Positions 1-64,000 of a DNA stretch of 64,000 nt are shown in pieces. Within the stretch, counting starts at the first letter, position 1. Each line of letters begins with the position of its first letter. The DNA is taken from positions 393,275 to 457,274 of the forward strand of contig NZ_CP046208.1 in the NCBI RefSeq assembly GCF_012570365.1, written 5' to 3'. This stretch comes from Enterobacteriaceae endosymbiont of Donacia clavipes (GTDB taxonomy: Bacteria > Pseudomonadota > Gammaproteobacteria > Enterobacterales > Enterobacteriaceae). A program made the translations under genes and the position numbers. Below the pieces are notes generated by a model. The model did no database searches. It worked only from the letters and a program-made list of their open reading frames with translations, and had not been told where the DNA came from.

Positions 1-1
1 G

Positions 2-1420
2 GTTATAGATCAAATATTTGATTTATTTGTTAGTTTAAATGCTACTGATGAACAACTTGATTTTCCTATCGTTTATACATCAGCTCTTAAAGGAACATCT
101 GGGCATAATATAAATCAAATGTATAAAAATATGAACATATTATATGAAACTATTATTAAATATGCATTTCCGCCTAATGTAAATATAAATAAACCATTTC
201 AAATGCAAATTTCTCAAATAGAACATAATAATTATATCGGAAATATTTGTACTGGTTTAATAAAAAGAGGAATTATTAAAATTAATCAATATGTTACTTT
301 TATTAAAAATAATAAAATCATTAAAAAAATAAAAGTATTATATATAATATCTAATATAAGTTTAAAACCTGTATATATTAATAAAGCTGAAGCTGGTAAT
401 ATTGTTGGTTTAGCTGGTTTAGGATTTGAAGAAATAAATATTTCTGATACTATTTGTGATCTTAATCATCCTGATCCTTTACCTTTACTAATTATAGAAA
501 AACCTAAAATTAGTATGTTATTTCATGTAAATAATTCTCCATTTTCAGGAAAAGAAGGAAAACATTTAACATCTAAAAAAATATTTGATAGAATTCGTAA
601 AGAATGTTTACATGATATAGCTCTAAAAATAGAAGAAACTACTAATAATAATATTTTTTATGTTTCAGGGAGAGGAGAATTACATTTAGTTATTTTAATA
701 GAAAATATGAGAAAAGAAGGATTTGAATTATCTGTATCTAGACCACAAATTATATCTAAAATTATTAACGGAATAAAAAAAGAACCATTTGAAATATTAA
801 TTTTAGATTTTGCTCAAAATAAAAAAGGTTATATAATTCAGTTAATTAGTAAAAGAAAAGCTATTATAAATAATATTATTTTAAATGATGTTAATAATAG
901 AATTAGAATTGAGGCAATTATTTCAAGCAAAGGTTTAATTGGTTTTCGTAATGAATTTATAAATGCGACATCAGGTACTGGAGTAATTAATTCTTTTTTT
1001 AGTCATTATGATATTAATACATATGATTTAATCGGAGAAAGAAATAATGGAGTTTTAATTTCAAATAAAGAAGGATATGCTGTTGCATTTGCTTTATTTA
1101 ATTTACAATCTAGAGGTAAATTATTAATTACACCAGGAGAAAAAATTTACGAAGGACAAATTATAGGTGTACATAATAAATCTAATGATTTGACTGTAAA
1201 TTGTTTAATTAATAAAAAATTAACTAATATGAGAGCTTCAGGAAGTGATAATCCTATTAATTTAAGTCCTATTAAAAAAATATCTTTAGAAGAAGCAATA
1301 GATTTTATCAAAAATGATGAATTAGTAGAAATTACTCCAAAATCAATCAGAATTAGAAAAAAATATTTAACCAAATCCTTGCGTAAATTTAATAAAAATA
1401 AAAAAAATAATTTTAAATAA
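2..1420 (+). CDS. typA: GTP-binding protein TypA/BipA, 5' end outside the window
   Basis: Translational GTPase related to EF-G that acts on the ribosome during 50S assembly and stress growth. The reading frame is open from base 2, and codons before the first internal ATG (119) still match the family (a VIDQIFDLFV stretch, then ATDEQLDFP). The gene therefore starts before the window and about 135 N-terminal residues with the main GTPase motifs are not visible. What is visible covers the rest of the G domain, domain II, the EF-G-like domains III and V (SGRGELHL) and the BipA-specific C-terminal domain (GLIGFRNEF, then NMRASGSDN). About 472 residues are seen, against about 607 in E. coli. The C-terminus ends in a lysine/asparagine-rich tail. 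It converges on ssrA. Confidence 0.95.
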   Translation, partial: VIDQIFDLFVSLNATDEQLDFPIVYTSALKGTSGHNINQMYKNMNILYETIIKYAFPPNVNINKPFQMQISQIEHNNYIGNICTGLIKRGIIKINQYVTFIKNNKIIKKIKVLYIISNISLKPVYINKAEAGNIVGLAGLGFEEINISDTICDLNHPDPLPLLIIEKPKISMLFHVNNSPFSGKEGKHLTSKKIFDRIRKECLHDIALKIEETTNNNIFYVSGRGELHLVILIENMRKEGFELSVSRPQIISKIINGIKKEPFEILILDFAQNKKGYIIQLISKRKAIINNIILNDVNNRIRIEAIISSKGLIGFRNEFINATSGTGVINSFFSHYDINTYDLIGERNNGVLISNKEGYAVAFALFNLQSRGKLLITPGEKIYEGQIIGVHNKSNDLTVNCLINKKLTNMRASGSDNPINLSPIKKISLEEAIDFIKNDELVEITPKSIRIRKKYLTKSLRKFNKNKKNNFK

Positions 1421-1441
1421 TTTATGAAAAAACTTTTATTT

Positions 1442-1806
1442 TGGTGGAGCTGGGGGGATTCGAACCCCCGTCCAAAATTACTACATTTTCGGAACTACAT
1501 GTTTATTTTTATTTTATAAATTTTAGTAATATTTAATAATAAAACAAATTCAATATTACATAGTCTATTTTATTTCTTTAATATATTATTTTAAGACTTA
1601 TAATATACGATCTCTTTAAATTATGACCTGTTTACTTTTCATTAAAGAGCAAATAATAAGAAACAGGGCTTTTACAGTTTTTTATGCTGCTAAAGCATAG
1701 TTTTGATTTTTTGCAATTACTTAAAATACGGTTTTTTTACAAGGCCTACCGTTTCCTTGACATGCTCCTAAAATTTGATAATTATGTCAAATCCATAATC
1801 AGCCCC
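1442..1806 (-). ncRNA. ssrA: tmRNA (ssrA)
   Basis: Transfer-messenger RNA that rescues stalled ribosomes together with SmpB. On the minus strand it begins GGGGCTGATT (base 1806) and ends with a T-arm (GGTTCGAATCC), an acceptor strand and an encoded CCA at 1442. The length is 365 nt, close to the 363 nt of E. coli. The resume reading frame (1685-1714, stop 1682-1684) encodes the tag AKNQNYALAA. Its last five residues YALAA match the E. coli degradation tag, so ClpXP-type recognition is probably kept. smpB lies immediately upstream on the same strand, as in E. coli. Confidence 0.95.
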
Positions 1807-1812
1807 AAAGTT

Positions 1813-2270
1813 TTAAATACTTCTTTTTAAAAAACGAGATTTTTTAATATTCCATTCTTTATTTTTTAATAAAATTCTTTTATCATATTTTTTTTTACCT
1901 TTAGCAATAGCAATTTTTATTTTACACCAAGATTTTTTCCAGAATAAACCTATCGTAATTATAGTAAAATTTTTAAGTTTATTATAATTTTTTAGTAATT
2001 CTATTTCTTTTTTTTTTAATAATAACTGTTTTTTACGATTACAATCGTATTGTAAATGACTACAAATTGTTTTTAATGGATTAATATTTAAATTAAATAA
2101 ATAAACTTTATTAGATATAATACTTACAAAACTATTATTTATAGATACTCGATTTAATCTTAATGATTTAATTTCCCATCCTTTTAAAATAATTCCCGCA
2201 TTCATTTCTTTTTGAATAAAATAATTATAATATATTTTTTTATTTAAAATAATATATTTTTTTTTTCCAT
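1813..2270 (-). CDS. smpB: SsrA-binding protein SmpB, start disrupted by a homopolymer frameshift
   Basis: Partner of tmRNA in trans-translation. The first in-frame ATG (2205) would give only 130 residues, but homology continues upstream: codons 2256-2206 read YIILNKKIYYNYFIQKE, matching the SmpB N-terminus (LNK..., YFIEEEFEAG in E. coli). No ATG, GTG or TTG occurs in this frame between 2205 and an in-frame TGA at 2314-2316. An ATG at 2268-2270 lies just before a run of ten A (minus strand, 2257-2266). It is out of frame as written, but one extra A gives M-E-K-K-K-Y-I-I-L-N and a 152-residue protein of normal SmpB length. The rest is sound (GWEIKSLR, WCKIKIAIAKGKKKYDKR). Function probably depends on slippage at the A run or on a non-standard start; assembly error is the alternative. 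Confidence 0.85.
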
Positions 2271-2654
2271 TATATAAATAATTTAATAATTTTATTAGAT
2301 AATATTTATAATATCAGATATATTTAATAATTTCAATAAATTATTAAAATTTTGTTTATTTTGAAATATATTAATAAAAAATTTGATAAATTTTATTAAA
2401 ATAATTTATTAATTAAATAATTTTTAATATTTTTATTATATTATATAATCATTAAAAATAAAAATTATCTTTAAACATATTTAAATTATAAAAATAATTT
2501 TTATAATATTTTTTATATTTTATTTTTAATAATAATTTTTATATTAATAAAATAAAAATTTTTAATGTTTATGAATAAAAAAATAAATTATTTATAATAA
2601 ATATTAAATTTAAATAAATTTATATAAAAAATTTTAATAAGGATACTAAATTAT
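2271..2654. other. intergenic gap between divergent smpB and grpE
   Basis: About 380 bp of almost pure A/T with no open frame resembling a protein. It must hold the promoters of both divergent genes, but no heat-shock (sigma-32) consensus is visible for grpE, and -10-like A/T hexamers are too common here to choose one. An AAGGA Shine-Dalgarno at 2639-2643 precedes grpE. In E. coli nadK, recN and bamE lie between these two genes, so this gap probably marks their loss. Confidence 0.6.
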
Positions 2655-3359
2655 ATGAATAATAATAAATCATTAAAAAAAATAGAAGAAAAAAAAATAG
2701 AAGAAAAAAAAATAGAAGAAAAAAAAATAGAAGAAAAAAAAATAGAAGAAAATATTAATAATAAATTAAATAATTTTAAATTAAATGATAATATAAAAAA
2801 TAAAGATTATATTAAATCTGAAAATCAACATACAATTAAATATTATAAAGAAAAAAATGATAAGTATAAATTAGAAATTTTGGAAATAAAAAATAAATTA
2901 AAAAAATATAAAAACGATATTTGGGAATTAAAATTACGTTCTCTATCTGAAATAGAAAATACTAGACGTAGATCTGCACTAGATGTTGAAAAAGCTTATA
3001 AGTTTTCATTAAAAAAAATTCTTCATGAATTATTACCAGTAATTGATAATTTAGAAAGAGCTATAAATTTAACAACAAAAACAAAAGATAATGTTAAATT
3101 ATCTATAATTGAAGGAATTAAATTAACTTTAAAATCTTTATTAGTATTAATAAAAAAATTTGGTGTTAATATTATTGATGAAATTAATATTCCTTTTAAT
3201 CCATCTCAACATCAAGCAATGTCTCTTGTAGAATCTAATAAAATAAAAAATAATTACATAATAGAAATTTTACAAAAAGGATATATTCTTAATAAAAGGT
3301 TATTAAGACCAGCTATGGTTGTTGTATCTAAAAATAAAGAAGATAAAAAAAATATTTAA
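2655..3359 (+). CDS. grpE: nucleotide exchange factor GrpE
   Basis: Co-chaperone that releases ADP from DnaK. It has 234 residues, longer than the usual 197 or so. The core is typical: a long coiled coil (about residues 75-125), then RRSALDVEKAYKFSLKKILHE, LLPVIDNLERAI and a C-terminal beta domain (FNPSQHQAMS, GYILNKRLLRPAMVVVSK). The extra length is an N-terminal lysine/glutamate tail that includes a perfect five-residue tandem repeat (see the separate entry). The start ATG has AAGGA 11 bp upstream. In E. coli grpE also diverges from the smpB-ssrA side of the map. Confidence 0.96.
   Translation: MNNNKSLKKIEEKKIEEKKIEEKKIEEKKIEENINNKLNNFKLNDNIKNKDYIKSENQHTIKYYKEKNDKYKLEILEIKNKLKKYKNDIWELKLRSLSEIENTRRRSALDVEKAYKFSLKKILHELLPVIDNLERAINLTTKTKDNVKLSIIEGIKLTLKSLLVLIKKFGVNIIDEINIPFNPSQHQAMSLVESNKIKNNYIIEILQKGYILNKRLLRPAMVVVSKNKEDKKNI
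2682..2753 (+). repeat. 15-bp tandem repeat inside grpE (IEEKK x4 plus a partial copy)
   Basis: Four consecutive identical 15-bp units encode I-E-E-K-K (residues 10-29), followed by a partial IEEN. Each unit ends in an eight-to-nine A run. The unit length is a multiple of three, so copy-number change keeps the frame and alters only the disordered, charged N-terminal tail of GrpE. Slipped-strand expansion is the likely origin. Confidence 0.95.
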
Positions 3360-3366
3360 TATATTT

Positions 3367-3410
3367 AATAATATGTTTATAAATAATTATTTTATAAACA
3401 TATTATTTTT
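3367..3410 (+). terminator. A/T-only intrinsic terminator after grpE
   Basis: Perfect 17-bp inverted repeat (3367-3383 with 3391-3407) and a seven-base loop, with a T run overlapping and following the stem. It begins eight bases after the grpE stop codon. Confidence 0.75.
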
Positions 3411-3493
3411 AATAAAATTATTTAACATTATAAATTTTAAAAAATAACAATTTTTTAAAATTTTTTTATAAATTATATTATAGAGAATTTTTT

Positions 3494-3715
3494 ATGACTA
3501 AAATATGTAAAATTACAGGGAAAAAAACTATAAAAGGTAATAATCGTTCACATGCAATGAATGCTACTAGAAGAAAATTTTTACCAAATATACATTATCA
3601 TAAATTTTGGATAGAAAAAAAAAAAAAATTTATAACTTTAAGAATATCTACAAAGGGAATGAGATTAATAAATAAAAAAGGAATAGAAAATATTAATTTT
3701 TATAATTATAAATAA
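3494..3715 (+). CDS. rpmB: 50S ribosomal protein L28
   Basis: Large-subunit protein of 73 residues (usual 78). It is recognised from the N-terminal CKITGKK, then [17 protein letters not shown], and a C-terminal [15 protein letters not shown]. It is followed 22 bp later by rpmG, the conserved rpmB-rpmG pair. In E. coli mutM follows this pair, whereas here mutM lies near 42 kb. Confidence 0.96.
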
Positions 3716-3737
3716 TTAAACAAGGATATATTGTTTT

Positions 3738-3905
3738 ATGGCAAAAAAAAAACGTATTATAATTAAATTAATTTCATCAGCAAAAACTGGTCATTTTTAT
3801 ACGATTACAAAAAATAAAAAAAATAATACACAAAAATTAGAAATTAAAAAATTTGATCCTTTTATAAGAAAACATGTTTTATATAAAGAAAATAAAAATA
3901 AATAA
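3738..3905 (+). CDS. rpmG: 50S ribosomal protein L33
   Basis: Short gene of 55 codons, the same length as in E. coli. The translation begins [20 protein letters not shown] and continues [27 protein letters not shown], the standard L33 pattern of the zinc-free type (no cysteines). An AAGGATA Shine-Dalgarno stands at 3722-3728. It is the second gene of the rpmB-rpmG operon. Confidence 0.96.
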
Positions 3906-3924
3906 AATTATTATTTAAATTTTA

Positions 3925-3968
3925 TATTAATCAATAATGTTTTTTATATTTATCATTATTGATTAATA
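3925..3968. terminator. hairpin between convergent rpmG and rpmE
   Basis: Perfect 15-bp inverted repeat (3925-3939 with 3954-3968), loop of 14. It lies between two converging genes and could terminate both. T runs flanking the stem are short, so this is inferred from symmetry and position. Confidence 0.6.
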
Positions 3969-4002
3969 AAAAATATACATAAATAATATAAATATATTAA
4001 TT

Positions 4003-4224
4003 TTATTCAAATATTTTAGAATTTTTAAATCTTTTTTTAAAATTTTCTACACGACCTTTAGTATCTGTAATTTTTTGTTTTCCAGTATAAAAAGGATGGC
4101 ATATATTACAAATATCTAAGCTTAATTCTTTATTATTATTTAAAGTTGATTTAGTATTAATAATATTTCCACAAGAACATTTAGCAGTAATATTATTATA
4201 TTGAGGATGAATATTTTTTTTCAT
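4003..4224 (-). CDS. rpmE: 50S ribosomal protein L31
   Basis: Large-subunit protein of 73 residues (70 in E. coli). It keeps the zinc-binding form: Cys16 and Cys18 (CSCG), and Cys39 and Cys42 ([12 protein letters not shown]). It diverges from priA, the same arrangement as in E. coli. Confidence 0.96.
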
Positions 4225-4330
4225 AATATACCAATAAATTAAATTTTTTAAAGATTATTTATTTATATATTGTATAAACATATTTTTTTATTACAAGATT
4301 TTTTTAAAAAAAATATAAGAATTAAAAATT

Positions 4331-6385
4331 ATGAAAATAGTTAAAGTAGTATTTAATAATTCTATTTTATATCATAAATATGATTATATATTACCTAGTA
4401 ATATAGTAGTAAATATTGGTTATAGAGTTATAGTACCAATAAAAAATAAACAGTATATAGGTATAGTAATAGAAATAAAGAAAACTTCTAAAGTTATGCC
4501 CAATAAATTAAAATATTTATATAAGGTTTTAGATGAAAAATCACTTTTTAGTTTTTTTATTTGGAATTTTGCAAAAAAAATATCCAAATATTATCAATGT
4601 CCTATCGGAGTTATTTTATTTCAAATATTACCTATTTTTTATAGAAAAAATAATAGATTTCTTATAAATTCAAAAGGTTTATATTCAAAAAATAATAAAA
4701 ATATGTATAATTTTCAAATTAGATTAAAATTTTTAAAAAATAAAAAAATATTTTTTGATAATAAAAATAATATTAAATTACAAATTTATCTATTATGGAT
4801 AAATAATATATTTAAGATTATATATTATAAAATAAATTTTTTTAAAACCTGGGTTTTACAAGAAAATATAATCTTTTTTAAAAAAATTGATATTTATTTA
4901 AACTTAGTAAAAGTTATGTTACTTCATAAAAAACAAATATTAATTTTAGCTCCTCAAAAATATAATATTTTATATTTATATCAATTTTTTATAAAATTAA
5001 ACGTTTCCATTTGTTTATTACATTCAAATATTTCTATAAAAAAACAATTATTAACATTAGAAAATATAAAAAAAGGAAAAATATTAATAGTTATCGGTAC
5101 AAAATTTTCTATTTTTACACAATTTTTTAAATTAGGTCTGATTATTATAGATCAAGAAAATGATTTTATTTATAAACAAAATAATAAATGTAAATATAAC
5201 ATAAGAGATATTGCTGTTTTAAGAGCAAAAATGGAAAATATTCCCATAATATTAAGTTCTAAAACTTTAAGTTTAGAAACTATAAATAATATTAATGTTA
5301 ATAAATATAAATTTTTATTTTATAAAAACAAAAAAATATTATACAAAAAATATTTTAAATATATAATAATAGATATTAATAAAAAAATATTAAAATATAA
5401 ATTATTTTCTCGTTTTTTAATAAAAATGATAAAAATTTATCTTAAAAAAAAAGAACAAATAATTATATATTATAAATATATAGGATATTCAACTATTATA
5501 TTGTGTTATTTTTGTAAAAAAATATTAAAATGTATAGATTGTAATAAAAATTATATTTTTTATAAAAAATTATGGAAATTATATTGTAAATATTGTAAAA
5601 AAAATATTGATATGGTTTTATATTGCCCGTTGTGTAAAAAAAATTTTTTTATACCAATAGGTATTGGAATAGAACAGTTAAAAGAATTATTACAAAAATT
5701 ATTTCCAAATATATTAATTTTTACTATAAATAGCAAAAATTTTTTAAAAAAAATTTCTTTGATACGTAATAATAAACCTTTAATAATAATTTCTTCACAA
5801 ATTTTATATAAAGAATATTTTTTTATTTTAAAAAATAATTTAATAGTTTTATTAAATATAGATAATGTTTTTTTTTCAAAAAATTTTCGTACAATGGAAT
5901 ATTTTTCTCAATATATTTTTAATATATTAAATAATCATTTAGATACGAAAAAAAAAACAATTATTATACAAACAAATTATCCACAAAATAATTTTTTAAA
6001 AAAAATTTTTAAAAAAAATTATACATATAATGATATTGCTAATTATATATTATATGAAAGAAAAAAAATGTTATTACCTCCTTTTACTAATCATATTACT
6101 TTAATAATTGAATCTTATAAAAAAATAATTCTAATAAATTTTTTAAATAAATTTAAAAAAATATTAAAATTAAAGTATATAAATGAAAAAAATTTTTTTA
6201 TTATAGGTCCTGCATCATTAATACACAATAAACGAAAAGGATTATTTAGAAAAAAAATTATCTTACAACATTTATTAAAAATAAAATTACATTTTATAAC
6301 AATGAATATTCGTTCTATTGCAAAAAAAATTGTAAATTTTAATAAAATTAAATTGTTAATAAATGTTGATTCTACAGAATGGTAA
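4331..6385 (+). CDS. priA: primosomal protein PriA, ATPase/helicase motifs lost
   Basis: PriA normally recognises stalled forks and reloads DnaB, using a DNA-binding N-domain, a superfamily 2 helicase core and a zinc module. Here 684 residues (732 in E. coli) form one open frame. The N-domain is recognisable (HKYDYILP, GYRVIVP, YYQCPIGVILF) and all eight zinc-binding cysteines remain (392, 395, 401, 404, 419, 422, 432, 435), followed by GIGIEQL. The ATPase has decayed. The Walker A site is NIIFFKKI (residues 179-186, bases 4865-4888) where TGSGKT is expected. The Walker B DEEH has become DQEN (274-277). GSATP has become SSKTL. The GTQMLAKGHHFP and QVAGRAGR motifs are unrecognisable near 488-499 and 530-538. 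The C-terminal LPPFTNHI and LQH segments persist. A restart scaffold without helicase activity is the simplest reading; early pseudogenisation is the alternative. Confidence 0.9.
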   Translation: MKIVKVVFNNSILYHKYDYILPSNIVVNIGYRVIVPIKNKQYIGIVIEIKKTSKVMPNKLKYLYKVLDEKSLFSFFIWNFAKKISKYYQCPIGVILFQILPIFYRKNNRFLINSKGLYSKNNKNMYNFQIRLKFLKNKKIFFDNKNNIKLQIYLLWINNIFKIIYYKINFFKTWVLQENIIFFKKIDIYLNLVKVMLLHKKQILILAPQKYNILYLYQFFIKLNVSICLLHSNISIKKQLLTLENIKKGKILIVIGTKFSIFTQFFKLGLIIIDQENDFIYKQNNKCKYNIRDIAVLRAKMENIPIILSSKTLSLETINNINVNKYKFLFYKNKKILYKKYFKYIIIDINKKILKYKLFSRFLIKMIKIYLKKKEQIIIYYKYIGYSTIILCYFCKKILKCIDCNKNYIFYKKLWKLYCKYCKKNIDMVLYCPLCKKNFFIPIGIGIEQLKELLQKLFPNILIFTINSKNFLKKISLIRNNKPLIIISSQILYKEYFFILKNNLIVLLNIDNVFFSKNFRTMEYFSQYIFNILNNHLDTKKKTIIIQTNYPQNNFLKKIFKKNYTYNDIANYILYERKKMLLPPFTNHITLIIESYKKIILINFLNKFKKILKLKYINEKNFFIIGPASLIHNKRKGLFRKKIILQHLLKIKLHFITMNIRSIAKKIVNFNKIKLLINVDSTEW

Positions 6386-6438
6386 ATTATTAAAAATAAA
6401 AATTAAATATTTTTACTAAAATTTTGGTATATAATTTT

Positions 6439-8319
6439 ATGTCTAATTCTAATAAATTTGATGTCATAGTTGTAGGTGGTGGACATGCTGGTATAGAAGC
6501 TGCTATAGCTAGTGCTAAAATGAAAAAAAAAACTCTTTTAATTACAAATAATATTGATACAATAGGACAAATGTCTTGCAATCCAGCAATAGGAGGTATT
6601 GGTAAAAGTCATTTAGTAAAAGAAATAGATGCATTAAATGGTATAATGGCAATAGCAACTGATTATTCTGGTATTAATTTTAAAATACTTAATAGTAGTA
6701 AAGGACCGGCTGTAAGATCTACAAGAGCACAAACAGATAGAGAATTATATAAAACTACAATAAAAAATATTTTAAGTAAAAAAAAAAATTTATTTCTTTT
6801 TCAACAAGAAGTAAAAAAAATTATTATTAAAAATTATAAAATAAAAGGTATTATTACTAAAAATAATGATATTATAAATGCAAAAATTATAATTTTAACT
6901 ACTGGTACATTTTTAAATGGGAAAATTTATATTGGATTAAATAACCAATATAATGGTGGTAGAATTAATGATTATTCTTCAATAGAATTAGCTAATTTTT
7001 TAAGTGATTTACCTTTAACAAAAGGGCGGTTAAAAACAGGAACTCCTCCTAGAATTGATAAAAAAAGTATTAATTTTTCTAAATTAGAAATTCAACATAG
7101 TGATGTTCCTTTACCATGCTTTTCTTTTATTGGAAATAATAAACAACATCCTAAACAATTACCTTGTTATATTACTTATACTAATAAAAATACACATCAA
7201 ATAATAATAGATAATATTGTTGAAAGTCCTATGTATAGTGGTTTAATTAAAAGTAAAGGTCCTAGATATTGTCCCTCTCTTGAAGATAAAATTATTAGAT
7301 TTCCCAATAGAGAAAAACATCAAATTTTTTTAGAACCAGAAGGTATATTTAATTCAGAAATTTATCCTAATGGACTTTCAACTAGTTTACCTTTTAATAT
7401 ACAACTTTTAATCTTAAAATCTATTAAAGGTTTAGAAAATGCATATATTACTCGAGTAGGATATGCTGTAGAATATGATTTTTATGATCCTAGAGGATTA
7501 AAACCTACTATGGAAAGTAAATTTATAAAAAGATTATTTTTTGCAGGACAAATTAATGGAACGACTGGATATGAAGAAGCAGCAGCACAAGGTTTAATCG
7601 CAGGACTAAATGCTTCTCTTTTAATCGATAATAAAAAACAATGGTTTCCTTTAAGGAACCAAGCATATATTGGTGTTTTAATTGATGATTTATGTACTTT
7701 AGGAACAAAAGAACCATATCGCATGTTTACTTCACGTGCAGAATATAGATTAATTTTAAGAGAAAATAACGCAGATATAAGACTTACTGAAATAGGACGT
7801 AAATTAGGATTAGTAGATGATATTCGTTGGAAAAAATTTAATGAAAAATTAGAAAATATTGAAAAATTATATCAAAAAATAAAAGATTTTAATATTAATT
7901 ATAATAATAAAATAAAAATTAAAAAATTAAATTCTGTATTGAAAAATCCTTTAAAAAAAAAATTAAATGGAATTTCTTTATTGAAACGTTCTGAAATAAA
8001 TCATAAAGATTTAATAAAATTAAAAATATTTAATTTTAATATAAAAAATATAGAAATTATTGAATATATTGAAACTGAATTAAAATATGAAGGTTATATA
8101 AAAAGACAATTAGAATTAATAAAAAAACAACAAAAAAATGAAAATATTATAATTCCAATAAACATAAAGTTTAGTAGTATAAAAAGTTTATCTAATGAAG
8201 CAATAGATAAATTTCATTTTTATAAACCTTACACTCTTGGACAAGCATCTAGAATACCTGGTATAACACCAGCAGATATTTCAATACTTTTAATTTATTT
8301 ATTAAAAAATAAAAAATAA
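6439..8319 (+). CDS. mnmG: tRNA uridine-34 5-carboxymethylaminomethyl synthase, FAD subunit MnmG
   Basis: With MnmE it builds the cmnm5 group on wobble U34 of several tRNAs. 626 residues (629 in E. coli). It has an FAD-binding [10 protein letters not shown] at the N-terminus, then [24 protein letters not shown], the GTPPRI loop, [19 protein letters not shown] and a C-terminal [18 protein letters not shown]. The ATG at 6439 ([15 protein letters not shown]) is preferred over an upstream in-frame TTG at 6424 because it matches the family start. In E. coli this gene borders oriC, but here only 53 bp separate it from priA, so no such origin is present at this junction. The partner mnmE is at 42.9 kb. 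Confidence 0.97.
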
Positions 8320-8327
8320 AATTATTA

Positions 8328-8357
8328 TATTAATAAATATTTATTAATAAATTTTTT
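8328..8357 (+). terminator. palindromic terminator after mnmG
   Basis: Perfect 22-bp palindrome (8328-8349) followed by a T6 run at 8352-8357, nine bases after the mnmG stop. No G or C in the stem. Confidence 0.65.
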
Positions 8358-8653
8358 ATTTTTATCTAAATTAATATAATTTATATATTATTATTTTATA
8401 ATAAAAGTATTATTATACTTATGAAGAAATATAATTTTTAATATTAATATTTATATTAAAAAATAATATTTTTTATAATCTAATTAAATTTATTAATTTA
8501 AAGGATATTTTAATATAAAAATAAAATTTATAATTATTATTTATTAATTTATTTAATATTTTTTTATAAAAAAATATTTTTAATTTCTATTTAATAAATA
8601 TGATTTTGTATATATTATTAAAAAAATTTTAAATTAGTATAGGTATATTATCT
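8358..8653. other. intergenic gap upstream of nrdA
   Basis: About 300 bp of A/T-rich DNA with no protein-like frame. It presumably carries the nrdAB promoter. A small inverted repeat (AAGTAT/ATACTT, near 8406-8421) is visible, but no NrdR or DnaA box could be identified. No gene remnant is recognisable. Confidence 0.5.
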
Positions 8654-10936
8654 ATGAAACAAAATTTATTTGTTATAAAAAGAAATAAAAATAAAGAATT
8701 AATAAATTTAGATAAAATAAATTTAATATTATTTCGTGCTTCACAAAATTTAAAAAATATTTCTTTATCGAAAATAAAAAAAAAACTATGTTTACAATTA
8801 TATAATAAAATTAGTACAATAGATATTCATAATATTATTATTAAAATTACAGCAGATCTTATTTCTGAAAAATATCCTGATTATCAATATATGGCAGCTA
8901 GATTAGTTATTTTTAATTTAAGAAAACAAGCATATAAAAAATTTGTGCCACCTAAATTATATAATCATGTAAAAAATATGGTTAGTTTACGAAAATATGA
9001 TAAATTTCTTTTAAAAAAGTATTCTAAAGAAGATTTTAATTTAATGGATAATTTTATTGATCATAATCGTGATATGAATTTTTCATATGCAGGTATCAAA
9101 CAATTAGAAGGTAAATATTTAGTTAAAAATAGAATAACAGGGAAAATTTATGAAAGTGCACAGTTTTTATATATTTTAATTTCAGCTTGTTTATTTGCTA
9201 AATATCCATCTAATAAAAGAATGCATTATATAAAAAATTTTTATGATGCTGTTTCTACTTTTCAGATTTCTTTACCAACACCAATTATGTCAGGTGTTCG
9301 TACTACAACTAAACAATTTAGTTCATGTATTTTAATTGAATGTGGAGATAATATTGACTCAATTAATGCTACTACGAGTAGTATTATAAAATATGTTTCT
9401 CAAAAAGCAGGTATAGGAATTAATGCAGGAAGAATTCGTGCTGTAGGTAGTCCTATTAGAAATGGAGAAGCATTTCATACTGGATGTATTCCATTTTATA
9501 AACATTTTCAAACAGCAATTAAATCATGTTCTCAAGGAGGTGTAAGAGGAGGAGCAGGTACATTATTTTATCCTTTATGGCATTTTGAAATTACAAATTT
9601 ATTGGTATTAAAAAATAATAGAGGGATAGACTCTAATAGAGTTAGACATATCGATTATGGTGTACAAATTAATAAATTATTTTATAAACGTTTAATTAAC
9701 AACGAAAAAATAACTTTATTTAGTCCATCAGATGTTCCTAAATTATATGAATTATTTTTTTCAAATCAGAAAAAATTTCAAAAATTTTATGAGAAATATG
9801 AAAAAGATATTAATATTAGAAAAAAAAAAATTAATGCTGTTGATTTATTTTCATTAATTATGCAAGAACGTACTTCAACAGGAAGAATTTATATACAAAA
9901 TGTTGACCATTGTAATACTCACTCTGCATTTAATCCCAAAAAAGCACCTATAAAACAATCTAATTTATGTTTAGAAATTACTTTACCTACTAAAATTTTA
10001 AATAAAATAGATGATCCTAATGGTGAAATTGGATTATGTACTTTAGCTGCTCTTAATTTAGGTAAAATTAAAAATTTAAATGAAATAAAAAATTTGTCAA
10101 ATTTAATAGTAAGAGCATTAAATTGTTTATTAGATTATCAAGATTATTTGATTCCTGCAGCTAAAAAATCAGCTTTAAAACGTAGATCTTTAGGTATTGG
10201 GGTAATTAATCTTGCTTATTATTTAGCAAAAAATAATGTTCGTTATTCTGATAATAGTGCTAATAATTTAATTCATAAAACTTTTGAAGTTATACAATAT
10301 TATTTATTAAAATCATCTAATGATTTAGCTAAAAAAGAAGGATGTTGTCCATTATTTAATGAAACTAATTATTCGAAAGGTATATTACCTATTGATACAT
10401 ATAAAAAATATATTGATAATATTCATACAGAATCATTACATTGTGATTGGAATTATTTAAGAAAAAAAATAAAAAAATATGGATTACGTAATTCTACTTT
10501 ATCTGCTTTAATGCCATCTGAAACTTCTTCTCAAATATCTAATGCAACAAATGGAATTGAACCTCCTAGAGGATTTATTAGTATAAAATTATCTAAAAAT
10601 GGTATTTTAAAACAAGTTGTACCTGAATTTTTAAAATTAAAAGAAAAATATGAATTATTATGGAATATACCTGATAATTCTGGATATTTAAATTTAATTG
10701 GTATAATGCAAAAATTTATTGATCAATCTATTTCTACAAATATAAATTATGATCCTACTCGTTTTTATAATAATAAGATTCCTATGGAACAATTATTAAA
10801 AGATTTATTAATGGCCTATAAATTAGGTATTAAAACTTTATATTATCAAAATACAAGAGATGGAGCAAAAGATATTCAAAATGAAAATATTTTAGAAAAA
10901 AATAGTATTTGTAAAAATGGAACATGTACACTTTAA
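8654..10936 (+). CDS. nrdA: ribonucleoside-diphosphate reductase 1 subunit alpha
   Basis: Class Ia reductase large subunit that makes deoxynucleotides from ribonucleoside diphosphates under aerobic conditions. 760 residues (761 in E. coli). It has the N-terminal ATP cone (VIKRNKNKELINLDKI), Cys225 in SSCILIECGD, the active-site segment NLCLEI, the Cys in IGLCTLAALN and a C-terminal redox pair CKNGTC four residues apart. All catalytic positions seen are intact. nrdB follows after 33 bp, forming an operon. The oxygen-dependent enzyme fits the cytochrome bd maturation genes at 53-56 kb. Confidence 0.98.
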   Translation: MKQNLFVIKRNKNKELINLDKINLILFRASQNLKNISLSKIKKKLCLQLYNKISTIDIHNIIIKITADLISEKYPDYQYMAARLVIFNLRKQAYKKFVPPKLYNHVKNMVSLRKYDKFLLKKYSKEDFNLMDNFIDHNRDMNFSYAGIKQLEGKYLVKNRITGKIYESAQFLYILISACLFAKYPSNKRMHYIKNFYDAVSTFQISLPTPIMSGVRTTTKQFSSCILIECGDNIDSINATTSSIIKYVSQKAGIGINAGRIRAVGSPIRNGEAFHTGCIPFYKHFQTAIKSCSQGGVRGGAGTLFYPLWHFEITNLLVLKNNRGIDSNRVRHIDYGVQINKLFYKRLINNEKITLFSPSDVPKLYELFFSNQKKFQKFYEKYEKDINIRKKKINAVDLFSLIMQERTSTGRIYIQNVDHCNTHSAFNPKKAPIKQSNLCLEITLPTKILNKIDDPNGEIGLCTLAALNLGKIKNLNEIKNLSNLIVRALNCLLDYQDYLIPAAKKSALKRRSLGIGVINLAYYLAKNNVRYSDNSANNLIHKTFEVIQYYLLKSSNDLAKKEGCCPLFNETNYSKGILPIDTYKKYIDNIHTESLHCDWNYLRKKIKKYGLRNSTLSALMPSETSSQISNATNGIEPPRGFISIKLSKNGILKQVVPEFLKLKEKYELLWNIPDNSGYLNLIGIMQKFIDQSISTNINYDPTRFYNNKIPMEQLLKDLLMAYKLGIKTLYYQNTRDGAKDIQNENILEKNSICKNGTCTL

Positions 10937-10969
10937 TTTTAAAATTTTAATAATAATTTGGATGATAAA

Positions 10970-12100
10970 ATGAGTTATACTACTTTTTCTAATAAAAAAA
11001 ATAATCAATTAAAAGAACCTATGTTTTTTGGACAATCTGTTAATATTGCTCGTTATGATCAACAAAAATATAATTTTTTTGAAAATTTAATTGAAAAACA
11101 ATTAAGTTTTTTTTGGAGACCTGAAGAGGTAGATATATCATATGATCGTATTCATTATCAAAATTTACCAAAACATGAAAAACATATATTTATTAGTAAT
11201 TTAAAATATCAAACTTTATTAGATTCAATTCAAGGACGTAGTCCTAATATAGCATTTTTACCATTAATTTCTATACCAGAATTAGAAACATGGGTAGAAA
11301 CTTGGTCTTTTTTTGAAACAATACATTCTCGATCTTATACTCACATAATTAGAAATATTGTAAATGATCCATCAATAATTTTTGATGATATCATCACTAA
11401 TAATAATATTATTCTTAGGACAAAAGATATTATTAAATATTATGATGAACTTATTGAATTAACAAATTATTGGCATTTATTTGGCGAAGGAATTTTTAGA
11501 TTAAATAAAAAAAAAATTGTAATTAGTTTATATAATTTAAAAAAAAAATTATATTTATGTTTAATGAGTGTTAACATTTTAGAAGCTATTAGATTTTATG
11601 TAAGTTTTGCATGTTCTTTTGCATTTGCTGAAAGAGAATTAATGGAAGGTAATGCAAAAATAATTAGATTTATAGCTCGTGATGAATATTTACATATGAT
11701 TGGTACTCAGTATATACTTAATATTATGCAAAAAGGAATAGAAGACAAAGAAATGGCAAAAATTGCTACTGAATGCGAAAAAACATGTTACAAATTATTT
11801 CTTGATGCATCTATACAAGAACAACAATGGGCTGAATATTTATTTTCCAATGGAATTATGATAGGATTAAACAAAAATATTTTATGTAAATATATTAAAT
11901 ATATTACTAATATTAGAATGAATAAAGTTGGATTAAAAAGTCCATTTTCAATTACTAAAAATCCTATTCCATGGATTAATTCTTGGTTAATATCAGATAA
12001 TGTTCAAATGGCACCTCAAGAAGTAGAAGTAAGTTCTTATTTAATAGGTCAAGTTGATTCTACAGTAGATATTAAAAAATTTAAAAATTTTAAATTATAA
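10970..12100 (+). CDS. nrdB: ribonucleoside-diphosphate reductase 1 subunit beta
   Basis: Di-iron tyrosyl-radical subunit of class Ia reductase. 376 residues from the ATG at 10970 ([10 protein letters not shown]), matching the E. coli length and start. The in-frame TTG at 10958 is less likely, and GGATGAT acts as the Shine-Dalgarno. The radical tyrosine lies in HSRSYTHI (Tyr123 counting Met). Iron ligands are present in [27 protein letters not shown] and ARDEYLHM. The C-terminus KNFKL is the NrdA-binding tail. Confidence 0.98.
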
Positions 12101-12112
12101 TTTTATTAATTA

Positions 12113-12147
12113 ATGACTGTTATAAATACAATTTATATAACAGTCAT
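12113..12147. terminator. hairpin between convergent nrdB and arcD
   Basis: Perfect 12-bp inverted repeat (12113-12124 with 12136-12147) with a central ACTGTTA/TAACAGT and an 11-base loop. Convergent flanking genes suggest two-way termination. Confidence 0.65.
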
Positions 12148-12187
12148 ATAAGTGTCATATAAGTATGCTATATATATTTATTGTAAT

Positions 12188-13579
12188 TTATTTTTTAATA
12201 AAATAAATAGCATAAAAAGATATTATTAATAAAATAAAACAATAAAGTTTTTCTTTATTATTTAATAATAAAATATTTTTATTAGCTATTTTAGTTAAAA
12301 TTAAAAATATTAAACCAAGAGTATATAAAATTAATGAAAATAATAAATTTAAAAATCCTGCTGCATATAATAACCAAATAGTATAAATACAAGAACCTAG
12401 ACTAATAAATAAATTATATTTATTAAATTTTTTTATAGATATTTTAAATAAATATGCTCCAACTAAAAAATATGGTATTAATATCATTTCAGATGCAATA
12501 GTTAATAAATTATTATAATCTAATTTAGTTAACCAAATTAACATTAGACATAATTGTATACTAATATTAGTAAACCATAAAGCATATGATGGTGATTTAT
12601 TTTGATTTTGTTTAGACATTATTATCGGAAATATTTTATTTTTTGCAGCTATACATGGTACTTCTGCTGCCATAATTGTCCAACTAAGATAGGATCCACA
12701 GACTGATATAATTAATCCCAATATGGCAAATATATAACCCCATTTACCAAGTAATATTGTCATAATTCCTGCCATAGATGGATTTTTCATATTAGCTAAA
12801 TCTAATCTATTCATAATACCAAAAGATAATAATGTTACTAATAAATATATAGATAATGTAATTATTATGGCTAAAAATGTTGATTTTTCTATATCTTTAA
12901 AATTTTTAGCTTTAGAAGATAAAATAATAGCACCTTCTACACCAATAAATACCCATAAAGTAATTAACATAGTATCTTTTATTTGTTTTAAGATGGGAAT
13001 ATTTAAATTAATTCCCATTAAATCTATATTAAATTTTTTTAAATTAAAAGCAATAATCGATAAAAATATAAAAATAAATAAAGGAATTAATTTACATAAT
13101 GTTACTATTATATTTATAATAGATGCAGTTTTTGTTCCTTTAAGTAATAAAAAATGAATTAACCATAATAAAATAGAAGATCCTAATATAGCTTGCCATG
13201 TATTACCATTTCCAAAAAAAATATGATTTGGAGTATCAATAAAAAAACTTATAGCAGAAAATACAATAACTAAATAAGAAACATTAGCAATTACAGCACA
13301 TAACCAATAACCCCATGCTGAATAAAAACCAATTAATTTACCAAAGCCATCTTTAGCATATGCAAAAATACTTCCTTGAAAATTAGGTTTTAATTGATTT
13401 AATAATAACATAGTTTTGGCTAAAAAAATAATTCCTAGACCAGTAATACTCCATCCTATAATTAATGCAATAGGACTTGCAATAGCTGCCATATTTTGAG
13501 GTAAGCTAAATACTCCAGCACCTAACATGGAACTAAGTACTAATGATGTAAGTGCTATAAGGTTTAATTTTTTATTCAA
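12188..13579 (-). CDS. arcD: arginine:ornithine antiporter, ArcD/YdgI family (APC superfamily)
   Basis: Inner-membrane amino-acid exchanger of 463 residues with about 12-13 hydrophobic segments. The N-terminal segment LTSLVLSSMLGAGVFSLPQN carries the APC-superfamily substrate-binding GAG motif. Long identical stretches with E. coli YdgI are recognisable: SAWGYWLCAVIANVSYLVIV, NTWQAI, TLWVFIGVEGA, SVCGSYLSWTIMAAEVP and LLTIASEMILIPYFLVGA. The arginine/ornithine assignment is from family; the true substrate in this organism is unproven. No arc catabolic genes are adjacent. It is the only dedicated amino-acid exchanger in the window, and an arginine-responsive repressor (ArgR) is retained near 59 kb. 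Confidence 0.85.
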   Translation of the reverse strand: MNKKLNLIALTSLVLSSMLGAGVFSLPQNMAAIASPIALIIGWSITGLGIIFLAKTMLLLNQLKPNFQGSIFAYAKDGFGKLIGFYSAWGYWLCAVIANVSYLVIVFSAISFFIDTPNHIFFGNGNTWQAILGSSILLWLIHFLLLKGTKTASIINIIVTLCKLIPLFIFIFLSIIAFNLKKFNIDLMGINLNIPILKQIKDTMLITLWVFIGVEGAIILSSKAKNFKDIEKSTFLAIIITLSIYLLVTLLSFGIMNRLDLANMKNPSMAGIMTILLGKWGYIFAILGLIISVCGSYLSWTIMAAEVPCIAAKNKIFPIIMSKQNQNKSPSYALWFTNISIQLCLMLIWLTKLDYNNLLTIASEMILIPYFLVGAYLFKISIKKFNKYNLFISLGSCIYTIWLLYAAGFLNLLFSLILYTLGLIFLILTKIANKNILLLNNKEKLYCFILLIISFYAIYFIKK

Positions 13580-13710
13580 AATAATTCCTTTAAACTATAT
13601 AAATTATTAATTTTTAATGATTTATTTAAATATTAATTTTTAAAATAAAAATTTTATTTAAAGTAATAAAAAATATTTTATAAAAAAATTTTATATAATA
13701 TAAATATATT

Positions 13711-14460
13711 TTATACTGGATTATATATATCTATAAAATTAGTTTTTAAATTAAATTTTTGTTTTAACCATTTACCTAACATAATTACACCTCCTTTTTC
13801 AGTTGCATGATGTCCTGCACTAATAAAATGTATACCATATTCTTTTGCAATATGAATATTCATTTCTGATACTTCTCCCGTAATAAAAACATCTATATTA
13901 AAATTTACTATTTCTTCAAAAAATTTTTGTCCAGCTCCACTACACCAAGCTATTTTATGAATTTTTTTAGATTTATTTTTACCAAAATGCAATGGTATAC
14001 GATTTAATTTATTTGTAATTTTTAAAATAAAATCTTTTATATTAATTTTTTTTTTTAAATATCCGTAAAAAATAAAAGGATTTATTTTACCATGAATATT
14101 TATATCTAATAAATTTGCTAAATAAACATTATTTCCTATTTCAGAATTTAAATCTAAAGGTAAATGCCAGCTATATAAATTAATATTATTTATTAAAATT
14201 GTATGTATTCTTTTTTTTTTATGACCTTTTATAATGGGAGATTCATTTTTCCAAAAATATCCATGATGTACTATAATAGCATCTGCTTTAAGTTTAACAG
14301 CAAAATTTAATAATTTTTGACAAGCAGTTACTCCCATTATAATATTTTTTATATATTTTTTACCTTCTATTTGTAATCCATTTGGAACACAATCTTTTAT
14401 ATTCAATTTTATATTTAATTTATTATTAATAATTATTTCTAATTTTGTATTATTTATCAT
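13711..14460 (-). CDS. ybgI: Nif3-like dinuclear metal protein YbgI
   Basis: Member of the NIF3/YbgI (DUF34) family, hexameric metal-binding proteins, often annotated as GTP cyclohydrolase I type 2 homologues. The physiological role is not settled. 249 residues (247 in E. coli). Metal-site motifs are present: DAIIVHHGYFWK near the N-terminus, WHLPLDLN in the middle, and AGHHATEKGG near the C-terminus. CVPNGLQIEG and DVFITGEVSE are also typical. It stands alone, 131 bp downstream of arcD read on the plus strand. Confidence 0.93.
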   Translation of the reverse strand: MINNTKLEIIINNKLNIKLNIKDCVPNGLQIEGKKYIKNIIMGVTACQKLLNFAVKLKADAIIVHHGYFWKNESPIIKGHKKKRIHTILINNINLYSWHLPLDLNSEIGNNVYLANLLDINIHGKINPFIFYGYLKKKINIKDFILKITNKLNRIPLHFGKNKSKKIHKIAWCSGAGQKFFEEIVNFNIDVFITGEVSEMNIHIAKEYGIHFISAGHHATEKGGVIMLGKWLKQKFNLKTNFIDIYNPV

Positions 14461-14670
14461 ATGTATTTTTTATAATTTATATATACTAAATTTATATTTT
14501 TAAAATTATAATAATAAATATTATATTTTAAAATTTTTTATTTTTTATTTTAATAAAATATTTTTATTTGTATAATTATAGATTTAAAATATTAAATTAA
14601 ATTTATATTAATTATTTAAAATTTTAATTTTAAATTAAATTTAAAATTATATTATATATAAGGAATTTAT

Positions 14671-16047
14671 ATGTTTGCTAACTTAAGTAAAAAATTATCT
14701 AAAACATTATTAAAAATCAGAAATTATGGACGTTTAACAGAAAAAAATATAAAAGAAACTTTAAATGAAATTTATATAAATTTATTAGAAGCTGATGTAG
14801 CTTTAGAAGTTATTAAAAAAATTATTAATAAAATAAAAAAAAAAGCAATTGGAATAAAAATTAATAATAGTTTTACTCCAGGTCAAGAATTCATAAAATT
14901 AGTAAAAAAAAATTTAATTAAAATCATGGATTCTTCACATAAAAGTATTAATATAGCTACTCAACCTCCTGCAGTAATATTATTTACTGGATTACAAGGA
15001 GTAGGTAAAACAACAAGTGTTGTAAAATTAGCATATTTTTTGAAAAAAAAATATAAAAAAAAAATTATTGTTGTTTCAACTGATATATATAGACCTGCAG
15101 CTATACAACAATTAAAAATTTTAGCAAAAAGTGTAAAAATAGATTATTTTAAAATAAGTCAAAAAAATTTTCCTATAGAAATATCTAAAAAAGTATTACA
15201 TCATGCTAAAATTAATTTTTATGATATAATAATAGTTGATACAGCAGGAAGATTACATATTAATAATGTAATGATGGAAGAAATAAAAAATATTCATAAA
15301 ATACTTAATCCTATAGAAACAATATTTGTTATTGATGCAATGACAGGACAAGATTCAATTAATAGTGCTAAAAAATTTAATGAAATATTACCTATAACAG
15401 GAATTTTTTTAACAAAAGCAGATAGTGATACTAGAGGTGGTGCAGTTTTATCAGTTAAATATATAATAAAAAAACCAATAAAATTTATTGGTACTGGAGA
15501 AAAAATTAATAATATAGATATATTCTCTCCTGAGAAAATTGTATCTAAAATATTAGGAATGTCTTCTGAATTAGCTATTATTAAAAATATACAAAAAAAA
15601 ATTAATCTTAAAAAAAATAAAAAATTAATTCAAAAATTACAAAATAAAAATCATTTAAATTTACAAGATTTTGTAGATCAATTAGAACAAATAAAACAAA
15701 TAGGAAGTCAAAATATTAATATTTTATTAAAAAAAATGAAATTAAATAATATACAACATTTTACACATCCTATAATGAATATTATTAATATAGATAATGA
15801 GACCATTATTAATATAAAAACTATAATGAATTCAATGACTAATTTAGAAAAAAAAAATATTGATATAATTAATTTTTCTAGAAAAAAAAGAATATCTTCT
15901 GGATCTGGTGTTTCTATTTTAAAAATAAATGTTATAATAAAATATTATAATCAAATGAAATTAATTACTAAAAAAATGAAAAAAAATGGTAATATACATA
16001 GAATAATTAAAAATATAAAAAATTTTTTAGGAAAGAAATTTTTTTAA
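14671..16047 (+). CDS. ffh: signal recognition particle protein Ffh
   Basis: SRP54 GTPase that with 4.5S RNA targets nascent inner-membrane proteins. 458 residues (453 in E. coli). It has the N domain, a G domain with GLQGVGKTTS, DTAGR and TKADSDTRGG, and a C-terminal M domain (RISSGSGVS; several methionines including MKLITKKMKKNG). An AAGGA Shine-Dalgarno precedes the ATG. It heads the cluster ffh-rpsP-rimM-trmD-rplS, the same order as E. coli. No 4.5S RNA gene was recognised in the window. Confidence 0.97.
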   Translation: MFANLSKKLSKTLLKIRNYGRLTEKNIKETLNEIYINLLEADVALEVIKKIINKIKKKAIGIKINNSFTPGQEFIKLVKKNLIKIMDSSHKSINIATQPPAVILFTGLQGVGKTTSVVKLAYFLKKKYKKKIIVVSTDIYRPAAIQQLKILAKSVKIDYFKISQKNFPIEISKKVLHHAKINFYDIIIVDTAGRLHINNVMMEEIKNIHKILNPIETIFVIDAMTGQDSINSAKKFNEILPITGIFLTKADSDTRGGAVLSVKYIIKKPIKFIGTGEKINNIDIFSPEKIVSKILGMSSELAIIKNIQKKINLKKNKKLIQKLQNKNHLNLQDFVDQLEQIKQIGSQNINILLKKMKLNNIQHFTHPIMNIINIDNETIINIKTIMNSMTNLEKKNIDIINFSRKKRISSGSGVSILKINVIIKYYNQMKLITKKMKKNGNIHRIIKNIKNFLGKKFF

Positions 16048-16072
16048 AATTTAAAATATAAGGAAAATAATT

Positions 16073-16306
16073 ATGGTTATAATTAGATTATCTAGAAAAG
16101 GAATAAAAAAAAAACCTTTTTATCAAATAATTGTTACAGATAATAGAAATGCTAGAGACGGTCGTTTTATAGAAAAATTAGGTTATTTTAATCCATTTCA
16201 TATAAATAAAAGTAAAAAAAATTTATTTTTTAATAAAGAAAGAATTAATTTTTGGATATCTAAAGGTGCTATTCTTTCAAAAAGAGTGTATAATTTGTTA
16301 AAGTAA
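16073..16306 (+). CDS. rpsP: 30S ribosomal protein S16
   Basis: 77 residues (82 in E. coli). It starts MVIIRLSRKGIKKKPFYQI and continues VTDNRNARDGRFIEKLGYFNP, a near-textbook S16. It is 25 bp after ffh and heads the rpsP-rimM-trmD-rplS operon, with an AAGGA ribosome-binding site. The C-terminus is a few residues shorter than usual. Confidence 0.97.
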   Translation: MVIIRLSRKGIKKKPFYQIIVTDNRNARDGRFIEKLGYFNPFHINKSKKNLFFNKERINFWISKGAILSKRVYNLLK

Positions 16307-16332
16307 TTTTTATTTTTACTTATATATAAATT

Positions 16333-16854
16333 ATGTTAAAAAAAAAGATAATTTTAGGAAAATTTGGTAAAGTTTATGGTATAAAAGGGTGGATTAGATT
16401 ATTTTCTTATACTCAAAATAAAATAGATATTTTTTTTTATAAAAATTTATTTATTTTAGATAATAAAAAAAAAATTTTATTTTTAAATTTTAACAAATAT
16501 ATTTTAAAAAAAAAAAGTTATATTGTTCAAGTTAATCATTTTTGTAAGAATGAAGATACAATTAGTTTTGTTAATCATAAAATTTACATATTTAAATATA
16601 ATTTAATTAAATATAAAAATAAAGATGAATATTATTGGAATGATATAATTGGATGTAAAGTAATTAATATTAAAAAAATTTATATTGGTATAGTTAATAA
16701 TATTATGGAAACAAAAATTCATGATATTATTATAATTAAATCTAATCTTATAAATATAAATAAAAATAATATATTAATACCATTTATTGAAAATAAGATA
16801 ATAAAAAAAATAGATTTAATTAATAATTATATAATAATAGACTGGTATTTATAA
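16333..16854 (+). CDS. rimM: ribosome maturation factor RimM
   Basis: Assists assembly of the 30S head by binding S19. 173 residues (182 in E. coli). It has the N-terminal GKFGKVYGIKGWIRL, a mid-protein YYWNDIIGCKV joining the RimM N-domain to the PRC-barrel-like C-domain, and a terminal VDW-like IIDWYL. Divergence from E. coli is high between these motifs. Operon position between rpsP and trmD supports the call. Confidence 0.93.
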   Translation: MLKKKIILGKFGKVYGIKGWIRLFSYTQNKIDIFFYKNLFILDNKKKILFLNFNKYILKKKSYIVQVNHFCKNEDTISFVNHKIYIFKYNLIKYKNKDEYYWNDIIGCKVINIKKIYIGIVNNIMETKIHDIIIIKSNLININKNNILIPFIENKIIKKIDLINNYIIIDWYL

Positions 16855-16877
16855 TTTTGTGGTATAAAAAAATTATT

Positions 16878-17648
16878 ATGTGGATTAATGTTATTAGTTT
16901 ATTTCCTGAAATGTTTCAAACAATTCTTAATTATGGTTTAATTAATAAAGGGATAAAAAGAAAATTATTAAATATTAATTTTTTTAATCCTAGAGATTTT
17001 ACTGATAATAAAAATAGAAAAGTAGATGATTATATTTATGGGGGAGGAGATGGTGTTATATTAAAAGCCGAACCATTAATAAAATCTATTTATCAAGCAA
17101 AATTAAATATGAAAAATAATGTTAAATTAATTTACTTATCTCCACAAGGTAAAAAAATTAATATTTCTTTAATTAAAAAATTAATGTTATATAAAAACAT
17201 AATATTAATTTGTGGTAGATATAAAGGTATAGATGAACGTATCATTAATAATTTTGTAGATGAAGAAATTTCTATAGGAGATTATATTCTTAGTGGTGGA
17301 GAATTACCTGCAATGGTTTTAATAGATATATTAGTAAGACAAATTCCTGGAGTATTAAATAAAATTTCATCAGGAAATACTGATTCATTTTTTAATAATG
17401 GTTTATTAGATTCACCGAATTATACTCGTCCTCAAAAATTAAAAAATTTATTAAAAAATAAAGTTCCTTCTGTATTATTATCAGGAAATCATAAAAAAAT
17501 AAAAGAGTGGAGATTAAAACAATCATTAGGTATTACTTGGTTAAAAAGATTGGATTTATTTAAAAAAAAAAAATTAACTCAAAAAGAAGAAATTTTATTT
17601 AATGAATTTAAAAATTATTATTTTAAAAAAAAAAATTTTTTGGAGTAA
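16878..17648 (+). CDS. trmD: tRNA (guanine-37-N1)-methyltransferase TrmD
   Basis: Makes m1G37, which prevents +1 frameshifting. 256 residues (255 in E. coli). It starts [13 protein letters not shown] at the ATG 16878, matching the family; the in-frame TTG at 16857 would add seven residues without homology. SPOUT trefoil-knot motifs are present: [40 protein letters not shown], and the catalytic region [19 protein letters not shown]. Confidence 0.97.
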
Positions 17649-17652
17649 GAAA

Positions 17653-18015
17653 ATGAATAATATTATTAAATATATAGAACAAGAACAAATTAAAAATTAT
17701 AAAAAATTTCCTTTATTTAGATCTGGAGACACATTAAAAATAAAAATATGGGTTGTTGAAGGTACAAAAAAAAGACTTCAAAATTTTGTAGGAACTGTTA
17801 TTTCAATAACTAAAAAAAATAGTTTTAATTGTTCCTTTACTGTTAGAAAATTATCTAATGGCATTGGAATTGAAAGAGTTTTTCCTTTATATTCTAAAAT
17901 AATTAATTCTATTAAAGTGGAAAAAAAAGGTTATGTAAGAAAATCAAAATTATATTATTTACGTCAATTAACAGGTAAAGCAGCACGTATTAAGGAAAAA
18001 ATTAATTTTTCATAA
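17653..18015 (+). CDS. rplS: 50S ribosomal protein L19
   Basis: 120 residues (115 in E. coli). The start is the ATG at 17653 ([15 protein letters not shown]), five bases after the trmD stop, with a GGAG Shine-Dalgarno at 17642-17645 inside the end of trmD. An upstream in-frame ATG would only translate the overlapping trmD end. Motifs: [54 protein letters not shown]. Last gene of the operon. Confidence 0.97.
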
Positions 18016-18025
18016 TAAATTTTTT

Positions 18026-18063
18026 TAATAAATTATTTTATATAATTTATTATTTTTTTTTTT
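18026..18063 (+). terminator. intrinsic terminator of the rplS operon, overlapping recD
   Basis: Perfect 11-bp stem (18026-18036 with 18042-18052), five-base loop, then eleven T (18053-18063). The downstream half lies inside the last codons of the convergent recD, so the same bases serve as terminator and coding sequence. Confidence 0.8.
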
Positions 18064-19883
18064 ATATTAGAATATCTTTGTATTTTTATTTTTATTGATT
18101 TATAAAAAATTAGTTTATTACTATAAATTGTTATATTTTTTTTAGATCGTGTAATAGCAGTATATATTAGTTCTCTTGTTAGTAAAGGATAAAGTTTATT
18201 TGGTAATACTAAAGAAATATTTTTAAATTCTGATCCTTGAGATTTATGTGTTGTTATAGCATATGCTATTTCATGTGCTGGTAAATTTTTGATATCAACT
18301 ATCTTACATTTTTTTTTATTTGATAAAAATTTTACTCTTAATTTTTTATTATCTTTATCTAAATAAGTAATACCAATATCACCATTAAATAAATTTAAGA
18401 AATTATCATTTTGTATAATAATAATTGGTCTACCAATATACCAATTATTTTTTTTTGTATTATTATTGATTATTTTTTTATTAAAAAGTTCTTTTTCTAT
18501 TAGATTATTAATTTCTTTTGTACCAAATAATCCATTTTTTACAGCACATATTATTTGATAATGATTAAATTTATTTATAACTTTATTATTTTTATTATTA
18601 TTTTTATTTAAATAATTAAAATATTTTTTATATTCATTAATGAAATTTTGTATCATTAACTCATATTCCTTTATATTTGAAATATTAATATAATTTATAT
18701 TATTAAATTTTTTTAATGAAAATAATTCTTTAATTTTTAAAATATTTCCTTGTTTTATTAATTCTGCTAATTTATTAATTCCTGAATTATTTTTATATCT
18801 ATAATTATTTTTTAAGACAGTAATAAAATTACGAAAAAAAAATTTAGTTTTTTTTAAATTTTTTTTTATTTTATTGTTAGTAATTATTCTTAATAAAGAA
18901 AAATATTTTTGTGTAAAAAAAAATTTTTTAAAATAACATAAATCTTTAAAAACATTTCCATATTCTATGGAAGGCAACTGATAATCATCTCCTAATAAGA
19001 TTAAATGACATTTTAAAGGTAATTTTTTTAAAATAATATACATTAAATTAGAATCTATCATAGATGATTCATCTATTATTAATAAATTTACATCTAAGAT
19101 TTTTGTATTATTAAATATAGTTTTTTTAGTATAAATATTTAATTTTAATAAACTATGTATAGTAGTTGCTTTATTTGGAATATCTTTTTTTTCTTTTTCG
19201 TTTATTTTTTCTTTAGAAATATTTTTAAAAAATTTATTTATAGATTCTGTTAATCTAACAGATGCTTTTCCAGTAGCAGCAGCAACTTTTATTTTTAAAG
19301 ATTTTGAAAAAATTTTAATAAATGTAAAAATTATTTTTGGTATTATACTTGTTTTACCAGTTCCTGGAGAACCAGTTATAATACTAATCCTATGTGTTAA
19401 TGAAGCAAAAATAGCTGTTTTTTGTAAAATTTCATTTTTTTTAAATAAAAAATTTAATATATTTTTAATTTTACCTTTTTTTATAAAAACATAATTATTT
19501 TTAATAAAATTATTAACTATAAAATTTTCTTCATACCAATTTTTATATAAATATAAACAATTATTTTCTAATATAATAGGAGTAATTTTTTCTCCATTAC
19601 TAACAATATCTTTATAAGATAATAAAATTTTCTTCCAATTTTTGATTTTATTAATTTCTTGTATTTTTTTTAATAAAAAAGAATATTTTTTATTTTTAAG
19701 TTTTTTTTTAAAATATAATTTAGATATTGGTAAACAAGTATTTCCTTTTCCAATATTATTGCTAAGTAAAGTAACAGCAAACATTAAAAATTTATGTTTT
19801 TTAGAAACAAGTATAAGAGAAAAATATAAATCAACTAAACGAATGATTTTTATTTTACATAATTTTTTTAAAAAATTATACAT
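18033..19883 (-). CDS. recD: exodeoxyribonuclease V subunit alpha RecD
   Basis: 5'-3' helicase motor of RecBCD. 616 residues (608 in E. coli). Motifs: Walker A GSPGTGKTS; AAATGKASVRL; TTIHSLL; Walker B LLIDESSMID; ILLGDDYQLPS; a C-terminal AYAITTHKSQGSEF and YTAITRSKK. All helicase motifs appear intact. It follows recB by 32 bp in the order recC-recB-recD; E. coli also has ptrA between recC and recB, missing here. Its last codons carry the rplS terminator on the other strand. Confidence 0.96.
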   Translation of the reverse strand: MYNFLKKLCKIKIIRLVDLYFSLILVSKKHKFLMFAVTLLSNNIGKGNTCLPISKLYFKKKLKNKKYSFLLKKIQEINKIKNWKKILLSYKDIVSNGEKITPIILENNCLYLYKNWYEENFIVNNFIKNNYVFIKKGKIKNILNFLFKKNEILQKTAIFASLTHRISIITGSPGTGKTSIIPKIIFTFIKIFSKSLKIKVAAATGKASVRLTESINKFFKNISKEKINEKEKKDIPNKATTIHSLLKLNIYTKKTIFNNTKILDVNLLIIDESSMIDSNLMYIILKKLPLKCHLILLGDDYQLPSIEYGNVFKDLCYFKKFFFTQKYFSLLRIITNNKIKKNLKKTKFFFRNFITVLKNNYRYKNNSGINKLAELIKQGNILKIKELFSLKKFNNINYINISNIKEYELMIQNFINEYKKYFNYLNKNNNKNNKVINKFNHYQIICAVKNGLFGTKEINNLIEKELFNKKIINNNTKKNNWYIGRPIIIIQNDNFLNLFNGDIGITYLDKDNKKLRVKFLSNKKKCKIVDIKNLPAHEIAYAITTHKSQGSEFKNISLVLPNKLYPLLTRELIYTAITRSKKNITIYSNKLIFYKSIKIKIQRYSNIKKKIINYIK

Positions 19884-19915
19884 ATTTTTTATTATTAAAT
19901 TTTATTATAATTAAA

Positions 19916-22900
19916 TTAATAAAATAATTCACTTAATTCATTAATTAATTTGTAAGATGGTCTAATTTCCAAAATACCACTTTTTTTTTTTTTATGTATT
20001 CCTCTAATGTATAAAAATATAACTCCTCCGAAATTATTTTCATAATTATAATTAATAATACGATAATTTAAATATTTATGTAAAGCTAAAGTATAAATTT
20101 GGTATTGTATATCATAACGGTTTAAACATATATCTTTTTTAAGATATTTTTTTTGATAATATTTATGATTATAACCTAACCAATTAGTTTTATAATCTAT
20201 AATATAATATTTTTGATTCCATAAAAAGATTAAATCGATTACTCCAGTTAAAAATCCTTTAATTTTTTGAAAATTTAATTTAGTGAGTTTATTAGAAATA
20301 AAATCATATTTATTTATGATATTATTAAATTTTTCGGAAGAAAAAAAATCCTTTATTGATAAAAAAAATTCAAATTCTGTTTTTTTATTTGCATTATTTA
20401 TTTTACTTAAAATAATTTTATTATTACCTAATGGAGTTAATAAAATATTATTTAACCATTTTGTTAATATAATACTCCAAGAAGAATCAATATTTTTTTT
20501 TATTAATTCTTTTTTAATAAAATTATTTATAATAGGTTTTGTAAAATTTAATTTTTCTAAAATATTATGAATTATAATACCTACATTTTTCCCAATAGGA
20601 AAAGTATATTGTGTTTTTTTTATATTTTTTTTATTAAAATTTAAAAATTTATGTTTATAATTATTATTAGAGTTATTTAGATAGTTATCTTGTTCTTTTT
20701 TTATTTGTGAATAACTTAATAAAATTTTATTTTTATAGTTAAAATTTTTATTTTTGAATTTAAGTAAATATTTATCTTTTATTTCTTTTTTATAAATTAT
20801 ATTTAATTTTATAATTTTTTTTTTTTCTATATTTTGAATCCAAATATCTTTATTTTTTAAATTATTTAATTTTTTTTTTAAATTTATATTAGAATTATTA
20901 TTTTTATTTTTAATTAAAAAATTTAAAGAAGTATTATATGATAAATATAAGTTTTGTTGTTTTGAATTATTAAATTTTATATTTGAAATTCCAATACTAC
21001 AATGGAAAATAGATCTTGTTAAAGCTACATATAATAATCTTAAATTTTCAGAAAGTGATTCTTCCAAAAATAATTTTATACTTTCATTATTTTTTTTAAA
21101 ATCTATATTTATTTCAAAATTTTTTCTATTATGAAAAATTATACCATTATTGTTTATTGAATCTAAAGTATTTGAAGAAATAAATGGTAACCAAACAATA
21201 GGAAATTGTAATCCTTTTGCTTTATGTATAGTCATAATTTTTATTTTATTAATATCATTATGTAATTCATTCTGTTTATTTAATAAAGTTTTATTAGGAT
21301 ATGTAATTTGTTGTAATAACCATTTTATTATTATTTTATTATTTTTTATATTAAAACATGATATTTGTATTAATTCTCCTAAATATAAAATATTTACTAT
21401 TTTTTTTTTAATATAATTAGAATTATTTTTTTGTAAAAAAAAAGAATCTTTTAAAAAAATTGTTTCTAACATATTAAGAATACCTTTTTTTTCCCAAATA
21501 TATTTATATTTAGTAAATTTATAAATTATTTTTTTAATAAAATATTTTTTTTTATCATTATCAAAATAAGATAAATCTATATTAAATAATTTGCTTGCTA
21601 AAAAATTTATGATTCTTTTTTTTTTATTAGGTTCTAAAATAGATTTTAATAATAAAAATAATTCTTTTGCTTCTTGTGTTTCAAAAATATTATCAAATTT
21701 TGATAAATAAATAGAAGGTAAATTAAATTTTATAAATTCTTCTTGTAAAATATCAGATTCATAACGATTACGAACTAAAATAGTTATATCTGAAATAGTA
21801 ATTTTCTGATTTTTTCCATTTTTATGTAAAAATGCCTTATTTTTTTGACCTAAAATTATTAATTTACATATTTTATATGCACATTGATACGCTATTTTTT
21901 TTTTATATAAATTTATACTAATTTTTTTATTCATATACCAAAAAGTAATACCAGGTTTTATTTTATCATTTATAATTAAATGATAATTTAATTTTTTTAT
22001 TGTATAAAAAATAGGACGAAAAACTATATTTTTAAATAAAAAAGGATGTGATCTATTAGAAAATAATTTATTTACACTATTAACCATTGTACTAGATGAA
22101 CGCCAATTGTTTTTTAATGTATAACATTTTTTAATTTCAGATGAAGCTTGTAGATAAGTAAAAATATTAGCACCTCTAAAAGAATAAATGGCTTGTTTAG
22201 GATCTCCTATTAAAAAAATAATATGTTTAGATTGATTTAGATATATTTTTTTTAAAATATTATATTGTTGTTGATCTGTATCTTGAAATTCATCTACTAA
22301 AACGACAGGAAATAAATTTCTTATGTCTTTAGATATTTGATCTCCTGAGATACCATTTAATTCTTTATTTAAAATATTTAATAAATCATTAAAACTTATT
22401 TTTTTTTTTTTTTTTTTCTCTTTAATTACATATTGATTTATATATTTTATCGCTTTTAAAATTATTAAAAATTTTAAATTAATAATTTTATTTAAAAATT
22501 TTTCTATAATTTTAAATAAGATATGTTTTGGTATTTTTTTTTTATCAATAGTTTTTTCATTTAAAATTTTTTGAGAAAATCTTAATAATTGTTTAGGATA
22601 AGAATTATTTACAGTTTTTGTAAAACTCCATAAATTAATAATATTTATCCAATTATTTATTAATTTTTTATTATAAATATGTTTATTAACATTAGAATTA
22701 TATATAGTATTTACTATAATATTTTTATATTTAATCCAAAATTTTTTTATTATATTAATATATTTTATGTTTTTGTGAAATTGTTCTAATATATTAATAT
22801 TTTTAAGGTGATATTTTATTATTAAAGTTGATTTTTTTGTTATAAATGGTATTAATGAATTTAATAAATCATTAGGAGATTTCCAATAAAAAAAAATAAT

Positions 22901-23455
22901 TTTAATTATTTTTTTTGGTAAATTATAAAAATATTTTCTCCAAAAAAATATAGATGCTTTTTGTTGTAAAATTAATTCATCATTAATTATTTTTTTATTT
23001 AAAAAAAAATTCTGAAATTCATAATTTTTTAAATTTATTATTTTTTGACAAAAAGCATGTATTGTATAAATAGATGCATTATGCATATTTAATTCAGCTC
23101 TTAATAATAAAGTAATAGCTATTTTTCGATTTTTAATTTTTTTTATAAGTTTATTTATAATATTATATTTACTTTTACCTTCTATACATCCAATATATAG
23201 CATATGAATACTTTTTTTTATTCTTTTACATAAATTTTGTATTGCAATATCAGTAAAAGTTACTACTAAAATTTGTTCTACATTTAAAGGAATAACGTTA
23301 TCATTTTTTTTATATAATCCTAAAAGCATTCTTAAATATATTATAATAATAGTAAATGTTTTACCAGTACCTGCAGAGGCTTCTATAAGATATTCTCCTT
23401 TTAAATTTTTTTTAAATGGATCAAATTCTTTAAATTTTATTTTATTTTTTTTCAT
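19916..23455 (-). CDS. recB: exodeoxyribonuclease V subunit beta RecB
   Basis: 3'-5' helicase plus the nuclease of RecBCD. 1179 residues from the ATG at 23455 (1180 in E. coli); an alternative ATG at 23479 adds eight residues. Helicase motifs: EASAGTGKTFTI, VVLVDEFQDTD, GDPKQAIYSFRGANIFTY, TIHKAKGLQFPIVWLPF, LLYVALTRS. The nuclease domain keeps its catalytic Asp and Lys (GFLTGVIDLIF, IIDYKTNWLG) and the end YDIQYQIYTLALHKYL, so the enzyme looks active. A run of 19 A (minus strand, 22399-22417) encodes a hexalysine stretch between VIKE and ISFNDLL. It overlaps the end of recC by 14 bp. Confidence 0.96.
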   Translation of the reverse strand: MKKNKIKFKEFDPFKKNLKGEYLIEASAGTGKTFTIIIIYLRMLLGLYKKNDNVIPLNVEQILVVTFTDIAIQNLCKRIKKSIHMLYIGCIEGKSKYNIINKLIKKIKNRKIAITLLLRAELNMHNASIYTIHAFCQKIINLKNYEFQNFFLNKKIINDELILQQKASIFFWRKYFYNLPKKIIKIIFFYWKSPNDLLNSLIPFITKKSTLIIKYHLKNINILEQFHKNIKYINIIKKFWIKYKNIIVNTIYNSNVNKHIYNKKLINNWINIINLWSFTKTVNNSYPKQLLRFSQKILNEKTIDKKKIPKHILFKIIEKFLNKIINLKFLIILKAIKYINQYVIKEKKKKKKISFNDLLNILNKELNGISGDQISKDIRNLFPVVLVDEFQDTDQQQYNILKKIYLNQSKHIIFLIGDPKQAIYSFRGANIFTYLQASSEIKKCYTLKNNWRSSSTMVNSVNKLFSNRSHPFLFKNIVFRPIFYTIKKLNYHLIINDKIKPGITFWYMNKKISINLYKKKIAYQCAYKICKLIILGQKNKAFLHKNGKNQKITISDITILVRNRYESDILQEEFIKFNLPSIYLSKFDNIFETQEAKELFLLLKSILEPNKKKRIINFLASKLFNIDLSYFDNDKKKYFIKKIIYKFTKYKYIWEKKGILNMLETIFLKDSFFLQKNNSNYIKKKIVNILYLGELIQISCFNIKNNKIIIKWLLQQITYPNKTLLNKQNELHNDINKIKIMTIHKAKGLQFPIVWLPFISSNTLDSINNNGIIFHNRKNFEINIDFKKNNESIKLFLEESLSENLRLLYVALTRSIFHCSIGISNIKFNNSKQQNLYLSYNTSLNFLIKNKNNNSNINLKKKLNNLKNKDIWIQNIEKKKIIKLNIIYKKEIKDKYLLKFKNKNFNYKNKILLSYSQIKKEQDNYLNNSNNNYKHKFLNFNKKNIKKTQYTFPIGKNVGIIIHNILEKLNFTKPIINNFIKKELIKKNIDSSWSIILTKWLNNILLTPLGNNKIILSKINNANKKTEFEFFLSIKDFFSSEKFNNIINKYDFISNKLTKLNFQKIKGFLTGVIDLIFLWNQKYYIIDYKTNWLGYNHKYYQKKYLKKDICLNRYDIQYQIYTLALHKYLNYRIINYNYENNFGGVIFLYIRGIHKKKKSGILEIRPSYKLINELSELFY

Positions 23456-26400
23456 TATTATATAAACTCTGATCAGCATAATAAATTAAATTAAACATCC
23501 ATTTTTGAATTAATTTTTTAATTTTTATCCATTCTTTGCTATCTAAATTAAAACTTAATCTATCAAAATATAAATCTTTAGATTCTCCTATAAAATAATC
23601 ATTTTTATTCCAATAATAAAAAAAAATTTTTTTTGCTTTATTCTGTATAGCATAATCATTATTAATAATTTTTTTTTCTTTATTATAACAAATATTTATC
23701 CATTTCCATGAACTTTTTATAGGTAACATAATAGGGAAACTTATACCAGATATATAACCTTTAATATATTTTTTTAATAAAACATAAGCTTTATCTTTAG
23801 ATAAGATTTGAAAAATATATTTTGTATTTTTCGAACCAAATAATAATAAACTAGAATTAACATAAATATTATTTACACATAAAATTAAATGTTCTATCCA
23901 TAAACTAATAATATTCTTAATATCTATTATTTTAGGTTCAAATTTTATTAAATTATTATTATAATTTAAATACTTAATTTGTCCTTTTAAATTAATATTT
24001 AAAATTTTTAAATCAATTTTATTAATTATTTCTGTATATTTATTTTTTTTAAAATTATAATTAAATATTTTTTTCATTTTATTTACTCTTTCTTCCCACC
24101 ATATTTTTCCATAATATCCATAAAGTAAAATATTTTTATTTAAATAATAATTATACAAATTATTAATATTTTTATTTAAAATTAATGAATATAATATTTT
24201 TTTATTAATAATATATTCTTGTAAATAATCAATATTAAATGGTTCTGTATTTAATAACTTAATTTTATTTAAATCTTGTAAATATATTTTTAATCTTTGA
24301 TTAAAAAAACCTTTAACAGGGTGTTTCCAAAAATTAATTAAATTATTAATTTTTATTTTTGTTATTTTTATAGATTTTAAAATATTGATATTTTTATTAT
24401 ATATATTATTTTCTTCTTTTTTTTTTAGTATAAAATTAAATTTATTTTTATAAATATATTTAATAATATGATTATTAATTTTATTATTTTTTATATAATA
24501 ATTATTAGAAATATATATTAATAATTCATTAATTATACTAGATGAAATATTTTGAACATTATTTATTTTTTTATTATTAGAATAACTAATATATAATTTT
24601 TTTTCTGCAGACATTATTAATTTTAAAAATAAATTTTTATCTTCATCTAAATAATTTTTTTCTTCTTTATAAGGATAATTTTTCATTAAATCAAAAATAA
24701 TAGGATATGACTTTTTTGGAAAATATTCATTATTCATTCCTATCATAAAAATTTTTTTAAAAGGTATATTTTGAAATATATGAAAAGGACAAAAATTTAT
24801 TTTATTTATATGAAAAAAAAATTTTTTATTTTCTTGTTTAATTTGATATTTAATTTTTTCTATTATTATATCAATAGATATTTTTTCTTTATATTTTGAT
24901 ACTAGTCCATTTTCAAGAAAAAATATTATTTTTTTTATAATAAAATATATATTATTATATAAATAAGTACTATAAGGAAAAAAATCAGAATATAATTTTA
25001 ATATAATTTTTTGCCATTTTTTTAAAAAATATTTTTTATTAAGTTGATTTTTCCATTTTTCTAATTTAAATAAAAAACTAGTAAATTTACCAAGTAAATC
25101 TTTAGATAAACCAATAGAACCATTATAAGGAATAATATTATTCCATTTTTCAAAATTAAATGCATAATTTAAAAACATACGGTGTAAACCTAATTTCCAT
25201 GTATATTGATCTTTATTAAAGATAATTTTATTAAAATTTTTAAAATTTAGACCATATTTTATGCCTAATTTTTTAACCCAATAATTTAAATATTCTAAAT
25301 CTTCTTTATTTAAAAAAAATTTTTTAGATATATATTTATCTTCTAATAAAAAAAAAATTTCTTCAGGAGTAAATTTTTTATAAGGTAAATTTAATAAAAA
25401 TAAAATTTTTTTTAAAATATTCAAATTTTTTAATTTATTAGAATTAGAACCTATATTAATTGGTAAATTACAATTTTTAAATACTGAATTAATAAATGGG
25501 ATATATAATTCTAAATTAGGAGATATAATAATTATATCATGTAAAAAATAATTTTTATTTTTTTTTAAAGTATATAATACTTCATTATATAATAATTTTA
25601 TCTCTGTATAAAAATCTTCACAAATATATATTTGAAGAGATTTATCTGAATAACTTATTTCTTTTTTTTGATTATTTTTATTATTTATATTATATTCGTA
25701 TGAATATAATATATTATTTTTTATATTATTTAATAAATTTATTGTATTATTTTTTATAAAAGTTTCAATAATTCTAGCTGGTAAATCTACTAGTTTATTA
25801 ACATTATTTAAATGATAATTTCCCCAAGAAAGTAATAATTTATTATAAATATAATTTTCATTATTAATATTTATATTTTTATTATATTTATAATTTGGTA
25901 AATTATCCCAATAATATTTAGATGGACTATATATTAAGATATGTATTTCTATATATTTTTCTATTTCTTTTAATAATTTTAAATGTATTAAAGGAATATT
26001 TTGTATATCTAATATAAATATTCTTTCCGGTAAAAATTTATATTTAAAATTATTCTTTTTCTTATTTTTATTATGAAATTTATATAATTTTCCATAATTC
26101 CATAATGTTTTATTTAACTTATTTTTATAATATATTAATAATTCTTTCCATAATTTAGCTTGCCATATTTGATGTTTATCTTTTAATGATAAAAAAAATT
26201 CATTATATTCCCATAATAATAACCATTCTGGTTTATATTTTTGATACTTATCATATAAATTTGCTATTTGTATAGATAAATTAAATAAATAATTAAAATC
26301 TTTTATTTTATAATAAAAATTTTTTTTAAAATAATGAAATTCTGGAGTATATATTAATTTAGGAAAAATTAATGCTATTTTCCAAATAATATTTTCTTTA

Positions 26401-26660
26401 CATAAAAAATCATCTTTATCTATGTTAGGTATTATTTTTTTGAATAAGTTCCAAATAAATTTATCAAAAGAAAGAAAGTCAATATTTCCATATATTCCTA
26501 GTATATTTGAAAAATTTATTTTTATTAATTTAGAAAAACTCATATTATTACATAAAATTATTTCTGATTCTAATGGATTTATTAATGGTTTTTTGATAAT
26601 TTGTATTTTTATTAAATTTAATAAAATATCTATATTATTAGAATAATAAATTGTAAACAT
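23442..26660 (-). CDS. recC: exodeoxyribonuclease V subunit gamma RecC
   Basis: Non-catalytic RecBCD subunit that splits the duplex and reads Chi. 1072 residues (1122 in E. coli). The beginning MFTIYYSNNIDILLNLIK matches the RecC start. Also recognisable are LPERIFILDIQNIPLIHLKLL, PLAR-like DLPARIIETFI, IFKKIFMIGMNNEYFPKKSYP and the end WIKIKKLIQKWMFNLIYYADQSLY. It is much more diverged than RecB or RecD, which is usual. Whether the Chi-recognition residues survive cannot be judged by eye. Confidence 0.94.
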   Translation of the reverse strand: MFTIYYSNNIDILLNLIKIQIIKKPLINPLESEIILCNNMSFSKLIKINFSNILGIYGNIDFLSFDKFIWNLFKKIIPNIDKDDFLCKENIIWKIALIFPKLIYTPEFHYFKKNFYYKIKDFNYLFNLSIQIANLYDKYQKYKPEWLLLWEYNEFFLSLKDKHQIWQAKLWKELLIYYKNKLNKTLWNYGKLYKFHNKNKKKNNFKYKFLPERIFILDIQNIPLIHLKLLKEIEKYIEIHILIYSPSKYYWDNLPNYKYNKNININNENYIYNKLLLSWGNYHLNNVNKLVDLPARIIETFIKNNTINLLNNIKNNILYSYEYNINNKNNQKKEISYSDKSLQIYICEDFYTEIKLLYNEVLYTLKKNKNYFLHDIIIISPNLELYIPFINSVFKNCNLPINIGSNSNKLKNLNILKKILFLLNLPYKKFTPEEIFFLLEDKYISKKFFLNKEDLEYLNYWVKKLGIKYGLNFKNFNKIIFNKDQYTWKLGLHRMFLNYAFNFEKWNNIIPYNGSIGLSKDLLGKFTSFLFKLEKWKNQLNKKYFLKKWQKIILKLYSDFFPYSTYLYNNIYFIIKKIIFFLENGLVSKYKEKISIDIIIEKIKYQIKQENKKFFFHINKINFCPFHIFQNIPFKKIFMIGMNNEYFPKKSYPIIFDLMKNYPYKEEKNYLDEDKNLFLKLIMSAEKKLYISYSNNKKINNVQNISSSIINELLIYISNNYYIKNNKINNHIIKYIYKNKFNFILKKKEENNIYNKNINILKSIKITKIKINNLINFWKHPVKGFFNQRLKIYLQDLNKIKLLNTEPFNIDYLQEYIINKKILYSLILNKNINNLYNYYLNKNILLYGYYGKIWWEERVNKMKKIFNYNFKKNKYTEIINKIDLKILNINLKGQIKYLNYNNNLIKFEPKIIDIKNIISLWIEHLILCVNNIYVNSSLLLFGSKNTKYIFQILSKDKAYVLLKKYIKGYISGISFPIMLPIKSSWKWINICYNKEKKIINNDYAIQNKAKKIFFYYWNKNDYFIGESKDLYFDRLSFNLDSKEWIKIKKLIQKWMFNLIYYADQSLYNNEKK

Positions 26661-27299
26661 ATTTAATTATTTAATTTTTATAAAAATGATTAATTTAAAG
26701 ATTATCATTAATATAGAAAAATTCTCTTATAATAATTATAAAAAATAAAATTTTTATCATATTTTATAAAATTTTCTATAAAAAATTTATTATGCCATAA
26801 AATGGTAAAATAAACTAAATTTATAATTTATAAATTTAGTTTCTAAAAAAAATTTATATAAAATATTTAATAAAATATTATATTATTTTATAATTAATTT
26901 TCTATATAAATTAAATTTATTTAACATAAATTATAAATATGAAAATTTATAGTATATTTATTATTTAATTCTATAATTTTTTATTTAAAAAAATTAATAA
27001 TTTTTATACATTATTTTTTTATAGAATTAAAAATATTATAGTAATAATTTATCTTTTTATCTACAAATAGAAAATAGTAAATTATTAATTTCTTTTATAT
27101 TTTTATGAATTTTAGTATTTTTATATTTTATCTTGATTATATTTATTATAAACATTTAATTAAATAAATACATAATTTTATATTAAAATATATTAATATT
27201 ATTTATTTTTAAAATATTTTTTATTTATTCTTATTAAAAATTTATTTTATTTATAATTTTATTATATAATTTATTATTTATAAATAAAATTTTATATAC
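26661..27299. other. 639-bp gene-free gap between recC and mutH
   Basis: No frame here resembles a protein and no stable RNA is recognisable. In E. coli the recC-mutH interval holds ppdABC/ygdB, thyA, lgt, ptsP and rppH, so the gap is probably what remains of them. Two inverted repeats stand out: the 31-bp palindrome at 26812-26842 (own entry), and a perfect 13-bp pair, 26964-26976 with 27019-27031, separated by 42 bp. Divergent promoters for recC and mutH must also lie here. Confidence 0.6.
26812..26842. repeat. 31-bp near-perfect palindrome in the recC-mutH gap
   Basis: Arms of 15 bp (26812-26826 and 26828-26842) are exact reverse complements around a single central T. The arm sequence begins AAACTAAATTTATAA. 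It is too long to be likely by chance even in this base composition. It lies about 150 bp upstream of recC and 460 bp upstream of mutH, so it is not placed like a terminator of either. It may be a relic terminator of a lost gene or a protein-binding site. Confidence 0.7.
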
Positions 27300-27986
27300 A
27301 TGAAAAAAATATTTTCTTCAATTATTTATGATGAAAAAATGTTGTTATTAAGAGCACAATTAATAAAAGGATTTAATATAATTGATATTGCAAGATGGTT
27401 AGATTATAAAATACCAAAAAATATAAAAGAAGATAAAGGAATTATAGGAAAATTAATTGAATTTTATTTAATAGGAAAAAATTCACATAATAGATTAAAT
27501 AAAGATTTACCTTATTTAGGTATAGAAATTAAAACACTTACGATAAACAAAAAAAAAAAAGTAATTAATGATAATTTTATTTGTTCTTTTTCTTTAATTA
27601 ATAAAAAAAATTTTATATTTTATAAAAGTAAATTATATAACAAATTATCAAAAATTTTATGGATACCTATTATTAAAAATATAAATATTCCTTTCACAAT
27701 GAATAAAATTGGAAAAGCATTTTTATGGGAGCCATCTAATGATGATAAAATAAAATTATATAATGATTGGAATAATTTAATAAAATTACTTATTTTAGGA
27801 CAAATAAAAAACATTAATTTTTATAATGGTTATATTTTATTAGTTAAAAATAAATCTAATAAAACAAAATTAACAAAAGCTATAAATAAAAATGGTAAAG
27901 TCATATTTATAACTCCTAAATCTTTTTATTTTAAAAAAAAATTTCTAAATTATATTTTAAAACATAAAATTAATTTAAAAAATTAA
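27300..27986 (+). CDS. mutH: DNA mismatch repair endonuclease MutH
   Basis: Nicks the unmethylated strand at hemimethylated GATC sites in methyl-directed mismatch repair. 228 residues (229 in E. coli). Catalytic residues are present at matching positions: Asp69, Glu76 and Lys78 in DLPYLGIEIKT. Also typical are DKGIIGKLIE, LSKILWIPI and a C-terminal FYFKKKFLNYIL. Activity implies a functional Dam, MutS and MutL elsewhere, none of which is in this window. It converges on lysA and overlaps it by 4 bp. Confidence 0.95.
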   Translation: MKKIFSSIIYDEKMLLLRAQLIKGFNIIDIARWLDYKIPKNIKEDKGIIGKLIEFYLIGKNSHNRLNKDLPYLGIEIKTLTINKKKKVINDNFICSFSLINKKNFIFYKSKLYNKLSKILWIPIIKNINIPFTMNKIGKAFLWEPSNDDKIKLYNDWNNLIKLLILGQIKNINFYNGYILLVKNKSNKTKLTKAINKNGKVIFITPKSFYFKKKFLNYILKHKINLKN

Positions 27987-29254
27987 AATAATTCTAAATT
28001 TATTAGTTCTTGTATTTTTTGACGACGTCTAATAATTCTAGGAATATTATTTTCAATTAAGATTTCTGGTATTAAAGGTCTACTATTATAGTTAGAAGAC
28101 ATAGATGCTCCATAAGCTCCAGTATCATGAAAAATTAAATAATCACCAATATTTACTTTAGGTAACATAAAAAAAATTATTTCTCCATTATTTGTTTGTG
28201 TAAATATATCTCCTGATTCACATAATGGTCCTGCAATAATAGTTTTTACTTTTGGAAAAACAGACATATCTTTACCTTGATAAGATATAGCAGATATATA
28301 ATGATAACTTCCATACATTACAGGACGGATTAAATCATTAAAACCTATGTTTACTAAAACAAATCTCTTATTTTTTATCATTTTTATAGCACATACTTGA
28401 CAAATTAATATACCAGATTCAGCTACTAAAAATCTTCCTGGTTCGATTTCTAATTTTATATTTTTTTTAAAAAAATTTTTAATAATATTTCTTGTATTAT
28501 TCCATAAATTAAAATAATGATTAGTGTCAACTTTTATGTCATTTATTTTATAAGGAATAGATAATCCTCCACCTGCAGATATAATATTAATTTTTGGCAT
28601 ATATGATTGCAAAACATTATATAACATTGAATCACATACTTTTTCTAAATGTCTATAATTTACTCCTGATCCTATATGCATATGTATTCCGATTAAATTT
28701 AAATTAAATTTTTTTATAATATAAATAGCTTTTTTTAAATCTTTATACCAAATACCATGTTTACTTTTTTCTCCTCCTGTATTTGTTTTTTCATTATGTC
28801 CATATCCAAAACCAGGATTAATTCTTAACAATATATTATGATTTTGTGATATATGACCTAATTGATATAACATATCAATAGAACCGATATTAACAGTGAT
28901 ATTAAGTATTTTAATATATTTTAATGTTTCTTTATCAAAAATATCAGATGTAAAAACGATATCATTTATTTTTGTAGGATTATATCCGGCAACTATTGCT
29001 CTTTCTATTTCTCCTAAAGAAATAGCATCTACCTTTACTCCTTCATTTTTCATTAATTTTAAGATATTTATATTAGAACAAGCTTTTTGTGCAAATCTTA
29101 TTGTATCGAACTGTTTTAATTGTAAAATTTTATTTTTTATATTTTCTGCACAATATAACCAAAACGGAGTATTATAATCTTTTATTAAAGATAAGATAGT
29201 TTTAATTGAAATATTATTTTTATTATGTTTTTTATCAAATAATTTTATTGTCAT
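27983..29254 (-). CDS. lysA: diaminopimelate decarboxylase LysA
   Basis: PLP enzyme that decarboxylates meso-diaminopimelate to L-lysine, the last lysine step. 423 residues (420 in E. coli). The PLP lysine is Lys57 in IRFAQKACSN; other conserved parts are GIHMHIGSG, ISAGGGLSIPY, LEIEPGRFLVAESG, GPLCESGD and DTGAYGASMSSNYN. Retention suggests lysine supply to the host or self. Its 3' end overlaps the convergent mutH by 4 bp, which leaves no room for a terminator between them. In E. coli it lies a few genes beyond mutH on the same side. Confidence 0.96.
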   Translation of the reverse strand: MTIKLFDKKHNKNNISIKTILSLIKDYNTPFWLYCAENIKNKILQLKQFDTIRFAQKACSNINILKLMKNEGVKVDAISLGEIERAIVAGYNPTKINDIVFTSDIFDKETLKYIKILNITVNIGSIDMLYQLGHISQNHNILLRINPGFGYGHNEKTNTGGEKSKHGIWYKDLKKAIYIIKKFNLNLIGIHMHIGSGVNYRHLEKVCDSMLYNVLQSYMPKINIISAGGGLSIPYKINDIKVDTNHYFNLWNNTRNIIKNFFKKNIKLEIEPGRFLVAESGILICQVCAIKMIKNKRFVLVNIGFNDLIRPVMYGSYHYISAISYQGKDMSVFPKVKTIIAGPLCESGDIFTQTNNGEIIFFMLPKVNIGDYLIFHDTGAYGASMSSNYNSRPLIPEILIENNIPRIIRRRQKIQELINLELF

Positions 29255-29621
29255 TATTATTTATTCCAATAATAAAATTTTATTAGATATTATTTTAATT
29301 TAACTTAAAAATATTTTTTCTTAAATCTATAATTATATATTTTAATATATAAATCTATTTTTTTTGTAATATTATATGAAAATAGTAATTTTTTTATAAA
29401 AAAGATTATCTTAAATAAAAATTTAAAATATAACTAAAAATTATATCTTTAATTAATCTGGATTTAGTAGCCAAGATAATTTATCTATGTTATTTATAAA
29501 ATAAATAATAATTATTTATATAAATAATTATTATTTATTTTTTTATAAATTGAGTAAATATTAATTAATTATAATATAATTATATAAATATTTTAAATAT
29601 ATCAAATTTTAGGATAAAGTA
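29255..29621. other. intergenic gap between lysA and ptsH, with a long palindrome
   Basis: 367 bp with no protein-like frame. A slightly less A/T-rich patch (about 29458-29480, containing CTGGATTTAGTAGCCAAG) is followed by a 44-bp perfect palindrome (separate entry). It serves as the upstream region of both lysA and ptsH. No LysR or CRP site could be identified. Confidence 0.55.
29498..29541. repeat. 44-bp perfect palindrome upstream of ptsH
   Basis: Twenty-two consecutive bases (29498-29519) are the exact reverse complement of the next 22 (29520-29541), all A/T. A run of seven T (29538-29544) overlaps the right end. It lies 80 bp before the ptsH start and could fold into a cruciform or an RNA hairpin acting as attenuator/terminator ahead of ptsHI-crr, or it may be the terminator of a transcript that no longer has a gene. 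Confidence 0.8.
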
Positions 29622-29876
29622 ATGTTAGAAAAAGAAATTATTATTCATAATAACAATGGTTTTCATACACGTCCAGCAGCACTTTTTGTAAAAGAAGCAA
29701 AAAATTTTGTATCAAATATTACAATTACTTCTAATGGAAAAACAGTAAATGCTAAAAGTTTATTTAAAATACAAACATTAGGATTAACTAAAGGTACTTT
29801 AATTACTTTAAAAGTTTCAGGAAAAGATGAAAAAAATGCAATAGAACATTTAATAAAAATAATTCAAAAATTATAA
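29622..29876 (+). CDS. ptsH: phosphocarrier protein HPr
   Basis: Carries phosphate from enzyme I to sugar-specific enzymes II. 84 residues (85 in E. coli). The phospho-acceptor is His15 in NGFHTRPAALFVKEAK, and AKSLFKIQTLGLTKG covers the Ser46 region. AGGATAAAG is the Shine-Dalgarno. First gene of ptsH-ptsI-crr, separated from ptsI by a 150-bp A/T spacer. No sugar-specific PTS permease is in the window. Confidence 0.97.
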   Translation: MLEKEIIIHNNNGFHTRPAALFVKEAKNFVSNITITSNGKTVNAKSLFKIQTLGLTKGTLITLKVSGKDEKNAIEHLIKIIQKL

Positions 29877-30026
29877 ATTAATTTCTAATTTTTATGAAAA
29901 TACTTATAATTTTAAAATTATTATTTTATTTGATAAAATTAAATTATAAATTTTTTATAAAAATTATTTTAATTTTTTTAAATTTAAATATAAAAATTAT
30001 CATGTAATAAATAGGGGTAGAAAAAT

Positions 30027-31754
30027 ATGATTTCAGGAATTTTAGCTTCTCCTGGTATTTCTTTTGGTAAAGCATTTTTATTAAAGATTGATAATTTTAT
30101 TATTAATCATAATAAAATTACTAATAATCAAATAGATTTAGAAATTAATAAATTTTTAAATGGGCAAAAAAAATCTGTAAAACAATTAGAATATATAAAA
30201 AATAATTCATTAAAAAAATTTAGTTCTAATAAATTATCAATTTTTGATGGACATATTCTTTTATTAAAAGATGAAGAAATGACTAAAGAAGTTATATTTT
30301 TAATAAAAAATAATCTTTTATCAGCAGATAGTGCAGTAAATTTAGTAATAAAATCTCAAATAAAAATTTTAAAAAATTTAAAAGATAAATATTTAAAAGA
30401 AAGAATTATTGATATTAAAGATATAGGAAATCGTTTAATAAAAAATATTTTAGGTTTAAATACTAAAAATTTAGATGAAATTAATAGTAAAGTAATTTTA
30501 ATTGCAAAAGATCTTACACCATCAGAAACTGCTCAATTAGATTTAAAAAAGATTTTAGGTTTTATTACTGATTTAGGTAGTAAAACTTCTCATACTGCTA
30601 TAATGGCTCGTTCATTAGAAATACCTGCTATTGTAGGTACTGGTAATATAACTACAAAAGTTAAAACTAATGATTATATTATTTTAGATAGTATTAATAA
30701 TAATATTTTTATTAATCCTACAAATGAAATAATTAAAAAAAAAAAGATAATATATAATAAATATATAATAGAAAAAAATGAGTTTAAAAAAAAATGTATT
30801 TTACCTGCTATAACTAAAGATAATTATAAAATTAAAGTTTGTGCTAATATAGGTTCATTAAATGAATTAAAAAATATTATAAAAAATGGTGCTGATGGTA
30901 TAGGTTTATATCGTACAGAGTTTTTATTTATGAATCGAAATTCTTTTCCTTCCGAAGAAGAACAATTTCATGTTTATAAAACAGTAACAAAAGAAATGAA
31001 CAATAAACCTGTAATCATTAGAACAATGGATATAGGTGGAGATAAAAAAATACCATATATGAATTTACCTAAAGAAGAAAATCCATTTTTAGGATATAGA
31101 GCTATTAGAATTAGTATAGATCGTAAAGATATTTTACATACCCAATTAAGAGCACTTTTAAGAGCATCTATTTTTGGTAAATTACATATTATGTTTCCTA
31201 TGATAATCTCAATAGAAGAAGTTTTTTTTTTAAAGGAAGAATTAAATTTTTTAAAAAAACAATTACAAAATGAAAAATATGATTTTAATAAAAATATTCC
31301 TATAGGAATAATGGTAGAAACTCCTGCATCTGCTATAATAGCTCATCATTTAATAAAAGAAATTGATTTTTTTAGTATTGGAACTAATGATTTGATACAA
31401 TACACTTTAGCTGTAGATCGTGGTAATGATTTAATTTCACACTTATATAATCCAATGCATCCTGCTGTATTTTATTTAATAAAAAAAGTAATAGATGCTT
31501 CACATTCAGAAGGAAAATGGACAGGAATGTGTGGTGAATTAGCAAGTAATGAACATTTTATCCCTGTATTATTAGGTATGGGATTAAATGAATTTAGTAT
31601 GAGTGCTATTTCTATTCCAAAAACAAAAAATATTATTTGTAGAATAAAAATGAAACAAGCTATAGAATTAGCTAATAATGTTTTATTACAATCTAATATT
31701 AAAAATATAAAAAATTTATTATTAGAATTTAACAAAAAAATTAATCTTTATTAA
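30027..31754 (+). CDS. ptsI: phosphoenolpyruvate-protein phosphotransferase (PTS enzyme I)
   Basis: Transfers phosphate from PEP to HPr. 575 residues, the same length as E. coli. It starts MISGILASPGISFGKAFLL. The phosphohistidine is His189 (GSKTSHTAIMARSLEIPAIVG). PEP-binding motifs are GIGLYRTEFLFM, RTMDIGGDKKIPY and FFSIGTNDLIQYTLAVDRGN, and the catalytic cysteine is in GMCGELASN. A strong AGGGGT ribosome-binding site stands 9-14 bp before the ATG. Confidence 0.97.
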   Translation: MISGILASPGISFGKAFLLKIDNFIINHNKITNNQIDLEINKFLNGQKKSVKQLEYIKNNSLKKFSSNKLSIFDGHILLLKDEEMTKEVIFLIKNNLLSADSAVNLVIKSQIKILKNLKDKYLKERIIDIKDIGNRLIKNILGLNTKNLDEINSKVILIAKDLTPSETAQLDLKKILGFITDLGSKTSHTAIMARSLEIPAIVGTGNITTKVKTNDYIILDSINNNIFINPTNEIIKKKKIIYNKYIIEKNEFKKKCILPAITKDNYKIKVCANIGSLNELKNIIKNGADGIGLYRTEFLFMNRNSFPSEEEQFHVYKTVTKEMNNKPVIIRTMDIGGDKKIPYMNLPKEENPFLGYRAIRISIDRKDILHTQLRALLRASIFGKLHIMFPMIISIEEVFFLKEELNFLKKQLQNEKYDFNKNIPIGIMVETPASAIIAHHLIKEIDFFSIGTNDLIQYTLAVDRGNDLISHLYNPMHPAVFYLIKKVIDASHSEGKWTGMCGELASNEHFIPVLLGMGLNEFSMSAISIPKTKNIICRIKMKQAIELANNVLLQSNIKNIKNLLLEFNKKINLY

Positions 31755-31766
31755 AAGGTGATAAAT

Positions 31767-32273
31767 ATGAATATTTTTTCTAATTTTTTTAAAAAAAAAT
31801 GTAAAAAAGTTAGTATTACTAAAATATTTGCTCCTATTACGGGAAATATAATAAATATAGAAAAAGTTCCTGATGTTGTATTTTCAGATAAAATAGTAGG
31901 AGATGGTATTGCTATTGATCCTACAGAAAATTTTATAGTTTCTCCAGTTGATGGTATAATTGGTAAAATTTTTGATACTAATCATGCATTTTCTATAAAA
32001 ACTAAAAATAATATAGAATTATTTGTCCATTTTGGTATTGATACAGTAAATTTAAAAGGTAAAGGATTTAAAAGAAAATTTAATTTTGAAAAAAATAATA
32101 AAGTTAAAAAAGGTGAAATTATTATTGAATTGGATTTAGATTTTTTAAAAAAAATAGCTAAATCTATATTAACTCCAGTAGTAATTTCTAATATCGAAGA
32201 AATTACTAAATTTGAAAAATATTCAGGTAAAGTTATTGCAGGTATTGATCCTATATTAAAAATTTATAATTAA
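31767..32273 (+). CDS. crr: PTS glucose-type enzyme IIA (IIA-Glc, Crr)
   Basis: Soluble phosphocarrier for glucose-family permeases, also a regulator in E. coli. 168 residues from the ATG 31767 (169 in E. coli); an in-frame GTG at 31758 is part of the AAAGGTG Shine-Dalgarno and is not preferred. The two active histidines are present: His73 (NHAFSIKT) and His88 (ELFVHFGIDTVNL), equivalent to E. coli 75 and 90. It lies 12 bp after ptsI. Which IIBC partner uses it is not visible here. Confidence 0.96.
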   Translation: MNIFSNFFKKKCKKVSITKIFAPITGNIINIEKVPDVVFSDKIVGDGIAIDPTENFIVSPVDGIIGKIFDTNHAFSIKTKNNIELFVHFGIDTVNLKGKGFKRKFNFEKNNKVKKGEIIIELDLDFLKKIAKSILTPVVISNIEEITKFEKYSGKVIAGIDPILKIYN

Positions 32274-32304
32274 TAAAATTTTAATTTTATAAAAAAATAT
32301 TTTC

Positions 32305-32341
32305 TTAATAATTTATTTTTTAATAAAAAATAAATTATTAA
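32305..32341. terminator. bidirectional hairpin between crr and ruvC
   Basis: Perfect 17-bp stem (32305-32321 with 32325-32341), three-base loop, A/T only. The left arm ends in six T and the right arm starts with six A, so each strand has a U-rich stretch within the hairpin. Convergent genes on both sides. Confidence 0.7.
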
Positions 32342-32395
32342 ATGTTTCCAAATAATTAAATTTAATTAGATTTTTTTACGTAAATAATTATTTTT

Positions 32396-32863
32396 TTATA
32401 ATAAAATACGACTATGTGTAATGGCAATTGCTAATGCATCAGCAGCATCAGTTTTAGGATAAAAAGGTAATTTTAATAACATAAAAACCATATCTTGTAC
32501 TTGTTTTTTTTTAGCATTTCCTATTCCGACAACAGTCATTTTTACTTTACTTGCTGAATATTCAAAAACAGAAAGGTTATGATTAACAGCAGATACTATA
32601 GCAGCACTTCTTGCATGACCTAATTTTAAAGCAGAATCAGCATTTTTAGCCATAAAAATTTGTTCTATAGCGAAATTATCTGGTTTAAATTTATTTATTA
32701 TTTTACTTACATTATTATAAATTATTTTTAATCTTGTAGGAAAATCTTTAATTTTTAAAATTATACATCCGCTATCAATATAAATTATTTTTTTCCCATT
32801 TTTTTTAATTAAACCGTATCCTGTTACTCTAGAACCAGGATCAATACCTAAAATTATTGTCAT
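32396..32863 (-). CDS. ruvC: Holliday junction resolvase RuvC
   Basis: Dimeric endonuclease that cuts Holliday junctions. 155 residues, against 173 in E. coli; only the non-catalytic C-terminal tail is shortened. Catalytic acids are conserved: Asp8 ([14 protein letters not shown]), Glu67 ([11 protein letters not shown]), Asp139 and Asp142 ([13 protein letters not shown]). Order aspS-yebC-ruvC follows E. coli, but ruvA and ruvB do not follow here, and crr is next instead. They may be elsewhere or lost. Confidence 0.95.
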
Positions 32864-32909
32864 AATATTATTAATCTTTTTTTTATAAAACTAATAAATA
32901 TAATATTTA

Positions 32910-33629
32910 TTATATTTCAGCATTGTGATAAATTTTTTTAATATCTTTACATTTTTTAGATAAAAATAATAAATTTATTAATTTTTTTTTTATAAAAATA
33001 TTTATTTTTTTTTTAAAAAATGGTTTTATTATTAATTCTGTTTTAATTGGTTTTATTTTTAATTTTTTTATTTTTTTAGTAAAAAATTTATATTTTTTTT
33101 GTGTAAAAATTATTTTAATATTTTTTTTATTAAAAATAATATTATGTGTATTTAATTTTTTAGCAATATCAATAATATTATTTGAATTATTAATAGATGA
33201 ATATGTTACATATATTTTTTTTTTAAAAATATAATTTACTGTACCAGTTTTATATAAATTACCTCCTACTTTATTTAAAATATGACGTATAAAAGAAACA
33301 GTTCTATTATTATTATCTGTTAAACATTTTATCATTAATGCAACATTATCAGGACCATATCCTTCATAAAAAATTTCTTTTAATTTATCATTTTTTTTAT
33401 TATTTATATTTTTTTTTAGAATATTATTAATAGTTGAACGATTTATATTGAATGATAATGCTTTTTCTATAACTAAACGTAATTTAGAATTATATTTTGG
33501 ATTTGTTTCTTGACCTATTTTTACTGCAGAATTTAATTCTTTAATAATTTTTGAAAAAATTTTATCTTTTTTATTATCTTGTATTTTTTTACGATAACGT
33601 GTATTAGACCATTTATTATGTCCTGACAT
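32910..33629 (-). CDS. yebC: YebC/PmpR-family protein (TACO1 family)
   Basis: Conserved family described as transcriptional regulators and, more recently, as translation factors acting on proline stretches. 239 residues (246 in E. coli). It starts MSGHNKWSNTRYRKKIQDNKKDKIFSKI and has EIFYEGYGPDNVALMIKCLTDNNNR in domain two. The C-terminal half is strongly diverged and lysine/isoleucine-rich. Between aspS and ruvC, as in E. coli apart from the missing nudB. Confidence 0.95.
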   Translation of the reverse strand: MSGHNKWSNTRYRKKIQDNKKDKIFSKIIKELNSAVKIGQETNPKYNSKLRLVIEKALSFNINRSTINNILKKNINNKKNDKLKEIFYEGYGPDNVALMIKCLTDNNNRTVSFIRHILNKVGGNLYKTGTVNYIFKKKIYVTYSSINNSNNIIDIAKKLNTHNIIFNKKNIKIIFTQKKYKFFTKKIKKLKIKPIKTELIIKPFFKKKINIFIKKKLINLLFLSKKCKDIKKIYHNAEI

Positions 33630-33636
33630 AAAAAAA

Positions 33637-35403
33637 TTATCCTTTATATTTTGTATATGATAATCCTAATTCTTTCAGAAAATTATAATTAATAATATTA
33701 GGAGATTTTGTTAAAAGACATGTTGCTGAAGTTGTTTTAGGAAAAGCAATTACATCACGAATATTATTTGTATTAGCTAATAACATAACTAATCTATCTA
33801 ACCCTAAAGCTATTCCCATATGTGGTGGTGTTCCAAATTTTAATGATTTTAAAAAAAATCCAAAATTTTTTTCTTGAATTAATTTATTAATTTTAAGAAT
33901 ATCAAATATTTTTTTTTGTATTTTATAATTATGTATTCTAGAAGAACCACTACCTATTTCATAACCATTAATTATTAAATCATACGAATCTGATAAAATT
34001 TCTTCAAGATTTTTATCTTCTAGTATATTTTTTAAAAATACTTTTTTTGGAGATGTAAAAGGATGATGTACTGAAACTAAATTTCCTATTTTATCTTTTT
34101 TAAATAATGGAAAATCTATAACCCATAAAGTAGACCATTTATTATGGTTAATTAAATTAAAATCTTTTCCTAATTTTTTTCTTAATAATCCCATAGATGA
34201 AATATTATCATTTACTATTTCTGTTCCAATAAAAATAATGTCATTGTTATTAGCATTATTTTTATAAATAATATTTTTTATTTCTTTATTACTTAAATTT
34301 AAAGAGATAGTATTAGTCTTATTATTTAAAATATTAATTAATTTATTATTATAAACTTGATATATATTTAAATCCTTCGTACCATGTTTTTCTATATAGT
34401 ATTTATATTTTTTGAAACTTTGTATTTTTATATTATTTACATATTTATTTTTAATAGAAATAGAAATTATTCTATTTTTATTTTTTTTTTTATTTTTTTT
34501 AATAAAAAAATTAGTTAAATTTATAAGTTTTAATTTATTTCTTAAATCAGGTTTATCTGTTCCAAAATTTTTCATTGATTCATTATAAGTTAAAATTTTA
34601 AAGTTATGTAATGATATATTATTTATTTTTTTCCATAAATTAAATATTATTTCTTCTATAAAAGATATAAAATTTTTTTGTTTTGTAAAAGATATCTCTA
34701 TATCAATTTGAGTAAATTCTGGTTGACGATCTGATCTTAAATCTTCATCACGAAAACATTTTGCTATTTGATAATATCTATCTAATCCTGCAATCATTAA
34801 TAATTGTTTAAATATTTGAGGTGATTGAGGTAATGCATAAAAATTATGTTTATGTATTCTACTAGGTACTAAATAATTTCTAGATCCTTCTGGAGTTATA
34901 TTTGTTAATATAGGAGTATCAATATTTAGAAATTTATTTTTTTCCAAAAAATTTCTAACATAAGAAATTATATTTGATCTTAATTTAATTATTTTAATCA
35001 TTTTATTTTGTCTTAAATCTAAATATCTATATTTTAATCTAACTTCTTCTTTATTTATAGTATTTATATCAATAGGTAAAGGTTTAGATTTATTAAATAT
35101 AAATATATCAGATACAATAATTTCTATTTCTCCAGTAAATAAATTAAAATTTTTATTTTTTTCTTTTCTTTCATTTATTATTCCTTTAATTTTAACACAA
35201 AAATTATTACGTAATTTAGTTGCTATATTATATGCTAATTTATATTTAGGTGTAAAAATAGCTTGAATTATACCTTCTCTATCTTTTAAATTTATAAAAA
35301 TTAATTTTCCTAAATTTCGATAATTATCTACCCAACCATAAATAATTATTTCTTTATTGATAAATTTTTTATTAATATGACCACAATAAATTTTGTTTTT
35401 CAT
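33637..35403 (-). CDS. aspS: aspartate-tRNA ligase
   Basis: Class IIb synthetase. 588 residues (590 in E. coli). It has an N-terminal OB-fold (GWVDNYRNLGKLIFINLKDREG), motif 2 (CFRDEDLRSDRQPEFTQID), the bacterial GAD insert region (about residues 290-420, more diverged) and motif 3 (GIALGLDRLVMLL). LPQSPQIFKQLLMIAG is also typical. Poly-A runs within the insert (minus strand near 34481-34491) leave the frame intact. Confidence 0.97.
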   Translation of the reverse strand: MKNKIYCGHINKKFINKEIIIYGWVDNYRNLGKLIFINLKDREGIIQAIFTPKYKLAYNIATKLRNNFCVKIKGIINERKEKNKNFNLFTGEIEIIVSDIFIFNKSKPLPIDINTINKEEVRLKYRYLDLRQNKMIKIIKLRSNIISYVRNFLEKNKFLNIDTPILTNITPEGSRNYLVPSRIHKHNFYALPQSPQIFKQLLMIAGLDRYYQIAKCFRDEDLRSDRQPEFTQIDIEISFTKQKNFISFIEEIIFNLWKKINNISLHNFKILTYNESMKNFGTDKPDLRNKLKLINLTNFFIKKNKKKNKNRIISISIKNKYVNNIKIQSFKKYKYYIEKHGTKDLNIYQVYNNKLINILNNKTNTISLNLSNKEIKNIIYKNNANNNDIIFIGTEIVNDNISSMGLLRKKLGKDFNLINHNKWSTLWVIDFPLFKKDKIGNLVSVHHPFTSPKKVFLKNILEDKNLEEILSDSYDLIINGYEIGSGSSRIHNYKIQKKIFDILKINKLIQEKNFGFFLKSLKFGTPPHMGIALGLDRLVMLLANTNNIRDVIAFPKTTSATCLLTKSPNIINYNFLKELGLSYTKYKG

Positions 35404-36158
35404 TTTATATAACCTTTTTTAATGAAAATTAATATATTTATTTTATAATAAATAGTAATTTTTTTTATGTAATTAATTTAAATTTTAATGTATTTTAAAT
35501 TATATCTTTTATTTTATTATGTAAATTATCTATAATAATTATATAATAAAAATATAATTTAAATTAATTTGTAAATATTCTAAAAAATAATAATCTAAAA
35601 TAAATTAAATTTAGTAATAAAATATTATTCTATATATTTTAGATAATAATTTTATTTAATAAATATATTTTAAATTAAATAAAAAAATTAACTTTAATAA
35701 TTTTAATTATATTAAAATAATTAATATAATATATATATAAAAATTATAATTAAATATTTTTAAAATTTTATAATAAAATTATTTTTATTTTTATTAATAT
35801 TTAATATTACATATTTTAAAAATTATATTTGCTTATTAAAATATATATTTAATTTTAATTTATTATATTTTTAAATAAAATATAAAGTATATTTTAGTCA
35901 TTTGTTTAAATAAAATTTAAATAATATAATTAAATAATTTAAAAAATTATTAATTTTAATAATTAATTACAAAAAATTAAATAATTTTATTTATATATAA
36001 AATATATTTTTTAAATTATTTTCAGAAAAAAAATTTAGTTATAGTAATTTATATATTTTAATTTTTTTAATTATAATATTAAAAATCAAATTTTAAAAAT
36101 CAAATTTATTATTTATTAATTAATTAAATATTTAAATTAATATAAAAATAGGTAATAT
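35404..36158. other. 755-bp gene-free gap between aspS and argS
   Basis: Longest gene-free stretch in the window, almost entirely A/T. No frame resembles a protein and no tRNA-like arm was found. A short near-tandem repeat (TAAAAATCAAATTT-like, twice) lies around 36078-36106. In E. coli the aspS-argS interval holds cmoA, cmoB and others, so this is probably an erosion scar. It must contain the aspS and argS promoters. Confidence 0.6.
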
Positions 36159-37889
36159 ATGAATATAAAAAAAATTCTTTCAAAAAAAATTCATAAATCA
36201 ATGATTAAAGCAGGTATACCATCTAAATATAATGTAGTATTACGTCAATGTAAAAAAATAGAATTAGGACATTATCAAATTAATGGTATTATATCTGCAG
36301 CTATTTCTTTAAAAAAAAATCCTAATGATTTAGCTATAAAAGTAGTAAAGTATTTAAATTTAAAAGATATAATATCTAAAATTAATATATCTGAATTAGG
36401 ATTTATTAATCTTTTTATTAAAAAAAAATGGTTATCAAAACAAATAAATTTATTATTTACTTCTAAAAAATTAGGATTAACACAAAAAATTATATCTGAA
36501 AACATTGTTGTAGATTATTCTAGTCCTAATATAGCAAAAGAAATGCATGTAGGTCATTTAAGATCTACAATAATAGGTGATTCTATGGTAAAGATTTTAT
36601 CTTTTGCTGGACATAATGTTATTAAAATTAATCATATTGGTGATTGGGGTACTCATTTTGGAATGATTATTGCTTTTTTAAATTATGAAAAAAAAAAAAA
36701 CAATATTTTAATATCTGATATAGAAAAATTATATACAAAAGCACGAAAAAAATATTCTGAAGATATAAAATTTGCAATAGAATCAAGATCTTATGTAGTT
36801 AAATTACAAAAAAAAGATCCTCTTTGTGTACAAATATGGAAAAAAATAGTTAATATTACTATGAATTATAATTATCAATTATATAAAAAACTTAACGTAG
36901 AATTAACTTCTAAAAACACTATGGGTGAAAGTATATATAATGATATGCTACCAAATATAATTACAGATTTAAAAAAAAAAGGAATAGCCATTAATGATAA
37001 TGGAACTATTATTATTCCTATAAAAGGACTAAAAAATAAAAAAGGTAAATTAATGGCTGTAATTATTCAAAAAAAAGATGGAGCATATCTTTATGCAACA
37101 ATAGATATTGCTTGTATTAAGTATCGTTATAAAATTTTTAAAACACATCGTATTATTTATTACGTAGATTCGCGTCAAAATCAATATTTAAATCAAATTT
37201 TTAAAATAGTTAAAAAAGCACATTATGTACCTTCTAATGTCAAATTAGAACATCATATGTTTGGAATGATATTAAATAAACATAATAAACCTTTTAAGAC
37301 AAGAGAAGGAAAAAATATAAAATTAAATAATTTAATAAATGAATCTATTAAAAGATCTAAAAAAATAATTATTAAAAAAAATCCTTCTATAAAAAAAAAT
37401 GAGTTAGAAAATTTATCTCATATAATTGGAATAGGAGCTATAAAATATGCTGATTTATCAAAAAATAGAATTAATAATTATGTTTTTAATTGGGATAGTA
37501 TGTTATCTTTAGATGGAAATACATCTTTATATATTCAATATGCTTATGTAAGAGCAAAATCTATTTTAAAAAAAGTTGATATTGATTTTAGTAATTTATT
37601 AGACTTAGAAATTAAATTTGTAAATTATTCTGAATTTAAACTTGCTGTAACATTTTTAGATTTTGAGGAAATTATATTAAAAATAGTTGATAAAGGTACA
37701 CCACATTTATTATGTAATTGGTTATATAAAATTACAGTATTATTTTCTATTTTTTATGAAAATTGTAAAATTTTAAATTTACAAGATAATTTATTAAAAG
37801 TAAGTAGATTAAAAATTGTTTTTTTAACTTCTTTATTTTTAAAAAAAGGATTATTTTTGTTAGGGATAAAAACTACAAAAAAAATGTAA
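36159..37889 (+). CDS. argS: arginine-tRNA ligase
   Basis: Class Ia synthetase. 576 residues (577 in E. coli). N-terminal Add-1 domain (GHYQINGIISAA). The HIGH-type motif is in SPNIAKEMHVGHLRST, the KMSK equivalent in KPFKTREGKNIKL, and the C-terminal anticodon domain includes SLYIQYAYVRAKSIL. An AGGTAA ribosome-binding site precedes the ATG. Confidence 0.97.
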   Translation: MNIKKILSKKIHKSMIKAGIPSKYNVVLRQCKKIELGHYQINGIISAAISLKKNPNDLAIKVVKYLNLKDIISKINISELGFINLFIKKKWLSKQINLLFTSKKLGLTQKIISENIVVDYSSPNIAKEMHVGHLRSTIIGDSMVKILSFAGHNVIKINHIGDWGTHFGMIIAFLNYEKKKNNILISDIEKLYTKARKKYSEDIKFAIESRSYVVKLQKKDPLCVQIWKKIVNITMNYNYQLYKKLNVELTSKNTMGESIYNDMLPNIITDLKKKGIAINDNGTIIIPIKGLKNKKGKLMAVIIQKKDGAYLYATIDIACIKYRYKIFKTHRIIYYVDSRQNQYLNQIFKIVKKAHYVPSNVKLEHHMFGMILNKHNKPFKTREGKNIKLNNLINESIKRSKKIIIKKNPSIKKNELENLSHIIGIGAIKYADLSKNRINNYVFNWDSMLSLDGNTSLYIQYAYVRAKSILKKVDIDFSNLLDLEIKFVNYSEFKLAVTFLDFEEIILKIVDKGTPHLLCNWLYKITVLFSIFYENCKILNLQDNLLKVSRLKIVFLTSLFLKKGLFLLGIKTTKKM

Positions 37890-37984
37890 AAATAATAATA
37901 AATATATTATTTATTTAATAAATAATAATATACTATATAATTACATAATTTTATATTTATTAAAAAATTTTTTAAAAAATTTAT

Positions 37985-39085
37985 ATGCTTAAAAAAAAAG
38001 TAATAATTGCAATGTCAGGAGGCATAGATTCTTCTTTTTCTGCTTGGTTATTAAAAAAACAAAATTATCAAGTAGAAGGATTATTTATGAAAAATTGGGA
38101 AGAAGATGATATAAATAATAATTGTAATATTAAAAAAGATTTATTTTATGTAGAATATATTTGTAAAAAATTAAATATTTTTTTACATAAAATTAATTTT
38201 GCAACTGAATATTGGGATTTTGTTTTTCAAAAATTTCTTTCTGAATATAAAAAAGGATATACACCAAATCCTGATATATTATGTAATAAAATAATTAAAT
38301 TTAAATACTTCATGAATTTTGCTATTAAACATTTAGGTGCAGATTATATTAGTACAGGTCATTATGTTCGTTGTAAAAAAATAAAAAATAAATATTTTTT
38401 ATTAAAAGGAATAGATTTAAATAAAGATCAAAGTTATTTTTTATATACAATAAAAGAGAAACAATTAAAAAAAATTTTATTTCCTATAGGAGGTTTAAAA
38501 AAAACAGAAATAAGATATTTTGCTAAAAAATTTAAATTTATTAATGCTAAAAAAAAAGATTCAACAGGAATTTGTTTTATAGGTGAAAAAAATTTTCCTA
38601 ATTTTTTAAATAAATATTTGTCTTCAAAAAAAGGAAATATAATTGACATTAACGGTAATGTTCTTGGTAAACATAAAGGATTAATCCATTATACCATAGG
38701 ACAAAGAAAAAGAATTGGTTTAGGAGGATCTTTATCCTATGGCAATAAACCATGGTATGTTTATAAAAAAAATATTAAAAAAAATACTCTAACCATTGTA
38801 CAAGATAGAAAAAATTTATATTTATATTCTATTGGATTAATTTTAAAAAAAATAACTTGGATTGATAATAATTATAGACCTCATATTTCGAAAATATATA
38901 CCCTTAAAACAAGATATAGACAGAAAGAAGTCAAATGTAAAATAATTTTTTTAAATAATAAAAAAATTAAAGTATATTTTAATTCTCCTATATTTAGTGT
39001 TACTCCAGGTCAATCAGCAGTATTTTATTATAAAAATATTTGTTTAGGGGGTGGTATTATAGAAAAAGAAATTTCAGTAATTTAA
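37985..39085 (+). CDS. mnmA: tRNA-specific 2-thiouridylase MnmA
   Basis: Adds sulphur to U34 of Lys, Glu and Gln tRNAs, acting on the same base as MnmE/MnmG. 366 residues (368 in E. coli). PP-loop MSGGIDSS; catalytic Cys100 (NPDILCNKIIKF) and Cys197 (KDSTGICFIGE); GHYVRC; YTIGQRKRIGLGG. A sulphur-relay donor is not in this window. With mnmE and mnmG present, the whole wobble-U34 modification path is represented here. Confidence 0.97.
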   Translation: MLKKKVIIAMSGGIDSSFSAWLLKKQNYQVEGLFMKNWEEDDINNNCNIKKDLFYVEYICKKLNIFLHKINFATEYWDFVFQKFLSEYKKGYTPNPDILCNKIIKFKYFMNFAIKHLGADYISTGHYVRCKKIKNKYFLLKGIDLNKDQSYFLYTIKEKQLKKILFPIGGLKKTEIRYFAKKFKFINAKKKDSTGICFIGEKNFPNFLNKYLSSKKGNIIDINGNVLGKHKGLIHYTIGQRKRIGLGGSLSYGNKPWYVYKKNIKKNTLTIVQDRKNLYLYSIGLILKKITWIDNNYRPHISKIYTLKTRYRQKEVKCKIIFLNNKKIKVYFNSPIFSVTPGQSAVFYYKNICLGGGIIEKEISVI

Positions 39086-39102
39086 TTTTATTATATTTTT
39101 TC

Positions 39103-39131
39103 AATTTATTCTAATAGAAAATAAATTTTTT
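39103..39131 (+). terminator. probable terminator after mnmA
   Basis: Eight-bp stem (39103-39110 with 39120-39127), nine-base loop, and T6 at 39126-39131, 18 bp after the mnmA stop codon. Short stem, so moderate support. Confidence 0.5.
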
Positions 39132-39267
39132 ACTATAAAAAATAAAAATTTTCTAAAATTTAATTTTTAATTTTTAAAAATCATCAGTTATAAAATTTAA
39201 TTTTTATTAATTAGTTTATATTAATAAGTTTATTAAATATAAATTAATATTTAATTAGAGTATTTTT

Positions 39268-40395
39268 ATGAAAAAAAAAAATTTTAAAAATGTATTAATT
39301 AATCTTAATAATATAAATAAATCTTTTTTAGGTAAAAAAATTATTTCTAATTTAAATTTAAATATAAATAATGGAGAATTTATTACTTTATTAGGACCTT
39401 CTGGTTGTGGGAAAACAACAATTATTCGTTTAATAGCAGGTTTAGAAAAAGTAGATAGTGGTTCTATTATATTAGATAAAAAAGAAATAACAAAAATTCC
39501 AGCAGAAAAAAGACAGATAAATACTGTTTTTCAAAATTATGCTTTATTTCCTCATATGTCTGTTTTTGATAATATAGCTTTTGGATTAAAAATGCAAAAA
39601 AAAACAAATAAGGAAATAATAAAAAAAGTTGAAAAGATATTGAATATAGTTCAATTACAAAAATTTATAAATAGAAAACCTCATGAATTATCTGGAGGAC
39701 AACAACAAAGAGTTGCTATAGCAAGAGCAGTAATTAATCAACCTAGGATATTATTATTAGATGAATCATTATCAGCTTTAGATTATAGATTACGTAAAAA
39801 AATGCAGAATGAATTAAAAGCTTTACAAAGAAAATTAGGTATTACTTTTATATTAGTTACTCATAATCAAGAAGAAGCTTTAAGTATATCAGATCGTATT
39901 ATTTTAATAAAAAATGGAAAAATTGAACAAGAAGGAACTCCTAGAGAAATTTATGAAGAACCAAAAAATTTATTTGTTGCTAAATTTATAGGTGATATTA
40001 ATATATTTGATGCTATTATTATAAAAAAATTATATAACAATCAAGTACAAGCAAATTTAGAAGGTTATATATGTAATCTTAAAGTTACATTTCCTGTTTT
40101 TCCTGGAGAAAAAATACATGTTTTATTAAGACCAGAAGATTTAAAGATTAAAGAAATTAATAATAATGTTAATTTAACATCAGGTATGATTGGTTACATA
40201 AAAGAAAAAAATTATAAAGGTATGACTTTAGAATCTATATTAGAACTTAAAAATGGGAAAATTATTATTGTAAGTGAATTTTTTAATGAAAATGATCCTT
40301 ACATGGATCATTCTCTTAATCAAAAAATGTTAATAAATTGGGTTGAAACATGGGAGGTTGTTTTACCTTATGAAAAAAATAATAGAATATATTAA
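39268..40395 (+). CDS. potA: spermidine/putrescine ABC transporter ATP-binding protein PotA
   Basis: ATPase of the polyamine-preferential importer. 375 residues (378 in E. coli). Walker [12 protein letters not shown]-loop [13 protein letters not shown]; signature [14 protein letters not shown]; Walker [13 protein letters not shown]-loop VTHNQEEAL; a C-terminal TOBE-type regulatory domain ([10 protein letters not shown]). First of potA-potB-potC, and its end overlaps potB by 26 bp. Confidence 0.95.
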
Positions 40396-41236
40396 AAAAA
40401 TTATAATTTTTTTAATTACTAGTTGGTTATTATTATTTATTTTTTTACCAAATATAATAATGATTATTATTAGTTTTTTAAAAAAAGATAATTATAATTT
40501 AATTATATTTAAATTTTCTTTTTATAATTATTTAAAATTATTAAATTTTTTATATATTAAAGTTTTTATAAATTCTTTATTTATTTCATTTATTACTACA
40601 ATTATATGTCTTTTGATAGGATATCCATTTGCATGGTGTTTAATAAAAATATCTTCTAAAAAAAGATCTTTAATGTTATTTCTTTTATTTTTACCATTTT
40701 GGGTTAATTCTTTAATTAGAGTATATTGTTTAAAAATATTTTTAGGAATTAATGGATGGTTAAATTATATTTTACTTTATTTAAAAATAATTAATAATCC
40801 TATTCGTATAATATATACTCCTACAGCCATAATTTTAGGATTAATATATATTCTATTACCTTTTATGATTGTTCCAATATATGCTAGTATTGAAAAATTA
40901 GATAAATTTTATATAGAAGCAGCAAAAGATTTAGGAGCTCCATTATGGAAAAATTTTTTTTATATAATAATTCCTTTAACTATTCCGGGAATTATTGCTG
41001 GATGCTTATTAGTTTTTTTACCTAGTATGGGTTTATTTTATATTTCTGATTTAATGGGTGGAGCTAAAAATTTATTAATAGGAAATATTATTAAAAATCA
41101 ATTTCTTAATATTAGAGATTGGCCATTAGGAGCTGCAACAAGTACCATAATAACATTATTAACCGGATTTTTTTTAATACTATATTTTAAAATCATAAAA
41201 TTTTTAAATAAAAAGGAATTTCAAAATAATGTTTAA
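40370..41236 (+). CDS. potB: spermidine/putrescine ABC transporter permease PotB
   Basis: Inner-membrane permease of 288 residues with about six membrane segments. The ATG at 40370 ([10 protein letters not shown]) is chosen over an in-frame TTG at 40343; GGGAGG at 40352-40357 serves as Shine-Dalgarno. Recognisable: [37 protein letters not shown], the permease coupling loop EAAKDLGAP, and [20 protein letters not shown] followed by [18 protein letters not shown]. Overlaps potA and potC. Confidence 0.95.
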
Positions 41237-42029
41237 ATATATTTCAAGAATTATTTTTATGTATTTAATTTATTTTTGGTTTTATATTCCTATTATTCTT
41301 TTAATCATAAATTCTTTTAATTCATCACGTTATGGAATAATATGGCAAGGATTTAGTACTAAATGGTATTACGAAATTCTACATAATACTGCTTTATTAG
41401 AAGTTACATATCATTCCTTAGTTATTGGAATAATGACTGCTACTTTCACAACTTTAATTGGTTTATTAACAGCTCTATCATTATATCATTATAATGATTA
41501 TATAAAATCATTTATAAGTATTTTATTATATATAGTAATTATATCTCCTGATATTGTTATGGGTATTTCTTTATTATTATTGTTTGTATTATTAAACTTT
41601 ACTTTAGGATTTTGGTCTTTATTATTTTCACATATTACTTTTTGTTTACCTTATGTAGTAATTACTATTTATTCTAGATTAAAAAATTTTAACATTTATA
41701 TATTAGAAGCAGCAAAAGATTTAGGAGCTAATGAAATAATTATTTTAACAAAAATTATATTTCCTTTAATATTACCAGCAATTATTTCAAGTTGGTTATT
41801 AAGTTTTGCTTTATCTATGGATGATATAACAATATCAACATTTGTTACAGGACCTGAATACGAAATACTTCCATTAAAAATTTATTCAATGGCTAAAATT
41901 GGCATAACTCCAGAAATTAATGTTTTATCAACAATACTAATAATTATTTCTTTATTTTTAGTTATTTTAAGTAGAATTATTTTAGGAAAATCAAAAATAT
42001 ATAATCAAATTACGTCTTTATTAAATTAA
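41229..42029 (+). CDS. potC: spermidine/putrescine ABC transporter permease PotC
   Basis: Second permease, 266 residues (264 in E. coli), about six membrane segments. Motifs: YIPIILLIINSFNSSRYG, SPDIVMGISLLLLFV, coupling loop [10 protein letters not shown], and SMDDITISTFVTGPEYEILPLKIYSM. It overlaps potB by 8 bp. In E. coli potD (periplasmic binding protein) follows; here only 20 bp separate potC from the convergent mutM, so potD is missing from this locus. Confidence 0.95.
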   Translation: MFKYISRIIFMYLIYFWFYIPIILLIINSFNSSRYGIIWQGFSTKWYYEILHNTALLEVTYHSLVIGIMTATFTTLIGLLTALSLYHYNDYIKSFISILLYIVIISPDIVMGISLLLLFVLLNFTLGFWSLLFSHITFCLPYVVITIYSRLKNFNIYILEAAKDLGANEIIILTKIIFPLILPAIISSWLLSFALSMDDITISTFVTGPEYEILPLKIYSMAKIGITPEINVLSTILIIISLFLVILSRIILGKSKIYNQITSLLN

Positions 42030-42049
42030 ATTTTTTATTTTAAAAATAT

Positions 42050-42865
42050 TTATTTTTGACATTTAGAACAAAAAAAAGTACTTCTGTTTCTTAAAATTAT
42101 TTTAATAATTGTTTTTTTACAGATTTTACATAATTTATTTTTTTTACCATATACAAAAAAATATTTACAAAAATTACCTATATTTCCATTAGGTTGTCTA
42201 TAATCTTTTATAGAAGAACCACCATACTTAATTGATTTATTTAAAATAAATTTAATATTTTTAACTAAAAAAGTAATTTCTTTAAAATTTAAAGTACTTG
42301 ATATTCTTGTAGGTAATATTTTAGATAAAAATAATATTTCATTAGCATAAATATTGCCTATTCCCGTTACCATACTATTATCCATTAACATTATTTTAAT
42401 AAAAATATTTTTTTTTTGTATAAAATTATATAAATATATATTATTAAATGAATATTCTAATGGTTCAGGACCTAATTTTTTTAAAAATATGTTTTTTTTA
42501 TAATTTTTTTCTTCCCATAACCAAAAACCAAATTTTCTAATATCTGTATAACGTAAAATTAAATTATTATTAATAATTAAATCAATATGATCATGTTTAT
42601 GATAAGAAGAGTATTGTTTATTAATTAAAAATAATTTTCCCGTCATACCTAAATGTATAATAATTGTATTATTTATTAAAACAATAATTATATACCTTCC
42701 TCTTCTTTTAATATCTAAAATTTTTTGATTTTTTATTTTTACTATGTCTTCTGAAATAAAATATTTTAATTTTTTATTTCTAACAATAGAATAATTAATT
42801 ATTTTTCCTTTTAAATATGGTTTTATTATGTTTATAATAACTTCTACTTCAGGCAGTTCAGGCAT
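42050..42865 (-). CDS. mutM: formamidopyrimidine-DNA glycosylase MutM (Fpg)
   Basis: Base-excision glycosylase/lyase for 8-oxoguanine and ring-opened purines. 271 residues (269 in E. coli). N-terminal catalytic Pro2 and Glu3 (MPELPEVEVI), HLGMTGKLF, GIGNIYANEILF, and a C-terminal zinc finger with four cysteines (CKICKK and CSKC). It lies 6 bp after mnmE in the same direction. Confidence 0.96.
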   Translation of the reverse strand: MPELPEVEVIINIIKPYLKGKIINYSIVRNKKLKYFISEDIVKIKNQKILDIKRRGRYIIIVLINNTIIIHLGMTGKLFLINKQYSSYHKHDHIDLIINNNLILRYTDIRKFGFWLWEEKNYKKNIFLKKLGPEPLEYSFNNIYLYNFIQKKNIFIKIMLMDNSMVTGIGNIYANEILFLSKILPTRISSTLNFKEITFLVKNIKFILNKSIKYGGSSIKDYRQPNGNIGNFCKYFFVYGKKNKLCKICKKTIIKIILRNRSTFFCSKCQK

Positions 42866-42871
42866 AAAATT

Positions 42872-44236
42872 TTATTTACCAATGCAAAATTGAGAAAAAA
42901 TATTTTTTAATAAATCTTTAGAAGTAAATTTTCCAGTAATAGAATCTAATTCTTTTTGTATTAATCTTAAATCTTCAGATAATAATTCTATAGAATTTGT
43001 TTTTAAAAAATTTTTTTGACCTTTTATTAAAAATTTATATATATAATTTAAAGAATTAACATATCTTTCTCTAGCTGTAAATTGATCTTCATTATTATTA
43101 GTAAATATAATTTTTTGTTTAATAAAATTCATTAATAATGATATTCCTTTCATATTCTTAATTGATAATCGTATAGTTACATAATTATAATTATTAGTTA
43201 TTTCTGGAATATTATTTGTCATATCTATTTTATTACGTAAAATAATCATAGGAGTATTTTTCAAAAATTTTTTTAATTTAATCTTTATTATTTTTAGTAA
43301 ATTATTTTCAGATATTTTATCTTCTACTACTAAAAATAAATAATGAGATTTTGTTATTTCCTTAAAAGTTTTTTTAATTCCTAAAATTTCAATTTCATTA
43401 TTAGTATTTCTAATACCTGCAGTATCAACTATTTCTATAGGAACAGAATTTATATAAATATTTTCACGTAAAATATCTCTAGTTGTTCCAGGAATATTAG
43501 TAATTATAGAAATATTTTTATTAGTAATAATATTCATTAAACTAGATTTACCAGAATTAGGTGGACCAATTAAAGTTATTTTAATACCTTCTTTAATTCT
43601 TATTCCATTATTAACATATTTTTGAATATTTATTAAATTATTTAATAATTTTTTTAGTGTTTTTTTAATATTAGAATAAAAAATGATAAAATTAATTTTT
43701 AAATCAAATTCAAGAAATGATTCTATTTGTACTCTTAAATTAGTAATGATATTTGAAAATTTTTTTAACAATAAAGAAAATTTTCCATTCATTAAATTTG
43801 CTGCTGAAAATACTGCAGCTTTTGAATTAGCTGAAATAATGTCAGCAATTGCTTCTGCTTGAGTTAAATCAATTTTTTTATTTAAAAAAGCTCTTTCTGA
43901 AAATTCACCAGGATTAGCAATTCTAATACCAGGTATTGCAATAATATTATTAATTAATAAATCTAAAAGTATAGTACTTCCGTGACATTGTAATTCTAAA
44001 ATATCTTCTCCTGTAAAAGAATGAGGTTTTGGAAATAATAACACAATACCTTTATCTATAATTTTATCTTTATAAAAAAAAGGTAAATAATGTGCATATC
44101 TTGGTTTTATATAATTAAGTTTTAATATATTTTTTATTACATCTAAAACTTTGTTACCAGATATTCTTATAATTCCTATACTACCTTGACCTAAAGAAGT
44201 TGCTCTTGCAACTATTGTATATTTATTTTTTTCCAT
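42872..44236 (-). CDS. mnmE: tRNA modification GTPase MnmE
   Basis: GTPase partner of MnmG in cmnm5U34 synthesis. 454 residues, same length as E. coli. N-terminal folate-binding domain (ATSLGQGSIGIIRISG), G domain with GPPNSGKSSLMN, TTRDI, DTAG and RNKID, and the catalytic C-terminal tetrad FCIGK. Order rnpA-yidC-mnmE as in E. coli. Confidence 0.97.
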   Translation of the reverse strand: MEKNKYTIVARATSLGQGSIGIIRISGNKVLDVIKNILKLNYIKPRYAHYLPFFYKDKIIDKGIVLLFPKPHSFTGEDILELQCHGSTILLDLLINNIIAIPGIRIANPGEFSERAFLNKKIDLTQAEAIADIISANSKAAVFSAANLMNGKFSLLLKKFSNIITNLRVQIESFLEFDLKINFIIFYSNIKKTLKKLLNNLINIQKYVNNGIRIKEGIKITLIGPPNSGKSSLMNIITNKNISIITNIPGTTRDILRENIYINSVPIEIVDTAGIRNTNNEIEILGIKKTFKEITKSHYLFLVVEDKISENNLLKIIKIKLKKFLKNTPMIILRNKIDMTNNIPEITNNYNYVTIRLSIKNMKGISLLMNFIKQKIIFTNNNEDQFTARERYVNSLNYIYKFLIKGQKNFLKTNSIELLSEDLRLIQKELDSITGKFTSKDLLKNIFSQFCIGK

Positions 44237-44255
44237 AGTTTTTAAAATTAAATTA

Positions 44256-45890
44256 TTAAATTTTATAATTTTTTTTATCTATTATATAAAATATCCATTT
44301 TTGTTGTAATATTGTAATTAAATTATTAATTATGTAATATAAGACTAATCCTGAAGGGAGCCATAAAAAAAATAAACTAAAAAAAATAGGTATAATATAT
44401 GAAATTTTTTTTTGTAAAGGATTATTATCATAATTATTTTTTGAAGTTTTTTGAATAACTAACATAGTAATACTCATTAATATTGGTAAAATATAATATG
44501 GATCTTCAGAAGATAAATCTTGTATCCAAAATAAAAATGAAGCATGTCTTAATTCTATAGAATTAGTTAATACATAATATAATGCTAAAAAAATAGGCAT
44601 TTGTATAATAAAAGGTATAAAACCAGAAAATGGATTTAATTTTTCTTTTTTGTACAATAGAAATATTTCTTGACTAAAACGTTTTTTATCATTACCAAAT
44701 TTTTCTTTAATTTTTTTTATTTTTGGTTGTAAAAAATTCATTTTAGCTATGGTAATATATTGTTGTTTTGATAATGGATATGTAATAATTCTTATAATTA
44801 TAGTAATAATAATTATTGAAAAACCCCAATTTCCTATTAAATTAAATAATAAATTCAATAATTTAAATAATGGTTTAGATAAAAACCATAAAAAACCATA
44901 ATCAATAGTTAAATCCAAAAATGGAGCAATTTTTGACATTTGTTCTGGAATTTTAGGACCTATCCATAATTTTGATAAAAAAAATTTTTTTTCTCCTGAT
45001 AAAATTAAATAATTAGAAGATTTAAATCCAATACTTATAACATCATTAGATAACTTTTTTATATATATATTATTTTTTTTAGAAAGATTAGGAAGAATCC
45101 AAGCTGAAACAAAATATTGTTGTAACATAGCTATCCAGCCGTTTTTAGCATTAATACTAATATTATTATTTTTTTTTATATTAGAAAATTTATATTTTTT
45201 AAATTTATTATATTCAGTCGAATATGCTATATTATAAAATGTTTTAATAGTAATACTACTATGTTTTTTTTCTAAATATTTTTTAGGTATATTACTAGAA
45301 TGGTTTATTTTTCCAAATATAGATATATTAATAGGATTTTTTGTTTTGTTAAAAATTTGATGATTAATAATTATTGAATAATTTCCTTTTATAAAAGTAA
45401 ATATTTTTATATATAAAATATTTTTTTTATTAAAAATTAAAGGTACTTTTAATATATTTTTATTTTTTTCCAATTGAAAATATTTTTTTTTTGAGAAAAA
45501 AATTTCATTTTTATAAACATCTTCAATTTTTTTAAAATTATCTTCTTGTGAGATACCAGATTTAATTTGATATATAAAATCAGATTTATTTTTTAATAAA
45601 GTAAAAAAATTTTTAGAATTTAATTTATTTGAATAATCTAGTAAATATACTTTTTCAATATTACCTCCATATGGATTAATATATAAAAGAAATTTATCAG
45701 TTTTAATCACAATATTATTTTTTTTAATTATATAAAAAAATTTTTTATAATTTTTATGATTAAGAATCTTTTTACTAATAATTATTTCTGTATTATTTCT
45801 TTTATAATTATGTATTTTTTCCCAATTATGAAAAATTATATAACTAAATAAACAAAAAATAATTAAAATAATATTATTTTTAAAATACAT
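44256..45890 (-). CDS. yidC: membrane protein insertase YidC
   Basis: Inserts and folds inner-membrane proteins. 544 residues (548 in E. coli) from the ATG at 45890; an in-frame GTG at 45902 overlaps a GTGAG Shine-Dalgarno-like element and is less likely. N-terminal membrane anchor, a large diverged periplasmic domain (about residues 40-330), and a conserved C-terminal core: WGFSIIIITIIIRIITYPLS, MPIFLALYYVLTNSIELRHA, FFLWLPSGLVLYYIINN. The small gene yidD, normally between rnpA and yidC, is missing. Confidence 0.96.
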   Translation of the reverse strand: MYFKNNIILIIFCLFSYIIFHNWEKIHNYKRNNTEIIISKKILNHKNYKKFFYIIKKNNIVIKTDKFLLYINPYGGNIEKVYLLDYSNKLNSKNFFTLLKNKSDFIYQIKSGISQEDNFKKIEDVYKNEIFFSKKKYFQLEKNKNILKVPLIFNKKNILYIKIFTFIKGNYSIIINHQIFNKTKNPINISIFGKINHSSNIPKKYLEKKHSSITIKTFYNIAYSTEYNKFKKYKFSNIKKNNNISINAKNGWIAMLQQYFVSAWILPNLSKKNNIYIKKLSNDVISIGFKSSNYLILSGEKKFFLSKLWIGPKIPEQMSKIAPFLDLTIDYGFLWFLSKPLFKLLNLLFNLIGNWGFSIIIITIIIRIITYPLSKQQYITIAKMNFLQPKIKKIKEKFGNDKKRFSQEIFLLYKKEKLNPFSGFIPFIIQMPIFLALYYVLTNSIELRHASFLFWIQDLSSEDPYYILPILMSITMLVIQKTSKNNYDNNPLQKKISYIIPIFFSLFFLWLPSGLVLYYIINNLITILQQKWIFYIIDKKNYKI

Positions 45891-46007
45891 TATTAATCTC
45901 ACATTAATTTATTAATTTATTGAAAGTTATATTATAAATTACAATAAAAATAACTTAATTTAAATTTATAAAAATAAAATATTTAAAATAAGTTTTATTT
46001 CAAAAAA

Positions 46008-46355
46008 TTAATTTATTTTATAAATATTCCATATTTTTTCTAAATATATTTTACAATAAAAATTATTTATTTTTAGAATATTTTTATTATTTATCATAAT
46101 AATATAATCCATATTATAAAATATATATTGATTTAAACGAAAATATTCCCGAATAATTCTCTTAAATTTATTTCTAATATTTGTTTTTTTAATTTTTTTT
46201 TTTGGTATAATTATACCAATTCTAGAATATTTTAATTTATTTATATGACTTAAAATAGTAAAATACTTATTTTTTATTTTATTTGGGTGATTAAATATAA
46301 AATTAAAATTTAATGAAGTTAAACGTTTTTTTTTAGAAAAATGAAAATTATTCAC
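46008..46355 (-). CDS. rnpA: ribonuclease P protein component
   Basis: Protein subunit that helps RNase P RNA mature tRNA 5' ends. 115 residues (119 in E. coli). The start is GTG at 46355, as in E. coli, four bases after the rpmH stop. Signature RNKFKRIIREYFR, plus RIGIIIPKKKIKKTN. The RNA partner rnpB was not found in the window. Confidence 0.94.
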   Translation of the reverse strand: MNNFHFSKKKRLTSLNFNFIFNHPNKIKNKYFTILSHINKLKYSRIGIIIPKKKIKKTNIRNKFKRIIREYFRLNQYIFYNMDYIIMINNKNILKINNFYCKIYLEKIWNIYKIN

Positions 46356-46359
46356 TTTT

Positions 46360-46515
46360 TTATTTAAATTTTATTTTATCTGATACAGTCAAATAAACAC
46401 GATTTTTAGCACGACGACGATTTAAAATATTTCTCCCATTATGTGTTTTCATTCTGGTTCTAAAACCATGAGATCTTTTTCTTTTCAATATAGATGGTTG
46501 AAAAGTACGTTTCAT
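46360..46515 (-). CDS. rpmH: 50S ribosomal protein L34
   Basis: 51 codons: [20 protein letters not shown], then [20 protein letters not shown] and a YLTVS ending. This is the classic L34 plus a short extra tail (DKIKFK), so it is about five residues longer than E. coli L34. Conserved pair rpmH-rnpA. The ATG is at 46513-46515 on the minus strand. Confidence 0.97.
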
Positions 46516-46697
46516 TTAAATTTATACCTATATATATTTATATATAATTTATTATTACATAAAAAAAATATTTTATATATTTTTTTTTTAAAATATTTAA
46601 AATAAATTAATAATTTAATTACTAACATTATTTAATATGTTATCATTATAATGATAATGTTTTATGTTATATATTTAAATTAAAAAATAAAAAATTT
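46516..46697. promoter_or_regulatory. rpmH-dnaN divergent intergenic region, dnaA missing
   Basis: 182 bp between divergent rpmH and dnaN. In E. coli this junction holds the rpmH/dnaA promoters and the dnaA gene. Here dnaA is gone. The gap contains an 18-bp perfect palindrome (46640-46657, TTATCATTATAATGATAA), inside a weaker AACATTAT/ATAATGTT pair (46624-46631 with 46654-46661). No TTATCCACA-type DnaA box and no GATC site were seen, so a DnaA-type origin is not supported. Promoters for both flanking genes are expected. Confidence 0.55.
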
Positions 46698-47825
46698 ATG
46701 GAATATAGTATTATAATTAATCGTGAATTATTAATAAAACCATTACAATATATTACAAATATTATTACTAATCGTTCCGTATTACCAATAATTAATAATA
46801 TTTTAATAGAATTTTTAGAAAATGGAATAATTATTTTTAAAAGTACTAATTTAGAAATAGAAATAGTATCTATTTTAAATAATAAATTTAACAAAAAAAA
46901 ATATTCTATTACAATACAAGGAAAAAAATTTTATAATATATGTTATAGTTTACCCAAAAATAAAGATATTAAAATTTTATTTAACAAAAATCAAGCTGTA
47001 ATATCATCACAAAAATGTTATTTTACAATAACTATTTTTCCTGTAAATAATTTTCCTGGTATAAATTTTATAAAACATGATATAAAATTTAATCTTACTC
47101 ATAATATGATAAAAACATTTATAAATGCTACTTATTTTTCAATAGCTAATAATGATGTAAGAAAATATTTAAATGGTTTGTTATTACAAATTAAAAATAA
47201 TATTTTAAATGTTGTATCAACTGATGGGCATCGTTTATCCATTTATACTTCATATATTTTTAACACAAAAATAATTGATGACTATTCTGTAATTATACCA
47301 CGTAAAAGTATATTTGAATTATCAAGGTTAATTAAAAATACTGATGAATTAGTAAATATAAAAATTAATAATGATAATATCTGTTTTATTTTTAATAATT
47401 TAAAATTTACATCTAAACTAATTAAAGGTGAATTTCCTGATTACTTAAAAATTATACCTAAAATATTTCATAAAACTATTAAAATTAATCGTATTATATT
47501 TAAAAATGCTTTACATAGAATTTCTATTCTTGTAAATGAAAAAACTAAAGGAGTAACATTATCATTTAATGATTATAATTTAAAAATTTTTAGTATCAAT
47601 ATTAATAATGAAATGGCTGAAGAAATATTAGAAATAGAAAAATATGATAATAAAATAAAATATGATATTGATATATCAATAAATATTAATTATTTAATTG
47701 ACGTAATAAATGTATTAGATGGTAATATTATAAAAATATCTTTTATTAATAATATTTCTAGTATTAAAATAGAAGATATTTATAATAAAAATAAATTTTA
47801 TTTAATCATGCCAATGAAAATTTAA
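46698..47825 (+). CDS. dnaN: DNA polymerase III subunit beta (sliding clamp)
   Basis: Ring-shaped processivity clamp. 375 residues (366 in E. coli). Three-fold repeated clamp domains are recognisable from NRELLIKPLQYIT, RSVLPIINNILIE, VVSTDGHRLSIY, GEFPDYLKIIP and the C-terminal LIMPMKI, where E. coli has MPMRL. It is 36 bp upstream of gyrB, with recF (normally between them) deleted. Confidence 0.96.
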   Translation: MEYSIIINRELLIKPLQYITNIITNRSVLPIINNILIEFLENGIIIFKSTNLEIEIVSILNNKFNKKKYSITIQGKKFYNICYSLPKNKDIKILFNKNQAVISSQKCYFTITIFPVNNFPGINFIKHDIKFNLTHNMIKTFINATYFSIANNDVRKYLNGLLLQIKNNILNVVSTDGHRLSIYTSYIFNTKIIDDYSVIIPRKSIFELSRLIKNTDELVNIKINNDNICFIFNNLKFTSKLIKGEFPDYLKIIPKIFHKTIKINRIIFKNALHRISILVNEKTKGVTLSFNDYNLKIFSININNEMAEEILEIEKYDNKIKYDIDISININYLIDVINVLDGNIIKISFINNISSIKIEDIYNKNKFYLIMPMKI

Positions 47826-47861
47826 AATTTAATTTAATATAAAGATATGTGAGAGTTTAAT

Positions 47862-50273
47862 TTGACCAATAAATATTATGATTCATCAAGTATTCAAATT
47901 TTGAAAGGTTTAGATGCTGTAAAAAAAAGACCAGGTATGTATATAGGAAATACAGATGATGGTACAGGTTTACATCATATGGTATTTGAAGTTATTGATA
48001 ATTCTATAGATGAATCTTTAGCAGGTTTTTGTAAAAAAATTAATATTGTTATACATAATGATAATTCTATTTCTATTATTGATGATGGTAGAGGGATACC
48101 TACTGGTATTCATAGAGAGGCAAAAATATCTGCAGCAGAAGTAATTATGACTGTATTACATGCTGGAGGAAAATTTAATAATAAATCATATAAATTATCT
48201 GGAGGATTACATGGTGTAGGTATTTCTGTAGTAAATGCTTTATCTAAAAAATTAGAATTAACTATAAAAAGAAATGGGAAAATATATAAACAATTTTATT
48301 ATAATGGTTTCCCTAAAAATCGATTAAAAGTAATTGGAATTACTAATTTAACAGGTACTCATATTAGATTTTGGCCTAATTATAATATTTTTAATAAAAT
48401 TCAAATATTTAATTATGAAATTTTATCTGAAAGATTAAGAGAATTATCATTTTTAAATTCAGGATTATTTCTTTCTATAACTAATAAAAAAGATAATAAA
48501 TATAATTTTTTTCAATATACTGGAGGAATAAAAGAATTTATTAAATATTTAAATAAAAATTATGATCCAATTCATAAAAATATTTTTTATTGTTATACAA
48601 AAAATAGCTCTATTAATATAGAAATAGCCATGCAATGGAATAATTCTTTTAAAGAAAAAATATGTTGTTTTACTAATAATATACCTCAAATACAAGGAGG
48701 AACACATTTATCTGGATTAAAATCTGCTATAACACGTACATTAAATTCATATATAGATAAAGAAGGATATAATAAAAAAAAAAAAATAAATATAACAGGA
48801 GAAGATACTAGAGAAGGATTAATAGCACTTATATCTATTAAAATTACTAATCCTAAATTTTCTTCTCAAACTAAAGAAAAATTAATATCATCAGAAGTAA
48901 AATCATTAGTTGAATGTTATGTAAATCAACAATTGATGTTTTTTCTATTAGAAAAACCTCGAGATGCTAAAAATATAGTAAATAAAATTATATATGCAGC
49001 AAAAATAAGAGATACATTAAGAAAAACTAGAGAAGTAATAAAAAATCAAAATTTTACAGAAATATCTAGATTACCGGGAAAATTATCAGATTGTCAAGAA
49101 AGTAATCCCGCTCTATCTGAAATTTATTTAGTAGAAGGAGATTCAGCTGGTGGTTCAGCAAAACAAGGTAGAAATAGAAAAAATCAAGCTATTTTACCAT
49201 TAAAAGGGAAAATTCTTAATGTAGAAAAAGCTAAATTTAATAAAATTCTTTCTTCTCAAGAAATAATTACTTTAATTACTGCTTTAGGTTGTAATATTAG
49301 TTCTGGAAAATATAATTTAGAAAAATTAAGATATCATAATATTATTATTATGACAGATGCAGATGTAGATGGAGCTCATATTCGTACTTTATTATTAACA
49401 TTTTTTTATAGACAAATGCCTAAAATTATTGAAAAAGGACATATATATATAGCTCAACCTCCTTTATATAAGGTAAAAAAAGGTAATCAAAAATTATATA
49501 TTAAGAATGATGAAGAAATGACTTTATATAAATTAAAAATAGCTTTAAAAAAAGCAATTTTTTATTTTAAAGGAGCAAAAGAAAAATTATCTGATAAAAA
49601 ATTATGGATCTTAGCAAAAGAATTTAATTTTGTTAAAAAAATTATAAAATTTTCTAAATATATATTTTTAAAAAAAATATTTTATGCATTATTATATAAT
49701 TTAAAATTAAATAAACTTGATAATTATAATAATGTTAAATTATGGTTAGATAATTTATTATTATATTTAAATAATAATTTTATAAATACTATATTTACAG
49801 GATCAATTAATAAAAATATAGAAAAGAATGTTTTTGAACCTATAATATATGAAAATAAATATGGAAATAAAAATAAATATTTATTAAATCATGATTTTTT
49901 TATTAGTACAGAATATAAAAAAATTTTTTTATTAGGAAATAAATTAATTTCTTTAAAAAAGAAAAAAATTTATTATGTAAAAAAAAATAAAAAATGTAAA
50001 AATATTAATTCTTTTGAAGAAGGAATTAAATGGTTATTAAAAGAATCTAAAAATAGTTTTACTATACAAAGATATAAAGGATTAGGAGAAATGAATCCAA
50101 ATCAATTATGGGAAACAACTATGAATCCTTTAACTCGTAATATGTTGAAAGTTACTATTGAAGATGCAAAAAAAGCTGACCAATTATTTTCAACTTTAAT
50201 GGGTAATGAAGTTGAACCAAGAAGATTATTTATAAAAAATAACGCATTACAAGTAATGAATATTGATATTTAA
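47862..50273 (+). CDS. gyrB: DNA gyrase subunit B
   Basis: ATPase subunit of gyrase. 803 residues (804 in E. coli). The start is TTG at 47862: an in-frame TGA lies 12 bp upstream, no other start codon intervenes, and TTGACCAATAAATATTATGA aligns with the family start. GAGAG just upstream is the likely Shine-Dalgarno. GHKL ATPase motifs (EVIDNSIDESLAG, DDGRGIPTGIH, SGGLHGVGISVVNAL), TOPRIM (LVEGDSAGGSAKQGR, IIMTDADVDGAHIRT), and C-terminal QRYKGLGEMNPNQLWETTM. The insert around residues 560-720 is strongly diverged. Confidence 0.97.
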   Translation: MTNKYYDSSSIQILKGLDAVKKRPGMYIGNTDDGTGLHHMVFEVIDNSIDESLAGFCKKINIVIHNDNSISIIDDGRGIPTGIHREAKISAAEVIMTVLHAGGKFNNKSYKLSGGLHGVGISVVNALSKKLELTIKRNGKIYKQFYYNGFPKNRLKVIGITNLTGTHIRFWPNYNIFNKIQIFNYEILSERLRELSFLNSGLFLSITNKKDNKYNFFQYTGGIKEFIKYLNKNYDPIHKNIFYCYTKNSSINIEIAMQWNNSFKEKICCFTNNIPQIQGGTHLSGLKSAITRTLNSYIDKEGYNKKKKINITGEDTREGLIALISIKITNPKFSSQTKEKLISSEVKSLVECYVNQQLMFFLLEKPRDAKNIVNKIIYAAKIRDTLRKTREVIKNQNFTEISRLPGKLSDCQESNPALSEIYLVEGDSAGGSAKQGRNRKNQAILPLKGKILNVEKAKFNKILSSQEIITLITALGCNISSGKYNLEKLRYHNIIIMTDADVDGAHIRTLLLTFFYRQMPKIIEKGHIYIAQPPLYKVKKGNQKLYIKNDEEMTLYKLKIALKKAIFYFKGAKEKLSDKKLWILAKEFNFVKKIIKFSKYIFLKKIFYALLYNLKLNKLDNYNNVKLWLDNLLLYLNNNFINTIFTGSINKNIEKNVFEPIIYENKYGNKNKYLLNHDFFISTEYKKIFLLGNKLISLKKKKIYYVKKNKKCKNINSFEEGIKWLLKESKNSFTIQRYKGLGEMNPNQLWETTMNPLTRNMLKVTIEDAKKADQLFSTLMGNEVEPRRLFIKNNALQVMNIDI

Positions 50274-50323
50274 TATTTAATATTTAACTAATTCTATTAT
50301 AATGGAATTTAATTGAAATAAAA

Positions 50324-50575
50324 TTAATAATTATGTAAGTCTATTGTTTCCAATTTTTTTTCTGTATTTTTTTCATACTTATTAATTATTTTTTTATTAA
50401 TTAAACCTTGTTCAATTTCTCTTAATGCTAAAATAGTTGTTTTATCATTTTTTTCTACTAATAATGGAATTTTTCCTCTTATTTGTATTTGTCTTGCTCT
50501 TTTAGAAGCAACAATAACTAAATCAAATCTATTACCTATTTTTTTAACAGCTTTTTCTACTGTAATTCTAGCCAT
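50324..50575 (-). CDS. rpoZ: DNA-directed RNA polymerase subunit omega
   Basis: Small RNA-polymerase subunit that aids beta' assembly. 83 residues (91 in E. coli). [20 protein letters not shown], then [12 protein letters not shown] and [10 protein letters not shown]. It stands alone; the E. coli neighbours gmk and spoT are not adjacent. The acidic C-terminal end is shortened. Confidence 0.96.
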
Positions 50576-50770
50576 ATTTTTTTTCTTTATAAAAAAATTA
50601 TTAATTAAATTGTTAATTTTATATTTTATATAAAAATATTTAATAATTTATATCATAAACGTATATATTTTTAATATATATAAATTGTAATATATATATT
50701 ATAATAAAATACGTTTAAAATATACAATAATTAATATTAATATTTTAAGTTTAATGTAAGGTAATTAAAT

Positions 50771-51310
50771 ATGAATTTTAAAAATATTTCTTCTGGAAAA
50801 AATATTCCTAATGATATTAATGTAATAATTGAAATATCTTTAAATTCAAATCCAGTAAAATATGAAATTAATAAAAAAAATGGAGTATTATTTGTTGATC
50901 GTTTTATTCTTACTCCAATGTTTTATCCATTTAATTATGGATATATAAATAATACCTTATCCTTAGATAAGGATCCTTTAGATGTAGTTGTAATAACTCA
51001 ATATCCGATTTTACCTGGTTCTGTAATTAGATGTCGTCCTATAGGATTATTAAATATGATAGATGAATCTGGTAATGATAATAAAATAATTGCAGTACCA
51101 CATAAAAAAATTTCTAAAGAATACTATTTAATAAAAAATATTAAAGATTTATCTATTTTATTACAAGAACAAATTATATATTTTTTTAAACATTATAAAG
51201 ATTTAGAAAAAGGAAAATGGTGTAAAATTAATGGTTGGGAAGATTTAAAAAAAGCACATGAAGAAATTTTATTTTCTATTAATAAATTTAAAAAAAATAA
51301 TATTAATTAG
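50771..51310 (+). CDS. ppa: inorganic pyrophosphatase
   Basis: Hydrolyses pyrophosphate to drive biosynthesis. 179 residues (176 in E. coli). Family I soluble enzyme: KYEINKKNGVLFVDRF, the metal-binding DKDPLDVVV, GSVIRCRPIGLL, and the C-terminal YKDLEKGKW followed by GWED. AAGGTAA ribosome-binding site. The 195-bp gap to divergent rpoZ carries a 9-bp inverted repeat (50656-50664 with 50709-50717, TAAACGTAT/ATACGTTTA). Confidence 0.97.
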   Translation: MNFKNISSGKNIPNDINVIIEISLNSNPVKYEINKKNGVLFVDRFILTPMFYPFNYGYINNTLSLDKDPLDVVVITQYPILPGSVIRCRPIGLLNMIDESGNDNKIIAVPHKKISKEYYLIKNIKDLSILLQEQIIYFFKHYKDLEKGKWCKINGWEDLKKAHEEILFSINKFKKNNIN

Positions 51311-51600
51311 TAATATTTTTAATATATAAATATTTTTAAAAAAAATTTTAATAAATAACATTTATATTATATTTTAATTAAATTTTAATAAAAAATATTT
51401 TTTTAAAATAATTATTAATAAAATTTTGTTAATTAAAATAAATTTTAAATTAATATCAAAAAAATATTAAAATAAAAAATTAAAATATTTTATAAAAAAA
51501 ATTAATTAATTTTTTATAAAAAAATAATTTTAATAATTTAATTAATTATTTATTTATAAATTCTAAATAAGATTTATATTTTATAAATTAAGGAATTATA

Positions 51601-52848
51601 ATGTCTAAAATAAAAAAAATAATAGGTAGAGAAATTATTGATTCTAGGGGTAATCCGACTATTGAAGCAGAAGTTCATTTAAATAATGGTATAATAGGAA
51701 TGGCTTCAGTTCCTTCTGGTGCTTCTACAGGATCTAAAGAAGCAGTAGAATTACGTGATGGAGATAAAAAAAGATTTTTAGGTAAAGGAGTTTTAAAATC
51801 TATTAATATAATTAATACTACTATCAATAAATATTTATTTAATCAAAATTCATTAAATCAATCATATATAGATAATATTATGATTAATATGGATAATACT
51901 AATAATAAAGCTAATTTTGGAGCAAATACAATTTTAGCTGTTTCCTTAGCTAATGCTAGAGCTGCAGCAAAATTTGAAAATATTCCATTATATAAATATA
52001 TAAGTATTATTAATAATACCTCAGAAAATTTTTTTATGCCATTACCAATGATTAATATTATTAATGGTGGAAAACATGCAGATAATAATTTAGATATACA
52101 AGAATTTATGATTCAACCTATTAGTGCAAAAAATATAAAAGAAGCTATACGTTATGGTTCAGAAATTTTTCATCATTTATTTTATGTTCTTAAAAAAAAT
52201 AAAATGATTACATCAGTAGGTGATGAAGGAGGATATGCTCCAAATTTAAATAATAATAGTGAAGCATTTGATTTAATATCAGAAGCTGTTAAAAACGCTG
52301 GATTTATTTTAGGTAAAGATATCACTTTTGCTATTGATTGTGCCGCTTCTGAATTATTTTATAATAAAAAATATAATTTAAATAGTGAAAAAATAAGTCT
52401 TTCTTCAAAAGAATTTACACATTTTTTATTTAATTTAACAAAAAAATATCCTATATCTTCTATAGAAGATGGTTTAAATGAATCTGATTGGAAAGGTTTT
52501 ATTTATCAAACAAAATTATTAGGTAATAAAATTCAATTAGTAGGAGATGATTTATTTGTTACTAATACTAAATTTTTAAAAAAAGGTATAAAAAATAAAG
52601 TTGCTAATGCAATTTTAATAAAATTAAATCAAATTGGGTCTCTTACTGAAACTTTATCTACAATAAAAGTTGCTAAACAAGCAGGATATAAAATAGTTAT
52701 TTCACATAGATCAGGAGAAACAGAAGATTCATTTATTTCTGATTTAGCAGTTGGTACTAATGCTGAACAAATTAAAACTGGATCTATGAGTCGTTCTGAA
52801 CGAATATCAAAATACAATCAATTAATTAGAATAGAAGAAAAATTATAA
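51601..52848 (+). CDS. eno: enolase
   Basis: Converts 2-phosphoglycerate to PEP, which also feeds PTS enzyme I. 415 residues (432 in E. coli). [75 protein letters not shown], and [12 protein letters not shown] followed by GSMSRSER. All catalytic motifs are intact. The protein stops right after RIEEKL, so about 16 C-terminal residues of the E. coli form are missing. Confidence 0.98.
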
Positions 52849-52862
52849 AATAATTTTTATAA

Positions 52863-52890
52863 ACTATGTTGTGTTTTTACTCAACATAGT
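52863..52890 (+). terminator. hairpin after eno
   Basis: Nine-bp perfect stem ACTATGTTG/CAACATAGT (52863-52871 with 52882-52890), ten-base loop, 14 bp after the eno stop and before cydD. No long T run follows, so it may be a partial or rho-assisted stop. Confidence 0.5.
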
Positions 52891-52908
52891 AAAAAGTAAT
52901 ATTTTATT

Positions 52909-54654
52909 ATGAAAACATATAAAGAAAAATATATAATCTTTTGGTTAAAAAAACAGAGTTTTTTTGCTAAAAATTTATTAAAAATGTCATATTTATTAAA
53001 TATTATTAATATTTTTGTAATTGTAATTCAAAATTGGATTTTAGCTAAACAAGTACAATTTTTTTTTATTGAAGAAAAAAAAAATAAAATTTTTTATTAT
53101 TGTATAATATTACTTTTTTGTTTTATTATTAAATCATTATTAATATTTTTAATTAATAAAATTAATTTTAATTATAGTCAAATAATAAAAAATATTATTC
53201 GAAAAAAAATTATAAATAAATTATTACATCAATATTATGAAAAATTAAAAAATAAAATGTCAGGAGCTGATTTATCTCTAATTATAGATCAAGTAGAAAA
53301 TTTACAAGATTATTATAAAAAATATGTACCTCAATTATTCACTATTAAAATAACATCTTTAATAATTTTAACAACTATATTTTTTATTAGTTGGATAACA
53401 AGTTTTTTACTTATTATTATAAGTATATTAATTATTTTTTTTATAATATTAATTGGGAAAAAAACTATAAAAAAAAATAAAAAAAATTTTAAAATATTAT
53501 CACTTTTAAATGGATTTTTTTTTGATAGATTAAAAGGAATAGAAACTATTAGATTATTTAATTTTAAAAAAATAGAAATAAAAAAAATTTCTTTATATAT
53601 TGAAAAATTTAGAAAAAAAAACATTGAAATATTAAAAATTGTTTTTTTAACTTCCGCAGTTTTAGAATTTTTTATTAATATTTCTGTAGCATTTATTGCC
53701 ATCTATTTTAGTTTTATATATTTAAATATCATAAATTTTGGATTTTATAATAAAAATATTAAATTATTTCATAGTTTTTTTACATTAATTTTAATTTCTG
53801 AATATTTTCAAAATTTTAATAATTTAGGAATACTATATCATGTTAAATCTAAAGCAATTGGAGCTGCTAATAATATTATAAAATTATTAAATAATAAAAA
53901 ATTTAATAATTTAAATATGAAAAAAAACTATTTTTTAAAAAAAATAAAAAAATTAAAAATAGAAGCTAAAAATTTAGTAGTTAAAAATAAAATAGGAAAT
54001 ATATTAATAGGACCTATATCTTTTAAAATAAAATCTAAAAAAAATATAATTATTAGTGGACCTAATGGTTGTGGTAAAACAACATTATTTAATGTTTTAT
54101 TAGGTCTTATCCCATATAATGGATCATTAAAAGTTAATAATATAGAATTTAAAAATATAAATTTATATAGTTGGTATAAACAAATATCATATGTTAAACA
54201 GAATCCTACACTCCCTGCTATAACAATTAAAAAAAATTTATTTTTTAACAAAAAAATAAATAAAAAAAAAATACAAAAAATTATAAAAAAAATTGGTATA
54301 ATAGATTTTATTAATAAATTACCCAATAAATTAAATACAATTCTTAATAAAAAAAATGTATGTTTATCAATTGGACAAATACAAAGAATAGTTATTGCTA
54401 GATCTTTAATTAAAGATAATATTTTATTATTATTAGATGAACCAATAAATAATATTGATATGAAAAATCAATATAATATTATGAAAATAATACAAAAAAA
54501 TACTTTATTTTTTAATATTAGTATAACTATTACTCATAAAATATATAATGTTTGTTATTATGATGAAATTTGGCATATGAAAAACGGTAAAATTATAAAA
54601 AAAATATATCCAAAATTAAAAAAAAAATTTTTTTTTAAAAAAAGGAATTTTTAA
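52909..54654 (+). CDS. cydD: heterodimeric thiol-reductant ABC exporter subunit CydD
   Basis: With CydC it exports glutathione/cysteine to the periplasm, needed for cytochrome bd assembly. 581 residues (588 in E. coli). N-terminal membrane domain with about six segments (residues 1-310), then an ABC domain: GPNGCGKTTLFNVLLG, signature LSIGQIQRIVIARSL, Walker B LLLLDEP. One base separates it from cydC. Its own cytochrome bd genes (cydAB) are not in the window. Confidence 0.94.
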   Translation: MKTYKEKYIIFWLKKQSFFAKNLLKMSYLLNIINIFVIVIQNWILAKQVQFFFIEEKKNKIFYYCIILLFCFIIKSLLIFLINKINFNYSQIIKNIIRKKIINKLLHQYYEKLKNKMSGADLSLIIDQVENLQDYYKKYVPQLFTIKITSLIILTTIFFISWITSFLLIIISILIIFFIILIGKKTIKKNKKNFKILSLLNGFFFDRLKGIETIRLFNFKKIEIKKISLYIEKFRKKNIEILKIVFLTSAVLEFFINISVAFIAIYFSFIYLNIINFGFYNKNIKLFHSFFTLILISEYFQNFNNLGILYHVKSKAIGAANNIIKLLNNKKFNNLNMKKNYFLKKIKKLKIEAKNLVVKNKIGNILIGPISFKIKSKKNIIISGPNGCGKTTLFNVLLGLIPYNGSLKVNNIEFKNINLYSWYKQISYVKQNPTLPAITIKKNLFFNKKINKKKIQKIIKKIGIIDFINKLPNKLNTILNKKNVCLSIGQIQRIVIARSLIKDNILLLLDEPINNIDMKNQYNIMKIIQKNTLFFNISITITHKIYNVCYYDEIWHMKNGKIIKKIYPKLKKKFFFKKRNF

Positions 54655-54655
54655 A

Positions 54656-56398
54656 ATGTTTTATTTACTATATTTTTTAATACATCATAAAAAATATATT
54701 AAAAAAATTTTTTTAGGTGTTATTTTATCTATAATTTATAATTTATTAGATATTTTATTATCCATAATTTCTGGTTATTTATTAACTTCTACTTTTTTAT
54801 TAAGTATTAATAAAAATAATTATATATATTATAATTATATTATACCTTCAATTATTATTAGAATTATTTCAATAACAAAAATTATTACCAAATATTATGA
54901 AAAAATAACTAAACATAATACTACTTTATATTTATTAAAAAATTTAAGAATTTTAATTTTTAAAAAAATATTTCCTTTATATCCATCAAATTTAACTATA
55001 TTTCAAAATATTGAAATATTAAATATATTAATTTCTGATATTGAAATATTAGATTTTTTATATATACAAATAATTACACCAATATTTAGTATTGTAATTA
55101 CAATGTTAATAATTTTTATAAATTTAAGTTTTTTAAATTTATTCTTTTCTTTAATTTTTTTTATTATTTTTATAATTTTATTATTATTATATTTAATATA
55201 TTTTTATAAAAAAAATAAAATAATAGGAGAAAAAAATGTAAAAATTAAAAAAAAATATTATATTACTATAAACAATCTTTTATCACATCATTTAGAATAT
55301 AAAATATTTGATGGTATTAATTTTATACTTACTAAAATAAATTTATTAGAAATAAAATGGCAAAAAACACAATCTATACAAAATAATTATAATATTCAAT
55401 CTCAAATATTAATAATTTTTATTATAAATATTATTATGATAATATTTATAATTTATAATCATATATTTTTTTATGATATAAATTTAAAAAATAAAATTAT
55501 TTTATTTTTATTATTTTTAATTTCGTTATCTAATATATTACTTCCTTTAAGTAATATTTTTCAAAATCTTAGTGAAATATTTTTTTCTGCTAAAAATATA
55601 TTTAATATTATAGAACAAAAACCTAATATTAACTTTATAAATGAAAATAAATATAAAAAAAAAAAAATTTCAACTATAGATATAGTAAATTTATCATTTC
55701 GTTATAATAATCAATCCCCTTATGTACTAAAAAATATATCATTAAATATAAAATCAAAAAAAAAAATAATTATAACTGGACATAATGGTAGTGGTAAATC
55801 TACATTATTAATGTTATTAACTAGAGCATGGGATCCTGTGAAAGGTAAAATTTATTATAATAAATATAATTTAAAAAATTGGAATTTATCTTTATTAAGA
55901 AATAATATTAGTGTTATAAATCAAGAAATATATCTTTTTAGTGATACATTAAAAAATAATATTCTTTTAAACAATCAAAATAATAAAAATATTAATAATA
56001 ATTATTTGATAAAAATTTTAAAATTAGTAGGTTTAGAAAAATTATTAAACAATAAAAAAGGATTAAATATATGGCTAGGAGATGGAGGTAGAATCCTTTC
56101 TGGAGGAGAATTAAAAAAATTAGGTATAGCAAGAACTATAATTCATAATGGAAATTTAATTTTATTAGATGAACCTACTGAAGGATTAGATTTATTGACA
56201 TCTAATAAAATAATAAATTTATTATTTTCTATTTTTTATAATAAAACAATTATTTTTATTACTCATAATATTAATATTTTAAGAAAAGCAGATTGTATTT
56301 ATTTTATGGATAATGGTTATTTAATTAAAAAAGGTAAATATAACAATTTAATAAATAAAAGCTATTATTGGAATTTTACAAAAAATAATATAACATAA
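54656..56398 (+). CDS. cydC: heterodimeric thiol-reductant ABC exporter subunit CydC
   Basis: Partner half-transporter of CydD. 580 residues (573 in E. coli). Six-segment membrane domain, then the ABC domain: GHNGSGKSTLLMLLTRAWDP, VINQEIYLFSDTLKNNI, signature LSGGELKKLGIARTI, Walker B LILLDEPTEGLD, and H-loop ITHN. Directly adjacent to cydD. infA follows 35 bp later; the E. coli gene aat, normally between cydC and infA, is gone. Confidence 0.94.
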   Translation: MFYLLYFLIHHKKYIKKIFLGVILSIIYNLLDILLSIISGYLLTSTFLLSINKNNYIYYNYIIPSIIIRIISITKIITKYYEKITKHNTTLYLLKNLRILIFKKIFPLYPSNLTIFQNIEILNILISDIEILDFLYIQIITPIFSIVITMLIIFINLSFLNLFFSLIFFIIFIILLLLYLIYFYKKNKIIGEKNVKIKKKYYITINNLLSHHLEYKIFDGINFILTKINLLEIKWQKTQSIQNNYNIQSQILIIFIINIIMIIFIIYNHIFFYDINLKNKIILFLLFLISLSNILLPLSNIFQNLSEIFFSAKNIFNIIEQKPNINFINENKYKKKKISTIDIVNLSFRYNNQSPYVLKNISLNIKSKKKIIITGHNGSGKSTLLMLLTRAWDPVKGKIYYNKYNLKNWNLSLLRNNISVINQEIYLFSDTLKNNILLNNQNNKNINNNYLIKILKLVGLEKLLNNKKGLNIWLGDGGRILSGGELKKLGIARTIIHNGNLILLDEPTEGLDLLTSNKIINLLFSIFYNKTIIFITHNINILRKADCIYFMDNGYLIKKGKYNNLINKSYYWNFTKNNIT

Positions 56399-56433
56399 TC
56401 TTTATTATATATTTATAATTATCAGGAATTTTT

Positions 56434-56652
56434 ATGTCTAAAGAAAATAATATAGAAATGCAAGGAATAGTATTAAATACATTACCTAATACTATTTTTC
56501 ATGTAAAATTAGAAAATGGTCATATAGTAACTGCACATATATCAGGAAAAATGAGAAAAAATTATATTCGTATATTAACAGGAGATAAAGTTACCGTAGA
56601 ATTAACTCCATATGATTTAAAAAAAGGTAGAATTATCTTTCGTAGTCGTTAA
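56434..56652 (+). CDS. infA: translation initiation factor IF-1
   Basis: 72 residues, the standard length. Single OB-fold: [19 protein letters not shown], then [33 protein letters not shown] and RIIFRSR. CAGGA Shine-Dalgarno. It is the most conserved small gene in this section and converges on trxB. Confidence 0.97.
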
Positions 56653-56710
56653 TAAATAATAAACATTAAAATTTAATTAAGAATTAATAATTTATAAATT
56701 AAAAATTTAA

Positions 56711-57679
56711 TTATTCATTATTATTTAAAAATTTTTGTGCATCTAATGCAGCCATACATCCTGTAGCTGCTGACGTTATTGCTTGTCTGTATATACTATC
56801 CATAACATCTCCAGCAGCAAAAATTCCAGGAATATTTGTTTGTGTAAAAAACTTTTTATTATTTAATTTTTGATTATTTGTTAATATATAACCTTTTTTA
56901 TTAAGTTTTAATTTTTTTTTAAATAAAATAGTATTAGGAATACTACCTATTAGGATAAATATACCATATAATTTTATTATTTTAATATTTTTACTATTAA
57001 CAGAAAAAATTTTTATACCTGTAACTCCTGTATTATCACCTAATATTTTTTTTACTACGTAAGGAGTATGTAAAATTATTTTTTTTTCTTTTATTTTAAT
57101 TTTAATTTTATTAATTAATATTTTTTCTGCATTAAAATTATTTTTTCTATGAATTAGATGCACTTGAGAAGAAATATTTGATAAATATAATGCTTCTTCT
57201 AAAGCAGTATTTCCCCCTCCTATAACTGCAACCACTTTATTACGATATAAAAATCCATCACAAATAGCACAATAAGATATTCCTTTACCTAAAAATTCTG
57301 TTTCAGAAGGTAAACCTAAAAATCTTGGATATGATCCTGTTGCTATAATAATACTTTTGCAAATAAAATTAAATAAATTTCCTTCTAATATAAAAGGTGA
57401 TTTTTTAAAATTAATGATTTTTATTATTATATCATTAATAATTTTAGTATTAAAATATATAGCATGATCATGTAATTGTTCCATTAGTTTTGGTCCAGTT
57501 ATATATGGGAAATTTCCTGGCCAATTTTCTATGTTTAATGTTTGTATAAGTTGTCCTCCGATATTTTTCCCAGTTACTAAAACAGGATTTAAATTTGCTC
57601 TCGCTGCATATATAGCTGCTGTAAAACCAGCAGGACCAGAACCTAAAATAAGAAGTTTTGTTTTTTTATTATTTTTCAT
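56711..57679 (-). CDS. trxB: thioredoxin reductase
   Basis: NADPH-dependent FAD enzyme that reduces thioredoxin, which supplies electrons to NrdAB. 322 residues (321 in E. coli). FAD site LGSGPAGFTAAIYAARANL; active disulphide Cys137 and Cys140 in YCAICDGF; NADPH site GGGNTALEEALYL; C-terminal GIFAAGDVMDSIYRQAITSA. In E. coli it lies beside cydDC and is co-oriented; here it faces infA, so a local inversion has occurred. Confidence 0.97.
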   Translation of the reverse strand: MKNNKKTKLLILGSGPAGFTAAIYAARANLNPVLVTGKNIGGQLIQTLNIENWPGNFPYITGPKLMEQLHDHAIYFNTKIINDIIIKIINFKKSPFILEGNLFNFICKSIIIATGSYPRFLGLPSETEFLGKGISYCAICDGFLYRNKVVAVIGGGNTALEEALYLSNISSQVHLIHRKNNFNAEKILINKIKIKIKEKKIILHTPYVVKKILGDNTGVTGIKIFSVNSKNIKIIKLYGIFILIGSIPNTILFKKKLKLNKKGYILTNNQKLNNKKFFTQTNIPGIFAAGDVMDSIYRQAITSAATGCMAALDAQKFLNNNE

Positions 57680-57826
57680 TTATATTTATTTTTTCAAATT
57701 AAAAATATTTTATATATTAAAATTAAACATTTTTTAAATATACTATATTTATAAAATAAATTTATATAATTTTATATATTTATATTATAATATTTTATTA
57801 TTTAATCTTTATTATGAGAAAATATT

Positions 57827-59110
57827 ATGTTAGATATTAATTTACTACGTAATAATATTGATTATGTTTATAAAATTTTAAAAAAAAGAAATTTTAATTT
57901 AAATATTGATTTAATAAAAAAATTAGAAAAAGAACGAAAAAATTTACAAACTAAAATGGAATTTTTACAAATAAAAAGAAATAAAATTTCTAAAATTTTA
58001 TCACAAAAAAATATTAATAATATTATTAAATTAAAAAAAAAAGTAATTATTTATAATGATAAAATATCTAAATATAAAATTATATTAAATAATATAAAGA
58101 AAGATATACATAATATTTATAGTGTAATACCTAATTTACCATTAGAAGATGTTCCTATCGGAAAAAATAGCAATGAAAATAAAGAAATTAAAAAATGGGG
58201 TAATATAATTCAATATAATTTTCCTATACGTGATCATTTAGAATTAGGTATTTTAAATAAAGGAATTGATATAAAATCAGCTGTAAATTTAAGTGGATCA
58301 AAATTTATTATTTTAAAGGGATTAATAGCATATTTACATCGAATTCTTATTCAATTCATGTTAGATATACATATTAATAAACATGGTTATGAAGAAATTT
58401 ATGTTCCATATATAGTTAAAAAAAAAATTTTGTATGGAACTGGACAATTACCAAAATTTAGTAAAGATCTTTTTCAAATAAAAAATTTTAAAAATAATAA
58501 TGAATGTAAATATTTTTTAATTCCAACAGCAGAAGTTCCATTAACAAATTTATTAAATAATAAAATTGTTGAAGAAAAAATATTACCAATAAAATTAGTA
58601 TCTCATAGTACTTGTTTTAGATCTGAAGTTGGTTCATATGGACAATATGATAAAGGATTAATACGGACACATCAATTTGATAAAGTAGAATTAGTACAAT
58701 TAGTAAAACCTAAGAATTCTGTAAAAACTTTAGAAGAAATTACTCAACATGCAGAAAAAATATTACAATTATTAAATTTACCTTATAGAAAAATGTTATT
58801 ATGTACAGGAGATATGGGTTTTTCTTCAAGAAAAACATATGATTTAGAAGTATGGTTTCCTTCAAAAAACAAATATTATGAAATTTCTTCTTGTTCTAAT
58901 ATGTGGGATTTTCAATCTAGAAGAATAAAGGCAAGATATAGAAAAAAAAAAAATAATAAAATTAATTTTATACATACTTTAAATGGTTCAGGACTTGCAG
59001 TAGGTAGAACATTAGCCGCTATAATGGAAAATTATCAACTTAAAAATGGTACAATTATTATTCCAAAAATATTACAACCATACATGAAAGGAATAACATG
59101 TATTAAATAG
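57827..59110 (+). CDS. serS: serine-tRNA ligase
   Basis: Class II synthetase, also charging selenocysteine tRNA where present. 427 residues (430 in E. coli). N-terminal coiled-coil arm (residues about 27-110), class II motif 2 (FRSEVGSYGQYDKGLIRTHQFDKVE), and motif 3 (NGSGLAVGRTLAAIMENYQ). The trxB-serS neighbourhood is kept with lrp, ftsK, lolA and rarA removed. Confidence 0.97.
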   Translation: MLDINLLRNNIDYVYKILKKRNFNLNIDLIKKLEKERKNLQTKMEFLQIKRNKISKILSQKNINNIIKLKKKVIIYNDKISKYKIILNNIKKDIHNIYSVIPNLPLEDVPIGKNSNENKEIKKWGNIIQYNFPIRDHLELGILNKGIDIKSAVNLSGSKFIILKGLIAYLHRILIQFMLDIHINKHGYEEIYVPYIVKKKILYGTGQLPKFSKDLFQIKNFKNNNECKYFLIPTAEVPLTNLLNNKIVEEKILPIKLVSHSTCFRSEVGSYGQYDKGLIRTHQFDKVELVQLVKPKNSVKTLEEITQHAEKILQLLNLPYRKMLLCTGDMGFSSRKTYDLEVWFPSKNKYYEISSCSNMWDFQSRRIKARYRKKKNNKINFIHTLNGSGLAVGRTLAAIMENYQLKNGTIIIPKILQPYMKGITCIK

Positions 59111-59136
59111 AAAATTAAAAATAATTTTTTGTTATT

Positions 59137-59619
59137 TTATTTACATTTTTGTTTAAATAAATTTTGTATAGAATTATATAAATGAATAGTTTTAAATAAA
59201 CGTGTAGGTACTACAAAAATAGTATCATCTCCAGCAATAGTACCTAATATTCCTTCTGGTTTTCCTAAAGAATCCAATAATCTTGCTATTAATTGAGCTG
59301 CTCCAGGGCTTGTATGAATAATAATTAAAATATCATTATAATCAATATCTAAAACTAAATTTTTTAATGGACTAGTTGTATTTGGAACACTTAATTCTAG
59401 AGGGAAACAATACACCATTTCCATTCTAGTATTTCTGATTCTTACTGCTCCAAATTTTGTTAACATTCTAGATACTTTAGATTGATTAATATTATTAAAT
59501 CCTTCTTCTTGTAAAGCATGTACAATTTCCGTTTGTGTACTAAATTTTTCTTGTTTAATTAAATTTTTAAATATTTTAACTAAATTATCCTCTTTTTTTT
59601 TTGTAAAAATTATTCCCAT
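59137..59619 (-). CDS. argR: arginine repressor ArgR
   Basis: Hexameric, arginine-responsive repressor. 160 residues from the ATG at 59619, with GGTGA Shine-Dalgarno six bases upstream; an in-frame GTG at 59628 overlaps that element. N-terminal winged helix: [39 protein letters not shown]-terminal oligomerisation and arginine site: [48 protein letters not shown]. Both halves are close to E. coli, much more so than many neighbours, which implies active selection. It converges on serS. Confidence 0.96.
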
Positions 59620-59838
59620 AAAGTTCACCGATAAAATAAAAGAAAAAATTATTTATTTAAAATAATAAAATCTCTATTTACTAAATTTATTAAAAAATAA
59701 AAAAGACTAATTGCATTTATTATTCAGCTATATTATCATATTTTAATGAAAATTTATATTTTTTTTATTAAAAAATTGAAAAAAATAAAATAAAATACAA
59801 TTTTATTAATGATTTATATTTTGGATAAAATACATAAT

Positions 59839-60261
59839 ATGAATACTATGTTAAAAAAGAATTTTAATCGTCAATGGTATCTTATAAATGCAAAAAAAAA
59901 AATTTTAGGTAGATTATCTTGCATAATTATTCATTATTTAATGGGTAAACATAAAATTTTATATAAACCTCATATTGATATAGGTGATTATGTTATTGTA
60001 ATTAATGCTGAACAAATTAGAATTACAGGGAAAAAAAGTAAAAATAAATTTTATTTTAGTCATAGTGGTTATGCTGGAGGATTAAAAAAAGTATCATTTG
60101 AACAATTAATTCAAAAAAATCCTAAAAAAATAATTGAACATTCAATAAAAGGAATGCTACCTAAAAATAAAATAGGAATTTTAATGTTAAATAGGTTAAA
60201 AATTTATAAAGGAAAAATTCATAAACATATAGCACAAAAACAATATATTTTAGATATTTAG
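59839..60261 (+). CDS. rplM: 50S ribosomal protein L13
   Basis: 140 residues from the ATG 59839 (142 in E. coli). The frame is open to an earlier ATG at 59809, which would add ten residues with no counterpart; a TTGGATAAA motif between them could be the ribosome-binding site. Motifs: [37 protein letters not shown], and [10 protein letters not shown]. First gene of rplM-rpsI. Confidence 0.94.
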
Positions 60262-60286
60262 TTATATTTTATTATTAGGATATAAA

Positions 60287-60688
60287 ATGATGAATAAAAA
60301 TTTTTTTAATTATTACGGTACAGGAAGAAGAAAAAGTTCTTCTGCTAGAGTATTTATTAAAAAAGGTAATGGGGCTATTGATATTAATAAAAAAAAAATA
60401 AATATTTTTTTTGTTAGAAATACACATCGTTTAATGATAATAAAACCTTTAGAATTAATAAAAATGCATAATAAATTAGATTTATATATTACTGTAAAAG
60501 GAGGTGGTATTTCAGGACAAGCAGGAGCTATTAGACATGGAATTACTAGAGCTTTAATAAAATATGATAATTCTTTTAGAAAAGATTTAAAAAAAGCAGG
60601 TTTTATAACTCGTGATGATCGTAAAGTAGAGCGTAAAAAAGTCGGTTTAAAAAAAGCTAGACGTAGTCCACAATTTTCAAAACGTTAA
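60287..60688 (+). CDS. rpsI: 30S ribosomal protein S9
   Basis: 133 residues (130 in E. coli). [19 protein letters not shown], then [20 protein letters not shown] and the universally conserved C-terminal [11 protein letters not shown] that reaches the P-site tRNA. Two consecutive ATG codons (60287 and 60290) are both possible starts; AGGAT precedes them. Co-transcribed with rplM. Confidence 0.97.
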
Positions 60689-60839
60689 AATTAATTTTTA
60701 TAATTATTAAATATGACAAATTTTTTTATAAAAATCTTATTGAAAATAATTTTCTATAATAATTTTAATCACCTATTAAATAATTAAATTTAAAATTATT
60801 AATTCTGGTATTTTTACTAATTTTTTCTAGAAAAAAAAT

Positions 60840-62111
60840 ATGGATAAATTTATCATAAAAGGTCCTGTACAGTTAAAAGGAAAAGTAAATATTTCTGGAT
60901 CTAAAAATTCTGCTTTACCTATTTTATTTGCATCTATTTTAATAGATGAACCAGTAAAAATTAAAAATATACCTAAATTAAAAGATATAGATAATGCAAT
61001 TAAATTACTTTTACATTTAGGAGTAAAAATAAAAAAAGGGAAATCATTAATAATAAATGCAAATAATTTAAATAATTATTATACTATTCCTAAAAATTTA
61101 GTTAAATCTATTAGAGCTTCTATTTGGTTAATAAGTCCAATACTAAGTCGTTTAGGTAAAATAAAAATATCTTTACCTGGAGGATGTTCTATTGGAACAA
61201 GACCTATTGATTTACATATTAAAAATTTAAAAAAATTAGGTGCTAGAATTTATATAAAAAATAATGATATTTTTGCTTATATAAATGAAACATTTAAAGG
61301 TTCGCATATTATAATGGAAAAAAATAGTGTAGGAGCTACTATTAGTATTATTTTAGCTGCTATTTATGCTTATAAAATAACTATTATTGATAACGCAGCA
61401 AAAGAACCTGAAATAAAAGATTTAGCTAATTTTTTAAATACTATGGGAGCTAAAATTAGAGGTGCTGGTACAGATCAAATAATTATTGAAGGAATTTTAA
61501 AATTAAAAGGAGGTGTCTATAAAATAATATCAGATAGAATAGAAACAGCAACTTTTTTAATAGCTGCTGCTATATCTGGAGGAAAAATATTATGTAAAAA
61601 AACTAATCCTAAAAATTTAGATATAGTGTTAAAAAAATTAAAATATGTAGGTGCAAAAATACGTACAGGGAAAAATTGGTGTAGTCTTAATATGAAAAAT
61701 AGAAAACCCAAAGCTATTGATATAATAACAGGACCTTATCCTAATTTTCCTACTGATATTCAACCACAATTTACTTTATTAAATTTAATTGCATTAGGAA
61801 AAAGTAAAGTAACAGAAACTATTTTTGAAAATCGTTTTTTATATATACCTGAATTAATAAAAATGGGAGCAAATGCTTCTTTAAAAAAAAATCAAGTAAT
61901 TTGTAAAGGAGTTAAAACACTTTATAGTGCAAAAGTTATCGCAACAGATTTAAGAGCTTCAATAAGTTTAGTTTTAGCTGGTTGTATTGCTTCTGGAAAA
62001 ACTATTATTAATAATATTAATTATATTGACCGTGGATATGAAACAATAGAAAAAAAATTAACATCTTTAGGTGCAAAAATTAAGAGAATAAAAAATAATC
62101 AACATAAATAA
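60840..62111 (+). CDS. murA: UDP-N-acetylglucosamine 1-carboxyvinyltransferase MurA
   Basis: First committed step of peptidoglycan synthesis. 423 residues (419 in E. coli). The catalytic loop keeps Cys116 (LPGGCSIGTRPIDLHIK), the fosfomycin-sensitive form. Also GSKNSALPILFA, VGATISIILAAI, ATFLIAAAISGG, GPYPNFPTDIQPQF, and the C-terminal YIDRGYETIEKKL. It indicates that a cell wall precursor path is kept. It lies 151 bp after rpsI. Confidence 0.97.
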   Translation: MDKFIIKGPVQLKGKVNISGSKNSALPILFASILIDEPVKIKNIPKLKDIDNAIKLLLHLGVKIKKGKSLIINANNLNNYYTIPKNLVKSIRASIWLISPILSRLGKIKISLPGGCSIGTRPIDLHIKNLKKLGARIYIKNNDIFAYINETFKGSHIIMEKNSVGATISIILAAIYAYKITIIDNAAKEPEIKDLANFLNTMGAKIRGAGTDQIIIEGILKLKGGVYKIISDRIETATFLIAAAISGGKILCKKTNPKNLDIVLKKLKYVGAKIRTGKNWCSLNMKNRKPKAIDIITGPYPNFPTDIQPQFTLLNLIALGKSKVTETIFENRFLYIPELIKMGANASLKKNQVICKGVKTLYSAKVIATDLRASISLVLAGCIASGKTIINNINYIDRGYETIEKKLTSLGAKIKRIKNNQHK

Positions 62112-62223
62112 TAAAATATAGTAAAATTATTAATAACTAAATATTATTTTAATTATTTTATTATATTTTGTAAATTTTAATTTATATAAATGAAAAATCA
62201 AATTATATTACAAGGATAATAAA

Positions 62224-62541
62224 ATGTATGCAATTTTTGAAAGCTGTGGTAAGCAATATAAAGTTATTCAAGGACAAACTATTAAATTAGAAAAAATTAA
62301 AGGAAAAATTGGTAATGATATTGAATTTAAAAATGTTTTAATGATATATAATGTAAATAAAATAATTATTGGTAATCCTATTATCATAGGAGCAAAAATA
62401 ATAGCTAAATTAATTTTACATGGAAAAGAAAAAAAAATTAAAATAATTAAATTTCATAGAAGAAAGCATTTTAAAAAAATACAAGGTCATCGTCAACTAT
62501 TTACTAGTATTAAAATACTTAAAATTCAAAATTCGAAATAA
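62224..62541 (+). CDS. rplU: 50S ribosomal protein L21
   Basis: 105 residues (103 in E. coli). [30 protein letters not shown], then [20 protein letters not shown] and FTSIKI. AAGGATAAT ribosome-binding site. Followed 10 bp later by rpmA. In E. coli ispB lies upstream in the opposite direction; it is not present here. Confidence 0.96.
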
Positions 62542-62551
62542 GGAATTATTT

Positions 62552-62809
62552 ATGGCACATAAGAAAGCTGGAGGATCTTCTAGAAATGGAAGAGATTCAC
62601 ATTCAAAACGTTTAGGTATAAAATGTTTTGGTGGAGAAAAAGTAAAAGCAGGATTTATTATAATAAGACAAAGAGGAACAAAATTTCATGCAGGAAATAA
62701 TGTTGGTTGTGGTAGAGATCATACTTTATTTTCAAAAATAAATGGTATTGTAAAATTTACAAAAAAAGGGTTAAAACAAAAAAAATATATTAATGTTTTA
62801 AAAAAATAA
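62552..62809 (+). CDS. rpmA: 50S ribosomal protein L27
   Basis: 85 residues, the same as E. coli. [67 protein letters not shown]. The gly-rich N-terminus reaches the peptidyl-transferase centre. AAGGA ribosome-binding site. Middle gene of the rplU-rpmA-obgE cluster, with the E. coli gene yhbE missing. Confidence 0.97.
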
Positions 62810-62913
62810 TTTTAATAAATTACAAATTTTAATATTAGTTTAAAATTTATATTTATTTATTTAAAAAATATAATTATTTTTCTATATTATTTTTCTTTTT
62901 ATATGGAGTTGTA

Positions 62914-63927
62914 ATGAAATTTTTTGATAAAGCAATTATATATATAAAATCAGGTAAAGGAGGAGATGGATGTATTAGTTTTCATCGTGCAAAATATATA
63001 CCTAAAGGAGGACCTGATGGTGGAAACGGAGGTAAAGGAGGAAATATATATTTTATATCTAATAATAATATAAATACACTTATTAATTTACATTGTCAAA
63101 ATCTTTATATATCTGAAAATGGATTACATGGAAAAAATTGTCAACGTACAGGAAAAAATGGAAAAAATTTAATTATTCAAATTCCAATAGGTACAAAAAT
63201 TACTGATATAAAAAAAAATATAACTCTTGTATCTTTAAATAAGAATAATCAAACTTTTTTAATTGCAAAAGGTGGAAAAGGTGGATTAGGAAACATTAAT
63301 TTTAAATCTTCTATTAATAGAACTCCATATAAAAGAACAAAAGGTAGTTTAGGAGAAAAAAAAAAAATTAAGTTAGAATTTAATTTAAAAGTAAATGTAG
63401 GTATATTAGGATTACCTAATATAGGAAAATCAACATTTATAAAAAAAATATCTTCTGCTAATACTAAAATTGGTGATTATTTTTTTACAACAACAGAACC
63501 TGTTTTAGGTATTGTCAAAAATAAACTCAATAATACTTTTTTTTCAATATTAGATGTACCTGGTATTATAAAAAAATCTTCAGTTGGTAAAGGATTAGGA
63601 TTAAATTTTCTTAAACATTTTAAACATTGTAATTTAATATTACATTTTATAGATATATCAATAATTAATAATAAGTATAAAATAACTAATACTATAAATA
63701 CTATTAATTTTGAAATTCAAAAATTTAATAAAAAAATTCTTTTAAAAGATCAATGGTTAATTTTCAATAAAATTGATTTATTTGATAATATAAATAATTT
63801 AAAATTTTATATTAATAATATATTATTAAATTTTAAATTTATAAAAAGATATTATTTAATATCATCTAAAAAAAATATTGGAATTAAAAAATTGTGTATA
63901 GATATTTTTAAATATTTATATAATTAA
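62914..63927 (+). CDS. obgE: GTPase ObgE/CgtA, lacking the acidic C-terminal tail
   Basis: Ribosome-associated GTPase for 50S maturation. 337 residues against 390 in E. coli. N-terminal glycine-rich Obg fold (KSGKGGDGCISFHRAKYIPK, GGPDGGNGGKGG), then the G domain: GLPNIGKSTFIKKISSANTK, FTTTEPVLGIV, LDVPGI, FNKIDLF. It ends just after SSKKNIGIKKLCIDIFKYLYN-type sequence, so the roughly 50-residue acidic tail of E. coli ObgE is absent. Core motifs are intact. A GGAG element precedes the ATG. Confidence 0.95.
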   Translation: MKFFDKAIIYIKSGKGGDGCISFHRAKYIPKGGPDGGNGGKGGNIYFISNNNINTLINLHCQNLYISENGLHGKNCQRTGKNGKNLIIQIPIGTKITDIKKNITLVSLNKNNQTFLIAKGGKGGLGNINFKSSINRTPYKRTKGSLGEKKKIKLEFNLKVNVGILGLPNIGKSTFIKKISSANTKIGDYFFTTTEPVLGIVKNKLNNTFFSILDVPGIIKKSSVGKGLGLNFLKHFKHCNLILHFIDISIINNKYKITNTINTINFEIQKFNKKILLKDQWLIFNKIDLFDNINNLKFYINNILLNFKFIKRYYLISSKKNIGIKKLCIDIFKYLYN

Positions 63928-64000
63928 AATTTAATTTTATTGATCATTTTATTAAAAAATAATATAACATATTTGTGTAATTTTATTTGGATCATAAAAA
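63928..64000. other. window end, no gene seen
   Basis: The last 73 bases after obgE are A/T-rich with no start codon followed by a recognisable protein. The next gene lies beyond the window. Confidence 0.5.

Follow-up and report, generated by a model that had tools for sequence, protein, structure and literature searches.

Introduction

The closest described counterpart of the protein studied here is the PriA of Deinococcus radiodurans, a measured pseudohelicase which shows neither ATPase nor unwinding activity and which binds fork DNA and DnaB. Its Walker A lysine is substituted by arginine and its motifs I and II are poor matches, and the organism has no clear homologue of PriB or DnaT (PMC4504706). 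The same paper describes the ATPase-dead K230R variant of E. coli PriA, which supports primosome assembly without helicase activity, gives viable cells, and works with PriB and DnaT (PMC4504706). That insect symbionts can lack dnaA, and some of them dnaC, is already known (PMC3620526 and PMC2659769), and Buchnera without RecA and actinobacteria with a divergent PriA have been reported (PMC1193525).

Outside insects, replication that is free or independent of DnaA occurs in cyanobacteria, with irregular GC skew and, in some, multiple origins; the portion available of that paper gives no link to a PriA pseudohelicase (PMC7198777). For the symbionts of reed beetles, the main texts of PMC7289800 and of the RNA-seq paper PMC12508126 do not contain any of the terms priA, dnaA, replication and helicase. 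Among titles and the openings of abstracts, no report of a motif-less PriA in insect symbionts was found, in a search that left most of the subscription literature outside and is hence no proof of novelty; when "PriA" was combined with "pseudohelicase", only the D. radiodurans paper carried PriA in its title (PMC4504706).

Here, a window of 64,000 nucleotides from the Enterobacteriaceae endosymbiont of Donacia clavipes was analysed, which belongs to a genome of 463,028 bases in two contigs (457,274 and 5,754). The original prediction for this window described a PriA that is open over its full length and stripped of its ATPase and helicase motifs.

Results

The priA gene and its product

The open reading frame of priA starts with the ATG at position 4331, has a stop codon that ends at position 6385, and contains 684 codons and no internal stop, as had been predicted. 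Its product matches the PriA family TIGR00595 with 260.6 bits, over the cut-off of 230.35. The DNA-binding N-domain and the C-terminal segments that had been recognised by eye were recovered as the Pfam domains 3'BD (PF17764, 74.9 bits) and PriA_C (PF18074, 27.1 bits, barely above the cut-off of 26.9). In its overall fold, the predicted structure superposes on the solved structure of E. coli PriA; below the PriA rows, the list of structural matches contains other SF2 helicases, which is expected because the lobes are shared. The closest database protein, with 92% identity, belongs to the symbiont of Donacia semicuprea. By sequence, predicted fold and domains, the product of this gene is a PriA orthologue. 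The gene is flanked by the divergent rpmE on one side and followed by mnmG (Table 1). Elsewhere in the window, a tmRNA gene with the tag AKNQNYALAA adjoins smpB (1442-1806, minus strand), and GrpE (2655-3359, plus strand) carries an N-terminal run of near-identical KKIEE units.

Table 1. Features of the window, with positions counted from its first nucleotide (aa, residues of PriA; omega as in the section on selection).
Feature	Positions	Strand	Basis
priA-derived pseudohelicase gene, 684 aa	4331..6385	+	ORF, families, predicted fold, alignments
3' DNA-binding domain, aa 1-106	4331..4648	+	PF17764; omega ~0.18 (constrained); pLDDT mostly 74-91
Degenerate winged-helix/linker, aa 107-170	4649..4840	+	shortened; omega 0.68; predicted disorder 109-168
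Former helicase lobe 1, aa 171-330	4841..5320	+	Walker A and GSATP lost; predicted fold intact; omega 0.165
Walker A place, aa 178-185	4862..4885	+	replacement sequence conserved in clade, omega 0.14
Zinc (cysteine-rich) module, aa 391-440	5501..5650	+	all eight Cys
Former helicase lobe 2, aa 441-580	5651..6070	+	GTQMLAKGHHFP and GRAGR lost; omega 0.19
PriA C-terminal domain, aa 581-684	6071..6382	+	PF18074; omega 0.18
rpmE (L31), divergent neighbour of priA	4003..4224	-	PF01197
recD, recB, recC	18033..26660	-	RecD TIGR01447 and RecB TIGR00609 over cut-off
ruvC	32396..32863	-	TIGR00228
rnpA(-) rpmH(-) dnaN(+), dnaA locus without dnaA	46008..47825		dnaN TIGR00663; rnpA and rpmH assigned by inspection of the ORFs

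Loss of the helicase motifs

The motifs were read from an alignment with intact enteric PriA, in a genus set of 24 genomes of reed-beetle symbionts (that of the window and 23 others). In the PriA of the window, the Walker A sequence GVTGSGKT is replaced by NIIFFKKI, the Walker B sequence DEEH by DQEN, GSATP by SSKTL, GTQMLAKGHHFP by SSQILYKEYFFIL, and GRAGR by NNHLD. The prediction that these five motifs are lost thus holds for this protein. Across the genus it stands for Walker A, GTQMLAKGHHFP and GRAGR, all of which are lost in 24 of 24 PriAs, and not for the other two. Walker B is altered as DQEN in the window only and as DKEN in the closest relative of the set, and in the other 22 of 24 EEH is retained after an altered first residue; GSATP is whole in G013, and SATP is retained in G019 and G011. 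Without Walker A, GTQMLAKGHHFP and GRAGR, the PriA of the window lacks the motif set of an active SF2 PriA DNA helicase. The residues for the binding and hydrolysis of ATP are gone, from which we infer the loss of the ATPase itself.

A pocket that still binds and hydrolyses ATP through non-canonical residues would find some support in the second glutamate of DEEH, retained in 24/24 PriAs of the genus, in the EEH of 22/24, and in the lysine found at the Walker A lysine column in 13/24 of the genus and in 18/18 motif-less PriAs of other symbionts. It is nonetheless highly improbable, given that each of the three glycines of the P-loop is present in 0/24, the residue after the lysine is threonine in only 1/24 and never serine, and the two GRAGR arginines are found in 0/24; in E. 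coli PriA, a single change of lysine to arginine abolishes the ATPase (PMC4504706).

The eight zinc-binding cysteines, which had been reported to persist in the window, align with those of intact enteric PriA and are kept in all 24 PriAs of the genus. The priA frame is likewise open in 24/24, with 675-729 residues; the single TAA reported in G012 is the terminal stop of its frame. The winged helix is more variable. Its region counts 52 residues in the PriA of the window versus mostly 97-101 in intact PriA, the domain is absent from the window protein and residues 109-168 are predicted to be disordered, while the region measures 92-96 residues in G006, the Plateumaris group, G002 and G020. Given this variation within the genus, the winged helix was not used to exclude membership of PriA. 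In the pocket for the SSB tail, which we take to be formed by W82, Y86, K370, R697 and Q701, Y86 and K370 are kept in 24/24 genomes, Q701 in 13/24 and W82 in 0/24, and position 697 is arginine in 4/24 and lysine in 19. A check of the residues of the 3'-end pocket was discarded because its numbering did not match the reference (position 61 is P).

Selection on priA

Values of omega were obtained from our own implementation of an MG94 codon likelihood and, for the separate regions, with a time scale shared across regions. For priA, omega is 0.218 in 15 Donacia-type genomes and 0.224 in five Plateumaris-type genomes, and omega = 1, the uniform neutrality that had been named as the sign of a pseudogene, is rejected in both (2dlnL of 754 and 183, respectively). 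Smaller clusters gave 0.178 (three genomes) and 0.193 (four genomes). The control gene mnmG gave 0.064 and 0.073, and the intact PriA of two enterics 0.048. The constraint on priA in this genus is weaker than normal, yet strong.

By region, omega for Donacia and Plateumaris is 0.181 and 0.188 in the 3'BD, 0.683 and 0.251 in the winged-helix/linker, 0.165 and 0.133 in lobe 1, 0.278 and 0.333 in residues 331-390, 0.166 and 0.271 in the zinc module, 0.191 and 0.283 in lobe 2, and 0.184 and 0.239 in the C-terminal domain. Constraint had been forecast for the N-domain and the zinc module. The forecast of relaxed helicase lobes is not supported, given that the lobes are still constrained and that only the winged-helix/linker of Donacia is relaxed. 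When the time scale was left free for each region, omega remained below 1, at 0.13-0.26 in Donacia (0.71 for the winged-helix/linker) and 0.13-0.38 in Plateumaris. In the Donacia clade, a sliding scan found near-neutral change at about residues 109-168 only, and strong constraint at the places of the former motifs.

A decaying pseudogene that is open by chance would be in keeping with the extreme A+T bias and the high rates typical of decay, with the shortened PriA frames of 532-667 codons elsewhere (e.g., G379, G434, G077, G250, G233, G210 and G170), and with the TGA codons inside the PriA frames of G162, G329, G389, G257 and G148. This explanation is rejected by omega and by the retention of the frame, and is barely credible: when neutral evolution along the gene tree was simulated 50 times, without indels, every run left 0/24 frames open, with about 72 stops per frame, and in the real protein alignment there are 47 distinct gap intervals and yet every priA frame of the genus is open. 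The priA gene of these symbionts is a selected pseudohelicase gene and not a pseudogene.

Purifying selection leaves the selected function unspecified. The protein may have been taken over for another job, for example as an architectural protein that binds DNA or in the protection of forks, and have lost the loading of DnaB. The loss of the ATPase residues and of the winged helix, the changed residues of the SSB pocket and an omega of 0.22 versus 0.05 in the intact PriA of the two enterics would agree with such a takeover. It appears improbable in view of the constraint on all structural units of PriA but the winged helix, of the zinc cysteines kept in the whole genus and in 18/18 readable motif-less PriAs elsewhere, and of an overall predicted fold that superposes on E. 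coli PriA.

Replication partners and the dnaA locus

At the place where dnaA is usually found, the order of genes is yidC-rnpA-rpmH-dnaN-gyrB (46008-50273). As had been noted for this locus, dnaA is missing, cleanly, between rpmH and dnaN; recF is missing between dnaN and gyrB. DnaA was over the cut-off in 0/23 genomes of the genus, and the 24th (G023) has no match at an E-value of 1e-8. Matches to DnaA below the cut-off in five genomes lie, by position, inside the ptsI frame (30027-31754 in the window) and were taken as false.

DnaT was found in 0/24 genomes of the genus, PriB was over the cut-off in 0/24, and the DnaC family had no match over the cut-off in the 24 genomes. Matches to PriB below the cut-off, present in 23/24, come from frames of 172-242 residues and were provisionally read as SSB from their length; among the sub-cut-off matches to the DnaC family that were listed, the frames are mostly near 780, 420 and 447 residues, too long for DnaC. 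Outside the genus, the DnaC family is over the cut-off in 22 genomes.

DnaB is present in 23/23 genomes of the genus examined and RecA in 24/24. RecC, encoded next to RecD and RecB in the window, scores 524.3 bits against TIGR01450, under the cut-off of 582.9. RecBCD could provide a double-strand-break route able to make D-loops for PriA. Initiation from R-loops of the cSDR type, through the loss of RNase HI, is disfavoured because RNase HI (PF00075) is over the cut-off in 24/24 genomes.

PriA in other symbionts

The TIGR00595 model was run over 392 genomes of the family, where high and lower scores separate among small genomes, and 44 small-genome symbionts were chosen for a closer reading of the motifs. 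In eight of these all motifs can be recognised, some of them with single changes, and G113 and G062 are intermediate. The remainder either lack the motifs or have sequences too short for a judgement on at least one of them. In total 74 PriA loci were taken, and G034 and G035, without a forward frame, were excluded from the alignments. The eight zinc cysteines are kept in 18/18 readable motif-less PriAs outside the genus. At the Walker A column of these proteins, where the P-loop glycines are mostly gone, the lysine was possibly kept for contact with DNA, or its retention may be an alignment effect in lysine-rich proteins.

The label Buchnera-type covers 21 genomes, from eight genera with small genomes (g43, g55, g77, g98, g115, g116, g144 and g178), in which dnaA, dnaC and priA have similar positions; G137 alone is tied to Buchnera aphidicola. 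In two groups of them, priA gave an omega of 0.204 (five genomes) and 0.157 (four genomes), and in 13 of the 21 DnaA occurs alongside a PriA without GRAGR. Conversely, the DnaA-less G080, G130, G169 and G218 have recognisable PriA motifs. The DnaA match of G306 overlaps its DnaC match and was not counted. The presence of DnaA does not track the state of the PriA motifs, and a strict coupling, in which the helicase was lost because DnaA was lost, is rejected by both kinds of genome. The loss of the motor is thus independent of that of DnaA, given that motif-less PriA is also found in other symbionts, many with DnaA. Of 52 genomes, seven have PriB over the cut-off. All seven keep Walker A, and no motif-less genome of this set is one of them; G080 and G169 keep the PriA motifs without PriB.

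A tree of PriA was built from 56 of the 72 aligned sequences, after 16 short or broken ones were dropped and the motif columns were removed. The motif-less G094 groups with the intact G169 and G178 (support 96), and the partly degraded G113 with an intact clade (support 100), indicating that the motor was lost at least two to three times. The losses in reed-beetle and Buchnera-type symbionts may be separate or one, as long branches in the tree may attract. The genomes of reed-beetle symbionts show perfect synteny and an erosion that predates the diversification of the beetles (PMC7289800), which fits an old loss of the motor. Two distant database proteins with the 3'BD of PriA (P0060 and P0061) appear by eye to lack the classic P-loop, so that PriA without a motor may occur more widely beyond symbionts. 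The PriA matches with in-frame stops (L047, L070 and L076-L078, from G162, G329, G389, G257 and G148) have one to four of these, all TGA, which would reflect decay or else a code in which TGA stands for an amino acid.

Replication-strand asymmetry

Third-position GC and TA skews were split into a coding-strand part and a best-fit replication-strand part, with 200 shuffles of position (six genomes were also run with 100), in ten genomes sampled at about 13-36% of each, which are few and not independent. In the sampled stretches of the reed-beetle symbionts G000 and G009, the replication part of the GC3 skew was 0.033 (p 0.84; TA3 p 0.13) and 0.040 (p 0.48; TA3 p 0.42), respectively, and the third-position GC skew tracks the coding strand only. 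These two chromosomes look free of a fixed leading strand. Of the other DnaA-less genomes, G110, with a motif-less PriA, gave 0.037 (p 0.76), G170, where Walker A is not readable and GRAGR is lost, 0.062 (p 0.08), and G130, with an intact PriA, 0.021 (p 0.88). The contrast is not absolute, given that G080 (0.065, p 0.025) and G169 (0.043, p 0.09; TA3 p 0.005), both with an intact PriA, gave weak signals. The DnaA-positive, Buchnera-type G240 gave 0.098 (p 0.005). The most polarised of the ten are G030 (0.240, p 0.005) and G425 (0.283, p 0.005), two genomes where the searches gave neither DnaA nor PriA.

The polarised G030 and G425 agree with a published association of strong asymmetry with missing restart genes (Klasson and Andersson 2006, as cited in PMC4613354), and the unpolarised reed-beetle chromosomes with the irregular GC skew of DnaA-independent cyanobacteria (PMC7198777). 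The lack of detectable asymmetry in G000 and G009 is as expected of a dispersed, DnaA-independent initiation. The suggestion of a DnaA-independent setting is thus upheld by the lack of DnaA in 24 genomes and of a detectable replication-strand skew in two sampled chromosomes of the genus, but a specific link between the loss of the helicase and that of DnaA is not.

A motorless PriA could also serve restart only, repairing broken forks as in E. coli, while initiation would depend on another, unrecognised mechanism that is fixed or controlled by the host. The Buchnera-type genomes that keep a motif-less PriA beside DnaA (13/21) indicate that a restart role alone can keep PriA, and the strong asymmetry of G030 and G425 that some symbionts have a fixed origin without DnaA. 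A role in restart only is considered rather unlikely here, given that a fixed origin would be expected to give an asymmetry that was not detected in G000 and G009, and that none of the initiator and loader families searched was found in the genus.

Discussion

The reading that fits best is the one originally proposed, a helicase-free scaffold for DnaB, for which D. radiodurans PriA is a measured precedent (PMC4504706): it is fairly probable that the priA product is a motorless, PriA-derived scaffold that would recruit DnaB. The reed-beetle protein resembles that of D. radiodurans in being without working motifs I and II, which are degenerate in an otherwise intact PriA, and PriB and DnaT were not found in these symbionts either (0/24). 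It extends this known kind of pseudohelicase. Beyond the poor motifs I and II of D. radiodurans, other sequences stand in place of the P-loop, GTQM and GRAGR, and the Donacia clade has lost the winged helix too. Deinococcus keeps DnaA, whereas neither DnaA nor DnaC was found in the reed-beetle symbionts.

The likeness to the K230R variant of E. coli lies in primosome assembly without helicase activity, as proposed for the reed-beetle PriA. That variant is one engineered residue and works with PriB, DnaT and DnaC, none of which was found in the reed-beetle genus, where the PriA is an evolved state. The PriA of Buchnera and other symbionts is similar in its lost motifs, its eight cysteines and its omega (0.157-0.204 in two groups). 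The Buchnera-type genomes differ in that DnaC is kept in 12/12 examined, DnaA often, and that the winged-helix region of their PriA has a length of 95-98 residues.

Since DnaA was not found, PriA is probably the main recognised route of replisome loading in reed-beetle symbionts, and initiation would then be dispersed. The search for initiators and loaders covered DnaA, DnaC, DnaT and PriB, and PriA may not be the only loader. We infer that the PriA of the window would bind DNA, contact DnaB and have an initiating role. The protein retains the 3'-end-binding domain, the zinc module and the C-terminal domain, with both lobes serving as its structural core, while the winged helix is gone in the Donacia clade. 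RecBCD and RecA would make D-loops at breaks or collapsed forks, which PriA could recognise, like other forked DNA, through the 3'BD and the lobes and without ATP. Given that PriB, DnaT and DnaC were not found, a direct recruitment of the replicative helicase DnaB to the forked DNA is proposed, and initiation would not be fixed at oriC. In its full form, in which a motorless PriA reads D-loops from RecBCD and RecA as an ATP-free sole initiator at many places of the chromosome, without PriB, DnaT, DnaC or any DnaA-type origin, this mechanism is put forward only tentatively.

How bacteria without dnaA begin to replicate has long been asked about insect symbionts. One candidate protein is now named, and the question can be tested with PriA, DnaB and forked DNA in the absence of ATP. 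If the proposed mechanism is true, PriA would have changed from an ATP-driven restart helicase to an ATP-free sole initiator, a state that would have been reached by the repeated loss of the motor among insect symbionts. These symbionts represent a natural experiment that separates the scaffold role of PriA from its helicase role in several lineages, including Buchnera.
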